Shown here in pieces: positions 1 through 64,000 of a stretch of 64,000 bases of DNA. Origin of the DNA: Haliotis asinina. Lineage: Eukaryota > Mollusca > Gastropoda > Lepetellida > Haliotidae. Numbering within the stretch: position 1 is the stretch's first letter; every line of letters begins with the position of its first letter. The DNA is taken from NCBI RefSeq assembly GCF_037392515.1, contig NC_090291.1, forward strand, positions 38,525,001 to 38,589,000, in the 5' to 3' direction. A model generated the notes under the pieces. It worked only from the letters and a program-made list of their open reading frames with translations. It made no database searches and was not told the DNA's origin. Both the position numbers and the translations under genes were made by a program.

Positions 1-357
1 TGCTAAAAACATACAATATCTCAAGATCAAATTTAATTTCGAGATTTCTTCTATTATTACCATAGCATATAGTTCTAAGTTCTAAACACCCCATCAATCG
101 TAATACAAGTACCAGAATCGCAATATATTGCAATACAATTTATTTGACAACATACAGCCCTAGTATTCAAGGTGTCATAAAAAGAAACCTTTGTGAAAAA
201 ACGAAATATTTTCGTGGTGCCACAAAAATACTTGTATACATTTAAAGTAATTTCAGTTTTTTGTCAGATGTTGCCGGTTTGTATTAGTCAAGTTCTACTT
301 TCGTCAGGTTCACATGTTGGAATAGTACACCTGATCTGTTAGCACACCTCATCTCAC

Positions 358-466
358 CTGAAATTAGTTTTGCAGTTGAGTTCGCTGTCTGACAAGCCAC
401 GTGGTCATCACTTCCAAGCAGGTTGCCAATGCGCATGCCCACAGCAATCGACATACCACAGGACAA
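358..466 (-). CDS. MATE gene exon: MRIGN motif; last exon in window
   Basis: This 109-nt exon starts in phase 0 after GCTACAG and ends in phase 1 at a strong GTGAGA donor. It encodes LSCGMSIAVGMRIGNLLGSD and then DHVACQTANSTAKLIS, equivalent to the family's hallmark GFSVAASVRVGNALGAGD followed by an A-rich helix start. The donor shows the gene continues left of base 1; bases 1-357 are intron. Confidence 0.94.
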
Positions 467-3400
467 CTGTAGCAATAAGGTTAGCGATGTTATTGATTGT
501 TTAATATCTAAAGGGTTATGACCACAACTATCTATAATTATAGTTACAAAGAATTTAAGAAGAGCAAAGAGGTTAATACTCTTGCATTCATCCGTATGGT
601 AATAATCAAATACAGTACATTTCCGTTAGTTATGCCGAATACAAAGAAGTCACTATTTCGGTTCCTTATAACCAGAGTTTGTTATCGCATTTTGATTATA
701 TATACACCAACTGGTTGGTTGGCTGGTTGTTGTTTTAAGCAGCAATCTAATATTCAAGCTCTATGGTTTGTAAATAATCGTGTCCCGACCAGACAATCCA
801 GTGATCAACAGCATGGGCATCGATTTAAGCAATTGGGAACCGATGACATGTGTCAACCAAGTCAGCGAGCCTGACAACCCGATCCCGTTAGTCGCCTCTT
901 ACGATAAGCATAGTCGCCTTTTATGGCAAACATGGGTAGATGAAGGCCTATTCTATCCCGGGATCTTCCCGGGTAAGTATATCAATATGTGTCCGTCAGA
1001 AATGTAGTTTAATGTATTATGAACATATGTGTGCATTCTTAGTCAATGTGTGAGTTTGATTTTACGCCGCTTTTATCAATATCACAGCAAGATCACGGCG
1101 GGGTACTGCAGAAATGAGCTTCATACATGAATAGATTCTAGAGAACAGTTTTAGTGATCTGTTCCTCTACTGTTCTACCGCGTTGTACCCGTATGAGGAA
1201 TCGAACCAGGGTCTTAGGCGTGACGAGCGAACGTTGAACCACTACCCCGTCTGCCATGCATATTAGAATGAACGTACCATGTCAGTTAAGGCGACCATTT
1301 GAAACAAGACAGCTTGGGCTGCCAACTGCGCCTTCCCAAGATAACCTGCAAATGAAGGACACAAGTACAGGTGTGGGCGAGCTTGGGTAACATTAACGCC
1401 TCCAGGTCTATTAAGTACATAGCATTATCGGCACAACGACCATATATCTAGTCACTGTTGCATCAGCTCTGTATACACCTTGATACAAAACCTATGTCGA
1501 ACCCGATCACACGATCCCGTTATTGGCGCAACATAGAGACTATGAGTCTTTTTATATGCGAGCGAAGCGAGCGAGGGTTGGCAACCTACTTCACTCGCTT
1601 CGGATCGAAAACTATTTTTCATGTCAAAATAAAATATCGCCACCATCAAATGTACACTCCCATTTCCTCACTTGATCGTGCTCTCAGATTTCCAACCCCA
1701 TATTTAATAATTACTCACGTGAAATATGTTTTATTCATTATTTTAAACGCCCCTCGTGGTATTCCGATCGTTCTTCGCCTCCATTACCCCTGCCAGCTTC
1801 CGACTGAACGGAGTGACGGAACAAGAATAAGCAGAAATATAAAAGAAATACCATTTTGCCTAATTTTATCATGAACCTGTTGGAGTTTATTTGTCTTTTC
1901 TGTCGTCGCTATTTTTAGAATTTTCATAACACTTATTGTACATAAAGAAAAAAAAACCTTCTGGCATTTTGGGCGAATGATGCAGGGAAGGTAACTGTAA
2001 ATATTCCATAAGGAATAAACCCCTCCTGTTCCTTCACTCCTTTGAACCGGAGACTGGAAGGGGGAATGGAGGCGAAGAACGGCCTGAATAACACATGCTG
2101 CGCTAAAAATGTTGAATAGAAATATTTCCCGTGAGTAATTGTTCAACATGGGGTTGGACATGTGAGAGCACACCCCAGTGAATAAATTGGTGTATACGTT
2201 TGATGGTGGCGATGCTGCGCAACTAATTTTGCGCCACAGTTTGCCTGTGCTTTGTATGGACATTTTGACCTTTCGGACACACTGATTTTAAATATGCACG
2301 TACAACAACCAAAGGCGAGAATCACGCGTAGCCGTCATTAAGAGAATATGTTTAAGTTTCAGTAAAATGTTCTTAGAGGTAGATGACCCGGAAAATCAAT
2401 TCAATTCAAAGCAAATATAGGACCTCTGTTAAAGATGGCAAGTTATTGGTATGTATACTGCTATGTCATTGAGGATATATAGGGCCTCTGTTAAAGATGG
2501 CAAGTTATTGGTATGTATACTGCTATGTCATTGAGGATATATAGGACCTCTGTTAAAGATGGCAAGTTATTGGTATGTATACTGCTATGTCATTGAGGAT
2601 ATATAGGACCTCTGTTAAAGATGGCAAGTTATTGGTATGTATACTGCTATGTCATTGAGGATATATAGGACCTCTGTTAAAGATGGCAAGTTATTGGTAT
2701 GTATACTGCTATGTCATTGAGGATATATAGGACCTCTGTTAAAGATGGCAAGTTATTGGTATGTATACTGCTATGTCATTGAGGATATATAGGACCTCTG
2801 TTAAAGATGGCAAGTTATTGGTATGTATACTGCTATGTCATTGAGGATATATAGGACCTCTGTTAAAGATGGCAAGTTATTGGTATGTATACTGCTATGT
2901 CATTGAGGATATATAGGGCCTCTGTTAAAGATGGCAAGTTATTGGTATGTATACTGCTATGTCATTGAGGATATATAGGACCTCTGTTAAAGATGGCAAG
3001 TTATTGGTATGTATACTGCTATGTCATTGAGGATATATAGGACCTCTGTTAAAGATGGCAAGTTATTGGTATGTATACTGCTATGTCATTGAGGATATAT
3101 AGGACCTCTGTTAAAGATGGCAAGTTATTGGTATGTATACTGCTATGTCATTGAGGATATATAGGGCCTCTGTTAAAGATGGCAAGTTATTGGTATGTAT
3201 ACTGCTATGTCATTGAGGATATATAGGACCTCTGTTAAAGATGGCAAGTTATTGGTATGTATACTGCTATGTCATTGAGGATATATAGGACCTCTGTTAA
3301 AGATGGCAAGTTATTGGTATGTATACTGCTATGTCATTGAGGATATATAGGACCTCTGTTAAAGATGGCAAGTTATTGGTATGTATACTGCTATGTCATT

Positions 3401-6400
3401 GAGGATATATAGGACCTCTGTTAAAGATGGCAAGTTATTGGTATGTATACTGCTATGTCATTGAGGATATATAGGACCTCTGTTAAAGATGGCAAGTTAT
3501 TGGTATGTATACTGCTATGTCATTGAGGATATATAGGACCTCTGTTAAAGATGGCAAGTTATTGGTATGTATACTGCTATGTCATTGAGGATATATAGGA
3601 CCTCTGTTAAAGATGGCAAGTTATTGGTATGTATACTGCTATGTCATTGAGGATATATAGGACCTCTGTTAAAGATGGCAAGTTATTGGTATGTATACTG
3701 CTATGTCATTGAGGATATATAGGACCTCTGTTAAAGATGGCAAGTTATTGGTATGTATACTGCTATGTCATTGAGGATATATAGGACCTCTGTTAAAGAT
3801 GGCAAGTTATTGGTATGTATACTGCTATGTCATTGAGGATATATAGGACCTCTGTTAAAGATGGCAAGTTATTGGTATGTATACTGCTATGTCATTGAGG
3901 ATATATAGGACCTCTGTTAAAGATGGCAAGTTATTGGTATGTATACTGCTATGTCATTGAGGATATATAGGACCTCTGTTAAAGATGGCAAGTTATTGGT
4001 ATGTATACTGCTATGTCATTGAGGATATATAGGACCTCTGTTAAAGATGGCAAGTTATTGGTATGTATACTGCTATGTCATTGAGGATATATAGGACCTC
4101 TGTTAAAGATGGCAAGTTATTGGTATGTATACTGCTATGCCATTGAGGATATATAGGGCCTCTGTTAAAGATGGCAAGTTATTGGTATGTATACTGCTAT
4201 GTCATTGAGGATATATAGGACCTCTGTTAAAGATGGCAAGTTATTGGTATGTATACTGCTATGTCATTGAGGATATATAGGACCTCTGTTAAAGATGGCA
4301 AGTTATTGGTATGTATACTGCTATGTCATTGAGGATATATAGGACCTCTGTTAAAGATGGCAAGTTATTGGTATGTATACTGCTATGTCATTGAGGATAT
4401 ATAGGACCTCTGTTAAAGATGGCAAGTTATTGGTATGTATACTGCTATGTCATTGAGGATATATAGGACCTCTGTTAAAGATGGCAAGTTATTGGTATGT
4501 ATACTGCTATGTCATTGAGGATATATAGGGCCTCTGTTAAAGATGGCAAGTTATTGGTATGTATACTGCTATGTCATTGAGGATATATAGGACCTCTGTT
4601 AAAGATGGCAAGTTATTGGTATGTATACTGCTATGTCATTGAGGATATATAGGACCTCTGTTAAAGATGGCAAGTTATTGGTATGTATACTGCTATGTCA
4701 TTGAGGATATATAGGACCTCTGTTAAAGATGGCAAGTTATTGGTATCTATACTGCTATGTCATTGAGGATATATAGGACCTCTGTTAAAGATGGCAAGTT
4801 ATTGGTATGTATACTGCTATGTCATTGAGGATATATAGGACCTCTGTTAAAGATGGCAAGTTATTGGTATGTATACTGCTATGTCATTGAGGATATATAG
4901 GACCTCTGTTAAGATGGCAAGTTATTGGTATGTATACTGCTATGTCATTGAGGATATATAGGACCTCTGTTAAAGATGGCAAGTTATTGGTATGTATACT
5001 GCTATGTCATTGAGGATATATAGGGCCTCTGTTAAAGATGGCAAGTTATTGGTATGTATACTGCTATGTCATTGAGGATATATAGGACCTCTGTTAAAGA
5101 TGGCAAGTTATTGGTATGTATACTGCTATGTCATTGAGGATATATAGGACCTCTGTTAAAGATGGCAAGTTATTGGTATGTATACTGCTATGTCATTGAG
5201 GATATATAGGACCTCTGTTAAAGATGGCAAGTTATTGGTATGTATACTGCTATGTCATTGAGGATATATAGGACCTCTGTTAAAGATGGCAAGTTATTGG
5301 TATGTATACTGCTATGTCATTGAGGATATATAGGACCTCTGTTAAAGATGGCAAGTTATTGGTATGTATACTGCTATGTCATTGAGGATATATAGGACCT
5401 CTGTTAAAGATGGCAAGTTATTGGTATGTATACTGCTATGTCATTGAGGATATATAGGACCTCTGTTAAAGATGGCAAGTTATTGGTATGTATACTGCTA
5501 TGTCATTGAGGATATATAGGACCTCTGTTAAAGATGGCAAGTTATTGGTATGTATACTGCTATGTCATTGAGGATATATAGGACCTCTGTTAAAGATGGC
5601 AAGTTATTGGTATGTATACTGCTATGTCATTGAGGATATATAGGACCTCTGTTAAAGATGGCAAGTTATTGGTATGTATACTGCTATGTCATTGAGGATA
5701 TATAGGACCTCTGTTAAAGATGGCAAGTTATTGGTATGTATACTGCTATGTCATTGAGGATATATAGGACCTCTGTTAAAGATGGCAAGTTATTGGTATG
5801 TATACTGCTATGTCATTGAGGATATATAGGACCTCTGTTAAAGATGGCAAGTTATTGGTATGTATACTGCTATGTCATTGAGGATATATAGGACCTCTGT
5901 TAAAGATGGCAAGTTATTGGTATGTATACTGCTATGTCATTGAGGATATATAGGGCCTCTGTTAAAGATGGCAAGTTATTGGTATGTATACTGCTATGTC
6001 ATTGAGGATATATAGGACCTCTGTTAAAGATGGCAAGTTATTGGTATGTATACTGCTATGTCATTGAGGATATATAGGGCCTCTTTTAAACATGGCAAGT
6101 TATTGGTATGTATACTGCTATGTCATTGAGGATATATAGGACCTCTGTTAAACATGGCAAGTTATTGGTATGTATACTGCTATGTCATTGAGGATATATA
6201 GGACCTCTGTTAAACATGGCAAGTTATTGGTATGTATACTGCTATGTCATTGAGGATATATAGGACCTCTGTTAAAGATGGCAAGTTATTGGTATGTATA
6301 CTGCTATGTCATTGAGGATATATAGGACCTCTGTTAAAGATGGCAAGTTATTGGTATGTATACTGCTATGTCATTGAGGATATATAGGGCCTCTGTTAAA

Positions 6401-9400
6401 CATGGCAAGTTATTGGTATGTATACTGCTATGTCATTGAGGATATATAGGACCTCTGTTAAAGATGGCAAGTTATTGGTATGTATACTGCTATGTCATTG
6501 AGGATATATAGGACCTCTGTTAAAGATGGCAAGTTATTGGTATGTATACTGCTATGTCATTGAGGATATATAGGACCTCTGTTAAAGATGGCAAGTTATT
6601 GGTATGTATACTGCTATGTCATTGAGGATATATAGGACCTCTGTTAAAGATGGCAAGTTATTGGTATGTATACTGCTATGTCATTGAGGATATATAGGAC
6701 CTCTGTTAAAGATGGCAAGTTATTGGTATGTATACTGCTATGTCATTGAGGATATATAGGACCTCTGTTAAAGATGGCAAGTTATTGGTATGTATACTGC
6801 TATGTCATTGAGGATATATAGGACCTCTGTTAAACATGGCAAGTTATTGGTATGTATACTGCTATGTCATTGAGGATATATAGGACCTCTGTTAAAGATG
6901 GCAAGTTATTGGTATGTATACTGCTATGTCATTGAGGATATATAGGACCTCTGTTAAAGATGGCAAGTTATTGGTATGTATACTGCTATGTCATTGAGGA
7001 TATATAGGACCTCTGTTAAAGATGGCAAGTTATTGGTATGTATACTGCTATGTCATTGAGGATATATAGGACCTCTGTTAAAGATGGCAAGTTATTGGTA
7101 TGTATACTGCTATGTCATTGAGGATATATAGGGCCTCTGTTAAAGATGGCAAGTTATTGGTATGTATACTGCTATGTCATTGAGGATCTTAAATTGACAA
7201 ATGTTCAATAATGGCCAGTTATTCAGGAGCTGATACAGCTTACTAGAAGGGGTGGGGAGGCACACTTTTGAGGATCGATCTTTTATGGTTCATAGAACAA
7301 AGTTTCAGGTCAAGAGGGGGTGTCCGTACCCCTCCATCCACTCTATGTTATTCGTATGCGGAATGCGTATTTCATTGAGGGCCATTGCAATTCAAGCTTG
7401 GTAGTTGGAACAGTGAAACAAATGCACGTGCGGTACGTGATGAGCGTTAACTTAAACCAACCCTACTTGTTCTTGGTGTTTCATTTAGTGTGCGTAATCC
7501 CTTAACATACGAACCAATGATACCAATTTGCACATATGATCGTTTGTTAACGACTTTTATCCTAAGTAGAATATAATTCTGAGATTTAAATTTTCAAATG
7601 GCAAAGTAAAATTATCAGGATTCTCAATTTTAATTTCACTTTATTTCATTTACTTTTCTGTTTGAAGTGAAATTCATCTGTACGTTTTCACCGCAAACAG
7701 ACTATAGTAATGCTTATGTTGTTTCTTGAGAGAATCTTGAAACTAACTCCACCGATAGCGTTATACAACCATAGTTATCGGGAGTACAAAATGCATCTCA
7801 CCCAAACTACTCTAGTTTATTTGTACTACGTACACCCCTATGTATCACCATGGTACTCCACACTGGATACTCATGAACATAAAGCACCAGACACTACAAT
7901 ACCTCGCGACAATACATACCCGTCAGTACAACAACGATCTGGATACACCACCAAGACAGCGCGATCATAATAAAACCAGGAACTGCCAACTCGCCGAAAC
8001 ATTTCCATTCCAGCCAACACCTGGCCGACCAGCCTGAAAAATACCCATCTCCAAGTTAAATGTCATCTTCGACGTTCCTGAACAGAGTATAAACATTTAT
8101 AGCAGATAACATTAGTATCGCAAGCTGTTTGCGTCAGGGAACCACGTAAAATGTCCTGATTCTGTAACAGAGGATATGAACAGGAAGATGATTTTAACGC
8201 AAACGTTTATACACTAGAGAAGGGGTGAGAGGAAAGTATGGGCTAGCTGCCATACACAGTACCAATTTCTATTCCACCTCCAAAAGTTGTAATATATGTA
8301 TTGTTAGATGATAATCATAGATGTTATTTGTATATAATTATTTACAACTCATGTCTATGCTGTTGTCGGAATCATACGCCCCGCCTTTGTAACAAGGGTT
8401 CCTGTGGAATATAATACTCCGTTAAAGACGTTTGTTGACAGATTGATACCTGTCCAGGTAGCATCGTTGATATTTGATCCATAGATATACAACGCGTGCA
8501 TAATGCAGCATGCTCCATAGGTCACACATATCGCCAGTGCAGCCCCTCTAAAATGTACAAATACAATTTATGGTCAAGTGATACACACGTTACTCACAAA
8601 GTTTTACCATAATCTAAACTTGAAAGGTTACTATATTTGTATAGAGATGTACAGAATGTTTCTGTATGTAAAACATCTGTGACATCCATGGTTACCTATG
8701 CAGCGCTCTGTTTTGATTCTGCACCATGCATACTCTCTTGTTTGTTAACGTAGATATTTTACTTGCTTTTGGATATGTTTGATGACATAGTCCAGCGTTT
8801 AAGGCCTTAGAATTTTGAAAAAAAATTCAGTACCAAATCGATTTTGGTTTCAGTATTTAAGTGAAACGTCACAAGGAAATCTGTTTGCCAGAAAACATAA
8901 ACAAGATAAGATTGTTCAAATGTTGTTAGATATGGAAACGTAGAACTGTACTTTGCTATCCCGCAGTCTGGATAACAGGAATTAATGTTATCATAGAATA
9001 ACGGACATGCACGATGGTTTACACTTGAAAATTGGAAAATTAGATCAAAGAATCCAATTTTTGTAAGTCGCCAAAACGTTCCAGCTGACAATGACACCAG
9101 TGAGGTGTTGTACTTACACCATGTCCAGGCCTGCCCAGTGTAGGAACACACTGAAACTGACTATGACACCAGTGAAGTGTTGTACTTACACCATGTCCAG
9201 GCCTGCCCAGTGTAGGAACACCTTGAAACTGACTATGACACCAGTGAAGCGTTGTACTTACACCATGTCGAGGTCTGCCCAGTGTAGGAACACCTTGAAA
9301 CTGACTACGACACTAGTGAAGTGTTGTACTTACACCATGTCGAGGCCTGCCCAGTGTACGAACACATTGAAACTGACTATGACACCAGTGAGGTGTTGTA

Positions 9401-12400
9401 CTTACATCATGTCCAGGCCTGCCCAGTGTAGGAACACCTTGAAACTGACTATGACACCAGTGAGGTGTTGTACTTACACCATGTCGAGGCCTGCCCAGTG
9501 TAGGAACACCTTGAAACTGACTATGGCACCAGTGAAGCGTTGTACTTACACCATGTCGAGGTCTGCCCAGTGTAGGAACACCTTGAAACTGACTACGACA
9601 CTAGTGAAGTGTTGTACTTACATCATGTCGAGGTCTGCCCAGTGTACGAACACATTGAAACTGACTGTGACACCAGTGAAGTGTTGTACTTACATCATGT
9701 CGAGGCCTGCCCAAAGTAGGAACACATTGAAACTGACTATGACACCAGTGAAGTGTTGTACTTACACCATGTCCAGGCCTGCCCAGTGTAGGAACACCTT
9801 GAAACTGACTATGACACCAGTGAAGTGTTGTACTTACATCATGTCGAGGCCTGCCCAAAGTAGGAACACATTGAAACTGACTATGACACCAGTGAAGTGT
9901 TGTACTTACATCATGTCGAGGCCTGCCCACTGTAGGAACACCTTGAAACTGACTATGACACCAGTGAAGTGTTGTACTTACACCATGTCCAGGCCTGCCC
10001 AGTGTAGGAACACACTGAAACTGACTATCACACCAGTGAGGTGTTGTACTTACACCATGTCCAGGCCTGCCCAGTGTAGGAACACATCCAGGGAGAAAAG
10101 GTTGAACATGTTACTAAGCAGAAGCATCACAAGCGTAGGTCTCACGATACCCTTGATCAATAGAATCCAAAAAATCATAAATTGTCATAATATATCATAT
10201 GATAATAAGAAAACATTCGCACTAAAAAATATGAATAATGAATACATTGTAATTAAGTAACTAAACACTTGGATCACAACGATTAAGATATCTGAAATCC
10301 TTTCAATCACATATTTCAGTAAATCTAAACACGAATATGGATAGCTAAATCAACATTTTAGATTGAAAATATTACAAGAAATAAAACGGAAATATAAACC
10401 TGCTAAAATAGTATTAAGAGGAAATATCCTTTGAACGATATAAAACATTCGCTAGCATAGTAAATGTTATTCACCCCAGAGTGTTTATACCCAAAATAAA
10501 AGCGAAAGCGACCCGCCCTTTCCGAAGCCATAAGAAATCTTAGATAAAGTACCACCATCTATGCATGAAAGGTTCCCAACTTGTAATTATGACAAGTGCA
10601 TCCCTCATTACGTTGAAGAGGCGTTTGGTTAGCAAGCGGTTAAAACGTTCACTCGTCACACAGTAGACACGGATTGTACCCATATGAGTACAATGTGTGG
10701 AGCCCAATGTGCCCCGCCTTGATATTGCTTGGATATTGGAAACAGCGGCGTAAAACAAAAGCCGCTCACATATTCCGCTGATGATGGCCAGCGTGGAATT
10801 AAGCTTCGATTTGGGTTTGGTCGTACAGAAACAACGTAACGTGCAATATACATTGGACAGAAACAGGCAGACTGAGGTAAAGGTTTTCGATTCATAGATG
10901 TATACTAAAAGGAAAAAGAAACGGCGTAATATTGGAAATGACATTTAAGCATCAATGGAGTATTTGAACCTATTTGTTTTTTCAAATATACACCGGAAGT
11001 CAAGTTTGAGAGAACTAGGAACCGTGGTCGTATAGTATGTGAAGTATTGTTGGAGATTGAGGTTTGAAATGATTTTGTTTCTGAAAAGGCCAGAGTTCAC
11101 ACAACACAACATTAAAATCGAGATGCACGTGCATCATGCATGCCTTCAGGCATAAATGTCCGGCCTGAATGGCAGTCGTTCACTTGTTTTCTGAACATAG
11201 CAGCTATGGCATCAACGACAACAAGCCATTGGACGTCCACACGTTGGTCAACGTGCTCGAGTCATTGCTAATGACTTTAATTGCAGCGTACGAACGACAG
11301 AACGTCTTTGACCGCCATACAACGCCACCAGTAGCACTGATGACCGTCCACGTAGTGGTCGACCCCGTATAACAAGCCACCAGGACCACCCAGCAACACC
11401 TGCAAGACCAGGGCCACAGAAACAACTCGATGTATCATATGAAAGCAACCAGCGACCAGTCAGTGACTGAACTATTCCTGTTTTGTCGACGTTCTTCTCT
11501 GATGAAAGTCGGTACTTTATTACACATTCTCCAACAACGTTTCTTTTGCGTTTCAGTATATAACTATGCTCCTTGAATCAATATGATAGTAGCAAACTAA
11601 TTAAATAATAAAGAATAGCCTAAGATGCGTTACCTGAGCAAAGAGGTATTTGGACATGACGCTGAATGCTGCATATACCTAAATGTAATAGAATATCTTG
11701 TAAACCATTATGAGTGAGTGAGTGAGTTACTATTTAAGGTCACATCAGCAATATTTTAGCCATACCGTGAAAACGATTGTCTGAATCAACAGGTTACATG
11801 ATTCAGCTACCTTATCCTGAAAACCATTGTCTGCATCGATACGATAATACTGAACATGATTAGTAACATAGCATCCGCATAATTAAAAATTGTATGGTGA
11901 GGGTGCGTGAGCGGGTGTGAGTACGGGTGCATTTGCGTGTTCGGGTGCAGGTGTGGGTGCAAGTGCGGGTGCAGGTGCAATTCGGCAGGGACGTGTAGGC
12001 CGTCTTGGCGACCGAAGAGCGAAACACACCAATCACGCGCAGCATCAATAACTCAAACGCACGTGCGCTGGAATACAACATACGTATTGCTTAATAGCAT
12101 CGAAAGTGTAATTCAATAACATAGCGAGTATGTTGTGATTAACTGATTAACGCGAGCGTGTCATGGGTAGTCTAAATGTTGGGCAGTTCGTGGCGGCAGT
12201 TGCATGAGAATTCAACCACAACATTATTTGAAAACCGGTGTGCAACAAACAGTCACCTTTGCAAGTCACCAATATGAGGTACCAATTCAGATACGTCATG
12301 TCCAGCAGACAGTTGTTCGAAGGTGCCAGCAAACCAGGCGCATAGCAAGCCATTTTATTTCGTGTAAGCCCGTAGATTGCGAAGCGTTATATTTAGACAG

Positions 12401-15400
12401 TATTGGCGGCTTGCCCACAGCCACCGGGGCTTGTAGCGATAAAAGCTGCCATCAGGGTATATACTGTCCCTTTTATAGTACTAATACCCCATCAGGGACA
12501 GTATACACCCTGATGGCACTTTTTAGCGTTACAAGCCCCTGTGCCCACAGCAAAAGTTATGTGTGAGCCCGTTTTTTTATAATGGTAACTACGCCCCTGC
12601 AAACCAACAGGAATCGACTCGGCATCAAAAGTATGAGCTGGACGGACTTACACCATTCTCTTCCCACAGTGGTTACTTGTCACACCTTCCTACGTAACCT
12701 CTGTTCTAATACGACCCTTTCATGGTGCGAGTGTTCAAGACTCGTGGTTGGAGGCAATCAGATTTAGTAGTGCAATCAGCGACCTTGTTTCGAAAGCGAT
12801 CTTTCGAAAGATCTCGGTAATTTCCGGATGCATCGTGAAAACTAGAACCTCTTCACGAGCGCGATGCTCGAATGTTTCTTCTAGATAGAACTCAGTCATG
12901 TCATTTTTGTTTCTCCACATTGCTTGCATTTGTCAAGTTGAATCTAAGTCGATGTAACACGTGTTCTGATTGGACAGAAAAAAGGGAGATAAATCTGCTG
13001 CCATTTTATGCCGCTGGGGGATTATATGAGAACCGAGAAAAATGGCTGTATCAGAACAGAGGTTCGTAGGAAGACATGACAAGTAACCTCTGTGGGAAGA
13101 GAATGGACTCACACAGGACCTATGCTTTTGCAACTGCATCGTGTTCCACGATTACGACAGGTTGGCAGACATACTAGATTCAACAAGACGGAACAGTATT
13201 ATCTTCCATTGGTAGGGCATAGGTCCTCGACACAAATGGGAACAACGTCTAGAACAGTGTTGTGTACGAGTATGTGAGGCTGTAAGATATGGAACGGACA
13301 GCGTTTTGGTTCGGGGAGGAATTTGTGCCAAGTGTCAATCTCAAGGGGCTGGCATCAAGTGCACTCCAGCTATACAATATCAGGATCACGTTTTGACTCC
13401 AGTCCTGCCGCTTATGTGGTTACATGGTCCTAGCGTGATGTCCCGGGAAAATCCATGTTAGAAGTGATCTTCAGTAACCCATGCTTGTCGTAAGAGGCGA
13501 CTAACGGGATCGGGTGGTCAGACTCGCTGGCTAGGTTGACAAACGTCATCGGTTCCCAGTTGCGTAGATGGATACTCATGCTGTTGATCACTAGATTGTC
13601 TGGTCCCATTCTCGATTAATTGCAGACCGCCACCATAAAGTTTGACTATTAGAGCGTGGCGTAAAACTAAACTCACTCACTCATTTACAAGTATGTCGTT
13701 AAGGTGCCTTTTACAGCAACAGATGTGTTTATATTTAATAACAGAGACGTGAAACTGACCGGCAGTGCAGGTATAGAGGCTGTTATGTAGTCTCCCGACA
13801 GTCTGAAACAATACAAAGGAAAATACGTCATCTTGTCATCAGATCGAAGTGAGTATGATTTTACGCCGCTTTTAGCAATATCCCAGCAACATCCCGGCGA
13901 GGGAAACCAGAAATGGGCTTTACACATGTGGGGAATCGAACCCAGATCTTTAGTGTGACGAGCAAACCGCCCTGAGGTCGAGACGGAGACAGTAATGGTA
14001 CTATTATGATAACAACTGACACCATGCTACACGCGGAAACCTGGACCCGGCTCCCGTGAAGATCCGGGCTAGAACAGATCTTCATCAACTCATGCTTCCC
14101 ATAAAAGGCGACAATGCTTGTCGTAAGGGGCGACTAGCGGGATCGGGTGGTCAGACTCGCTGACTTGTTTGACAGATGTCATCGGTTCCCAGTTGTGCAG
14201 ATCGATGCTCCTGTTGTTGATCTCTGGATTGTCTGGTCCAGACTCGATTATTTACAGACCGCTGGAATATTGCTGAGTGCGGCGTAAAACTAAACTCACT
14301 CACTCACCTGGACCCGGTTTTACAAAGCACCCGTAAGTCTAACATCTCGTGCACATCTTATGTTATGTATAGGAGAAAACTCGCCTCCGAGGTTTTGGTA
14401 GACAGGGTAAAACCGGAGGGGGAGGGAAACCTCGAGGGATTTCCCGACCCCGAGGAGAAGTGTTTTCTCAAACATATATACCGTCAATAATGGGAAATTT
14501 CAATGTATAGATGATCATTTCATGAAGCTACATAACAATAACTGAAGCGCGCGTAAATCAATTTAATGACAGTAACTATAAATAGATAATAAACCACATC
14601 ATCTACGTCGTGCGGTAGAGCGTTTGTCTACGGATCTGAGATTCCAGTCTCGCTTAGGAAAACATTTCTGTTGTGAGTTGAAACTTGAACGATATTTTTC
14701 AAATGATTGCAAACATTTGATTGTTGATGTTCATATAAAGTTAGGAAAAGTAAAACCTGGGAAGCGGCCTTACTAACGGAAAGTAACACCTGTGAAGAGG
14801 TCTTTCTACCAAAAACAAAAACCTCCAATGCTGTTATTCTGGGAAAACAAGAGATGTAGGGAGTTGGGGGAGAGAGACCTGAACTTTCAATCTGGATAGG
14901 AAGTATAAGTGTTAACAAACCTTTCAGAGACAGACATTTTATGAACGCCCCGCCATTTCTTTTTATCATCACCCTAAACAACACGTGGGATACACGTGCA
15001 CAATGCAGTAGCACACACATGCATGGGGTGTCATTCTTGATTTTGACTGTTTATTGATGGTCGATAAATCCCTGTGGACCATTACATGTTGTATCACACA
15101 GTTGTTAGTGTTTGTTTCTAGTAGTTGTTTTGGTTTGAAAATAAATATCGTACACATGCAAATTTCACGTCATACACCACTCTGCTTTCATGAGTGATTC
15201 CTGTACAAACAACTATGAAACTTGCAAACTAACAAACTACTTGCCATAAGAAGCAAGTGGTGATGCACTCTCAAAACATTCATTATTATCATATCAACAC
15301 TGACTGATCCCGATATATCCCCCACCGGACAAAACATTCCCCTGTTTTTTTGTAGAGTATATTTCAAGATCGATAGCTACGACACAAGGCCGTGCGAGAT

Positions 15401-18400
15401 CAAGCTGAAACTGCGAATCAAACCGTTGTACATTTTCCGGACGGTACTAAGTACAGGTTACAGTCAGATCAGGGAAAACCGAATCCCCCAAATTTTAACA
15501 GCTTATTTTGTCTCAGTCCTCTGTGTATGTGTTATAGATGTTAACACTGCCATATCACAATAAACTAAGCCGGCTTCCCCTCTCATTAACTTACATATTC
15601 CACCTGTTGCCGTTGAGCGAAAACCAATGTAATTTGTATGTAAATTTGTTCTGATGTATTATCAAGGACTTTCGTAGATGTGGCTGAAATGCGTTTCACG
15701 CAGCAAATACATGAAAACGGCACGTTTCACACAATAGAGGCATATGATATCCATTCTGTCTAGTTAATTAGAAACATTTGAACTCCACTGTTAAAACATA
15801 TTGATATAATGCTATTGTTATACCATGTTAGAAGTTAAATTTATTCCACACTCCTGGACCAGTAGTCATTATGAAGCATATGTTTGCTCTCATTTCAGTG
15901 AACATGACGTTATCCCCATGACTAGATTATTTACCATACTTTCTTGTTCTATGACAAGTGTTGAGCCTATTTGAATGTAAGCGAATGAATATGGTTTCAC
16001 ACCGCTATGAGCAATTTTGCAGCCATATGATGGCGGAAACACCAGAATTAGGCTTCGCGCACTGTATCCATGTGTGCAGTGAGTGAGTGACTGAGTGAGT
16101 TTAGTTTTACGCAATATTCCAGCTATATGGCGGCGGTCTGTAAATAATCGAGTCTGGACCAGACATTCTAGTGATCAACAGCATGAGCATCGCTCTGAGC
16201 AACTGGGAACCGATGACATGTGTCAACCACGTCAGCGAGCCTGACCACCCGATCCCGCTAGTCGCCTCTTACGACATGCATAGTCGCATTCTATGGCAAA
16301 TGTGGGTTGCTGAAGGCCTATTCTATCCCGGGACCTGGACGGGTTATCCATGTAAGGAATCGAACAAGGGTCTTCGGCGTGACGAGTGAACGCTCTAACC
16401 ACAAGGCTATCCAAACGACCTCTATTTAAATGTAGTTGTTGTAATACTATGCTAAAACGTTAAAGCCATGTTATATTGCTATTCGCGAATACAGTAAACT
16501 ATGTTTACAATGAACACGTTTAATACGAACTGACAGACAAACCCGATCAGTTTCTTTTGGACTGATTGTTTAGTCAAAGTCATATAATGAATAACAGGAA
16601 CCAATGTTTACCTGGAGACGTCTGGGTTTTGTCCAAAAGCCAACAGTATACGTTCGACGTTGATGTAGAGGGCAATGCAAGGAATACTCGCCAACATGTT
16701 GATCAGCAGTGCTGAAATGAGACAATAACACCACCTAGAACATCACTTTTCATACATAAGATAGATGAGGCTCACTTGGATTGTTATTTGCAATGACATC
16801 TGACATCAAATGGCGTCCATAACCGGTTCGGAGAGGTAGGGTAGCCTAGTGGTTAAAGTGTTCGCTCCTTACACCGCAGACCCGAGTTCAGTTCTCCACA
16901 TAAATGTCTGAACTCCCAGGTTTGGTGTCTCCATCAAGATATGGTTGGAATATTACTAAAATCGGCATAAAATCGCACTCACTCATACCTTGTCAAAGAT
17001 GTAAACATGCTGTGAGTATTATCCTTTTATTCATTTATGGTTTTTAATCAATTTGACGCTGTAGCAATTCAGTGAATTAACCAATCGTTCTTGTCTGTAA
17101 GTATACCTACCTCTTTGGAGCAAAATCCCAAGGTTCTTTTTGTTGGTACTGCCATATGTCTGAAACCAAACATTTAACATGTACAATTTTTACACAAGCC
17201 AAGAGATTGATTATTTCAATTTTATCGACTAAGTGGAGAAGTGAAAAGATCTGGATTTGTTGAAATCAGTTTCTTCAGAGTTTACCATCAGGAAGTTTCA
17301 TATTTGATATCCCCCAAAATACGAGTCAGGCAATGTAATTTTCGTTTTCAGGTATCATGATTCGGATGCAGTCACCATAAACACGTTCTGTCAACACCCC
17401 ATAAACTTCCCACCTGTCCCTGAATTCCACTCCAGAAAGTTAACATGTAACCACCGGTTATCACGCCGTTCTTTTTCAGAATTTTCCCTGTTCTACTTTG
17501 TGTTGTGTAGTTTTCCTGAACTAGGAACGCAACATGCATCGATACGAAAAATTGTACACATTCACATCTTTAATACTTTTCACGAACGATTTGATAAATA
17601 ATCCACACATTCGTCACTACAAACCGTTCATTCAGACATCAAATGTGATTTGTTCATGCTCTATTAAATTTGGAAAAAAAAATGTCCGCATATGTACCTG
17701 TGGAAACAGCGTGTCACAAGCTGAGTTAATACCGATCATTATGGAAGAACCAAACACCTCGAAAACCTGAAGGAATAAGGCGGACATATATGTACTGTTG
17801 ATATTGGTATATAGAGAGTCTCACCCAAGTGTCTACTGATATCAAATATATCAACACGAGTTGATAAAGTAAGAAATATCCGAGGCTTGCCGGTGATATT
17901 CTTACCTTTATCAAGGAGTGCAACGATGTCATAGCATTGTGACGTCACCAGGTTCATGAGGTCATAGCATTGTGCAAAATCTACTGTCAAAGCGATATCT
18001 CTAGGAGATATCGTCTGATCTCACACAAGTGATATCTCCTGTGGAACACAGGTTTGGATGATTGCAGTTCATAGATATCTTGGGTTTGACGATAGCCAAG
18101 TATATAAAATGTATATTACTCTGTCAGATAAATTCATTGTGCTCATACTGAAAGTTTTCAACAAAGTCATGTTCTGTTAGAGTTTCTTTGTTAAACTGCT
18201 AGCATTTTTCAACAAGAAAAAGTAAATCTCCTGGGAAAACAAAATAGACACATGATATTATTTTCACATCAATAATAGCATCCACTATATACAATGTGCA
18301 CACAATTTCCTTTTGAATTTAGAGAAAATTCACTCAGAGTAGTTCCTGTGAAGCCGTTTATCACATGAGAAAATTACGGGTACTTCCGGTATTTGGTCAT

Positions 18401-20607
18401 GAAGTCTATAAAATGAGAAAATTCAGAGTACTTCCAGTATGTGGTCACAACGATTATTCTATGAAAACAATTCCGTGTACTTCCGGTATTTGGTCATGAA
18501 GTTTTTATCATGAGAAAATTCCAAGTACTACCTGACGTTTATCATATGCTGAGTGGTGTTCACAATGATGCAAAGCAGTGTCGCATCCTTGTAATCACAG
18601 ATAGTGATATCCGATAACTAATAAGATGTGATAACCCAGCTGGTACTACGTTCCTACTTTCGTACATGAGTGAGTGAGTGAATGAGTGAGTAAGTGTGTT
18701 TATTTTTACGCCGCACTCAGCAATATTCCAGCTATATGGGGTCGGTGTGTAAATAATCGAGTCTGTACCAGAGAATCCAGTAATCAACAGCATGAGCACC
18801 GATTGAGAACCGACGATGTGTCGATCTATAGCCAGCAAGCCTGATTGCCCATCCCCTTAGTCGCATCTTACGACAAGCATGGGTTGCTGCAGATCAGTTC
18901 TAAACCATAACGGTTTATCGTACATGGATGTAGTACCTAAAGGTCCATTCTCACGGTGTGACATGTATTAACTGCTCGTACAATCGACCCGAGATGCAAC
19001 ATGAGAACACCCTTGTCCTGTCAACCTTGACACGCGCTCAACCAGTTGAAAGCTAGTTAACATAGTTCAATAGAAACTTCCCTATTTCATGCGACAGATC
19101 GTATGGATTTGACCTATCAAAAACGTCGAAACAGTAGGGCAAGAGTTCACTCCCTTTGTAAACAAGGTACCACCGGCGGTAGGCTCGCGCAGTAGCAAAC
19201 GGGTTTGTGTTTTGTTATTCTTTTCATTTACCAAATATACGGCAATTAACGCCAGCCTTTCCTCTTCGCTTGATGACGCCATTTTGCTTGGCAACGACGA
19301 GATTATCGCTACAGATTCCGAGTCGTACCAAGTCATTTATGTACGATTTTCAAATCAACTTGTAGATATTACAGGTTGTTACTACAAGTCGCACCGTGAG
19401 AACGGACCTTCACTACTCTATAAAGTATTCCCTACAGTTATAAATAGTATTATCGTGGTGGGGTAGCCTCGTGGTTGAAGTGTTCGCTCGTCAAACCGAA
19501 GAACCAGGTTCGATTCCTCACTCGTGTAAAATGTGTGAAGCTCATTTTTCTAGTATCTTCCAAGGTGATATTGCTGGAATATTGTTAAAAGCGGCTTAAA
19601 ACTAAACTCATTCACTTTGAATAATCTAATATTCATCCCCGTGCTTATTGCCCACTGTTTACAAAAATGGCGGCAAATCGTTTGGCGAGACCCAATCACA
19701 TAGACTGATGCTCACGGTGTCAGTCACTGGATTGTCTGGTACAGACTTGATTATTTACAGACCGCCGTCGTGTAGCTGGAATATTGCTGAGTGCGGTGGT
19801 AAACAATAAGCAAGCAAGCAAACAAACAAACAAACATTTGGTAAGACCAACATGTAAGATAGGACATAAAATTATAGACTTTTTCCTCAGTTCGTGGGAC
19901 CGTTTTCTCATTTCTCGTACGCAACGTAGTTGTTCCTAGTACCTCCCGGTGGTTGTTATCCGTTTTCTCAAGTTATAACTTAAAGGTTTGTTTATTTAGT
20001 GATTGTTACTCTAATTCATTTCCGAATAGTAAGTCAACAGATTAGGAATAATCCGTCAGTTAGTAATTGAGTTCAAGTTTACGCCGCTTTTAGCAACATT
20101 CCAGCAATATCACGGCGGACGACACACGAAACGGGCTTCACACATCATAATCCATATATGGAATCGAACCCGGTCTTCAGCGGACGCCTTAACCATTAAG
20201 CAACCCCACCGCCACAGGAATAATCAATGTGTATAGTGATCTCCAAATGACTCGCATAATTCAGGAACTACTACACGCTCTTTGCGATACTCAAGCGCCT
20301 TTGGCTAATTAAAAATGTCAGTATTTGTCACAACATACAGCCTGTCCGAGCGCTGTAGCGTCCAGCTGAAGCCTGCCCAGGTGACCGGTAAACATGGCGT
20401 TAATGGTGAATATAAACTGCTCCAGTAAAGACGACGCAGTCTGTGTAATGTCAAAAAAGAAGCCTGGATAAATGAACTTATGGCATTTTATGGAATCCAT
20501 ATCTGAAGAAAGCCAAGACGGGGAAGTCTTTTCAAATGACCTTCTATAAGCAAAGCGATGTTAACAACTACCCGAAGTTCCAGCACGTTCAGTGTCGAAG
20601 TTTTCAT
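358..20607 (-). CDS. MATE-family multidrug/toxin extrusion transporter (SLC47A-like), multi-exon, C-terminus outside window
   Basis: The family comprises polytopic membrane antiporters that expel organic cations in exchange for protons, mostly at plasma membranes. Ten exons on the minus strand translate to about 295 residues colinear with vertebrate MATE1 as I remember it, and every intron has GT..AG ends with matching phase. Landmarks in order are GHLGRLQLDA, SACDTL, QTYGS-like then LGILLQR, GQNPDVSR, YITASIPALP, GIVRP, FLHWAGLDMVGAALA, ATWTGW, LSWW, AAQAV and MRIGNLLGSDD. Family members are about 570 residues, so roughly the last 270 are left of base 1. Exons are 358-466, 1278-1345, 7920-8033, 8450-8547, 10054-10151, 13715-13802, 16612-16711, 17111-17159, 17698-17757 and 20339-20440, plus a candidate first exon 20541-20607. 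The family call is secure from the motifs; substrate is not predictable. Confidence 0.93.
467..749. other. MATE intron sequence, no feature recognised
   Basis: This is AT-rich sequence with short open frames that show no domain or repeat I recognise. Confidence 0.6.
750..985 (-). mobile_element. Long-type tRNA-related SINE copy, tail missing
   Basis: The body with the GACCAGACAATCCAGTGATC box, the GTCAACCAAGTCAGCGAGCC box and the TATCCCGGGATCTTCC end is plain. The 3' tail (at the low coordinate) is absent. Confidence 0.85.
1047..1258 (-). mobile_element. Short-type tRNA-derived SINE copy
   Basis: Read on the minus strand, a tRNA-like head (TAGTGGTTCAACGTTCGCTC, B box near GGTTCGATTCC at about 1200) is followed by the short body and the tail AAAATCAAACTCACACA. 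About 60 bp in the middle is atypical. It ends 20 bp from a MATE exon. Confidence 0.75.
1278..1345 (-). CDS. MATE gene exon: LGKAQLAAQAV helix
   Basis: This 68-nt exon starts in phase 1 after TTTGCAG and ends in phase 0 at GTACGT. It encodes YLGKAQLAAQAVLFQMVALT, matching ILGMVELGAQSIVYELAIIV. It is separated from the previous exon by a 6.6-kb intron, three quarters of which is satellite DNA. Confidence 0.93.
1525..2253. mobile_element. Foldback element, two diverged inverted arms
   Basis: Bases 1525-1823 and 2027-2253 are inverted copies of one sequence, roughly 75% alike by eye, around a spacer of about 200 bp. Both arms hold GGAGGCGAAGAACG and GTGAGTAATT. The left arm also carries the nested palindrome GCGAGCGAAGCGAGCG, a part the right arm lacks. 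A third single arm lies at 26560-26868. No transposase is present, so it looks like a non-autonomous foldback or MITE family. Confidence 0.7.
2421..7187. repeat. Satellite array, 62-bp unit x 77, in a MATE intron
   Basis: The unit begins GACCTCTGTTAAAGATGGCA and ends GAGGATATATAG. The length equals exactly 77 units minus a 1-bp deletion in the unit starting at 4901 and minus the last 6 bp. Units are nearly identical. Ten units start GGCC instead of GACC (unit starts 2483, 2917, 3165, 4157, 4529, 5024, 5954, 6078, 6388, 7132). Five carry AAACATGG instead of AAAGATGG (6078, 6140, 6202, 6388, 6822). Lone changes occur in the units at 4095 and 4715. No unit is open across frames, so it is non-coding. 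Confidence 0.98.
7188..7919. other. MATE intron, no feature recognised
   Basis: Sequence between the satellite and the exon at 7920. Open frames here have no recognisable domain. Confidence 0.6.
7920..8033 (-). CDS. MATE gene exon: GWS..C..W and LSWW helix
   Basis: This 114-nt exon is phase 1 at both ends, from TTTTTCAG to a GTATGT donor. It encodes WSARCWLEWKCFGELAVPGF and IALSWWCIQIVVVLT. It corresponds to WSLECLQDWASFLRLAIPS and LCMEWWAYEV in MATE1, which form helix 7. Confidence 0.94.
8450..8547 (-). CDS. MATE gene exon: GAALA helix and DATWT
   Basis: This 98-nt exon begins after TTTTAG, its first A completing the split Val codon of the previous exon, and ends in phase 1 at GTATCA. It encodes GAALAICVTYGACC, LYIYGSN and DATWT, equivalent to GSALANLISQ...LYILGKKLHQATWG. 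The frame runs on to a stop near 8367, but the donor and the next exon show that it is not terminal. Confidence 0.94.
8548..9083. other. MATE intron, no feature recognised
   Basis: Unique-looking AT-rich intron between the exon at 8547 and the 72-bp array. A minus-strand open frame (8807-9151) is partly array and otherwise featureless. Confidence 0.6.
9084..10086. repeat. 72-bp minisatellite x 14 made from an exon 3' end plus splice donor
   Basis: Fourteen copies of 72 bp (TATGACACCAGTGAAGTGTT, GTACTTACACCATGTC, CAGGCCTGCCCAGTGTAGG as plus-strand landmarks). On the minus strand each copy reads VFLHWAGLDM followed by the GTAAGT donor of the MATE exon that ends at 10054. The donor hexamer is kept in all 14 copies. 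Copies 3-4 resemble copies 7-8, suggesting a higher-order period of four units, and copies 9 and 11 share an AAAGTAGG variant. Because 72 is a multiple of three, a 389-codon plus-strand frame spans the array; it is an artefact. Confidence 0.95.
10054..10151 (-). CDS. MATE gene exon: GIVRP...FLHWAGLDM; its 3' end is the seed of a minisatellite
   Basis: This 98-nt exon starts in phase 0 at GIVRPTLVMLLLSNMFN and ends LFSLDVFLHWAGLDM plus GT, at a perfect GTAAGT donor. It matches the family's GIVLPQ...LFLHQLHLGVIG. The last ~33 coding bases and the donor are also present in 13 further tandem copies immediately downstream in the intron. The unique 5' part of the exon identifies this copy as the authentic one. 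Confidence 0.94.
10152..11199. other. MATE intron, no feature recognised
   Basis: AT-rich intron sequence; minus-strand frames at 10540-10944 show no known domain or splice-consistent exon. Confidence 0.55.
11200..11465 (+). pseudogene. Tc1/mariner transposase fragment, N-terminal DNA-binding region
   Basis: One frame reads STDDRPRSGRPRIT followed by HQDHP, the typical second helix-turn-helix end of Tc1-like transposases. The helix before it lies in another frame and no catalytic domain follows, so it is a decayed fragment inside a MATE intron. Confidence 0.7.
11696..11850 (-). mobile_element. Relic of the LINE 3' tail
   Basis: GAGTGAGTGAGTTACTATTT is followed by GGTCACATCAGCAATATTTT and AGCCATACCGTGA, the terminal box of the LINE family; the rest has decayed. 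Confidence 0.6.
11895..11980. repeat. Degenerate GGGTGC-rich simple repeat
   Basis: About 85 bp of loosely repeated GGGTGC/GTGCGG hexamer-like units, G-rich on the plus strand. Confidence 0.8.
12427..12541. repeat. Long hairpin, ~47-bp arms
   Basis: The left arm GGGGCTTGTAGCGATAAAAG and following CATCAGGGTATATACTGTCC pair with a right arm at 12496-12541, with few mismatches and a short AT-rich loop. Such near-palindromes are typical of tiny foldback elements, or could be a hairpin RNA; nothing decides between these. Confidence 0.85.
12640..13115. mobile_element. Inverted-repeat element with ~70-bp arms
   Basis: Bases 12650-12720 and 13040-13115 are inverted copies (GTAGGAAG, AGAACAGAGGTT, GTGGGAAGAGAATGG) around a ~320-bp core. 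The core has no transposase and holds the perfect 16-bp palindrome GATCTTTCGAAAGATC at 12798-12813. It is probably a non-autonomous DNA element. Confidence 0.7.
13437..13684 (+). mobile_element. Long-type SINE copy with tail
   Basis: Starts near CCCGGGAAAATCCATG, contains the TCATCGGTTCCCAGTTGCG and GATTGTCTGGTCC boxes, and ends GGCGTAAAACTAAACTCACT. It abuts a MATE exon at 13715. Confidence 0.88.
13715..13802 (-). CDS. MATE gene exon: YITASIPALP
   Basis: This 88-nt exon starts in phase 2 and ends in phase 0 at a GTAAAA donor. It encodes LSGDYITASIPALPVSF, matching the family's YVTIFIPALPATF; spacing from F to the next exon's GIV equals that of MATE1. Confidence 0.92.
13852..13975 (-). mobile_element. 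Short-type SINE copy
   Basis: Tail-side GAGTATGATTTTACGCCGCT at the low end and a reversed B box (GGGAATCGAACCC) near 13930; the tRNA-like head is cut. Confidence 0.8.
14046..14310 (+). mobile_element. Long-type SINE copy with tail
   Basis: From CGTGAAGATCCGGGC to GGCGTAAAACTAAACTCACT plus extra CACT units; a short inner duplication of the CGACAATGCTTGTCG part is visible. Confidence 0.88.
14373..14469. repeat. Small foldback hairpin
   Basis: GAGAAAACTCGCCTCCGAGG pairs imperfectly with CGAGGAGAAGTGTTTTCTC at the other end, giving a ~97-bp hairpin with a purine-rich middle. Confidence 0.6.
14470..16074. other. MATE intron, no feature recognised
   Basis: About 1.6 kb with no exon, domain or known repeat seen. 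A weak tRNA-like stretch near 14605-14655 may be an old SINE head. Confidence 0.5.
16075..16418 (-). mobile_element. Full-length long-type tRNA-derived SINE
   Basis: Most complete copy here, ~340 bp. On the minus strand it has a tRNA-like head (GTTAGAGCGTTCACTCGTCA, then a B-box relic at 16357-16366), the whole long body, then GCGTAAAACTAAACTCACTC and more CACT tail. One 12-bp part of the terminal box is missing. Confidence 0.9.
16612..16711 (-). CDS. MATE gene exon: helix 3 and GQNPDVSR
   Basis: This 100-nt exon starts in phase 1 after TTTCAG and ends in phase 2 at GTAAAC. It encodes a hydrophobic helix and then ILLAFGQNPDVS, with the R completed by the next exon, equivalent to ILLLFRQDPDVSR in MATE1. 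Confidence 0.94.
16833..16987 (+). mobile_element. Short-type tRNA-derived SINE
   Basis: Head GGTAGCCTAGTGGTTAAAGT, GTTCGCTCC and a degenerate B box, then a short body and a CGCACTCACTCAT tail. It lies about 120 bp from a MATE exon. Confidence 0.85.
17111..17159 (-). CDS. MATE gene exon: TYGS..LGILLQR
   Basis: This 49-nt exon starts in phase 0 after TTTCAG and ends in phase 1 at GTAGGT. It encodes TYGSTNKKNLGILLQR, matching the family's TYGSQNLKHVGVILQR. Confidence 0.93.
17698..17757 (-). CDS. MATE gene exon: SACDTL motif
   Basis: The exon has twenty codons, phase 0 at both ends, flanked by AG and GTACAT. It encodes GINSACDTLFPQ, equivalent to the family's GLSSACDTLISQ, which ends the second helix. 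Confidence 0.92.
18363..18545. repeat. Degenerate ~49-bp tandem repeat, about 3.7 copies
   Basis: Units share ATGAGAAAATT, GTACTTCCGGTATTTGGTCA and GAAG. They lie in the MATE intron between exons 17757 and 20339. Confidence 0.85.
18667..18905 (-). mobile_element. Long-type SINE copy
   Basis: Tail GAGTGAGTGAATGAGTGAG at the low end, TTTTTACGCCGCACTCAGC, the CAGAGAATCCAGTAATCAAC box and GCATGGGTTGCTG. It is diverged in the middle. Confidence 0.85.
19452..19617 (+). mobile_element. Short-type tRNA-derived SINE, intact head and tail
   Basis: Head GGGGTAGCCTCGTGGTTGAA, perfect B box GGTTCGATTCC at 19507-19517, body with ATATTGCTGGAATATTG, tail GGCTTAAAACTAAACTCATTC. Confidence 0.9.
19695..19835 (+). 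mobile_element. Long-type SINE, 3' half
   Basis: Contains TGGATTGTCTGGTACAGAC, GATTATTTACAGACCGCCG and AGCTGGAATATTGCTGAGTG; the usual CACT tail is replaced by AAGCAAGCAAACAAAC repeats. Confidence 0.85.
20066..20218 (-). mobile_element. Short-type tRNA-derived SINE
   Basis: Tail side GAGTTCAAGTTTACGCCGCT at the low end, reversed B box GGAATCGAACCC near 20160 and a reversed tRNA-like head to about 20218. Confidence 0.85.
20339..20440 (-). CDS. MATE gene exon: transmembrane helix 1 and GHLG motif
   Basis: The exon has 34 codons, phase 0 at both ends. It begins after a pyrimidine-rich acceptor ending ACACAG and ends at a GTATGT donor. The translation contains LLEQFIFTINAMFTGHLG followed by RLQLDATALGQA, which matches the family's first helix and the GHLG-x-LELDA segment. 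An alternative acceptor at 20463 keeps the frame open. Confidence 0.92.
20541..20607 (-). CDS. Candidate first coding exon of the MATE gene
   Basis: An ATG at 20607 opens a frame of 22 codons rich in hydrophobic residues, with ELRVVVNIALLIE at its end, which resembles the ELR-type start of transmembrane helix 1 in MATE proteins and lies at the right distance. A GT donor follows base 20541, but its phase (1) does not fit the favoured acceptor of the next exon at 20440. It fits an alternative acceptor at 20463, which would add eight residues. Start and splice choice are therefore unsettled, and an upstream exon is possible because the frame is open above the ATG. Confidence 0.4.
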
Positions 20608-21059
20608 GTGAAAATGCTTTCCTGTCCATGATACTCCAAAATGGTCCTTGAAATATATCAAGTGTATATTAACATAGAATGAAATATCTGATTATCACTT
20701 TTAAAGGTGTGTTGTATATGGCCGTATGATATTCTATGGAAACAAGAATTATAAGATAGTTCGAGAAATGCACAACGTTGCAGTAAAGGCTCAATTGATC
20801 AAGGTTAAGTACTGTATACTCCTTTGTCCTCACACCAAATACCGTCAAACATCATTGGTTTCCATTAATCTTTCACATTCAGTCTGTTATTAGTAGTATT
20901 AATACTTTAGCTTTTTTCTTAAGGGATCAGTTCGAAAAATGAGACAGTCATATCATTAGCAGTATAAATGTTTTAGCTTTTTGTCTGAAGGAATCAGATT
21001 TAAGAATGAGACTGGTGATTGAGAGTTATTATGTTTAAACTGGACTATTTTGTATTATT

Positions 21060-21571
21060 GTGTAACTTACCACAGGCCAGGCCAATGTAAGCATCGCCTT
21101 CAGTTCATCCTTGTAAGCTGTAGAGAACACCCAGCTGTTAAATCGCAAACACCGATAGCTTGCTGGTCTGGATTCATCTGCCACACACAAATACCATTAA
21201 CTTCGAAGCTGTTTATCAGGGGACATATAGAGTATGTCATTGACAAGCAGTCAAATAGAGGTGTACGCGTTTGTTGCATTGATGAATCGCGTGTCCTGCA
21301 ACAACGGGATGGGAGACAACGTGTTTATCGTGTCTGCGTTCGAAAGGTGAACTGATTCAGTGGTTGTTGCGTCATGGTGTGGGGTCACACGGATAGCTCA
21401 GAGCTGATGGTGATTCAAGGCAATCTTACAACAAATGGCTACATTAACCAAATCCTGTGACCTCACAGCTTCCTATGATTTACTACGACAAAAGCTCAAC
21501 CCAACACAGCTCGTGTAACAAGTGACCTATCTCGCCAATGCAAACGTCAATGTCCTTCCCTGGCCTACCAA
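21060..21571 (+). pseudogene. Tc1/mariner transposase, catalytic part, decayed and split by a LINE
   Basis: Across frames the segments CIDESRVLQQRDGRQRVYR, VMVWGHTDSSELMVIQGNLT, YINQIL, NTARVTSD and ANVNVLPWP follow the order of a Tc1-like DDE domain. The first catalytic D (IDES) remains, while the QDNARPH motif has lost its D. Frameshifts and stops separate the segments. The sequence resumes at 22214 after an inserted LINE tail. Confidence 0.85.
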
Positions 21572-22213
21572 GTGAGTGAGTAAGTTAATATTTAACGTCA
21601 CATCGGCAATATTGTAGCCATATCGTGACGAGAACGATTAATTATAAAAATACAAATGAATTTTAGCACATAGATTGTAAAGACCTGTCAACGAAGGACA
21701 GTAAAACTAACTAGAATATCACAGAGTAGAAAGTAAAACTAGTGATTAGACCTAAAAATGTATCTATAGAGGACAATACAATATAAAAATGAGCTATAGG
21801 TTGCCAACAAGTGAAGGTAGATCATCATACTGAGGACCATGGGGACTTACAGTACATTTGCTACTTGCATGGACCCCAGCTGGATTTACATCATCCCTCA
21901 GCTGTTAGCAATTTAGACAAATCTAGCCATACAATAAAATAACAATTATTCTACGATGTAAAAACCTGGAAAAGTTAAATTTACTTCAAAAGTTTTGGGA
22001 CTTAAGTAACCTCTCAGGAGGACAATTATTTTACAGTACGTCAACCCCCTTTGAGGGTACAGCCACTAACGATTTGAGTTACTAATTTAATCTTCCAATT
22101 ATAAAATATTTGTCTATTTACAATTCAATTAACAAATCTAATTCCTTTAAAAATGAAATAATTAAACGAGGATTAATATTGCTATAAAGATCCTTCATAG
22201 TTCGTGAATTAAA
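21572..22213 (-). mobile_element. 5'-truncated LINE (3' UTR only) inserted in a Tc1 element
   Basis: Low end AGTGAGTGAGTAAGTTAATA, then the family's 3' UTR blocks (ACAGTAAAACTAACTAGAAT, GACCATGGGGACTTACAGTA, CTCAGGAGGACAATTATTTT). The flanks carry CCCTGGCCTACCAA (21558-21571) and CCCTGGCCTTCCAA (22214-22227), a 14-bp target-site duplication with one difference. Confidence 0.92.
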
Positions 22214-22480
22214 CCCTGGCCTTCCAAAATCGTCTGCTCTGAACTCGATGGAGCATCGACGGCACGAACGTCATCGACACGTTCGTACAAGCCACGATCA
22301 TCCCCAGACAATTTCCGAACTTGCCAACACGTTGCAGGAAGAACGACAAAACATTCACCAAGCAAAAATCCGATGGCTTGTGCAATCCCCTCCAATGAGG
22401 TGTCAAGCAGTGACGGCTGCCAGGGATGGCGTCACAAGATACAGATCTGAACGCCCCCTTGTGGCCACTCATGTGCAGTG
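22214..22480 (+). pseudogene. Tc1/mariner transposase, C-terminal part
   Basis: The frame from 22248 gives ISELANTLQEERQNIHQAKI, then RWLVQSPPMRCQAV and AARDGVTRY, the usual C-terminal region of Tc1-like transposases. It continues the fragment ending at 21571. Confidence 0.88.
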
Positions 22481-24049
22481 AGTGAACTGAATTAATGCTG
22501 ACAATGACAACAATACACATGTTCATCCGTGTGTCGAATTTCCTTCATCTATGTTCAAGCTTAGTCGACTTATGTACACTTAAATACGCGAAATACATTT
22601 CCTTATTTTAGCCTATGCGTTTCCTTTTTATAGAGTTTAATTATAAAATCCAATCTATTTTTTAGAGCTCAGTGACACTATTACTAGATAATGTATTCAC
22701 AGCGCGTTGCGCGTAGATCACAAAAATAGTAAAACAGTAGTCAGAGGCATAAATGTGCCGTTACACTTACTGTTGACACATCAGCTGGTTCCTATATACA
22801 CAGTATGGATCTCTATAGCAGGTATATATTGCTGGTTACAGCAACATGTAGGTCTATAATGGTTGGGGTGGCTTCACAATGACTTGTGGAACTGAGCGGA
22901 GCCACAGAAAAATACCATTGGAGAAACACAATTGCAAGACTCGTTCATGAGTTCGGCAACGTTTCACCTTTCAGTATGCCAATGCATGTTTCCTAATTCT
23001 TCCCCTAGTCTTCCCATAATCTACACTTGTAAACAGCCCACATAACGCAAAACACCATGACAGGCTGATATCAAAGATTAATGGATACAAATGATATAGT
23101 CATACCAGAATGTCAGTAAATCAGTAAACACCATATCTGTCTGAAACATATGCTAAAGCATGTTCCCTCTCCGGAAATCGTGGCCACGACATACTATTGA
23201 TGTTTATAATCTCATCCTATGTCTCCTCTACGGTTCCGTAGCCTAGTGTTTTATACTGGACACTTCACCATGCAGTATTTTGCATAAAGCCGCCTGTTTT
23301 ATCATACTATAACATGCTGACAAGTGTAGCTAGTGTTTTATATTGCCCATAACACATCGCGTTGCAGTTTTAAGGATAAACCTTCTTTTGTAAGTAATTG
23401 CCTACAAGAGTAACATGAAACTATTCGAACCATCTCTGAATTATTAAATCATAAATGAACAAACCTTCGTCTTCTTCATCAGAACTCGTCGAATCTCTGA
23501 CTCTTGCCGACCCCATAGATCAACCGCGTGTATGTCGTTTAGCCTGATACTGCTACAGGAGAGTGATGCGGATAATGTGACGTCAGCCATAAGCGTAATT
23601 ATTCACGTGGTATGTGTGTAAATGACATATACACCGTGACCGTCTACCTCATTAACTTCGTAATAATTATAATCATGATAATACAATTTTGCTGTGCTAG
23701 TCCTTTGCTGTTGCTTTGGAGCAGCTGACAAGACATTCAGAGTCTTGATCCAGAAGGATCATATCTGATAACAGATCTCATGGCGCAGATCAGGAGAGTG
23801 CCCGGGTTCTCCACCCGGGGCACAGCCCTTCTGACACTCTGGGTAATGCAGAAGGTTGCAATGTTAGGGAACCTTCATATTCTCCGTAAAGTTCTTTATG
23901 GGTTCGACTAGGCAACGTTTCCTGGGGAAGCCCCATTTGCTGTTTTGACTGGGTATAGCGGGAAAAGGACCCTTAGCTGATGATGTGTCGTACCACCCTC
24001 ATTGTGCCAGGAGCACCCGAACCCTCTCTGCTGCATACAATCTTCAGTC
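22481..24049. other. Intergenic, little recognised
   Basis: No gene seen. A GC-rich stem (GTGCCCGGGT/ACCCGGGGCAC) lies at about 23798-23823. The stretch from about 23700 to 24050 is richer in G+C than its surroundings but matches nothing I can name. Confidence 0.5.
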
Positions 24050-24345
24050 TGTAAAACCTAATAACCACGACTTTTGTATAGCACTGGTCTCCACACCTCA
24101 TGGGTTGCTCTAAGCACATACAACAGTTCAAGTCAATTAGTAACCTCTCCCAAAGAGACAGGTCTTGAGGTGAGCTTTAAAAACTTCAAGGGAGGAAGAA
24201 CATTTCAGATCCGAAAGTGAAGAGATTCGAGGTAAGATTGAATGTATTCTCCTATCTTTAACCGTAAATACAATCGTGTAATGCTTTCGGGGGAGGTGTG
24301 TTTTCGATTCCCAATATACAAGCTGCATAATGAAATACATGCACT
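24050..24345 (-). mobile_element. LINE relic: C-terminal end of a CR1/L2-like reverse transcriptase
   Basis: On the minus strand a frame ends SSSLEVFKAHLKTCLFGRGY and stop. This S-L-x-x-F-K-x-x-L-K-T-x-L-F ending followed by GTGCTATACAAA is common at the 3' end of such LINEs. Only this end remains. Confidence 0.5.
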
Positions 24346-24884
24346 ACTTATATATATCCAGGGGTTCATTAAGAGCGAATGAACATCCTTCAAGTGTTGA
24401 TTTTTTTATACACCAACCAATATAACTGTCCAAAACGAATTCTACGTTCTTCAGCAATGAACACTTTACTCTTATGGACTGGGTTCACTCGTGGAAAAAA
24501 GTAACCCGACAAGAGTCCAGTGCGTGCATCGTGAGAATGTGCTTCTATATCACTATTTTGTGGCAATATCGGTATTCGCCAAAGGGGAAAGCGTGTTGTT
24601 TTCTACCAGCAGTACTCCCATTCACGGGCTTTCATTTGGAGCCAGATTTTGCGAGTGGTATCCTTTGCTATATTCACCCTGATAAAATTTTGCGATTGTG
24701 TTGAGTTTGAAGGAGTCAAATATTTAAATTTAGACAGTAGGATGTATGAGACGCTCCTTTTATGAATGCTAAATTTTGGTTGTGACTCTTCGCATGTGGA
24801 GAGTGAAAATACATTTTGCTCTGACTGTTCACATAAATACAAATATTCATAATGCTACAGTAGTAGTGATATGTAACAGCATGG

Positions 24885-25273
24885 ACATTTGGTTATGTGC
24901 TCTATACAGTACGTACATTTGGTTATGTGCTCTATACAGTACGTACATTTGGTTATGTGCTCTATACAGTACGTACATTTGGTTATGTGCTCTATACAGT
25001 ACGTACATTTGGTTATGTGCTCTATACAGTACGTACATTTGGTTATGTGCTCTATACAGTACGTACAATTGGTTATGTGCTCTATACAGTACGTACATTT
25101 GGTTATGTGCTCTATACAGTACGTACATTTGGTTATGTGCTCTATACAGTACGCACATTTGGTTATGTGCTCTATACAGTACGTACATTTGGTTATGTGC
25201 TCTATACAGTACGTACATTTGGTTATGTGCTCTATACAGTACGTACATTTGGTTATGTGCTCTATACAGTACG
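24885..25273. repeat. 30-bp tandem repeat x 13
   Basis: Unit TACATTTGGTTATGTGCTCT plus ATACAGTACG, about 13 copies with only two substitutions (near 25067 and 25154). The unit length is a multiple of three and free of stops in the three plus frames and one minus frame, producing several spurious open frames of 130-170 codons. Confidence 0.97.
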
Positions 25274-25461
25274 TTACCAGGGTAACAAGAAACAGATGCG
25301 TTATACGAGTTTGACTCTTACTTCGTCCTTAAAATATAACTGTACATAGAACAGTCTTCCATGTTTATTTAACACGTAACGCTCAATTGAAAACTGTTAG
25401 AAAATCTAATTTGTTTCACTTCTACCTTCAATTTAGATATCTTTTATTCAGATATAAAAGA
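25274..25461. other. Spacer, no feature recognised
   Basis: AT-rich spacer between the 30-bp array and a SINE. Confidence 0.5.
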
Positions 25462-25680
25462 AGTGAGTGAATGAGTTTGTTTTAGGCCGCACTCTACATT
25501 ATTCCAGCCATACGACAGCAGTTAATTATCGTGCGTGGACAAGACAATCCAGTGATCAAGAGCATGTGCATCGACCCACGCAACTGATATGCGATGAAAT
25601 GTGGCGAGCGAATCTGACCACCCAATCCAGAGAGTCGCCTCTTACGACAAGCATAACTGAAGATCCATTCTAACCCGGAT
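25462..25680 (-). mobile_element. Long-type SINE copy, diverged
   Basis: GAGTGAATGAGTTTGTTTTA, GGCCGCACTCTACATTATTC, GACAAGACAATCCAGTGATC and TCGCCTCTTACGACAAGCAT are recognisable. Confidence 0.82.
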
Positions 25681-26559
25681 CTATCTGGTCTATAATAGAA
25701 GATACTATCCCGAAATGAGGAGCCTGTGTTTGCGATGTCGGGTATTTCCAGAGATTTCGACTCAGTTTTGATTATTATAAGAGGAGAAATATTTACAGCT
25801 CCTGTTAGAGTTGGTCATAACCTAACTATTGAAGATTACCCGATAAACTATGTTTGAGAATGTGTATATTGACGTACAATATTTACCACAGATAACGGAA
25901 AAGACCAATCCCTTAGCTTATTTTATGCGGTGTGCTATTTACCCTAGATTGGCTTAATTTGTCTGAATATTTTAGATCTGTATTTATTTAAATAAAGATG
26001 TAGATTAGACCTTTGTGATATTTATATATTACTATATATTATAACATATATTATATATTTGGTATCTAATTATAAACTCTTCATCTCTAGTTTCCACTTT
26101 AAAATTATAATTTGTAAAAATTATAATTTGTATGACAATCAATGTTTCGGAGCGCTTGGATGGCGCTCGGTTACACAGCGGTGTGTGAAAGTTAATGCAC
26201 AATTAACCGTTTCATGTTTTACCACACAGCTGTTGTCAACAGTAAGCATTTACATATTCAGGAGATTAAAACTCTCCATCACCTAGAAGTGAATTATAGG
26301 CATCAACGATTCCATATTTGAAAAAAATAATTATGTGTTAATGACAAGACACGTATTGTAGTAGACAGATCGAAGTGTTGCAAGAGCGGAATTGTAACGG
26401 AACATAATGGCCAAGGACTAGTCGAAATATACTAGACGACAAACTACAAAAAATAGATATGGATGCTGCCACCAGTCACAAAATGTGACAAAAAAAATAC
26501 CAGAGTTCGGAGGCGAAGTTCAAATGTCGAAAGTGGAGAAATGCAGAAGGATCACACCT
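25681..26559. other. Intergenic AT-rich stretch
   Basis: No gene recognised. It includes a TATA-rich block (26020-26060) and a tandem AAATTATAATTTGT pair near 26101-26131. Confidence 0.5.
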
Positions 26560-26868
26560 CAAGTTGACGGAGGCGAAGAACGATTTGAATACCACGAGTG
26601 GCGCTTAGAATGTTGAATAAAACATATTTCACGTGAGTATTTATTAACTATGGGGTTGGAAATCTGAGCGCACAACCCAGTGAGGATATGGGAGTGTACC
26701 CTTGATGATGGCGATAGTATATTTTGACATGAAAAAATATTTTTTTGAACCGAAGTGAGGGAAGTGCGTTGCCAACCTTTGCTCGTTTCGCTCGCATGTA
26801 AGAAGACCGGTCATTTTCTCTATGTTGCGCAACTCATTTTGCGCTACAGTTTGCCTGCGCTCTGCCAC
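26560..26868 (+). mobile_element. Single arm of the foldback family seen at 1525-2253
   Basis: It shares GACGGAGGCGAAGAACGAT, CACGTGAGTATTTATTAACT, GGAGTGTACCCTTGATGATG and the GCTCGTTTCGCTCGC palindrome with the left arm at 1525-1823, and TTTGCGCTACAGTTTGCCTG with the right arm. Confidence 0.75.
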
Positions 26869-27975
26869 GATTCGTCACATCTTACACAGTTAAGTCAATA
26901 TAATGAACAAATTTCATAACTTTTTATTTTTGATGAGTCTACACATCTAATTAAACATCTTTGTTAAAATACTTCGGTTTCACTGAGAAATTATCCTAAA
27001 ACGTGTAACACTATTTCGATTTGCGTAGCGATCCTTTGTTTACATGGGTTGTACGGCTCCACGCGCTGCCATCGAAGCCTAATGGACAGAAAAGTCCGGT
27101 CACGTGATATGCAAATTAGCCTTTGGCAGTGATGTTATCGCTGCGCTGGAGTGTGAACGTAAAGACATTCCGGAAGTCACGTTACAAGGAAGCCACACCT
27201 CCGACAACTGTCAAAATGTGATACTAGCAAGAATGTAGCTACATCCCAGTTATAACATGCACTGAAAAACGAAAGTCTCGGCTTAAGACGATTCCAGTAT
27301 CCCCCCTGTGTAAGAAACCCCAAGAAGAGACTGCAATTTGATAAGGTAACATAGCATGTCGGAGTGACCTTGGAGCCCGCCGCATCGCGAAGACAATCAG
27401 CGACTGTCGAGCATCAAATAAACTGTGAACTGCAGTATTTCCTACTGGCGATAAAACATACGTGACTTGCGATTGACAACTGTCACTATGAGTGCATCTG
27501 TATCTGTACACTTGATTAATATGATCCAAGGAAAATCCGTCGGAATGAATCTGCTAACAATAATAATATCCTTGTTAATTAAAAGTTACACAATAAAAAT
27601 GTCCTACAATACGAAAATGAGAATTAAGCTGTGACGTGGCCCTGGAACCCTACCTTGCTTGAGAAAGTCAAATCTGCCGCACCGACGCTAACCTTGACTG
27701 CTGTATTTATAGGTGACCTAGAGTCACATGATACACAAACGTGACGTCAGAATATCCAAGATAGCAACTGTAAACATGACTGACGTTACTTGCGTTGGAA
27801 ATTACTGTTATTATTGATACTGTAGCTTGGAAGCAGACTGCACAAAGGTATGTCACCTTAATTAAATAGAGCATAAGGCTGGCATATACATGTATATACA
27901 TTGCAAGCTAAGACCGAGTTGCAAGCTAAGGCCGAAGAACTACAGGCCTACCTGTATGAAGCTGGCGCCGTAACG
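26869..27975. other. Intergenic, no feature recognised
   Basis: Several short minus-strand frames exist but show no family motif or exon structure. Confidence 0.5.
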
Positions 27976-28187
27976 CTACAAGGCTAGATGATAGTCTTCT
28001 AAGCTAAAACCGAAATGCTTCAAGACTAGACGATAGTGTTGTGAGCTGAGGCGTGATGCAACAGGACTAGATAGTAGTGTTCGAGACTAAAATCGTAATG
28101 CTACATGAGTAGATGATAGTGTCGTGAGCTAAGCCGTGATGCAACAAGATTAGATAATATTGTTGCAACCTAAGTCGAAATTGACTC
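27976..28187. repeat. Degenerate ~42-bp tandem repeat, about 5 copies
   Basis: Units of 41-42 bp share GCTACAAGACTAGATGATAG, TGTTGTGAGCTAA and CCGTAAT with many substitutions, indicating an old array. Confidence 0.8.
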
Positions 28188-28250
28188 TGAAAGTTAAGGG
28201 ACTTACATGCAAATAAATATAAATAATACTATAACTAGTATACTATAAAT

Positions 28251-28252
<2 letters not shown>

Positions 28253-28288
<36 letters not shown>
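28253..28288. repeat. Homopolymer run of 36 C
   Basis: Uninterrupted C tract between AT-rich flanks. Its length is likely to be unreliable in any assembly. Confidence 0.95.
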
Positions 28289-28289
<1 letters not shown>

Positions 28290-29044
28290 ACGTGACGGTC
28301 CAAATATCAATGTTCAGAAATAATGTAAAATTGAATTCAAATAAATAGAATTCATATTATGCCAATTAGGACTGATCAAGCACACTCAAATTGTGTTTAA
28401 TTGTGTTTCTGTTATCCCACAGTTGAAGCCAAAATAGACTACACCCCAAGAAAGTGTTGGAAAAGACTGGAATATAATTAAGTCGATTCGAGATATGTAA
28501 CACTGCCGTTTACTAATATGTGGGTCAAAACTTTGCATTTGATAAATGTGTGTTATCATCTCACTATTAACAGAAACTAAAATTATCAAAGTGAATGAAA
28601 GAAGTGTATTTCATGGAGACTAAAATTGCCCCATGATACAGCAAAATGATATCTCTGCAGTCGCCTGTGTAATAGGACCCTGTGTACACTATCAATGATG
28701 TTGCAGTACCTCTCAGAATGTAGTATTTGGCAAGTTTTCAAAGGGGGTAGTCTTCTTTAGACAATAAGTGATTTTCAGTCTAGACAGGTGTGTTTCTCTA
28801 TCCTTTAGAAGCTACAATTTGTTTTTATTCAAAAGCCTAAATTCATTCACAAGTTTTATTTTGAACAAATGTCCAAACGGTTACCACAGCATGGAGGAAA
28901 ACTTGCCATATTTTTCACAGGTCACATTTTCTAATACACATTTCACTGTCTGTCTGAAATAGGGTTAACAGATGAACCGAAATATTTTTTCGTCTCATGT
29001 TACCTATTTCTGTTGTTTAGTTACTATATTACATGATCAATAGT
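28289..29044. other. Intergenic, no feature recognised
   Basis: AT-rich sequence with only short chance frames. Confidence 0.5.
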
Positions 29045-30225
29045 ACATCGAGTGAGTAAGCAGGTTAGAATTTATAGTCCCATTTTCCGTATATCGTGAC
29101 TACAAAAGGTGTAATTATTATTTAGAAATGAAAAAAGAAAAATTTTAAAAATAATTAAACTACTTGACTGCAGAGGACATTATATAACTAGAGAACCACA
29201 GTTTTAAATGTAACACAAGTATGACAACCTAACTATGAAAGACAATACAATACATAAACAGGCTATAGATTACCAGCAACTGAAGGTACGTCACCATACT
29301 AGGGACCATGGACTCTTACTGTGCATTTGCTTCCTGCATGGGCCCTAATTATGTACACCATCCCTTCAGCTATCAGCAATTTCAGATAATGTAAATTAAA
29401 ATGACATATTTACTGCGATTAAAAAGTGGTGAGTTTAAATTGACTTTGAACGTTTTGGAAAGACTTCTGTACGCTCACAGGAGGACAATATTTTTACAGT
29501 ACTTTAACCCCCTTGTTGATACAGGCACCGACAGCTGATAATGTAAGCTATCAGTTATAGTATACATAAAAAAACAACATTTATCTATTTACAAAACATA
29601 TGTTAAGATTTGTGAAAGAATGATATTTCTTTTAAAAAACAAATAATTAAATGAAAATCAACTAAAAGTCTTTATATTGATCTCCTTATCCCTTGTGATG
29701 AAAAAATAATGGTACTTCGAACTTTCTGAAACCAAATTGCATATTTGCTATAATTGGTTTCAAGATAACAAGCTAATTTATTATTTATCATTCGTTCAAT
29801 GGTCTTATAGACACAGCTGGTAAAAGATATGGGTCTGTAATTAGATGGATCAGTATGATCCCGGTCAGGCTTTGGAACAGGAACTACAATGGCATTATGC
29901 CATAAAGTTGAAAAATTCCCTGTAGTCAATATCATATCAAATATATTTAGCAGCGTTTCCAGACATGATTCGGGCAAATATTGCAGGTTCTGATGACGAG
30001 CATCATCAGGGGCTGATCACGTTCATTATCAGAACCTGTGTCGCTGTATCATGAGCTTGCTTGAGGGTAATATGTAGTTCATGCAATAATAATAAGCCAT
30101 TATAATCTTCTCTATTATGCGAGTTAAATGTATTCGTTTCTCGTCTTGTTGGTTCTGGTTTTGTAGAAATCCAAAGACGTACTCTGGAGAAGAATGTTTG
30201 GGGAGAGTTTCACCGTCAATGTAAC
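29045..30225 (-). mobile_element. LINE copy with internal deletion: 3' UTR joined to RT region
   Basis: Low end GAGTGAGTAAGCAGGTTAGA with the family 3' UTR to about 29670, then directly the reverse transcriptase start (VPVPKPDRDHTDPSNYRPIS on the minus strand, 29672-29977) and its upstream linker to about 30225, homologous to 60500-60700 of the long copy. The intervening RT core and RNase H are missing. Confidence 0.85.
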
Positions 30226-30969
30226 TGTAGATTTTGAGCCTTTGTCCTTTATCCTTCGGTGTGCGGAAATGTATTTTGGAAACACCCCCACGTCCAACCC
30301 CAACGAATATCAGATACGTCTGTTGTAACTATTATCAAAAATACGGTGTCAATAAAATGCTTCAACTATGTTATTCATTGGCAAACCGCCAGCATGCAAT
30401 CAAGCATAGTCGGTATTGAATTACTTACGGCGGTAGTGCTATTTTGCTTTAAGGTAATTAATTACAGCTAGGTCAGAGGTGAATGTCAAATGGGAATTAC
30501 ATTGTAAATGCATTTAAATGACAATGACGCTGTAGTGCAGCCTCGCCCACACAAGATTCGTATAAACAGTAGGTGTATATACAACTGATTATGCAGGGAA
30601 GAGGGAAAGGTTTGCGTTTTTTAAGTTTTATTTTAGTGCCCAGCATTATAAATCCGTAGGTAGACAGAAAACAAAATGTGCCAATACAGTGTCCAACCAA
30701 ATTGCCCATGTGACACATCACATCCATGTAAGATGGAAATGTGCTTATTTTAAAGTTCACATGCGTGGTGTGTCTCAAGGACAAAATGGCATGACATTCT
30801 ATATTTTAAAGCACATACTCAGCATCGACAAAGTGTCACATAGGTCCTGGCGTGAAAAACGACAAGCAAGGCTATATTTAATTCCCCCATACAATTACTG
30901 GCGTCTGGTGAGGAAACCTTGTTTCAACAGCTTATTAAAAAGTGAACTGTTTCTTTCTGTAAATGGAAC
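30226..30969. other. Intergenic, no feature recognised
   Basis: Short frames only; no domain seen. Confidence 0.5.
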
Positions 30970-31105
30970 AGTGGGGTAGTAGTTAAAGCGTTCAAGCACC
31001 GAAGACGTTCCCAACACGGGTACAAGGCGGGAATCCCATTTCTGGTGTCCCCGTAATATTCCTTGAATATTGCTGAAAGCGGCGTAAAACTGAACTTACT
31101 TTCTG
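30970..31105 (+). mobile_element. Short-type SINE copy
   Basis: Head GTGGGGTAGTAGTTAAAGCG, body with CCTTGAATATTGCTGAAAGC and end GGCGTAAAACTGAACTTACT. Confidence 0.82.
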
Positions 31106-31255
31106 TAAACCTTGCATATATTGTTCAAGCTCTACGGCAATTGAGAAATGTAGATACTTCAAGCTGGAGTTCATCTAAGTCGATCCTCTAGTCGTCCAGC
31201 TGTGTATGCAAATTTGACAAGACAGTTTCAAAAACGTCCTGGACCAAAGTCTATG

Positions 31256-31377
31256 GGTGTGAAAGTTCCAAAAACATTCAAATTAAATTTAAACATACTA
31301 GTAACTGTAGAATATATGTAATTCAAATTCATGGCTAGATTGTTTAAACTTTCTAACAGCTGAAGGGATGGTGTTGT
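31256..31377 (+). mobile_element. LINE 3' UTR fragment, opposite orientation to its neighbours
   Basis: On the plus strand it reads the complement of the usual minus-strand copies (AGTTCCAAAAACATTCAAAT ... CTAACAGCTGAAGGGATGGT) and stops at the tail of the next LINE copy. Confidence 0.7.
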
Positions 31378-31695
31378 GAGTGAATATTTAAAGTCACGTC
31401 TGCAGTTTATTAGCCACACCGTGACTAAAAACAAGTAATAATTTTAGAATACATAAAGGTAAATTTGTAACAAACGAAAGACAGTAAAACCATCTACAGT
31501 AGATATTACAGACATGAACATAAAACTAGTATGTAATGTGAAACTTAAAGCTTAATTACAGAAGACAATACGATATAAAACAGGCTACTTATTGCCAACA
31601 ACTGTACAACTCACCATTCTAGGGACCATGGGGACGTACAGTACATTTGCTTCCTGTATGGACCCTAACTATGTTTACACCATACCATCAGATCT
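31378..31695 (-). mobile_element. LINE 3' UTR copy
   Basis: GTGAGTGAATATTTAAAGTC, AGACAGTAAAACCATCTAC and GGGACCATGGGGACGTACAG blocks in family order. It ends directly beside a decayed galectin exon. Confidence 0.85.
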
Positions 31696-31701
31696 TAGCA
31701 A

Positions 31702-32065
31702 GTATTACCTTGAGATTTCCATTAGTGACATAAAGATGTCACCCTCCACTAATACTCTACCACGCAGAATTCCTGGTTGTCACAGCTGTCAGACAATTTG
31801 CCTTAATTGTGTTCTTTATTTTACTGAACATATATACCATTTTCAAGAGTTATAGTGTTCTTTATATGAGTAGGCAAATGATGGCAATGAAACCTCTACA
31901 CCAGTGACTGTCGTCCGGAATTGGTCTGAGAGCTAAACGTCATTACCACAGTGCAACACAACAAGTCTAATCATACCTTATACACTCCATTAAAGAGGGA
32001 TGTTTGGATCTCAGACTCCTTTCCGAAAGTGAATTCAAAACCCTGGAGCAGCTCTGTATTCCAAC
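31702..32065 (-). pseudogene. Decayed galectin exons (fourth copy of the lectin cluster)
   Basis: Bases 31702-31810 match the terminal galectin exon of the gene at 37356: minus-strand QPGILRGRV, VEGDIFMSLMEISR and stop, with a frame-breaking deletion just upstream. Bases 31810-31975 match its intron, and 31976-32065 match the 3' part of the exon at 37697-37889. A LINE then interrupts it and the remainder is not found. Homology of introns shows a genomic duplication, not retroposition. Confidence 0.82.
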
Positions 32066-32590
32066 GACCTCGTGAGTGAATGAGTTAATGTTTGTCGTCA
32101 CATCGGCAATATTTCAGCCATATCATGACGAGAACAGCTAATAATCATAATGCTGATCAATAAAATTACAGTTTAAAAGCCTGTTGATGTAAGATAGTAA
32201 AACTATCACAAAATATCCATTTAGTCTTGTTATATTAAATCCAAAGCATTTTAACCAGATCTAACAAGACAATGTAAAAACAGGTTATGGATCGCCAACA
32301 ACTAAAGGTCGATAACCATCCTAGGGACCATGTGCATTTACAGTACATTTACTTCCTGTATGGACCCTATCTTAGTTTACACCATTCTCTTGGCAATTCA
32401 GAAAATCTAGTCACATATTAAAAATGACAGATATTCTTCGACGCGAGAGATAGTAAGAATAGATCTACCTTGAATGTTTTGGGACTTAAGTAATCTCACA
32501 GGAGGACAATGATTTTACAGTGTTTAAACCCCATTTGAGGATATAGCCACTTACGACCTCAGTTTGTAATTCAAACTAATTTAAATTAGC
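32066..32590 (-). mobile_element. LINE 3' UTR copy interrupting galectin exon relic
   Basis: GTGAGTGAATGAGTTAATGT, GGCAATATTTCAGCCATATC, GGGACCATGTGCATTTACAG, CTCACAGGAGGACAATGATT. Confidence 0.88.
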
Positions 32591-32856
32591 ATTATCACAG
32601 CTATATCACTGCGGGAGGTACGAGTGATTACGTGAAATGTGTCCCTTGGGAAATTAATGTTCAAATGCCTTCAAGTGCCAACATATTTTCAGTCATTCTC
32701 TAATTATTTTAACTTGCTGTCTCAAAATTTGCATGTCTAAGTAGCAAACGACTTACTTATTACAATGTCCAAACCTATTAGAAATCTGCACTTTCCCTCA
32801 TCACTGTATTTGACGCGGGTCTGCGAGTAGTGCAAGCAGTGTTCGGGTCGAGTGTG

Positions 32857-33455
32857 CGAGTGAGTGAGGGAGGTAATATTTAACGCCACATTGGCAATAT
32901 CTCGGCTATATCGTGACCATGCCAATTCATACAATTTGAAAAGTAAAACCTGTCGACGATGAACAACACAAATACTAGATTATCAGACACATGGATATAA
33001 AACTAGCATGTAAAGCTAAAACACATCAATTAAAGAAAAAAATAGATATAAAACAAGGGCTATAGATCGCCAACAGCTGAGGTAGATCACCTTAATAGGG
33101 ACCATGGGGACAGTACGTTTGCTACCTGCATGGACCCTATCTGGATTTACAACATCCCTTCGGCTGTCATCAAATTTAAAATTAACATAACATATATAAA
33201 ACAGTTACAAAACAGTACGCCTGGAATTTAATTTAATTATTTTGGGACTTAAGTACCATCATAGGAAGACAATAATTTAAAATACTTCAACTTCAATACT
33301 TTAAGAATACAGTCACTAACAATATCAGTTGTTTATGTAAATCAGCCAAGCATGCACGATGTATCTGTATACACATCTTCATTAAAAATCACCAAATAAT
33401 TCTATTTCTTTTTAAAATGCTATAATTAAATGATAGTTCAAACTAAAAAAGATCT
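32857..33455 (-). mobile_element. LINE 3' UTR copy
   Basis: GCGAGTGAGTGAGGGAGGTA, GGCAATATCTCGGCTATATC, GGGACCATGGGGACAGTACG and the CATAGGAAGACAATAATTT block. Confidence 0.87.
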
Positions 33456-33679
33456 AAAAATGTAAAATTTGTCACTGATCATGAGATCCATCCATTTTGT
33501 CACTGTTCTATGCACTTCACGCCTCAAGCAATCTATTAGGGAATTCGATTTTTCACGATTTTATTTTCGTTAGTCAATGAATGAATAAATACATGCCTGT
33601 ATACTTACCTCTTTTCAAAGGACATAAGAATAACTACTATGGCACATTTATACGCTTAAAACCTACACATAACCATGAA

Positions 33680-33830
33680 ACACTATTTCTGTCTTCAACA
33701 ATACAATACAGAAATAACAAAACAATGTGAAAAATGTAATAGACAGGCAACAACTCAAGGTAGATCACCACACAAGAGACCATGGCGACTTCTACCTCCA
33801 TGGGCCCTAGCTGGATTTCTGGTGGTAACG
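33680..33830 (-). mobile_element. LINE 3' UTR fragment, tail-less
   Basis: The middle blocks only: AGGCAACAACTCAAGGTAGA, CATGGCGACTT, ATGGGCCCTAGCTGGATTT. Confidence 0.7.
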
Positions 33831-34730
33831 TTTGGAATTCAGTCGTGGAAATATTCAATATGACGTCACAAATTAAACTGCACCCCTCAACCGCAAATAC
33901 TCTTATTTCTTGTTGCAGTATGTAAATGTTTTGGTGTGCATATGGAAGAGTGGAGGGAGAGTACTGTGAGGTTTTACAGTTCTACTCCAGAAAAGAACTC
34001 TACCACCAAATTCAGTTGAGGTCGAATATTTGCCAAAGAAACACACATGTATAGTTTGGAAGATCGGACAAGGTGGCATCCTCATGGTCACAGCCTAAGT
34101 CATGCTACCATGGAAACCGCAAAAAATGAAATCCATATCTGAGTCTAACTCCCAAAAGCCATATGAAGGGATCATGTTTGACATGTGTATCGCGTTTGGT
34201 TAAGTTGTCACAAATAGTTTAGGAGATATGCTTCGTACAAAGTATTGCCGACGGACGGACGGACATGCGGACGGAGGATCTAGTTTCTATACAACTATCC
34301 GTTGTTGTCGGGGGATAATAGATCTAACGAGTGTGTCCTCGGGGCAGATATTCCTTTCTTAAGTCTAGATTTGTGGAAATATCATGTTCCTTTTTCAATA
34401 CAATTGAGACTAACTGTCCAAAAACAAACACAAAACTAATTTAGCTGAATAATGCATTAATGCCACTTTTCTTCTAAAAACCTCTTTGTGAAAAGGAGAA
34501 CTTCCCTGTCTCATGTCAACTGATGTACTTGCTAAATAACCTAGAGGAGACATTGAATTGTATGGACTGCATATATACTTAATACCAAAGAAAGTATTAA
34601 TTCATTCATGTTGATTGTGTGATTAAGAACAATTGGTGCAGATGACAGCCTCACCAGAGTATTTCAACTGCAATGTACAGATTTTCATTTACACCGATTT
34701 AGTCGTTTATGGAATATTGTTTGATTATAA
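33831..34730. other. Intergenic with a dispersed repeat ending in GACG microsatellite
   Basis: Bases about 34175-34322 (AAGTTGTCACAAATAGTTTA, GACGGACGGACGGAC at about 34250, GTCGGGGGATAATA) resemble a repeat common in molluscan genomes. Otherwise nothing recognised. Confidence 0.45.
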
Positions 34731-35215
34731 ATGAGTGAGTGAGTTAATATTAACGTCACCATACCGTGACGAAAACAATTCATAAATTAAAAATGAAAAA
34801 AAAATGTTGAAGAGTAAAGCCCATCGACGATGGACAGTAAAAATACTAGAATATCACAGATATTAACATAAAACTAGCATGAAAAACTAAAACATTGTGA
34901 CTAAAGAGTACAATACCATGTAAAACACGAACTGGATCGCTAACAACTGAAAGTAGATCACCATACTAGGGGTCATGGGGACTTACAGTACTTTTGCCAC
35001 CTGTGTGGACCCTAGCTGGATATACACCACCCCTTCAGCTGCCGGCGATTTTGCTTTAAGCAAAAAAATATTAAAATAACAGTCACATATATATATTACG
35101 ATTAAAGGTATTGTAGAGGTAATTTGACTTTGAAGGGACTTTCGGACCCTCTCATGAGGACAATAATTTTTCAATACTTCAGCCCCCTTTGAACTGAATT
35201 CTGCGTCATGATAAT
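34731..35215 (-). mobile_element. LINE 3' UTR copy
   Basis: ATGAGTGAGTGAGTTAATAT with a shortened terminal box, then GGGGTCATGGGGACTTACAG, CTAGCTGGATATACACCACC and CATGAGGACAATAATTTTTC. Confidence 0.88.
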
Positions 35216-36450
35216 ATTTTAAAGAGTCTTAAATTATTATTGCGTAAGGTACTTAGGTATCATGTATGATGTAAATCTCTGAGAATGATTTTGTAATCAC
35301 CCAATGTGCGTTCGCATGAGCATGCGCAGTGTGTGCATGTTTTCAAACAGACTGAGTGGTAGCATCAACTGACTCCGTGCCCTGGTGTATGGTCATGCTT
35401 TCACGCGAACTGGTGATAGGTAAATAACTGAGAAGTTAATTCTTAAGATCGGTGTCATTAGGTCCATATTTAGTTATTGAGACAATTTTAGTATTACGCC
35501 ACGAGGAAGAAAATTAAAGATGAGTACTGAGCTCATAAATAGAACATATTTCCATATTCTGAGTGGAAATTGTCTGTTTCCCTTTCTTGATGTTTGGCAT
35601 ATTATGATGTATGTGATTGGGGTAAGAACAATGTTTGGCCAAAGTTAACTTCATCAGCAGTATGAGATTGATTGGTTGATAATCGTCCTCCATCTTTAAG
35701 ATGACTAATGTTAGGTTTGGAGCCCTTTACTGTTGTTTTCGGGATCACATTTCCATTGATTTTTTATACCCAACTTCCCGAGATTTCCGTTTCTTTCAAA
35801 GTATGCCGCGCTTTAGCATTTTGAGTATATTCAATGTGGACCATAATATGAATGAAAATAATGTTCAGCCTTTTCGTTTTGCAGTCATCTTGGAATGATG
35901 GCTTTCAAATGTTGGGAATAGCATCCTACTTTGTTTAAAGGTATTACCTGAAGCTGAAAATGTCTGCACATGTGCTTCCAAACTAAATACTAGTATTTAT
36001 GAACTGTTGGTCACATGTCTGGTCATAATATTTGGGAAGTTCCACTGAGGCCTTTAATGTAAAAATATCTCGATAAAAAGACCATGATCGACTGAACTAT
36101 AAAAGTTGAAATCACTCCTGTGAGGACACGTGGAGAATGTTTTGTCACTTATGCATCCTTATTCATAGATCAAAGTATGGAACGCAAGAGGTAGTTTCAC
36201 AAGGCTTCTTTATTTCAAGATCCGATGAGCTAATAAGAGAAACAGGATAAGCTATTTCACATTAATTGAATATATAGCTGAAGCTTTAGTTGAGCTGGTT
36301 CGCGTGAATGTTTGCTTACTTCTGAATGATGTATACAATATCTCCTGTAAATATGAACCAGCATTGCTCACTCAGTGATCACAGAAGGAAACCAGTGCTA
36401 ATCTTGTCTTCTCAATAATCCCTGTTCAAATATCAGTCAATCCGAACAAT
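35216..36450. other. Intergenic, no feature recognised
   Basis: About 1.2 kb of AT-rich sequence with chance frames only. Confidence 0.5.
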
Positions 36451-36454
36451 AAAT

Positions 36455-36655
36455 GGGCTAATTAACCAGTCAATATACACAATGCCTGGAAATTTTAGAC
36501 AAGGTACACAATGACTGAGCTAGTTAATCAGGCAATGTACACAATGCCGGGAAATTTTAGACAAGGTACACAATGACTGAGCTAATTAATCAGGCAATGC
36601 CTGGAAATTTTAGACAAGGTACCCAATGACTGAGTGAATCAGACAATGACTGGTT
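36455..36655. repeat. Imperfect ~60-bp direct repeat, about 3 copies
   Basis: Units share GGAAATTTTAGACAAGGTAC, CAATGACTGAGCTA and ATTAATCAGGCAATG, with length differences between units. Confidence 0.85.
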
Positions 36656-37355
36656 ATTTCAGTCATTGTACACACTGACTGATTGTAGACATTAATTGTA
36701 ACATCCACTCTAAATCATCACAAAGCACTGTTCCGTATGGTCATACTAGGCTTGTAACTGTAATGCAGCCTGTTATTGGCTAATGGCTTTGCGTAAGAGA
36801 TGGGTTTTGACAAACATTGTTTGTTTGTGTGGTGTTTAACTCAGTAATAGTCCAGCTGTTGGTATCCCGGCAGCGCATTGCAACGAAGTGACTCCTGGTA
36901 TGTCAGGGAATGTCATCTTGATGTGAGAGAAAGCACAGATTTGTTACTTTTTTGACACCAGGTGTTTACAAGAAGGATATCAGTAACAGCGGCTACCCTC
37001 ACTAGTTCTGTTATAAATGCATACCGCACAGATACTGTAAGAGACTATGTGAAAATGCAGGTTAAGAGCATCCCCACATCATATGTTGTCACGCAAGGTG
37101 CCATATTTAGTTATTTCCCCTGAATCAACCAGGCATCAGACGCTGAAATCCTGTTCCAAAGGCTTCTTCAAAACCGTTCTGTAGATTGCCTGTCATGAAC
37201 TTCCTGGTCTCACGAATACAGCCGAAAGACAGCAATATGAAATCAAAACAGAACCAAAACGAAAACACCCCTACCAACTCAAATGATTAGCATCAATATA
37301 ACAAACGAAGAGTGCAGGTCAATGCATCAAATGCATGTGCAGAATCGCTGGTACA
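36656..37355. other. Downstream flank of the lectin gene
   Basis: A weak SINE tail-like piece lies at about 36820-36880 (TGTTTAACTCAGTAATAGTC). The 3' UTR of the gene ending at 37356 must lie here, but no clear AATAAA site stands out. Confidence 0.4.
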
Positions 37356-37469
37356 TTATATTGAGACTTGTATTAAGGATACAAGGGCGTCACCCTCTAC
37401 TCTTATGGTGTCAGGCAGTATTCCCGGTTGTCTCTCACGATACTTCACAACAATATTATCCACCATAAG
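37356..37469 (-). CDS. Lectin gene exon 6: galectin C-terminus and stop
   Basis: This 114-nt exon in phase 0 begins after TTTCAG with LMVDNIVVKYRERQPGILPD and ends TIRVEGDALVSLIQVSI plus TAA. It matches the F-x-V-x-V-N-G...DTI...G.V.L end of galectins. Confidence 0.9.
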   Translation of the reverse strand, partial: LMVDNIVVKYRERQPGILPDTIRVEGDALVSLIQVSI

Positions 37470-40400
37470 CTGAAACGTAAAGACAAAACCTTCACAGTTC
37501 TATAAAGGTAGACAACATGTGTTAACTGTTCTTCATTTTAAGGAACATACATAAAATTTCCCAAAGTTATATCATTCTTTATATGATTATGCATTAATGT
37601 CACATGAAAAATCTACAACACCAGTGAAGGTCGTCTACTCTTGGTCTGACAGTAAAACATCATTATTACAGAGTAACAGAAGAAATCTGATCTTACCTCA
37701 TACACTCCATTATGAAGAGACACTTGCATTTGAGACTGCTTTCCGACGGTTATTTTATAACCCCGGAACTTCTCGACACCCCAACGACCACGAAACATGC
37801 TGTTAATTACTATTTTGTCTGTTAAAAACCCATCGCCGAACCTTGCATGGAACGTCACATCTGCATCTGCTTTCGTATTCAGCGAAAAGCTGTAACAAAA
37901 CCAATACAGGTAATACAGGTAATTCATTCAAACGGGGATACAACTTGGGAAAGGTAACTGTTGATGTTCCTATTGATATCTTCTCATCTTCGCCTAAGCT
38001 GGTGGGTTGGAAACACGTATGAAAAAGATCTCTGAACTATATTTTGAAGGGACGATTCCGTTTTGTCACTGCCACGGAGTTACAATTTATGGTCATTTTG
38101 GCAATATTTCAGCCATATCGTGACGAGAACAATTAATTGTTATACAAAGTTATTTCGGGAAAATTATTAAAACCTGTAACCGAAGGACAGTGAAATAACT
38201 AGATTATCACAGATATGTATATAATACTAGTAATTAAATCTAAAACCGTCTACCGTGTATGACAATACTATATAAAACAAGCTATAGATTGCCAACAACT
38301 GTAGGTAGATCACAATACCTGGGACCATAGGGGCTTACAGTACATTTGATTCCTGCATGGATTCTAGCTGCTTTTACACCATTCCTTCAGGTGTTAGAAA
38401 ATTTACCCAAATCAAGTCACTGCGGTTTACGTACCCTCTCAGGAGAACTGTCAGTGTCTGAGTAACGGATCTACCAGCAGAGCATACTATTTGATGTAGC
38501 ATAAAACAAATCCCACCCATTCAAATCATTTGACTAGAAGTCCTCCTTACCCTTTGACTGAGTTCGGAGTAGCCAGGACAAGAATACTGAACTTGCTTTG
38601 TGGCCCACATGGCAGGTCATAGTCACCATTCACCCTCTACAACAAATCAAAATATCAGAGTCATATTAGTTATTACTGATACATTCATCATGCTTTGTCC
38701 TCGCCTACTACGGTCATGATTTAATAAGAATTGGAATAGACTTTGAATTGGTCCTTTACATGTCCTTTATATCATATGGAAATTAAGTGACATGCTTAGG
38801 AATTATAACCATGTACAATTCTTCCTTCTAAAGTAGAGTTACAGGTTACAGTAAAACGACATTTAAAGCAGTTCTCAGTTCAGTGAGAAGGTTGTGAGTA
38901 GAATTTGGTTGGTTTGTTGTTTAACGTCCCACTCAGCAATATTGCAGCTATATGGCGACTGTTGTGAGTATGGAAAAAGCCTGCAAATCCATCGTTACGG
39001 AGCACATTAACATTGACGTGTTGGACGTTAAGATATTATTTCATAATACTATTGTTCTGTCTGGGAATCCAACTTTTTATAAAACTTTTCAGCAAATGTT
39101 TGTCATGTGATATCCCTTCCTTCCATGAAATTAAATCATGAAATTACAAACACTGCATATTCTAGGACACTGGTTGGGTCACTGACAAAAAGTGAACAGC
39201 TTTCAAGTGTTAACAGAGCTATGTATTCCTTGAATGATATGACCAGTGCTTTAACAATGCCTGTGGCTTACAATATTGGACATTTCTGCTATGTGTCATG
39301 GCAGGGTAATTCTATCATAATTTGACAAGGTGACCAAGAACAAAAACTGTCATAAACAGAACTTCTTGAGAGACACTGACAATCTGGCGCACAATTACAT
39401 TGCTTTTAGGAACCTTTGTAAACTAACATTTCAAAGTCTGTATCACCGACAAAGGACTTTGTTATGTATGTCATTATGTCTAGCATGCACAGGGAACAAA
39501 GAACAGTAAGTTGAATTATTATATGATCTTAGTATCGTAACATAATTCACCGGAGACAGCTAGAGTGGAAAATCCTATTCTAGCAACAAAACATCATTTT
39601 ATACCCGTAAACATGATCTCGTTTTTCCATTCAGGTGAAAAAATAAGGTGTGGGACATCATACTCACAGGGTTCTTCCATCTGAACTTCCTGCAGAGACC
39701 AGTAACACTGTTCCACTGTTCAGAGGCTTGACAGACACTTGTGATTCTCCGATGACAGGCAATGTAATCCTTTTTACACGTGTACCTTGCCACTGCACCC
39801 TTATAGTGTCCATCATAAGTCATGATGGCCCAGGGCACATAAGGAGGAAACCCACAACCGCTAAACTCTGAGATAGATAACCACATTTATCCTCATATGA
39901 CCGCCACTGGTTTCGACAACCTAACCATATCCAAACCCTAACATCAGTGGCTCAGTAAAGTCTCATGGTAAATTTAGAAACATAAATATACGAATAATTA
40001 TATTACAATAATAATTATATAATTATTACACAAAAATTTGAATATTTGGAAGAAATTTCCATTTTTCGTTATTACTTCTTTATATTATCTCCAGACCAGG
40101 CAAACCAGACATAACACGAAAAAAATGGGACGAAAATTAAATAACTAAAATAGAAAGAACGTGCAATAATTTAACGAAAGTGGTGACATCAGGCTCTCCT
40201 AAAATGTTAATAACACATTCACAATATAATGTTGCGTAAAAGTGGAGAGATTTACTAGCTCTTGCAGTATGGGAAAACAGCAAATGTGATATTGTGGAAA
40301 ACAGTCAAGTTATCGTGAGTAAGTGAGTTTGACTTGACAACATACCTGGAGCACATGTTGCACGACCATGTCGATCTACCTGACAGCTGGTGGCGACTGG

Positions 40401-43400
40401 ACAAGACATCACAACACAAGGACCAGAAAGAGCCTAGAGTTATACACAGAAATGGGTTTCTGATTTTTGTTTTGTAAATAATGACTTAAATGTGATATGT
40501 TGAATAACCACTTCATATTATGTAAAATGTTCAAACACAGCATATGTTTACACATATACAAAATCGTTTGTGATCTCATTGTAATCTGAAAAGCAACAAA
40601 CTGCTGCCCTGATCACAAAAAAATATACACAAAAAATACAGCGACAAAAACATTTTATGCAACTTAAAGCAAAGTTGATTGCACAATTCGGATTATGTGA
40701 ACACGTGTATCAGATAGTGAAGGTATCACGTGTTTGCTTAGAGATACTTTTAGCGTATCCTGCTACACCGGTGGCACAAGTCAAACCTAATGCAGTGGTT
40801 AGTCACTTGTTTCATGTAAAAAACACCAAAGCGTATCATCACAATATGGGTGAGTGAGTTAATACTTAACGTCACACTGGCAATATTTCAGCCACATCGT
40901 GACGAGAACATGTGCAACATCGTCATGAAATATATGTATATTATCAAAACATGTCGACGAAGGACAGTTAAAAAAACCCATAGAATATCACAGGCTATAG
41001 ATCGCAAACAACACAAGGTAGATCACCATACTAGAGTACATGGGGACTAACAGCACTTTTGCTACCTCCATGGACCCTAGTTGGATTTACACCACCCCTT
41101 CAGGTGCTCGCTATTGCTAGCCAAAGTTAAAGGAACAAGAAGGCTACGTTGAAAAAATCCTAGTAAGTCTAAATTGACTTTGAAAACTTTGGGACTTACG
41201 CACCCTCTCTGGTGGTCCACCAGCATATGGTTCTTCATTGAGTATATGTGAACCATATTCATAAGTCAACCATAAAATCTTTTGAAAGCCTTACCGAGGC
41301 TTAGAAAATTGTAACGTTGATGGAAGAGTTACTTTTTCATAGTGAATATTTATGCATTACTCTAAATATGAAGTATTTCAAGTGACAGAGAAAATACGTG
41401 ATGGTTATCCAACGATATTAGATCATCGATGTATCGATGTACCTGAGTTACCTTAAGTTACAGTTATTCGCTAAGTTGTCATCCTGAAAAGCAATACATA
41501 CTAATACACGTGAGGGGCAGCTCATTTAGTGTACAGGCGGATACATCCTTTTTGGTTTTATAGTTTATGGATATATGTTCAAATCAAATTTCGGCTTGTC
41601 CCCACTCTAGCAGTCTTGGTTAAGTCAAAGTGTGGTAACAACAGACATTAATATCTTTATTTGGTACCACCGTGCTTGGAATATGTAAACATGACACGTC
41701 AGTGGAATGGAAAAGTGGAATCTACTGGTAAACACATATAAGATGATCCACGACCTGACAAATGACCCCAATTTGCATACTTGGGAACGCCCCACAGAAC
41801 GATCCACTTGAAACAAGAGGGAGACAGGTTGTCTGATAAATATCGAGAAGTTCATTTTCCCAACGAATTGAATCAACACAATAGACTGAGCAAATATGTT
41901 TAGGAACACCGATCCATTTCACGAAGCAAATGACATTTTCCTGGTTGTTTTTTTTAACAAAATTGTTGAATATCTAAAATGCTTGTCAATGCCCCAATCA
42001 TCTATTTGTCTTCGTCTTAACTAAAGGTTAGCGTGGAATATCAGTATCTTATGCCTGAAATTGCAGTCTTATCATTCGAAGGAATATGCGGTGTTGATTT
42101 CATGTCACGGTTAGCATGTATTGCACGTGCATAATCGTCAAGCTACCTGTAGCAGCCAAAAGTACTCGCCCAATTCGTTGTACCGCCTCTCTTGTCATAA
42201 ATGAGTTTAGTGCGCAGGATCATCTAATATGTGTCCAGCAGTATATAACCCTTGGAAACAGATTAGATTTGGTAAAAAGGGCAAACTAGCTTTTTAAAAA
42301 TACATGAATCTAACACTGCACCACCAGGTATTTGAGAAAGGAATGTGTTCTGTAGCGCTTTTCCTTAAAAAGTCAGTATTGACACACAGCACCCTTGTCA
42401 TGCAGGGTGATCAAATCAAACAGTTACGTGACTGATAGAACAGAACAGCAGAACGGTTGCGAATTTTAAGTTGTAACTATTGCGTCTGTGGTTCTGGTTC
42501 TATGTGGTTCTGTTTTTCTCATAAAGTAAGTGAGTGAGTTTAGTTTTACGCCAAACTCCGCAATATTTCAGCTATACGACAGCGGTCTGTAAATAATCGA
42601 GTCTGGACCAGACAATCCAGTAATCAACAGTATGAGCATCGATCAGCGCAATTGGAAACCGATGACATGTGTCAACCAAGTCAGCAAGCCTGACCACCCG
42701 ATCCCGTTATTCGCCTCTTACGACAAACATAATCGCCTTTTATGACAAGCATGTGTTGCTGAAGGCATAGTCTACCCCGGACCTTCACGGGTGCGTTTTG
42801 GAAATATGTTAGTTTAGAACACAGCTGGGGTTAGTATTAATGTCAAACATTCGTTTGTAGTTGACGCAGCAAAGATAAGAGCTTTATGATGAAAACTTGC
42901 AATTGGAGACATCGGTTCAAGAGCAGAAACATCAACAGTTCAGGTAAATATAAAACGTCTGGGCAAATGAACACACTATCTGCATATTTCTTCAGGTGTA
43001 AAGAGCAAAATAGAATTATACATGAATGGACCAATAGAAATCACTGAGGCCACAAAGCTTTTGGCATGTAAAATGAAAAATGACTTACCTTGGTCCATTG
43101 CTGGATATCACTGAAGTGGAAACCAGATCTTGGAGAAATGCTTACTTGAGAACTGCTGTTATTGTTTAGAAAACATGTTTGTGTCTTGTGTTGAAAAGCA
43201 AAAGAGAGGCATACGGAGGACGTAAGACATTCAGACACACACTCATATAGAGACGGACTCCCGAACTTCCTGAACACCTGGTGTTCCATGTACTTGTCAT
43301 GCTGTATTGCGTCATCAAAGCAGTCCTGACACATTATAATTACAAAACAACTTATTACACAAAGAAGAAACAAACGTTCAATAGAGTGATGTACAAAAGT

Positions 43401-43403
43401 CAT
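37356..43403 (-). CDS. Secreted mosaic lectin: signal peptide, PAN/Apple-like, EGF-like, sushi/CCP, galectin
   Basis: Six minus-strand exons: 43089-43403, 40346-40433, 39668-39867, 38551-38637, 37697-37889 and 37356-37469. They would give about 332 residues. Residues 1-25 form a signal peptide, 27-105 a PAN/Apple-like domain, 106-134 a Cys-rich EGF-like module, 135-201 a sushi/CCP domain and 202 onward a galectin domain. All joins fit in phase except exon four to five, which is one base too long (CAAAGG before GTAAGG), so this copy may be broken there or the assembly may have an extra G. The galectin part keeps an H..R pair, VIN, W and E of the sugar-binding set. A role in recognition of foreign glycans is inference from domain content. 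Confidence 0.85.
37697..37889 (-). CDS. Lectin gene exon 5: galectin core
   Basis: This 193-nt exon runs from phase 2 to phase 0. It encodes FSLNTKADADVTFHARFGDG, then KIVINSMFRGRWGVEK. The H, R, N, W and E positions follow the galectin HxNPR...VxN...WxxE signature, but the HxNPR box is shortened to HARF. Confidence 0.88.
38085..38460 (-). mobile_element. LINE 3' UTR copy in the lectin intron
   Basis: TGGCAATATTTCAGCCATATCG (tail decayed before it), CGAAGGACAGTGAAATAAC, GGGACCATAGGGGCTTACAG and CTCTCAGGAGA. It sits between exons 4 and 5. Confidence 0.85.
38551..38637 (-). CDS. Lectin gene exon 4: N-terminal strand of galectin domain
   Basis: This 87-nt exon in phase 0 encodes NGDYDLPCGPQSKFSILCPG then YSELSQ, like the YDLP...F.I.G start of galectins. 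It ends AAAGG before GTAAGG, one base more than the phase of the next exon allows. Confidence 0.72.
38905..38970 (-). mobile_element. SINE tail fragment
   Basis: GTTTAACGTCCCACTCAGCA then ATATTGCAGCTATATGGCGA; only the terminal box is left, in intron 3 of the lectin gene. Confidence 0.7.
39668..39867 (-). CDS. Lectin gene exon 3: sushi/CCP domain
   Basis: This 200-nt exon runs from phase 1 to phase 0 with a GTGAGT donor. It encodes GCGFPPYVP, YDGHYKGAVARYTCKKDY, CQASEQWNSVTGLC, matching the CCP pattern of four Cys, G-x-x-x-x-Y-x-C and the late W. The acceptor at 39867 was chosen because it fits the phase and equals the paralogue. Confidence 0.9.
40346..40433 (-). CDS. Lectin gene exon 2: EGF-like Cys module
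   Basis: This 88-nt exon runs from phase 0 to phase 1, encoding GPCVVMSCPVATSCQVDRHG and RATCAP. The C-x4-C-x5-C ... G-x3-C pattern resembles half an EGF module. The paralogous exon at 62305 has the same length and phase. Confidence 0.88.
40850..41225 (-). mobile_element. LINE 3' UTR copy in the first lectin intron
   Basis: GTGAGTGAGTTAATACTTAA, GGCAATATTTCAGCCACATC, GACGAAGGACAGTTAAAA, TGGACCCTAGTTGGATTTAC. Confidence 0.88.
41226..42526. other. First intron of the lectin gene, no feature recognised
   Basis: Minus-strand frames at 41625-41922 show no known domain. Nothing else recognised. Confidence 0.5.
42527..42792 (-). mobile_element. Long-type SINE copy, tail present, in the first lectin intron
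   Basis: GTGAGTGAGTTTAGTTTTAC, CGGTCTGTAAATAATCGAGT, all internal boxes, and ACCCCGGACCTTCACGGG at the far end. Only the tRNA-like head is absent. Confidence 0.92.
43089..43403 (-). CDS. Lectin gene exon 1: signal peptide and PAN/Apple-like domain
   Basis: It has 105 codons from the ATG at 43403 to AAG before a GTAAGT donor, phase 0. A hydrophobic leader (LFLLCVISCFVIIM) precedes CQDCFDD. The domain holds YECVSECLTSSVC, FAFQHKTQTCFL and a Trp near the end, with the Cys spacing of PAN/Apple modules. The ATG is supported by its equivalent in the inverted paralogue at 57033. Confidence 0.9.
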
Positions 43404-43864
43404 TCTTCAACTGGACATATATGTGTGCTTATACCTCAGACGTTCTCTGTGTTTGCCAGAGATCCTGCTCTAGCTCACAGAATTGATCCAATGAATACGG
43501 CACCAGCATCAAGTATCATAAAGTAGAAAGCAAACATCAATAAATGAACACACCATTTAGTGCCATGTGTGTATGTGACAATCCATCATCGCATTATATG
43601 TGTACAATGCATGTTAATAACATGGCCATCATGGGTGTGATCCACTCTCCACTTATTGGGGTTAATAATTAAGCATTCAGTTATATTCTGTAAAAGGAGA
43701 AATCCAATAATGGAAATCTTTCACAAGTCATCTGTCATTTAAGTTCAGTAACTGACGTATTTCGGTAAGAAGTGTCAAATCTTATTGGATGTACACGTTT
43801 CAGAAAACCGATGACTTCATTGTATTTAGCAACCAAATAGTCTGTGTTTTGTTGTATATAAGCA
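43404..43864. other. Upstream flank of the lectin gene
   Basis: Partly homologous to 56800-57032 upstream of the inverted paralogue (CATGATGG, TTGATGC..., GAAGAATG near the start codon). No TATA box is convincing. Confidence 0.5.
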
Positions 43865-44245
43865 TCGTTAATACCTATTCACAAGGAAAATAGTGTACAT
43901 AAATGTTCATACTACCGTCCTGTCACATCTCGCATCCTCTTTATCGAAAATATTTGAGAAATGTGTATGTAAATATGAAGTCAAATTCCTGACAAAATCG
44001 ACTTTCTGACAAAGTTACATTGTCAGGAGGCTCCACAACAAATCAACTACCCTGTTTGTATGAGGGTCTCTTGACGAATGAAAAGGAGTTACAGTAGCCT
44101 TCTGTGATGTAAGTAAAGCCTTTGATAAAGTCTCATCATTTTTATTTCCTCCATTAAGAAATTAATGTGAAGATATTTACAAATTTAGAGAGCAGGTGGA
44201 CGTTTACCTGTTTTCAAAAATGTTAGGAATCAAAGAGTGGGTTTG
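43865..44245 (+). mobile_element. Non-LTR reverse transcriptase relic of a second LINE family
   Basis: Across frames it gives YYRPVTSRIL, FIENI-x-EMC and SK-type AFDKV, the SNYRPVSLTS...KIFE...DVSKAFDKV core of CR1/Jockey-like RTs. It is heavily decayed and in plus orientation. Confidence 0.7.
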
Positions 44246-44650
44246 ATTAGGAATCTCCACTATTCTCTGCACAAGTAACCATGTATTGGGTCATTGTACT
44301 TGCATGATTCTTATCTTGGAGTCAAAGTATCATAATCATGCTACCTTTGAGCGATCTCCACTTGCTCACCCCCGTATTGCTGTACATGGTCATCTTGACA
44401 TTCCCAAGTATATAGACTCCATTGTACCTATCACGTTATTCCATGTTTCTAGCTTCACTATTCCCTATACAAGTAAACGTTGACTTGTTTTAATTTCATC
44501 AACTTGATACTATTAATTGGGGTTATGTTCGTCGTATGTTATTTCTATTGATTTACCCTGCTGTTGTAGTACATCATTATTGACGCTGAGCATTGACATA
44601 AACACTTTTAACGCATAGCTGATCACAAATGTGATCAAATACTGCCTTAC
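44246..44650. other. Intergenic, no feature recognised
   Basis: Short chance frames only. Confidence 0.5.
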
Positions 44651-44654
44651 AGAT

Positions 44655-45090
44655 GTTAGTGATGGAGTTAAAAGTCACGTTGGTAATATTTCAGCCATAT
44701 CGTCACTGAAACATGCTTTTAGCTTCATCATAAACAAATGCTAGTCAGTAAAAGCCTGTCAGCGTGGCCCAGTAAAACCAACTAAAATATCACATACACA
44801 AGATATAAAACTAGTATCTATCTCTAAACCTGTATTTCAAACTAGGACAATACAATATGAAAAGACGGACCATAGATCGTCAGCAGCTGATGGTAGATCA
44901 CAATACTAGGTACCATGGGACGTTTGCTACCTGCATGGACTCTAGCTGGATTTATGTCATCGATTCAGCTGCTTGCGATTGTTGCAAGTTAAGCCATAAT
45001 ATAAAATCAAACTAAAGTTACGTTTTAAAAACCTTGTAAGTGGAAATTTACTTTTAAGGTTTTGCAACTCACGTATCCTCGGTTGCAGAT
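44655..45090 (-). mobile_element. LINE 3' UTR copy
   Basis: TTGGTAATATTTCAGCCATA, AGCCTGTCAGCGTGGCCCAG, TACCATGGGACGTTTGCTAC; the tail is decayed. Confidence 0.82.
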
Positions 45091-45424
45091 AAAATCATAT
45101 GGTAAAAGAAAATGGAAGTTTGTGTTGATATATATAAAATAATCCATGACAAAATTCTTTCGTTTATATATCATGAAAATTCTGTCTAATGTTTCCTTCT
45201 TCATCATTCCCCACACAAGAAGTGTTTTTTGGTCCTCTTTAAACTGAAACTCTTACTTTCAGGTTGTAGTATCATAACATGCTTATAAGAGGTCTCACTT
45301 GCTTACTTTATTGTTATTGGTCATGTGTAAACTACTGTAGTAGTAAATAGGGTAACCAAGGTATGAGACTGTGAATATAATCTAAGGTACATGGACTTTG
45401 AAAATAGAAAATGATAATCAAACA

Positions 45425-45650
45425 AGTGAGTGAATGAGTTTAGTTTTACACCACACTCAGCAATATTTCAGCTATATGGCGGCGGTCTGTAAATAATCGA
45501 GTCTGGACCAGACAATCCAGTGATCAACATCATGAGCATCGATCTGCACAATTGGGAACAGATGACATGTGTCAACCAAGTCAGCGAGCCTGACCACCCG
45601 ATCCCGTTATTCGCCTCTTACCACAAGCATAGTCACCTTTTATGGCAATA
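45425..45650 (-). mobile_element. Long-type SINE copy
   Basis: GTGAGTGAATGAGTTTAGTT through GTCTGGACCAGACAATCCAG to TCACCTTTTATGGCAA; close to consensus. Confidence 0.92.
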
Positions 45651-46385
45651 ATCAAACAAGACTATTATAAATCTCACACATATATAATTTACTAGACCTT
45701 GGTGGTGTGATTCAATAATAAAATATCTCCACCTCTAGTCCAACATGAACCTCTACTTCATGACACGATTGAGACTTACGTTTGAAAAGATTTATTATCA
45801 CTGTTTCAAACTTCAATCATAACTATTTTCATTACGCAGTGAGCAACCGGAACTCTCATATGTTGTTAGCAAATGGTTGTCTATTTCAGCACGCGCAGCA
45901 ATGCAACGGGTGATTTGTACCTTATCTAGTCGAATCCAAAAACAGAGAAACAACAGTGAGTATCTTTACGTCAGTCCTTATATTGTGCTGTTTGGATATA
46001 CATCCCCACCCGGGACTTCTTACTATACCCTGCAATGTCCTTGTTGAGGGGGATACAGAAGCGAGTTCCGTCCGCAAAATCCTTTGAAGCTGCATGCAGA
46101 CTTAAGCAACTAATATCTGAATCCACGTGAATCATTTCTCATTCTCGTACACTGATTGATTTGATACTTGTCACATGTTTGATTAAAGTACAGAATTAGG
46201 GAGTAGTAGATCCAGTATGTAGTGAGCATTGCCCGGTGTTTGCTGACATTGAATCAGCTATACAGAAAGAAACGTGCTACAAGCGGATTATTCTTGAGTG
46301 AATACAGAACGCATGGAACAAGCTGTAACTAACGACTAACAGGCTAACGGAGACTGCACAAATCGATCTGATAGCAAATCGACTG
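45651..46385. other. Intergenic, no feature recognised
   Basis: No domain or repeat recognised. Confidence 0.5.
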
Positions 46386-46388
46386 ACC

Positions 46389-46435
46389 GACTACTTACTT
46401 ACTTTCTTACTTACATACTTACTTATACTTACTTA

Positions 46436-46493
<58 letters not shown>

Positions 46494-46497
46494 TACT
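46389..46497. repeat. (ACTT)n/(GCTT)n microsatellite
   Basis: About 110 bp of tetranucleotides: ACTT-rich on both sides with an uninterrupted GCTT block of about 14 units in the middle. Confidence 0.95.
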
Positions 46498-46803
46498 CAC
46501 GTTTGCGACGCGATCATACCAAACAAACCCATCCTGATAAGACCAAGTTACATATCATGGATGAATAATGAAATACGCTCACATAAGAAAACGTAATGGG
46601 CAACACAAAATCGACAAGAGAACTAACCCTCCGCTCGAATAGCAAAAAGTCAGATCTGTCAGAAATAACTAGTCAGTAATATCTTCTGTATGTAAAGCTA
46701 AAAACAGTACACAAACAAAATCGATATAGCAATAAGTCAACCAACTGATACACAACATGCCGACATGGTTTCAAGCTAAAAAAGTAAGGGCATTTTTTGT
46801 GAT

Positions 46804-47667
46804 GACCAATTCTAATCCGTATCTTCACGGGTTCCGACAAGCATGGGTTATTGAAGACCAATTCTAACCCGGATCTTCACGGGTTCCGACAAGCATGGGT
46901 TATTGAAGACCAATTCTAACCCGGATCTTCACGGGTTCCGACAAGCATGGGTTATTGAAGACCAATTCTAACCCGTATCTTCACGGGTTCCGACAAGCAT
47001 GGGTTATTGAAGACCAATTCTAATCCGTATCTTCACGGGTTCCGACAAGCATGGGTTATTGAAGACCAATTCTAATCCGTATCTTCACGGGTTCCGACAA
47101 GCATGGGTTATTGAAGACCAATTCTAACCCGTATCTTCACGGGTTCCGACAAGCATGGGTTATTGAAGACCAATTCTAACCCGGATCTTCACGGGTTCCG
47201 ACAAGCATGGGTTATTGAAGACCAATTCTAACCCGGATCTTCACGGGTTCCGACAAGCATGGGTTATTGAAGACCAATTCTAACCCGGATCTTCACGGGT
47301 TCCGACAAGCATGGGTTATTGAAGACCAATTCTAACCCGGATCTTCACGGGTTCCGACAAGCATGGGTTATTGAAGACCAATTCTAACCCGGATCTTCAC
47401 GGGTTCCGACAAGCATGGGTTATTGAAGACCAATTCTAACCCGGATCTTCACGGGTTCCGACAAGCATGGGTTATTGAAGACCAATTCTAACCCGGATCT
47501 TCACGGGTTCCGACAAGCATGGGTTATTGAAGACCAATTCTAATCCGTATCTTCACGGGTTCCGACAAGCATGGGTTATTGAAGACCAATTCTAATCCGT
47601 ATCTTCACGGGTTCCGACAAGCATGGGTTATTGAAGACCAATTCTAACCCGGATCTTCACGGGTTCC
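46804..47667. repeat. 52-bp minisatellite x 16.6 derived from the SINE
   Basis: The unit comprises GACCAATTCTAACCCGGATC, TTCACGGGTTCC and GACAAGCATGGGTTATTGAA. The same order occurs once in the long SINE (GACAAGCATGGGTTGCTGAA ... CTTCACGGG), so the array grew from that part. Units differ mainly at ACCCGG, ACCCGT or ATCCGT; units 8-14 are all ACCCGG. Confidence 0.95.
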
Positions 47668-48800
47668 CATTTAAGGAATTTACATACATGACATGACATA
47701 TGCTATCGTATGTTGTACCAGTTGAACCTGAGTGTTTGCGGTAGGGGCACGTGGCATCAGGACCATCTAGATGGAGTTGAAGTGTTGCAACTTTAAGTGC
47801 ATTATTGGTTAAAGAAAAAATACTTATAGCTGGGGAATCATATGTTGCTTCTGTGACGAAGTCAAGACTTAATCTTGAGCGATATCTGACAGTATGATAT
47901 CCTCCAAACGTTCACAGACTGTGGTCTGCATGTTATTAAGTGCTAAATCTTTCTGTGATATCGCTGCACTTCTACGTATCAGCACACTTAGCATTCAGTC
48001 TCCTGAGTATGAATGTGGCGTATATGCTTCAAAGTCAAAGATATTTTACTTCATTCTCAGATCATAATTTGAACTTGAGCAAACCTCTGGTGTCTTCACG
48101 GGGAAAACATTACTGAAAGAACAAATGAACCCAGCCTTGCTGACGATACAGTTAACAGTGCATGCAAATTAATATATTCAGGAATAGATAACAGACGGAT
48201 AATATTGATAAAGCTAAACCAATAAATGCAATGAATTTATTAATCCTCTCAACATGTTCCTTTCAAAAAGAAAACTGACATAATAATGTGGTTAGTGCAT
48301 ATAATATATAAATACAGAAGAACCGATCTATGGATATTGTGTAGGGAACACTGTTTCCCACATTCTCACGTGCACATTTATCACACCAATATTGATTTAC
48401 CTAATAAAAATATTTTATCCATACACATGATTTTGCCCTGATTTCGGTTGTTGGCGATCTGTAGCCCATTTTTGTGTTGTCTAGTCCTCTATGGTTAAAC
48501 TGCTTTAGACTTGATTAGACCGGTTTTTAATGAACATTTGTGATATACTAGTGGTTTTACTGTTTTACATCAACGGGGTTTTAGTTTCCAATTTTCTTGA
48601 TATACAATATCACGATATGACTGTGATATTGCCGATGGGACGACAAATACCAATTCACTCACTCACTACACATTGTTTACCAGTTGCAATAGTTTGCTGC
48701 CTGAACTTTGAAATCGTCTTCTTTGACTGACAGGTTTCCTCATTTCTTTGTCCCATCACCCCTGGTCCTCGTGTGGGTAAGACTGGTATTGAGGGTATCA
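47668..48800. other. Intergenic, no feature recognised
   Basis: AT-rich with short frames only. Confidence 0.5.
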
Positions 48801-48804
48801 GCAT

Positions 48805-49960
48805 TACGCGAGTGTGTGTTTAAATTTATCGTCACACTAACAGTATTTCAGCTATATCGTGACGAGAGAAAGCCATACGTCAAGGACAAATATGTATCAA
48901 CTGAATAACATTCTGTAGTCAGAGGACAGTATAATTATATAACAACTAGATGTTTTAGATGATTTAAGTGGTTTCAAATCTAGTGTAAGGGTAAATGAAA
49001 TAAATCAGTAAGCTATCACTTTACAAACGCAATACAAAAAGGCCTAGAGGACTGTGAGCAACAGAAGACAGGCCACCACACTAGGAACCCATGGGGACTC
49101 ACAGTACTTCAACTTCCTGCACTAGCTGGATTTGTACCATCTTTTCAGTTGCTAGCGATTGTATGCAGTGTCAGCCATTATTTAAATGATAGATGTGGAC
49201 AGTCCTTGAATTATGTAACCACTCAGGAGGACAATAATTTTACAATACTTAAACTCCATCATGGGCAACACAGTGAAACTCTTCAGTACTGTTACCATTC
49301 GGACAGTCGCAGTTCTCTTGGATTGCGCAGTGTCAACCTGTTGTATTTACACCCTCTCAAAATAGTTTTACAGTATTTCAACCCTCATCAAGGATATAGT
49401 CACAACCAAAACTGAATTCTAAGTTCATAACCACAAGATACCTATAATATAAAATAACGTCCAATTTTATCAATCAATTTAATTTCTTTTAAAAGGGTCA
49501 TGCATAAATGAGAACTAATTTGTTAATAAAAGATCCGATTCTCCACAGAAGATGATTTTGAAGTATTTGTCCTCTGTAATGTAAAAATACACATAATCAT
49601 GTTCGACATAGTTGACTGTGTTCTTTCATCACAAAAGATACAAAACGGGGGATCCTCACCTTTCGATAAATACTTAGGTACTTATGCATATCTGCTGTGG
49701 CCAATACGACATCGTCTCAAGATAACCTCCTCAAACCTGGACTGACAACCCAAGTGTAATCGTTAGTTGGTTATAATAGCATGTGACCTATTTATTCCTA
49801 CTTGGGTGTCCCACTTCCTTTGCAGTAAATCCTTGATTTAACACCTGATTACAGTCTTAAAGTCACTGTACAGGATAAGAAGTGTCCCAGTTTTGGAGAG
49901 TGCCGTTTTGGCTGCAGCATAAACCACGGTGTTTCCAGTTATACCAACCGTTCGTGATCA
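48805..49960 (-). mobile_element. LINE copy: 3' UTR plus decayed RNase H region
   Basis: Low end GTTTAAATTTATCGTCACAC, GGAACCCATGGGGACTCACA, CTCAGGAGGACAATAATTTT. Bases 49500-49960 then match 58380-58760 of the long copy (GGCCAATACGACATC, CTTGGGTGTCCCACTTC), the RNase H C-terminal region. Its frames are broken. Confidence 0.87.
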
Positions 49961-50984
49961 ACTCGTGTTATTTCGGGACAAGCCGAATAGGGGGGTCTCG
50001 TGCCCCTCTCGAAGGATTTCATACTGACGTAGAAATATGAAAACTACTTCAAACGGTACTTAATGATGTATGCATCGATGTATGCATATATTGTACTGCT
50101 ATTTGTTTCACATAATTAAACCTCCTTGGTAGACTAAAAGAAGGGGATACACCTATTTGTTAAAGACATATTCTGACGTAATTATTACCACGTGCTCACC
50201 TTGTATTTCCATTTATATTTCTGAAAAGGGTTAATGATTACAAATGAGACTTGTTTTATCGAATGTGCAAATGAAATTTTTTTTAAAAAAAAAACAACAA
50301 AAACCCCAAAAACAAGCTACATTAAAATCCAAAACCAGAAACTCATAAAGGACTTTACAATATTTATCAAAATGAAAATTCGTGTAACCTTGCTGTCATA
50401 TACCAAATGGAACTTTAACTAATTTCGCCGAAATATATAGTAATGGCCAAAAAAAGTTAGACTAAAATGTTCCCAGAGATGTGAAATATATCCCCAGTGT
50501 TCAAGATTATTAGTTACACGGATATAATTTTGTTGTTTTAATACTGTAAGCGATTAATAATCACATTTCCTAAAACTGTCGGAAGCGCACGTACAATGAT
50601 CACCAGGCCGCAGCATCGTTGGACCAGTGAGAGCCGTTATGTCAACTAACACACGTGCGTGTATTTGAATCTCTCAGCGCCAATAGCATGATTACTGTTT
50701 TAAAAAACCATTAGACAACATGATTCTGTTAATTGTGTTTTGTGCTTTCAATATGACGATATGTATGTTTCATGATTTTTACACAAAAACAGAATGCCAT
50801 AAACGATTTAAGTCGTTAGGACTATCTTTATGCTTTTGCATGTATAAATTCAAGAGGAGGCAGCAGGTCACATCCCTGTAACAGCTTGTAAGGGAACTTT
50901 GGCAATGGTGAATAAAAAGGAGCATATTGGTTAGTGCCAACCATAAACCTGGCACTAGTAACATCCTAGGCGACAAGACCCGTG
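49961..50984. other. Intergenic, no feature recognised
   Basis: Contains an A-rich stretch at 50275-50310; nothing else recognised. Confidence 0.5.
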
Positions 50985-51228
50985 AAGGTCTCGGGGTAGA
51001 ATAGGCTTTCAGCAACCCATGCTTGTCATAAAAGGTGATTATGTTTGTCGTAAGAGGCGACTAACGGGATCGGGTGGTCAGGCTCGCTGACTTGGTTGAC
51101 ACATGTCATCGGTTCCCAGTTTCGCAGATCAATGCTCATACTGTTGATCACTGGATTGTCTGGTCCAGACTCGATTATTTACAGACCGCCGCCATATAGC
51201 TGAAATATTGCTGAGGACGGCGTAAATC
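50985..51228 (+). mobile_element. Long-type SINE copy
   Basis: From CCCGTGAAGGTCTCGGGGTA to GCTGAAATATTGCTGAGGAC and GGCGTAAA. Immediately after it, 51228-51290 repeats the CTCTTACGACAAGCATAGTC part in the opposite orientation. Confidence 0.92.
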
Positions 51229-51559
51229 TCTTACGACAAGCATAGTCGCCCTTTATGGCAAGCATGAGTTGCTGAAGGCTGCAACCAATAAAACAAACAT
51301 AATCACAATCATCACTTATGCATGACCTATAATATACATTACTGACTGTGAAAAAAACCCACTAAACAAAACCCCCAAAAGTATAAGCGTACAGTCGCGA
51401 ATAACAAGTGCAATATTTACAAGTTTCATTCCCTCGAAACAAAGCACCCATTGTAACGGAACTTTTCATTGGCTGGTTCATTTGCCGATACTCTGAGGGC
51501 TTACTGTGTGCATATAGAGATGGTCTGTTTGGCATTTTAGAAGTATGGTGAGGGATAAG

Positions 51560-51715
51560 AAAGATTCTTTATGGATAACAACGTATTTTATTGCATATGA
51601 TGCGACGTTTCGGTATAGACACATAAACCATTGTCATGCAAGAGTGACAACGGTAAAAGAATCCATACCGAAACGTCACATCACATGCAATAGAAGACGT
51701 TGTTGTCCAGAAAGA
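51560..51715. mobile_element. Foldback hairpin element, ~57-bp arms
   Basis: Arms 51562-51620 and 51654-51715 pair (GACGTTTCGGTATAG, TTATTGCATATGATG, ACAACGT) around a ~34-bp loop. It is a non-autonomous inverted-repeat element; GACGTTTCGGTA arms are seen in other molluscan repeats by recollection. Confidence 0.8.
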
Positions 51716-51790
51716 ATGTATATAGAGATGCTGGGTTTTGTAAATGCATGCTCTCTGCATTTGTGTTCGATCCGATCAACAAATACTAAG

Positions 51791-51917
51791 ATGGTGAACT
51801 ACTGCATGGCTGGAAACTGTCGTTCGTCGACAAAGCAGACAATCTGAGTCTGCACCGGTTTCCGTCTGATCCAGTCATCGGAAGAAAATGGACGCAGTTT
51901 GTTTGCAACCCACAAAC
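51791..51917 (+). pseudogene. THAP zinc-finger domain fragment
   Basis: Starts MVNYCMAGNCRSSTK and, one frame on, NLSLHRFPSDPVIGRKWTQF, giving the C-x4-C start, F-P-x-D-P and W of a THAP DNA-binding domain. A frameshift separates the two parts and the downstream zinc ligands are not found. It could be a P-element-like transposon relic or a host THAP gene fragment. Confidence 0.65.
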
Positions 51918-53046
51918 TTAATGACATGACATGTGTACAAGTACCACGCCAGCCTATCTGTGTAATTACACTATGTGATAGAGACAAAACTCAGGTGCAC
52001 GAGCCATATGGTGTATATCATGATAGGTGTTTCGTTTTAATGTTGCATGTGGTCAATGATTGATGTTGGGTATTGCATATTGTAATAAGCAGGCAGGCAG
52101 GCAGACAGACACATAGGTGTCAATAAAATAAGACATTGAGTTTTACCTGTGACACAATCAACATATGTTTCTATGTTTCCGTAGACATGTATTAAAACAT
52201 TTCAGTTTTCCAACTGAGCTATTTTTGACAATGATATAAGTATTGGTATTAGTACTACCTTCTTGAAAACTTGTTTTGCAAATCTGCAACCAAGCATGTG
52301 ACCAGTGTATTTTTAATACTGCAGGCCCAAGATGCTTGTAATTACAAGAAACATCTCTTGTTCTCCAACTTCGACCGCAGTCACCTTGCCGGTTGAAGCC
52401 GCGCCAACCTAATCACTACGCATGCGCTTACGGCGCTGTGGTGAGATTAGTGAATCGTTTGAACTCCGTTTCCGGGTTCTTTTCATCGCGTTACTTTTCA
52501 ACTATATACACTAAATTTGCAATTTTGATAATTTGTTACTCTAAGACCATACCAAAAGTTATCAGAATGTGTAAAGTTGTGTTATGCGTTGCATATGACC
52601 TCACCAACGATTATTTTAGATGTTCCTAAACACTTTCACGTTTAATTGTTTTAACTTTCAGAAATCACCACAAACTTTTTATTAAGTCCGAAATCATAGG
52701 AATGACTCTCCTTACAATTTTACACACTATTATATTATTATATAATTGGAAAATGGTGACTTTAAATGGTTTGTCTTTGTCTGAAGCCAGAATTTCATTT
52801 AAACCTTTATTTTTGACATGTTTCTAACTCACTGTTACTCGTTTAGTTCGGCATGGTCGAAAATAACTCATCTGAAAAAGATGCATTTCACCTAAACATG
52901 AATATATTTGCAGTTTTTCGTGATTCGCATACAGCTGTGTTGTTAAGCTTTCCTGTAACACATATTTGTGATAGTTTTTAAGTAATTCGTAACGGTAGGA
53001 GGGTAACGTTTGTTTTGGTTTTCAGTATAAATCTAACGTTTATGAA
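51918..53046. other. Intergenic, no feature recognised
   Basis: A short GCAG/ACAG microsatellite occurs at 52089-52112; otherwise AT-rich, with a small GC-richer patch near 52380-52450. Confidence 0.5.
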
Positions 53047-53579
53047 TTAGACTGTGATTTCCGTTAAACGTAAAGTGAAGCCATTGCTTAGGTGTAGGCG
53101 ATCAGGCTGTACTCCTTCTTGTCTCTCTAGAAACCTGATAATGGTAGAACCATCCACCACAAGCTGAAAAGTGAAAAACGGGTGCCGTTACATAAAGGAA
53201 AACAGTTTGAGTAAACAGTGGTCATGAAACATATGCCGTATGTTCTATATACAAGTGGTTTCTAGCATTGAGGAGAACGCGTGAGACACAAACACTATCT
53301 TGAACAAAAGTGAAAGTCGATAAAAATTGGTCTTACGATGACAGCACAACAATAGTGTCACACAAGAAATCTGATGTTACCATGTACACGCCCTTAGACA
53401 GAGATATCTGGATCTCACTCTCCTCTCCGACGGTTAATGGCTGTGGCGCTGACATCTCTTTACCCCAACGATGGCGAAATTTCGCATTGATCACTGTCAC
53501 ATTTTTGAATTTCCCAAAGGTAAAACGGAAATCTGAATGGAAGGTCACGTCCTCACCTGCCCACAGATTCACCGAACAC
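53047..53579 (-). CDS. Galectin-domain exons of a third lectin copy
   Basis: Exon 53381-53579 (199 nt, phase 2 to 0) encodes CSVNLWAGEDVTFHSDFRF, then VTVINAKFRHRWGKEM, with H, R, N, W and E at galectin positions. Exon 53047-53163 (phase 0) encodes LVVDGSTIIRFLERQEGVQP and ends LTEITV plus TAA. Both have canonical splice sites and correspond to exons 5 and 6 of the gene at 37356. The galectin N-terminal exon and the CCP exon are not visible upstream, where a LINE has inserted, so the copy is probably incomplete, although these two exons are unbroken. Confidence 0.82.
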
Positions 53580-53855
53580 CTGTAACAAAACACAATCGCG
53601 ATATAAATAAAAGAAGGGGTTAAGCTGGCCAATTAGAGAGTGTTGTTTGTGAAGGGTTGATCAGTGTCGTGTAAGGGATTAAATGAACTTCATAAAAAGG
53701 GATACAGAGGATAATTGTCCTCCCTGGTTTCGCCTTTTTATCTGTTTGGGTTCGCAACAGAGACTGAATTTATTATTATTTTACGACGATGGCATAAAGG
53801 AAAACAGTTTGTGTAAACAGTGGTTATGAAACATATGCCGTATTTTCTATATACA
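53194..53855. repeat. Direct duplication of ~62 bp flanking the galectin exon
   Basis: Bases 53194-53255 and 53793-53855 are near-identical (CATAAAGGAAAACAGTTTG, AACATATGCCGTAT), 600 bp apart, on both sides of the exon at 53381. Confidence 0.85.
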
Positions 53856-54129
53856 GGCGTATTGGTCATTCTAAATATTTCCATGAGTACCTATTGAACT
53901 GTGAGGATCCCCCAAAGTGTACCCATTGTGCTGAAATATGCACGGTCAATCCAAAATGTCCACAAAATAATAAAATAATCTAAGCAATGGAGTTAATTTG
54001 TATCAATTCTATCGTTTACTTGAAACATGGGGAAAGTCGTGTAAGAGTGAATTTTGGGAGATAAATGAAAGTTATGAGAAACGAAACATTATTTTTAAAA
54101 GAATAGTAACTTAACGTATAAAATATTGT

Positions 54130-55244
54130 TTAGATGTCATGTTGATCTACAAAAGTTTTACCATTAGACCATCACAGTTTTTCTCTTGTTCTAAAATGGA
54201 TTTTACCGAACCAAATTCTAAAGCAAGCAACTCGTCATTCACATTATATAGTTATAATCCACAACACAGGTCAACTTCCCTCAGACAGTTAACGATGAAA
54301 TGCACGCTCACACGGGAAAACAGATCTTTCAGATTTCTCGCATCATACAGTGAATCCTTTGCAATCTAATAGTCCACACAGTCAAGCAGAATGTGCTTGA
54401 TAGTGAACACGTAATTCCAAGAGATACACATGGGACCTCCATCCCCATCCGTTTTCAGCAGGTAGTCAGGACAAAACCGACTGTGGCCAATACATCCATC
54501 GTCGTAAAATCACCCGACAACAGCCGGTAGGTATAACTATTGGCTTCAGTTCATGAAGTTTACTTCTGCCTACTTGGTTCACCCACCTTTTTCGCATAGG
54601 GCCTGGAGTATAGCTTTTGACAGTGAGTTTGAAATCAATCACTGTACGGAGTAAGCAGTGGAGATAAGGCTTGTCAAGAGTTGCTTTAGCTGCAGCATCG
54701 GCGTTTGTGTTACCTGCTCTACCGACGTGACCCGGCAACAACAGAGGACGATGTCACACGAGTCAATAGTAAGATCGTTGTAAATTTCTAAACTGTCTAG
54801 GAAAATAGGGTGACTTGTGCTTGAAGGCAAGATAATGAATCTGTGATAACAATGAAGTGTTTAGTATGGTTCTTTTGTTTAATAGAGGTCAAAGCTGTGA
54901 AGATAGCAGTGGTCCCAGCAGTGAAAATTGGGCTATTGTCGGGATCTTGGATTCATTGATTCTCTAGCAACTTGGCCATCATCCTTGGATACGTCTGTGC
55001 AAATGGATCTGTGAGTGTAACTGGTTGTATTCCTGTAGGAACATCAAGTGATTAGTTTTGGAATTCTTCAGGGGAAAGTTCGTTAACCTTCGCATATAGA
55101 CTGGCAACCTAAGAGGTCTTTGATGCTCCTTGAAAGAGCCTGAGGGTCCCGGAATTTGGCCTCCTCTACTACCTTGGGAGTACCATCTAAAGACAGGTCT
55201 GTATCCTTGTGTGGTTTGCATTTACGACAAAAGCGAATCACACC
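54130..55244 (-). mobile_element. 5'-truncated LINE (late RT and RNase H) inserted in a lectin EGF exon
   Basis: On the minus strand FCRKCKPHK starts at the break with the EGF exon, followed by decayed RT and an RNase H region (LPGHVGRAGNTNADAAAKA). It is a diverged relative of the copy at 57734-61620. The usual CACT-repeat tail is not seen; the low end is uncertain. Confidence 0.8.
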
Positions 55245-55577
55245 ACAAGGATCAGTGAGAGCCTAGAAATATAACACAGAAATGCAAATGTGACACTGTT
55301 GAGTGAAATATGACTTAAATACGTTAATTTCGATTATAATGGTTCTGTACTGACTACACTACTTCCTCTTCCCACACAGAAGGACTAGAATATGAAGACT
55401 TTTCCCTTCCTTCATCCTGTGAAGCACTGCAAGAAGCTCTGGACAATTTGGCAAACCTCCTGGAATATACTCAGGCATTAGTCATAACATCTTATCAGAT
55501 TTGAAGCAAGACTGAGTGTATCTGGTACTTAATTTTCCTTCCCTGCTCATTAGAATGGAGTGATACCAGACCAGACC
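55242..55577 (-). pseudogene. Broken EGF exon and upstream intron of the third lectin copy
   Basis: Minus-strand TTTCTAG then ALTDPCGV matches exon 2 of the paralogues, but after about 20 bases it runs into LINE sequence. The intron upstream (55263-55577) is a near-perfect inverted copy of 61991-62304. Confidence 0.85.
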
Positions 55578-56030
55578 ATCTGTGGACCCTCAATGGGCGA
55601 TGGTGAGATCTAAATGTAGGTTAAAAGCTCTCAATGCGATCTTTCTTCCAAATACCTAGCTATGACAAAGGTCACATTGATACATGCAGGCCGGGACTTT
55701 CTGCTGCAGAAAATTTCTTTTCAGTCAAAGTTTTTACCAAAATGTGATAGGTTGTTCCTCATTACAAATGTCTTGACTAGGCGTTACTCCAATGTTTGCC
55801 AAGAGGTCTGTGCCAGAAGGCGGTGGCTCATGAGCCAATTTGGAGATGATGACTTCCGAATAATGTATGCCTCCAAGTTCTTGTCAAGGACCGAAACAGT
55901 GAGGCATTGAATTGGTAAATAAATACAGCTACTCATATCATATTCTTCTGTGCTTTATGATAATTTCCTTGTTGATATTCCGAGGTGGAGTGGGGTTGCT
56001 GAATGATTTCTTTCCATCATGGATTAGATG
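55578..56030. other. Spacer, no feature recognised
   Basis: No lectin exon 1 was found here for the third copy. Confidence 0.5.
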
Positions 56031-56440
56031 AAATATTTCCGAGATATATGCTGACTCATGAGCTCGATTCAGAGTAATCGTTGGAAAGATAAATTATCTT
56101 TAAAACACATTCCATTTGCCATTACTAAGGCCATTTCTGGAATATGTGGAGAAGTGTCGAACGTCACCCGTCTTCGTAGTGGCTCGTTACTGGTCACGTG
56201 TGTATGGAGACTGCAATCTCTGAATCTGATACCAATGAAACATTTGCTAACATTGAGATTGCTGTGTCTGTGCACAGAACATTAAACTCCTGTTCGTTCG
56301 TGACAAAGAGCGATGAAGAGGACATTTCTACAGATCTATGTGAACAGGCACTAAAACATTTTACAGTGAAGAGAGAGGGTGCCATTACTAACACCAACAC
56401 CTTCATCTTGATATTTTTACGTTCAACTATTTCAACATCA
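56031..56440 (+). mobile_element. LINE ORF1-like relic
   Basis: Plus-strand frames give TKAISGICGEVSNVTRLRSG, then VHRTLNSCSF and REGAITNTNTFILIF. This matches the pattern (G-x-V-LRSG-LLV, HRSLN, TNT-IL-F) seen in first ORFs of I/Jockey-type LINEs. It has at least one frame change. Confidence 0.65.
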
Positions 56441-56572
56441 ATTAAAGAAGACTATCGGAGAAGAGGTGTCCTCAATCCACTCCGCTGTTATAATGTCAGA
56501 CATAATGATCATCTGTCCACCCAGAGCAATAAATATTTAAACACTCACATATATTCTGTAAAAGAAACTTTT

Positions 56573-56734
56573 CACAATTCATCCATCAAAAAAGTTCAGT
56601 ATTTGATGCATTCCTGTAGCGTATGCTACCTCATAGGTAGCATACGCTTAGTCCTAACTTAAATCATGATAGTATACTTGGCAATTCTTACCGGAATACA
56701 TCAAATATTGCACTTTATTGATGGATGAATTGTG
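56573..56734. repeat. Hairpin element with nested perfect stem
   Basis: Outer arms CACAATTCATCCATCAA (56573) and its complement (56718-56734) pair with few mismatches over ~45 bp. Inside lies a perfect 13-bp stem GCGTATGCTACCT with a 3-base loop (56619-56647). Confidence 0.85.
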
Positions 56735-57032
56735 AACTATGTGAAAATATTATATTATGTAAAATATTTATTGCTATGGGTGGCCAGATGATCATGCTTC
56801 TTTGTTTCAGTGAAGTTTACTCAGAAATGTCACACGTTGGTACACTACACTTATAACGGGATGGTGATTGATGGTGGCATACCTGATATTAGTAGTATGC
56901 CCTGATGCTGATGCCTTATTCATTGTGGCCATTCTTTTACAAGTGAAGCATTTCATTTGAAAACTTTTAGTGAACTAGATAAGGATATCTAGATAACACA
57001 GAGAAAAGGGGAGACACAGGCACGGTTGAAGA

Positions 57033-57341
57033 ATGGGTTTGGTACATCACTCTACTCAACTTGTGCTTCTCCTTTGTGGAGTAAGTGGTTTTGTCATGTG
57101 TCAGAACTGCTTTGGGGATCCAGTACAGCATGGCAAGTACATGGAACACCAGGTGTTCAGGAAGTTCGGGAGTCCGTCTCTATACGAGTGTGTGTCTGAA
57201 TGCCTTACGTCCTCCGTATGCCGCTCATTTGCTTTTCAACACAAGACACAGACATGTTTTCTAAACAATAACAGCAGTGCTCAACTGAACATTTCTCTAA
57301 GATCTGGTTTCGACTTCAGTGATATCCAGCAATGGACCAAG
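57033..57341 (+). CDS. Lectin paralogue exon 1: signal peptide and PAN/Apple-like domain
   Basis: ATG at 57033, leader LVLLLCGVSGFVM, then CQNCFGDPVQHGKYMEHQ, YECVSECLTSSVC and FAFQHKTQTCFLNNNSS, ending QQWTK before GTAAGT. Confidence 0.91.
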
Positions 57342-60300
57342 GTAAGTCATTTTTCACTTTACTTGCCGAACGTTTTGTCATCAGTGATTTCCATCGGTCC
57401 ATTCATGTATAATATTGACAGTTATTTTGCTCTTTACATCAGAAGAACCATGTTTCTTTGGACAATGCAGATGGGGTATTCATTTGCCCCAACATTTCGT
57501 ATATACCTGAACTTTATCCATGTTTCTGCTCTCTACAAGTTTCATCATAAAGTCAACAGCTCTTATATATGCTGAGTCAAATAAAAAACGAATGTTTGAC
57601 AATAACACAACCCTGACCTGTTTGTTCCAACACCCTCACAATATTTACGCTTAGACTTGACTAAGACTGCTTAATTGGGTACGAGCTGAAAATGGCTTCG
57701 GACATATATCCATACAACTATAACTTTAAATGATTGAGTGAGTTAATATTTAACGTCACATAGGCAATATTTCGTGACGGGAACACAACACTGGAATGGA
57801 ATATAGGTCTATTATGTATAAAAACCTGTCGACAAAGGACAGTAAAACAATTAGAGTATCACAGAAAAGAATGTAAAACTAGTACTTATACCTAAAACAG
57901 TTTATCTGGACAAAACAATATACAAATGGGCTATAGATTGCCAACAACTGGAGGTAGATCGCCATACTAGGGACCATGGGGACTTACAATACCTTTCCTA
58001 CCTGCATGGACCCTAGCTGGATTTACATCATCCCTTCAGCTGTTAGCAATTTGGACACATCTAGCCAAAAATATAAACACACATACGCTACGATTAAGAA
58101 CAGTGGAAAGCTTAAATTTACTGTGAATGTTTTTGGACTTATGTACCCTCTCAGGAGGACAATAATTTTACAATGCTTCAACCCCCTTTGAGGGTACAGC
58201 CACTAACAATTCAAGTTACTAATCTTAGTACTAAACTACCAGTAATTAAAATGCTACTATCTACTGAACATAATAATCAAAATTCAGTTATGAAATCGAT
58301 ATCTTTTAAAAAACTAATAATTAAATAAGAACTAACTGTGTTTTTAAGTGTTTTTAAGTGTTTTTACATTGAAATATTTATCCCTTATGGTGGAGAATTC
58401 AACACAATCAAGCAGGATATGCTTGACCGTGGTTCTCTCATCACAAGCGATGCAAGACGGAGGATGTTCACCTTTCAACAGGTATGCATGAGTATACCTT
58501 GTATGACCAATACGACATCATACGACATGATGACCTTTTCAAATCTGGACTGACAATCCAAGTGGGTATAACCAATGTAAGGTTTATTTCATGTAATTTA
58601 TTGATACCCACTTGGGTGTCCCACTTCTTTTGCATCAGATCACGGATATAAGATCTAATAGCAGTTTTATAGTCTGAATACGGAATAAGAAGTGGAGTCA
58701 CATACTTGCTGAGTGCTGCCTTGGCAGCAAGATCAGCCAGTGTATTCCCTGAAATGCCTACGTGGCTGGGTAACCAACAGAAGCGGATGTTGTATTGGCC
58801 AGTAGCAAGATCATTATACATTTCAATAATTTCAATTAAAAGACAAATGCTTAATAGCCTGAAGGCAAGAAGGAGAGCCTGAATAGATTATATACTGTTT
58901 TTGTTTAGGGTGTCTTTGAATATATTTAAGAGCCGTTAATATGGCGTTTGCTGCAGCTGTAAAAATAGAGCTGTTGTCTGGAATTCTAGATGATGATGTT
59001 CTGGATCAAATGGCAGTGGCACAAGCTACTTCACCACCGTCCTTGGAACCATCTGTAAATAAGGGTTTGTAATTGCTATATTTAGTTTTTAATTCATTAT
59101 ATTCTTGTTTATATTGTAATTCATTAGTTTCTGATTTTTTAAATGCAGTTAATGTTAAGTCCACTTGTGGCCTAACCAATTGCCAAGGAGGAGAAGAAAG
59201 AAGACGGGAAGGAGCTACATTATTCAGCTCAATGCCGGTAGCAAAAACAAGCGGTTGTATTCTTAAACAGAGTGGCGGAACAAGAGAAGATTTCTTGTTG
59301 TATATATCCTCATACAGAGGATTGAAAACACAGTCACACGCAGGGTTTGACTCACTGGAATATAATTTTATATGTCGCTGCTCAAGAGATGGTTCATCAG
59401 CTTCGACGTACAGGCTCTAAATTGGTGAAGTTCGAAAGGAGCCAAGACAAAGTCCTAGACCTTGATGACGGACAGAATCTAATAGTTTCTATTAGAAAGT
59501 GATCTATATAGGTGTAGAAGGGTAGTTTGATCCGCTCCCCACTTTGAGTTAGAAACATCTTTCAGTAAATCAAGTGCTTTCAGGTAGTTAGTTTTTAGAG
59601 ATTTGATATGCGGAAGAAAAGGTAAATGTGAATCGAAAATCAGACCTAAGAACTTGGCCTCCTTGACAACTTTGATGGGAGTCCCATTTAAAGGCAGTTC
59701 TGGTTCCTTATGTGGTTTATACTTACGACAGAAATGTATGCAATTAGTTTTTGATTTAGAGAATTTAAAGCCGTTTTCAAGACACCATTTATTTATTTTA
59801 TTTAAACACAACTGCAGTTGCCGTTCAACAGTATGCATATTCTTTCTGCGACAGGAAATATCAAAATCATCCACAAAAAAGTGATCCGTCAATTGAATCG
59901 TTTAAAACCTTGGATAAACAGTTGATCTTAATACTAAATAAGGTGACAGACACAATACTCTCTTGTAGAACACCCTGATCCTGGCTGTAACGATCAGAGA
60001 GGGTAGAACACACTAGTACTCGGACTTGAAATTGCCTGCCTTTTAAAAACTGTGACACAAAAAGAGGTAAACGACCCCTTAAACCAAAATCATGTAAATC
60101 CTTTAAAATACCATGCTTCCAGGTAGTATCATATGCCTTTCCAAGATCAAAGAAAATCGATACTGCCTGTTTTACTATTTACTATTGCATTTTTGACAAA
60201 TTCTAAACGTACCAAATGGTCAATGGTACTACGGTTTTTCCTGAAACCACATTGAATATTTGTGACAAGGTTATTAGTTTCAAGATACCGTGTTAATCGA

Positions 60301-62805
60301 TTGTTTACCATTCGTTCCATGGTTTTATAACACAACTCGTTAAAGAGATCGGTCTGTAATTAGATGGATCTGTATGATCCCTGTCAGGTTTTGGAGTGGG
60401 GACTACAAAGGCATTACTCCAGGAAGTTGGGATATTCCCTGAAGTCCATATTGATTCAAAAAATTTAGAAGTGTTTCCAAACATGGTTCCGGTAAGTTTT
60501 TCAAGAGCTGATAGTGTATGTTATCGCACCTGTTGCTGTATCGTGAGCTTGCTCAAGGGCAGTGTGTAGTTCATCTAATGAGAATAATCTATTATAGTCT
60601 TCACCATTTTCCGAGTTAAAATTGATTCTCTTCTTCTCCTGGTGTTTCTGGTATCGTTGTAATTTGATGAAGAAGAATGTTTAGCGAGAGTTTCGCAAAG
60701 CTTACTGGCAATATCAGACTTATCAGTTAATAAATTATTACCATCCTTGAGATGGTGGACAGAAGATCTGGAACCTTTGCCCTTAATTCTTTTAATCATA
60801 TTCCACACCTTTGTCATAGATGTACGGGAATTAATTTTGGAAACATAATTTCTCCAAGACTGATGCCTATTCTGTTTAAAAGTGCGTCGAGCCTTGACAT
60901 TTAAAATTTTCACTTTATCTAAATTATAAACTGTAGGATGGCGGCGAAAATACTTTTCCGCATTCTTCCTATCCTTTCTGGCCTGTTTACAGTCATTAGG
61001 AAACGAATATGTGGAGTTGCAGAAGACTTTGGTATAGTTTGGTCAGCAATGTCATTGATTATGTCTGAAAACAGCTGTCTATGGTCTTCGATATTAACAA
61101 AAACGTCAGCTTTTAAGTGATCAGTGCAAGGTGTTTTATATAATGACCAGTCGGACTTGGTGAAGTTTCGTCTGGATAAAGGTGGATCATCCTCAGGGGT
61201 AATGTTTTCGAGAATGGTGGGACAGTGATCACTCCCACATAGGTCATCATGGACCTCCCATTCAAACTCATTACATAAATTAGAATCAGCAAATGATATA
61301 TCCAGGAACCAATATGTTCCCGTAGCTGGATGTAAATAAGTGGCTGAATCATCATTAAAAATACATAAATTATTATCGGATATAAAATCATCAATGATTT
61401 TACCTTTAGTATTTGTGTTGACACTTCCCCAAAGTGGGTTGTGTTCGTTAAGATCGCCCATGATGAGACATGGCTCCGGAAGTTGATCATATATATTTTG
61501 AAGGTCTGATTGTTGAATATTTGAAGAGGGAGGTATATGCAAGCTGCACAAGGTCAGCGCGATGTGACAGATCCCCACATATATTTCTTTTCGGTTATAG
61601 TCGTGTCAACGAGTTTGTCATGGTTTATCATTACAATAATCTACAGTTGGATAGCGTACAAAATTATGTTTCTCTCTGACGAGAGACAAGAGTTTTGATC
61701 TATGCATTTTAAATATAATACAAGTATTCTTCAAACAGGAAAATACACTTGCTGAGGCATGTGAAATTTGCGTAAAAAGAAAAAAAAATATCAACAAAAT
61801 AGCATAAAGCAATTAACATACTGTGATTAAGTATTTAACAACACATACAACACACACGGAATAAAATCGTTTTCATATTTCCCTGCCCTGCAACGCTCCC
61901 ACAGTCATGCCACCCTTTCATATCTTTACAAATCTTATGCATGCTAAGATTGATTGTAACTAAGATTGCTCTGTGCAAGCAGGCCCAGGTCTGGTATCAC
62001 TCCATTCTAATGAGGAGTACACATCAGGGAAGGAAAATTAAGTACCAGATATAATCAGTCTTGCTTCAAATCTGATAAGATGTTATGACTAATGCCTGAG
62101 TATATTCCAGGAGGTTTGCCAAATTGTCCAGAGCTTCTTGCAGTGCTTCACAGGATGAAGGAAGGGAAAAGTCTTCATATTCTAGTCCTTCTGTGTGGGA
62201 AGAGGAAGTAGTGTAGTCAGTACAGAACCTTTATAATCGCAATTAACTTAAGTCATATTTCACTCAACAGTGCCACATTTGCAATTTCTGTGTTATATTT
62301 CTAGGCTCTCATTGGTCCTTGTGCTGTGGTCTCTTGTCCTTCGGCCAACAGCTGTCATGTAGATCGACATGGACGTGCAACATGTGTTCCAGGTACAGAC
62401 ACATTTTGTGTAAACTCTACAAAACTCCCAAATCCAAGTGACATGCTGCGATTGTTCACACTTTTCATAAGCGGTAAGCAAAATACAACAGCATCATTAA
62501 ACCTCAGTGGTAGATTAATTTGAATATGTTTGAGTTTTAGAGACCAAACAAAAGAACATTTTCCAATCAGCTGACAAAAGTCTACAGGTGACAAAAATTC
62601 TTCAGAATTCACAGGCTGTGGACATCCTCCTCATGTGCCCTTTGCCAGCGTGACTTATGATGGACATTACATGGGGGCCGTGGCAACATATGCGTGTGAG
62701 AAAGATTACACTGCCTGCCATCAGGGAAACACCAGTGTCTGTCAAGCCTCTGGAGAGTGGGAGAATGTCACTAGTCATTGCTGCAAGTTCAGATGGAGGA
62801 ACACT
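57033..62805 (+). CDS. Inverted paralogue of the mosaic lectin gene, first three coding exons, continues right
   Basis: Exons 57033-57341 (103 codons: signal peptide and PAN/Apple-like domain), 62305-62392 (EGF-like) and 62606-62805 (sushi/CCP). Phases and lengths equal those of the minus-strand gene except two fewer codons in exon 1. Exon 1 protein is highly similar (KYMEHQVFRKFGSPSLYEC shared), and the first ~270 bp of intron 1 also aligns to 42830-43088, so it arose by genomic duplication with inversion. Intron 1 holds a 3.9-kb LINE. No galectin exon is seen up to 64000. Confidence 0.88.
57734..61620 (-). mobile_element. Longest LINE copy: endonuclease, reverse transcriptase, RNase H, 3' UTR; 5' truncated
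   Basis: On the minus strand: APE endonuclease with MGDLNEHNPLWGS and GSDHCP (61578-60919), a linker, RT with a YRPIS-type start near 60350, KTMERMVNNRL, TNIQCGFRKNRSTIDHL and a DDFDIS variant of the YADD region (59892-59479), RNase H with SHVGISGNTLADLAAKAAL (58821-58468), then the 3' UTR to the GAGTGAGTTAATATTTAACG end at 57734. Endonuclease-RT-RNase H order places it in the I/Jockey-type group. ORF1 and the endonuclease start are missing and several frame breaks exist, so it is inactive. Confidence 0.93.
61621..61990. other. Lectin intron, no feature recognised
   Basis: AT-rich intron between the LINE and the inverted-repeat arm. Confidence 0.5.
61991..62327. repeat. Right arm of an inverted duplication with 55242-55577
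   Basis: About 335 bp nearly identical in inverse orientation to 55242-55577, starting TCTGGTATCACTCCATTCTA and running into the EGF exon. Confidence 0.93.
62305..62392 (+). CDS. Lectin paralogue exon 2: EGF-like Cys module
   Basis: An 88-nt exon from TTTCTAG to GTACAG. It encodes GPCAVVSCPSANSCHVDRHG then RATCVP, the same length and phase as 40346-40433. Confidence 0.9.
62606..62805 (+). CDS. Lectin paralogue exon 3: sushi/CCP domain
   Basis: A 200-nt exon from CTTCAG to GTGAGT. It encodes GCGHPPHVP, YDGHYMGAVATYACEKDY, CQASGEWENVTSHC and KFRWRNT; Cys and Trp positions fit a CCP domain. Confidence 0.91.
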
Positions 62806-63630
62806 GTGAGTATGATGTCCCAGTTCCTCATTTTCCATCTTAATCGAAAGAGGAGATCAAGGTTAAGATTACCTAATGAGATCTTCGTGGAAGTACATGA
62901 TCTCCACGTGAGCGTTCTTTAGTGAGGAATGTTCCACTCATTATGGCTTATGGCCACTACACTGATGGGATTACGAATTAGAAACTCTCATGTACTTCAG
63001 AATAATATGTTTCATGTAAAGTGTAATTTGCCAAAAAATCAAACATGTTAGTCATCTTCTGGAATGGTACATTGCACAAGACTGATTTTGCAGGAATACT
63101 CACACTCCAACCAAAATCACAGAAATAAGAACTGTTGTACATGGCATTGTTTTACGAGTAAAACAGCTTATAAAATATGGATATAAAGCACCATGAGCCA
63201 TTTGTTTAAGGCTGACACACCCATCGGTAAAATTCCTACTACTCATTTTCTACTCCCGCTACAGGGGGCACTTCTTTCGTGGTAGGGCAGGGCATCTTCC
63301 ACACTGACTCTCTCGTCCTCCTTCCGTATCTATCTGCCTATCTGATCTTCAGAACTTGTATGATCAAATCCCAAAGAACTGCAAAATCACTTTCCCTCTG
63401 TTGTTAGGAATATATAGCCCTTTTTTGTATTGTATTGTCACCTATAGTTTTAGTGTTAATTATAACTTTGGAATTGAAACCTGTGATAAGCTAGTTGTTT
63501 TACTGCCTTTGGCTGAGAGTTCCTTTCCGATATGATTTACCTTTATTTATTGTCAAAACATAACTTGTTTGCAGTCACGATATTGCTGACATATTGCTGA
63601 TGTGACATAATCGTCTTATATTTTAAACAA
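62806..63630. other. Lectin intron 3, no feature recognised
   Basis: No galectin exon found; the next exon is presumably beyond the window. Confidence 0.5.
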
Positions 63631-63634
63631 GTTT

Positions 63635-64000
63635 GAATGGTCCGTCACCGATGACCTTTGTGCAAGTGACCACTTCCTAAGAATTCTTAACCCTATCAAT
63701 CTCGCGGATGAACCACCTTAAACAAGGGCTAATTATTCCAAACCCTATTGTCTGAAAATTTTCAGACAATTTCAGGAATATTCCTGATCTCATGGAACTA
63801 ATGTCAGACGTCTTAAATGTCATTCGAGACAAAACCATTTGCAAATCTTCTCCAAACTTAACAGAGCAAACCATGGTTTGCAAACAATCTAGCAAAAATA
63901 GGAAGCAGACTGGAAAATATTTTCGACAACATACTACAATGCCAGGGCAAATAAACGCAAGTCATGGAGGAAATACGTAATCACAGTCACCTCCTGCATA
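63635..64000 (+). mobile_element. LINE fragment in plus orientation: endonuclease end and linker
   Basis: The plus strand reads DDLCASDHFLRIL and DEPP (compare DDLCGSDHCPTIL in the long copy) and later SWRKYV (compare SWRNYV), with many breaks. It runs off the window end. Confidence 0.78.

What the first reader, a model, noticed from the sequence alone, without database searches (positions are those of the whole stretch)
9084..10151. A coding-exon end and its splice donor amplified 14 times as a minisatellite
The 72-bp unit contains the last ~33 coding bases of the MATE exon and its GTAAGT donor. The authentic copy is joined to the unique exon part at 10087-10151. Downstream in the intron lie 13 more exon-end plus donor cassettes, each with an intact GTAAGT. 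Because the unit is 24 codons long, use of any later donor keeps the phase. However, the skipped donor itself reads GTG TAA or ATG TAA in frame, so every later donor gives an early stop. The array is thus a string of decoy 5' splice sites beside one exon of a transporter, and could lower or tune productive splicing or buffer mutations of the first donor.
Basis: partly seen in the sequence, partly recalled or inferred. Interest (0 to 1): 0.88.

Follow-up and report, generated by a model that had tools for sequence, protein, structure and literature searches.

The report
Abalone exon-end minisatellite ("mirage" type)
In an abalone drug-transporter gene the last 33 coding bases of one exon and the splice signal behind them are repeated 14 times in a row; only the first copy would give a working protein, and the rest look like a harmless repeat of a kind described before in amphioxus.

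Summary
Fourteen 72-bp units (13 of 13 steps exactly 72) lie at 9085-10086. On the minus strand each holds the last 33 nt of a MATE/SLC47 exon and an intact GTAAGT. The gene looks intact: 12 exons in the window align without gaps over 321 aa (87% identical) to Haliotis rubra MATE1-like. The species is Haliotis asinina, inferred. The true exon is 10151-10054. Its own donor (10053) keeps the frame; each of the 13 later donors gives the same stop, LDMV*, so the array cannot rescue a lost first donor. Donor intactness needs no selection (P 0.23), 7 of 13 extra copies have changed amino acids, and 7% of random 72-bp units in this gene would straddle an exon edge. It is a known kind: amphioxus "mirages" (minisatellites over exon-intron boundaries, reported not to disturb regular splicing); human IFI6 is a second precedent. 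It is not alone: of 23 other donor-bearing arrays examined in this genome, 3 end a family-supported exon (Ig, P450, SLC6) and 2 more look similar. Most likely a neutral repeat with at most leaky mis-splicing. No RNA was available; donor use is untested.

The parts
9085..10086 (-). Exon-end/splice-donor minisatellite, 14 units of 72 bp (33 nt coding exon end + 39 nt intron start)
10054..10151 (-). MATE exon 7 (98 nt, phase 0 in, phase 2 out): GIVRPTLVMLLLSNMFNLFSLDVFLHWAGLDM+GT; 10087-10151 unique, 10054-10086 repeated
   Evidence: same junction in P0001, P0003, P0074
10048..10053 (-). Authentic donor GTAAGT (context GGT|GTAAGT)
   Evidence: only donor of 14 that leaves the frame open
9112..9981 (-). 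13 further intact GTAAGT donors (9981, 9909, 9837, 9765, 9693, 9621, 9549, 9477, 9405, 9333, 9261, 9189, 9117); 5 (copies 3, 4, 6, 7, 10) are GAT|GTAAGT
8548..10053 (-). Intron 7, 1506 nt, about two thirds array
8450..8547 (-). MATE exon 8, begins A|GGG GCT GCA (V)GAALA
11634..11678 (-). MATE exon 6b, 45-nt microexon VYAAFSVMSKYLFAQ
13760..13802 (-). MATE exon 6a
16612..16711 (-). MATE exon 5
17111..17159 (-). MATE exon 4
17698..17766 (-). MATE exon 3
20339..20440 (-). MATE exon 2
   Evidence: (Pfam MatE, exons 2-3 joined)
21071..21142 (-). MATE exon 1, 3' part (5' limit and start codon not determined)
7920..8033 (-). MATE exon 9
1278..1345 (-). MATE exon 10
358..466 (-). MATE exon 11; further exons lie outside the window (L009)

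Best explanation
A 72-bp segment straddling the 3' end of exon 7 and the start of intron 7 of an apparently intact SLC47/MATE gene was tandemly duplicated and then amplified by multi-unit unequal exchange into a 14-copy minisatellite of the 'mirage' type. The copy attached to the unique exon sequence is spliced as before, and the other 13 lie in the intron. Use of any later donor would give LDMV-stop at codon 194 of the modelled protein (whose first residues are missing) and, by inference, an mRNA open to nonsense-mediated decay. The array is therefore neutral, or at most a source of low-level unproductive splicing. Shown: anatomy, reading frame, identity of the true exon, stop for all 13 later donors, no other copy of the unit found in the genome search. 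Inferred: use of donor 1, mRNA decay, neutrality, copy-number instability.
For: Gap-free 321-aa alignment, 87% identical, of 12 predicted exons to H. rubra MATE1-like. H. asinina P0001 is identical from a Met inside exon 7 through exon 11, with the junction LDM|VGAALA and no array-derived residues; its contig length, 58,286,999, equals that of the window's contig C12. Human MATE1 (PDB 9r10) aligns through the junction. Donor 1 open, donors 2-14 all stop. 7 of 13 extra copies carry non-synonymous changes in VFLHWAGLDM while the authentic copy matches H. rubra. Invariance of the six donor columns has P=0.23 given 15 variable columns of 72, the ragged end of copy 14 left out. Copies 7/11 and 8/12 differ by 2 and 1, copies 4/6 by 1, a sign of multi-unit duplication. 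A random 72-bp unit in this gene span overlaps an exon edge with P=0.071. Other exon-end/donor arrays in the same genome have periods 57, 64, 58, 50 and 67, so no frame rule. [quoted passage not shown]
Against: No RNA evidence. Five later donors score above the authentic one on a recalled weight matrix (7.42 against 5.69) and lack a small hairpin predicted over the authentic donor in a 23-nt fold (0 to -0.3 against -5.5 kcal/mol); a fold of the whole region says otherwise (authentic donor unpaired 0.47, more than 12 of the 13 others). Exon 7's acceptor scored lowest of the ten scored (exon 6b, scored later, is lower). So appreciable mis-splicing is possible. The H. asinina model P0001 starts inside exon 7 rather than at exon 1, which I cannot explain.
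Confidence: 0.83

Rival explanations
1. Decoy/tuning model of the first reader: later donors compete for U1 snRNP, and copy number sets the fraction of MATE transcripts that stop at LDMV and decay.
For: 14 of 14 donors intact; 5 of 13 extra donors predicted stronger and free of the local hairpin; all 13 give a stop.
Against: Donor invariance is expected by chance at P=0.23; similar arrays occur in other genes; amphioxus mirages are reported not to disturb regular splicing; in the whole-region fold the authentic donor is more open than 12 of 13 others; no RNA.
Confidence: 0.1
2. In-frame mini-exon model: acceptors inside the units (GTCAG|) plus the unit donors make cassettes, mostly 39 nt, adding 13 residues each.
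For: Of 209 acceptor/donor combinations of 300 nt or less, 50 are in frame and 15 also free of stops (12 of the 15 were printed, 10 of them 39 nt long). The GTCAG| acceptors score -1.0 to -2.3, close to the gene's own weak acceptors at exons 6b, 7, 8 and 9 (-0.8 to -2.2).
Against: No such residues in P0001, P0003 or P0074; the insertion would fall at a junction that is gap-free in the alignments seen.
Confidence: 0.02
3. Assembly error in the array or its copy number.
For: Copy number of tandem arrays is often misassembled (general knowledge); the amphioxus report notes an aberrantly assembled mirage.
Against: Units differ from one another (mean pairwise 7.4%) and the array is only 1 kb. P0001 comes from the same contig, so it is no independent support.
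Confidence: 0.05

Closest known systems
'Mirage' minisatellites of amphioxus (Adh3; globins BflGb6, BflGb9), PMC3087553, passages read
   Same: [quoted passage not shown] splice signals in many copies; unit 10-72 bp at Adh3; both boundary sides known; concerted turnover.
   Different: Mollusc instead of cephalochordate; unit a multiple of three; every later donor gives the same immediate stop; splicing and haplotype instability not measured here.
Human IFI6 (6-16/G1P3) minisatellite, Turri et al. 1995 (paper not held; seen as a citation and one describing sentence)
   Same: A minisatellite that supplies several splice donors to one transcript.
   Different: There two downstream repeat units are said to serve as donors and give protein isoforms; here all 13 later donors stop translation.
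Intron gain by boundary-crossing tandem duplication (potato RdRp, PMC4974935, abstract; human variable internal tandem repeats, PMC2812944, passages)
   Same: Tandem duplication across an intron-exon boundary that duplicates splice signals.
   Different: Those are linked to new introns; no new intron is evident here.
Polymorphic intron minisatellite of Haliotis discus hannai TSSK1-like (PMC6905558, passages)
   Same: Abalone intron minisatellite, there reported to vary in repeat number among individuals.
   Different: 27-bp unit inside an intron; no exon edge mentioned in the passages seen.

Membership tests
Mirage (exon-intron-boundary minisatellite) | Tandem repeat units that include exon end and intron start, one copy being the real exon edge | tested here: met
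Mirage (exon-intron-boundary minisatellite) | Unit length as reported (10-72 bp at Adh3; 150-160 bp in globins) | tested here: met
   72 bp; range from PMC3087553
Mirage (exon-intron-boundary minisatellite) | Copies carry splice signals (many, not all, in amphioxus) | tested here: met
   14 of 14 GTAAGT
Mirage (exon-intron-boundary minisatellite) | Regular splicing unaffected | not testable with these tools
   Only annotated proteins, consistent with it
Mirage (exon-intron-boundary minisatellite) | Copy number unstable between haplotypes or cells | not testable with these tools
   One assembly only
Mirage (exon-intron-boundary minisatellite) | Homogenised inside, cluster edges excluded | tested here: inconclusive
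   Copy 14 differs from the others by 5-11, copy 1 by 3-9, but some inner copies also differ by up to 8 from each other
IFI6-type donor minisatellite | Later donors give in-frame protein variants | tested here: not met
   0 of 13 later donors leave the frame open
IFI6-type donor minisatellite | Later donors are used in mRNA | not testable with these tools
   No RNA
SLC47/MATE transporter (host gene) | MatE profile and alignment to animal MATEs | tested here: met
   PF01554 27.9 bits over cut-off 24.9 for exons 2-3 (1 of 4 queries; the other 3 gave none); NCBIfam matE 23.2 bits, below its cut-off 147.4, for exons 6-8; human MATE1 6.1e-22; H. rubra 87% over 321 aa

The most novel reading that the evidence does not exclude
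Exon-end/splice-donor minisatellites form a genome-wide class in abalone, recurring in many genes (here MATE; Ig, P450 and SLC6 genes; perhaps a dynein-like gene whose 57-bp units stay open for 131 codons), and their copy number shifts the ratio of productive to truncated or length-variant transcripts, making them a fast-mutating splicing dial and a source of new introns or inserted peptides.
Probability: 0.12. Interest if true: 0.72.

Novelty: new member of a known kind. Interest (0 to 1): 0.42.

Why it matters
It extends 'mirage' minisatellites, which I met in print only for amphioxus (plus the related human IFI6 case), to an abalone, and shows in one genome several coding genes with the same geometry. 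Fourteen near-identical donors in a row, five of them predicted better than the real one, are a natural test of how the spliceosome picks the exon-proximal donor, and of whether array copy number leaks into gene expression. It also warns annotators: boundary arrays may disturb gene models (H. rufescens P0048 is annotated with six copies of one exon piece at 43-residue steps).

Tried and rejected
Rejected: array as a dispersed satellite (unit found only at this locus in the genome search; no unit elsewhere in the window). Rejected: another copy being the true exon edge (only copy 1 adjoins exon sequence). Not supported: selection keeping donors intact (P=0.23). Rejected by argument, not by test: the plus-strand 397-aa open frame and the minus-strand open frames over the array as genes (a 72-bp unit without a stop in a frame stays open through the copies). 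Replaced: my first exon 6, with a 14-residue mis-spliced end; H. rubra showed that it is split into 6a and a 45-nt 6b. The queries and row 1 of the alignments still carry that error; carry a similar mis-joined exon 6. RNA accessibility was wrongly normalised and is replaced, in which the authentic donor is more open (0.47) than 12 of 13 others (0.16-0.44; copy 6 0.48), against the local-hairpin result. Splice scores use weight matrices recalled from memory, so only rankings are used. The donor motif is not clearly over-represented among arrays: 583 matches against 1003 for the reversed pattern, 723 against 540; matches are clustered, so these are not array counts. A count of single AGGTAAGT sites, which would help to give the expected share of arrays at true donors, did not complete.
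Full report
OBSERVATION. The array is real: TRF reports period 72, 13.9 copies, 93% matches at 9085-10087. On the minus strand 14 units at exact 72-nt steps each carry GTAAGT (14 of 14). The unit is 33 nt of exon end plus 39 nt of intron. Mean pairwise difference is 7.4% (8.6% in the exon-like part, 6.4% in the intron part).

THE GENE. Reading exons by frame and homology gives a MATE/SLC47 gene on the minus strand. A probe recalled from memory (human MATE1) located most exons; a composite of exons matched human MATE1 in the PDB at 6.1e-22 and, for exons 2-3, Pfam MatE (27.9 bits against cut-off 24.9; the other three of four queries gave nothing; NCBIfam matE was hit below its cut-off). With H. 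rubra P0074 as guide, 12 coding exons with GT-AG splice sites make one open frame that aligns to P0074 over 321 residues with no gap and 87% identity. The start codon was not determined. H. asinina P0001 is identical from a Met inside exon 7 through exon 11, and its contig length equals that of the window's contig, so I infer that the window is H. asinina. The remaining residues of P0001 are encoded in the adjoining 10 kb.

THE TRUE EXON EDGE. Exon 7 is 10151-10054; it ends ATG GT|GTAAGT (phase 2), and exon 8 begins A GGG GCT GCA, giving LDM-V-GAALA. The three fetched proteins that hold WAGLDM, P0001 (H. asinina), P0003 (H. rufescens) and P0074 (H. rubra), all continue directly with VGAALA (3 of 3, among 129 proteins fetched). 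H. cracherodii P0002 lacks exons 5-8 in its annotation, so it says nothing about this edge.

CONSEQUENCE OF THE EXTRA DONORS. Splicing was modelled for each of 14 donors to exon 8: donor 1 gives an open frame; donors 2-14 (13 of 13) stop at the same codon, HWAGLDMV*, because the authentic donor itself reads GTG TAA. Thus the extra copies cannot replace the first donor, and any use of them is unproductive. Five of them have A at -2 and score better than the authentic donor on a recalled matrix. In a 23-nt fold the authentic donor forms a small hairpin (-5.5 kcal/mol) that these five lack (0 to -0.3); but in a fold of the whole 1131-nt stretch the authentic donor is more open (0.47) than 12 of 13 others, so structure gives no clear verdict. 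Leaky use, preferentially of copy 3 (9909), the nearest higher-scoring one, is a prediction, not a result.

SELECTION OR NOT. Of 72 columns, 15 vary when the ragged end of copy 14 is left out (19 with it); six invariant donor columns then have P=0.23. In the exon-like part 7 of 13 extra copies (3, 4, 6, 7, 8, 11, 12) have amino-acid changes in VFLHWAGLDM, while the authentic copy equals H. rubra. Copies 7 and 11, 8 and 12, 4 and 6 are near-identical at a distance, a sign of multi-unit duplication. A random 72-bp unit within the gene span meets an exon edge with probability 0.071, a donor edge 0.038. All this fits a neutral array that happened to start across an exon edge.

RECURRENCE IN THE GENOME. 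Two patterns (three AGGTAAGT at 40-70 and at 70-100 spacing) were searched in the whole 1.14-Gb genome. Only the first places of each were listed (C1-C2 and C1-C3); they fall into 10 arrays and 13 further ones, and all 23 were fetched and read. Nineteen upstream open frames from 17 arrays were sent to Pfam in three calls; two arrays (L041, L043) were sent twice. Six arrays (L051, L053, L055, L057, L059, L062) were not sent: five showed no frame of 22 residues or more, and L057 only repeat-derived ones. Of L041, L047, L049, L050, L054 and L060 only one of several frames was sent, and some pieces were trimmed. Three arrays end a family-supported exon at the first donor: Ig V-set (27.9 bits, cut-off 26, L041, 64-bp unit); P450 (E 5.3e-4, 19.3 bits, below the cut-off 22.8, but P450 2B6 in the PDB at 8e-5; L042, 58-bp); SLC6 (31.6 bits, cut-off 27, L047, 50-bp). 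Two more look like coding ends to my eye (L040 dynein-like, 57-bp; L049 like a small membrane protein, 67-bp) but got no Pfam support, and L040 none in the PDB. The other 12 arrays sent gave no support. In 4 of these 5 the frame after the first donor stops within nine codons; in L040 it stays open for 131 codons through the units, so it would be the better candidate for IFI6-like peptide insertion. Donor-motif arrays are not clearly commoner than reversed-motif ones (583 against 1003; 723 against 540 matches), so array birth is probably blind to donors.

A MIRROR CASE. H. rufescens P0048 is annotated with six copies of VLGGVVRGIGHQRFGACVTFLAYYAI at exact 43-residue steps, separated by five copies of LTHYSYIVLMIIFPLQ, which reads like an intron end with a pyrimidine tract and CAG. 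In H. asinina that exon was found once, with no array called there.

COMPARISON. Tandem repeats spanning exon-intron boundaries were named 'mirages' in amphioxus Adh3 and found in two globin genes; units 10-72 bp or 150-160 bp, both boundary sides, many but not all copies with splice signals, suggested not to interfere with regular splicing, and unstable in length (PMC3087553, passages; the Adh3 paper itself was not read). Human IFI6 has a minisatellite that provides several donors (Turri et al. 1995, seen only as citations and one sentence). The abalone array meets the anatomical features of a mirage and fails the in-frame feature of IFI6. Variation of an intron minisatellite among individuals is on record for another abalone gene (PMC6905558, passages). 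My ten answered paper searches listed no report of such arrays in molluscs that I recognised, but none used the word mirage, listings were capped, and the library is partial, so I claim no priority.

VERDICT. Observation confirmed, mechanism most likely ordinary: a mirage-type minisatellite with silent extra donors. The interest lies in the recurrence in one genome and in the ready-made test of donor choice.

Noticed in passing
H. rufescens protein P0048, residues 127-367: Six identical 26-residue exon pieces at 43-residue steps with five intron-like linkers ending IIFPLQ: probably an acceptor-side boundary array in the orthologous gene; P0002 of H. cracherodii has one similar linker read through.
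   Followed up: partly
L040, L041, L042, L047, L049: Other exon-end/donor arrays in the same genome (dynein-like by eye, Ig V-set, P450, SLC6, small membrane protein by eye); L040 stays in frame through its units.
   Followed up: partly
2415-7187: 77 copies of a 62-bp unit lie in intron 9; in the gene's sense 75 TTTAACAG acceptor-like sites were counted, 71 of them scoring above several real acceptors of the gene on a recalled matrix.
   Followed up: partly
46800-47667: A 52-bp array (16.7 copies) shares GACAAGCATGGGTTA with single places at 13475, 18872 and 51013 (19 matches in all with up to 1 mismatch, 0 expected), so it probably grew out of a dispersed repeat.
   Followed up: partly
9067-10260 (+): 397-aa open frame on the plus strand across the array, an effect of a 72-bp unit without stops in that frame.
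   Followed up: no
P0001, H. asinina: The NCBI model starts at a Met inside exon 7 although the exons found upstream are in frame with it.
   Followed up: no
43041-43406 (-) and 57030-57575 (+): Two closely similar open frames (around HQVFRKFGSPSLYECVSECLTSSVC) on opposite strands, apparently duplicated genes.
   Followed up: no
39599-39886 (-) and 62575-62922 (+): Two similar cysteine-rich, sushi-like open frames on opposite strands (label by eye).
   Followed up: no
58468-61605 (-): Open frames that look like pieces of a non-LTR retrotransposon (endonuclease, reverse transcriptase; by eye).
   Followed up: no
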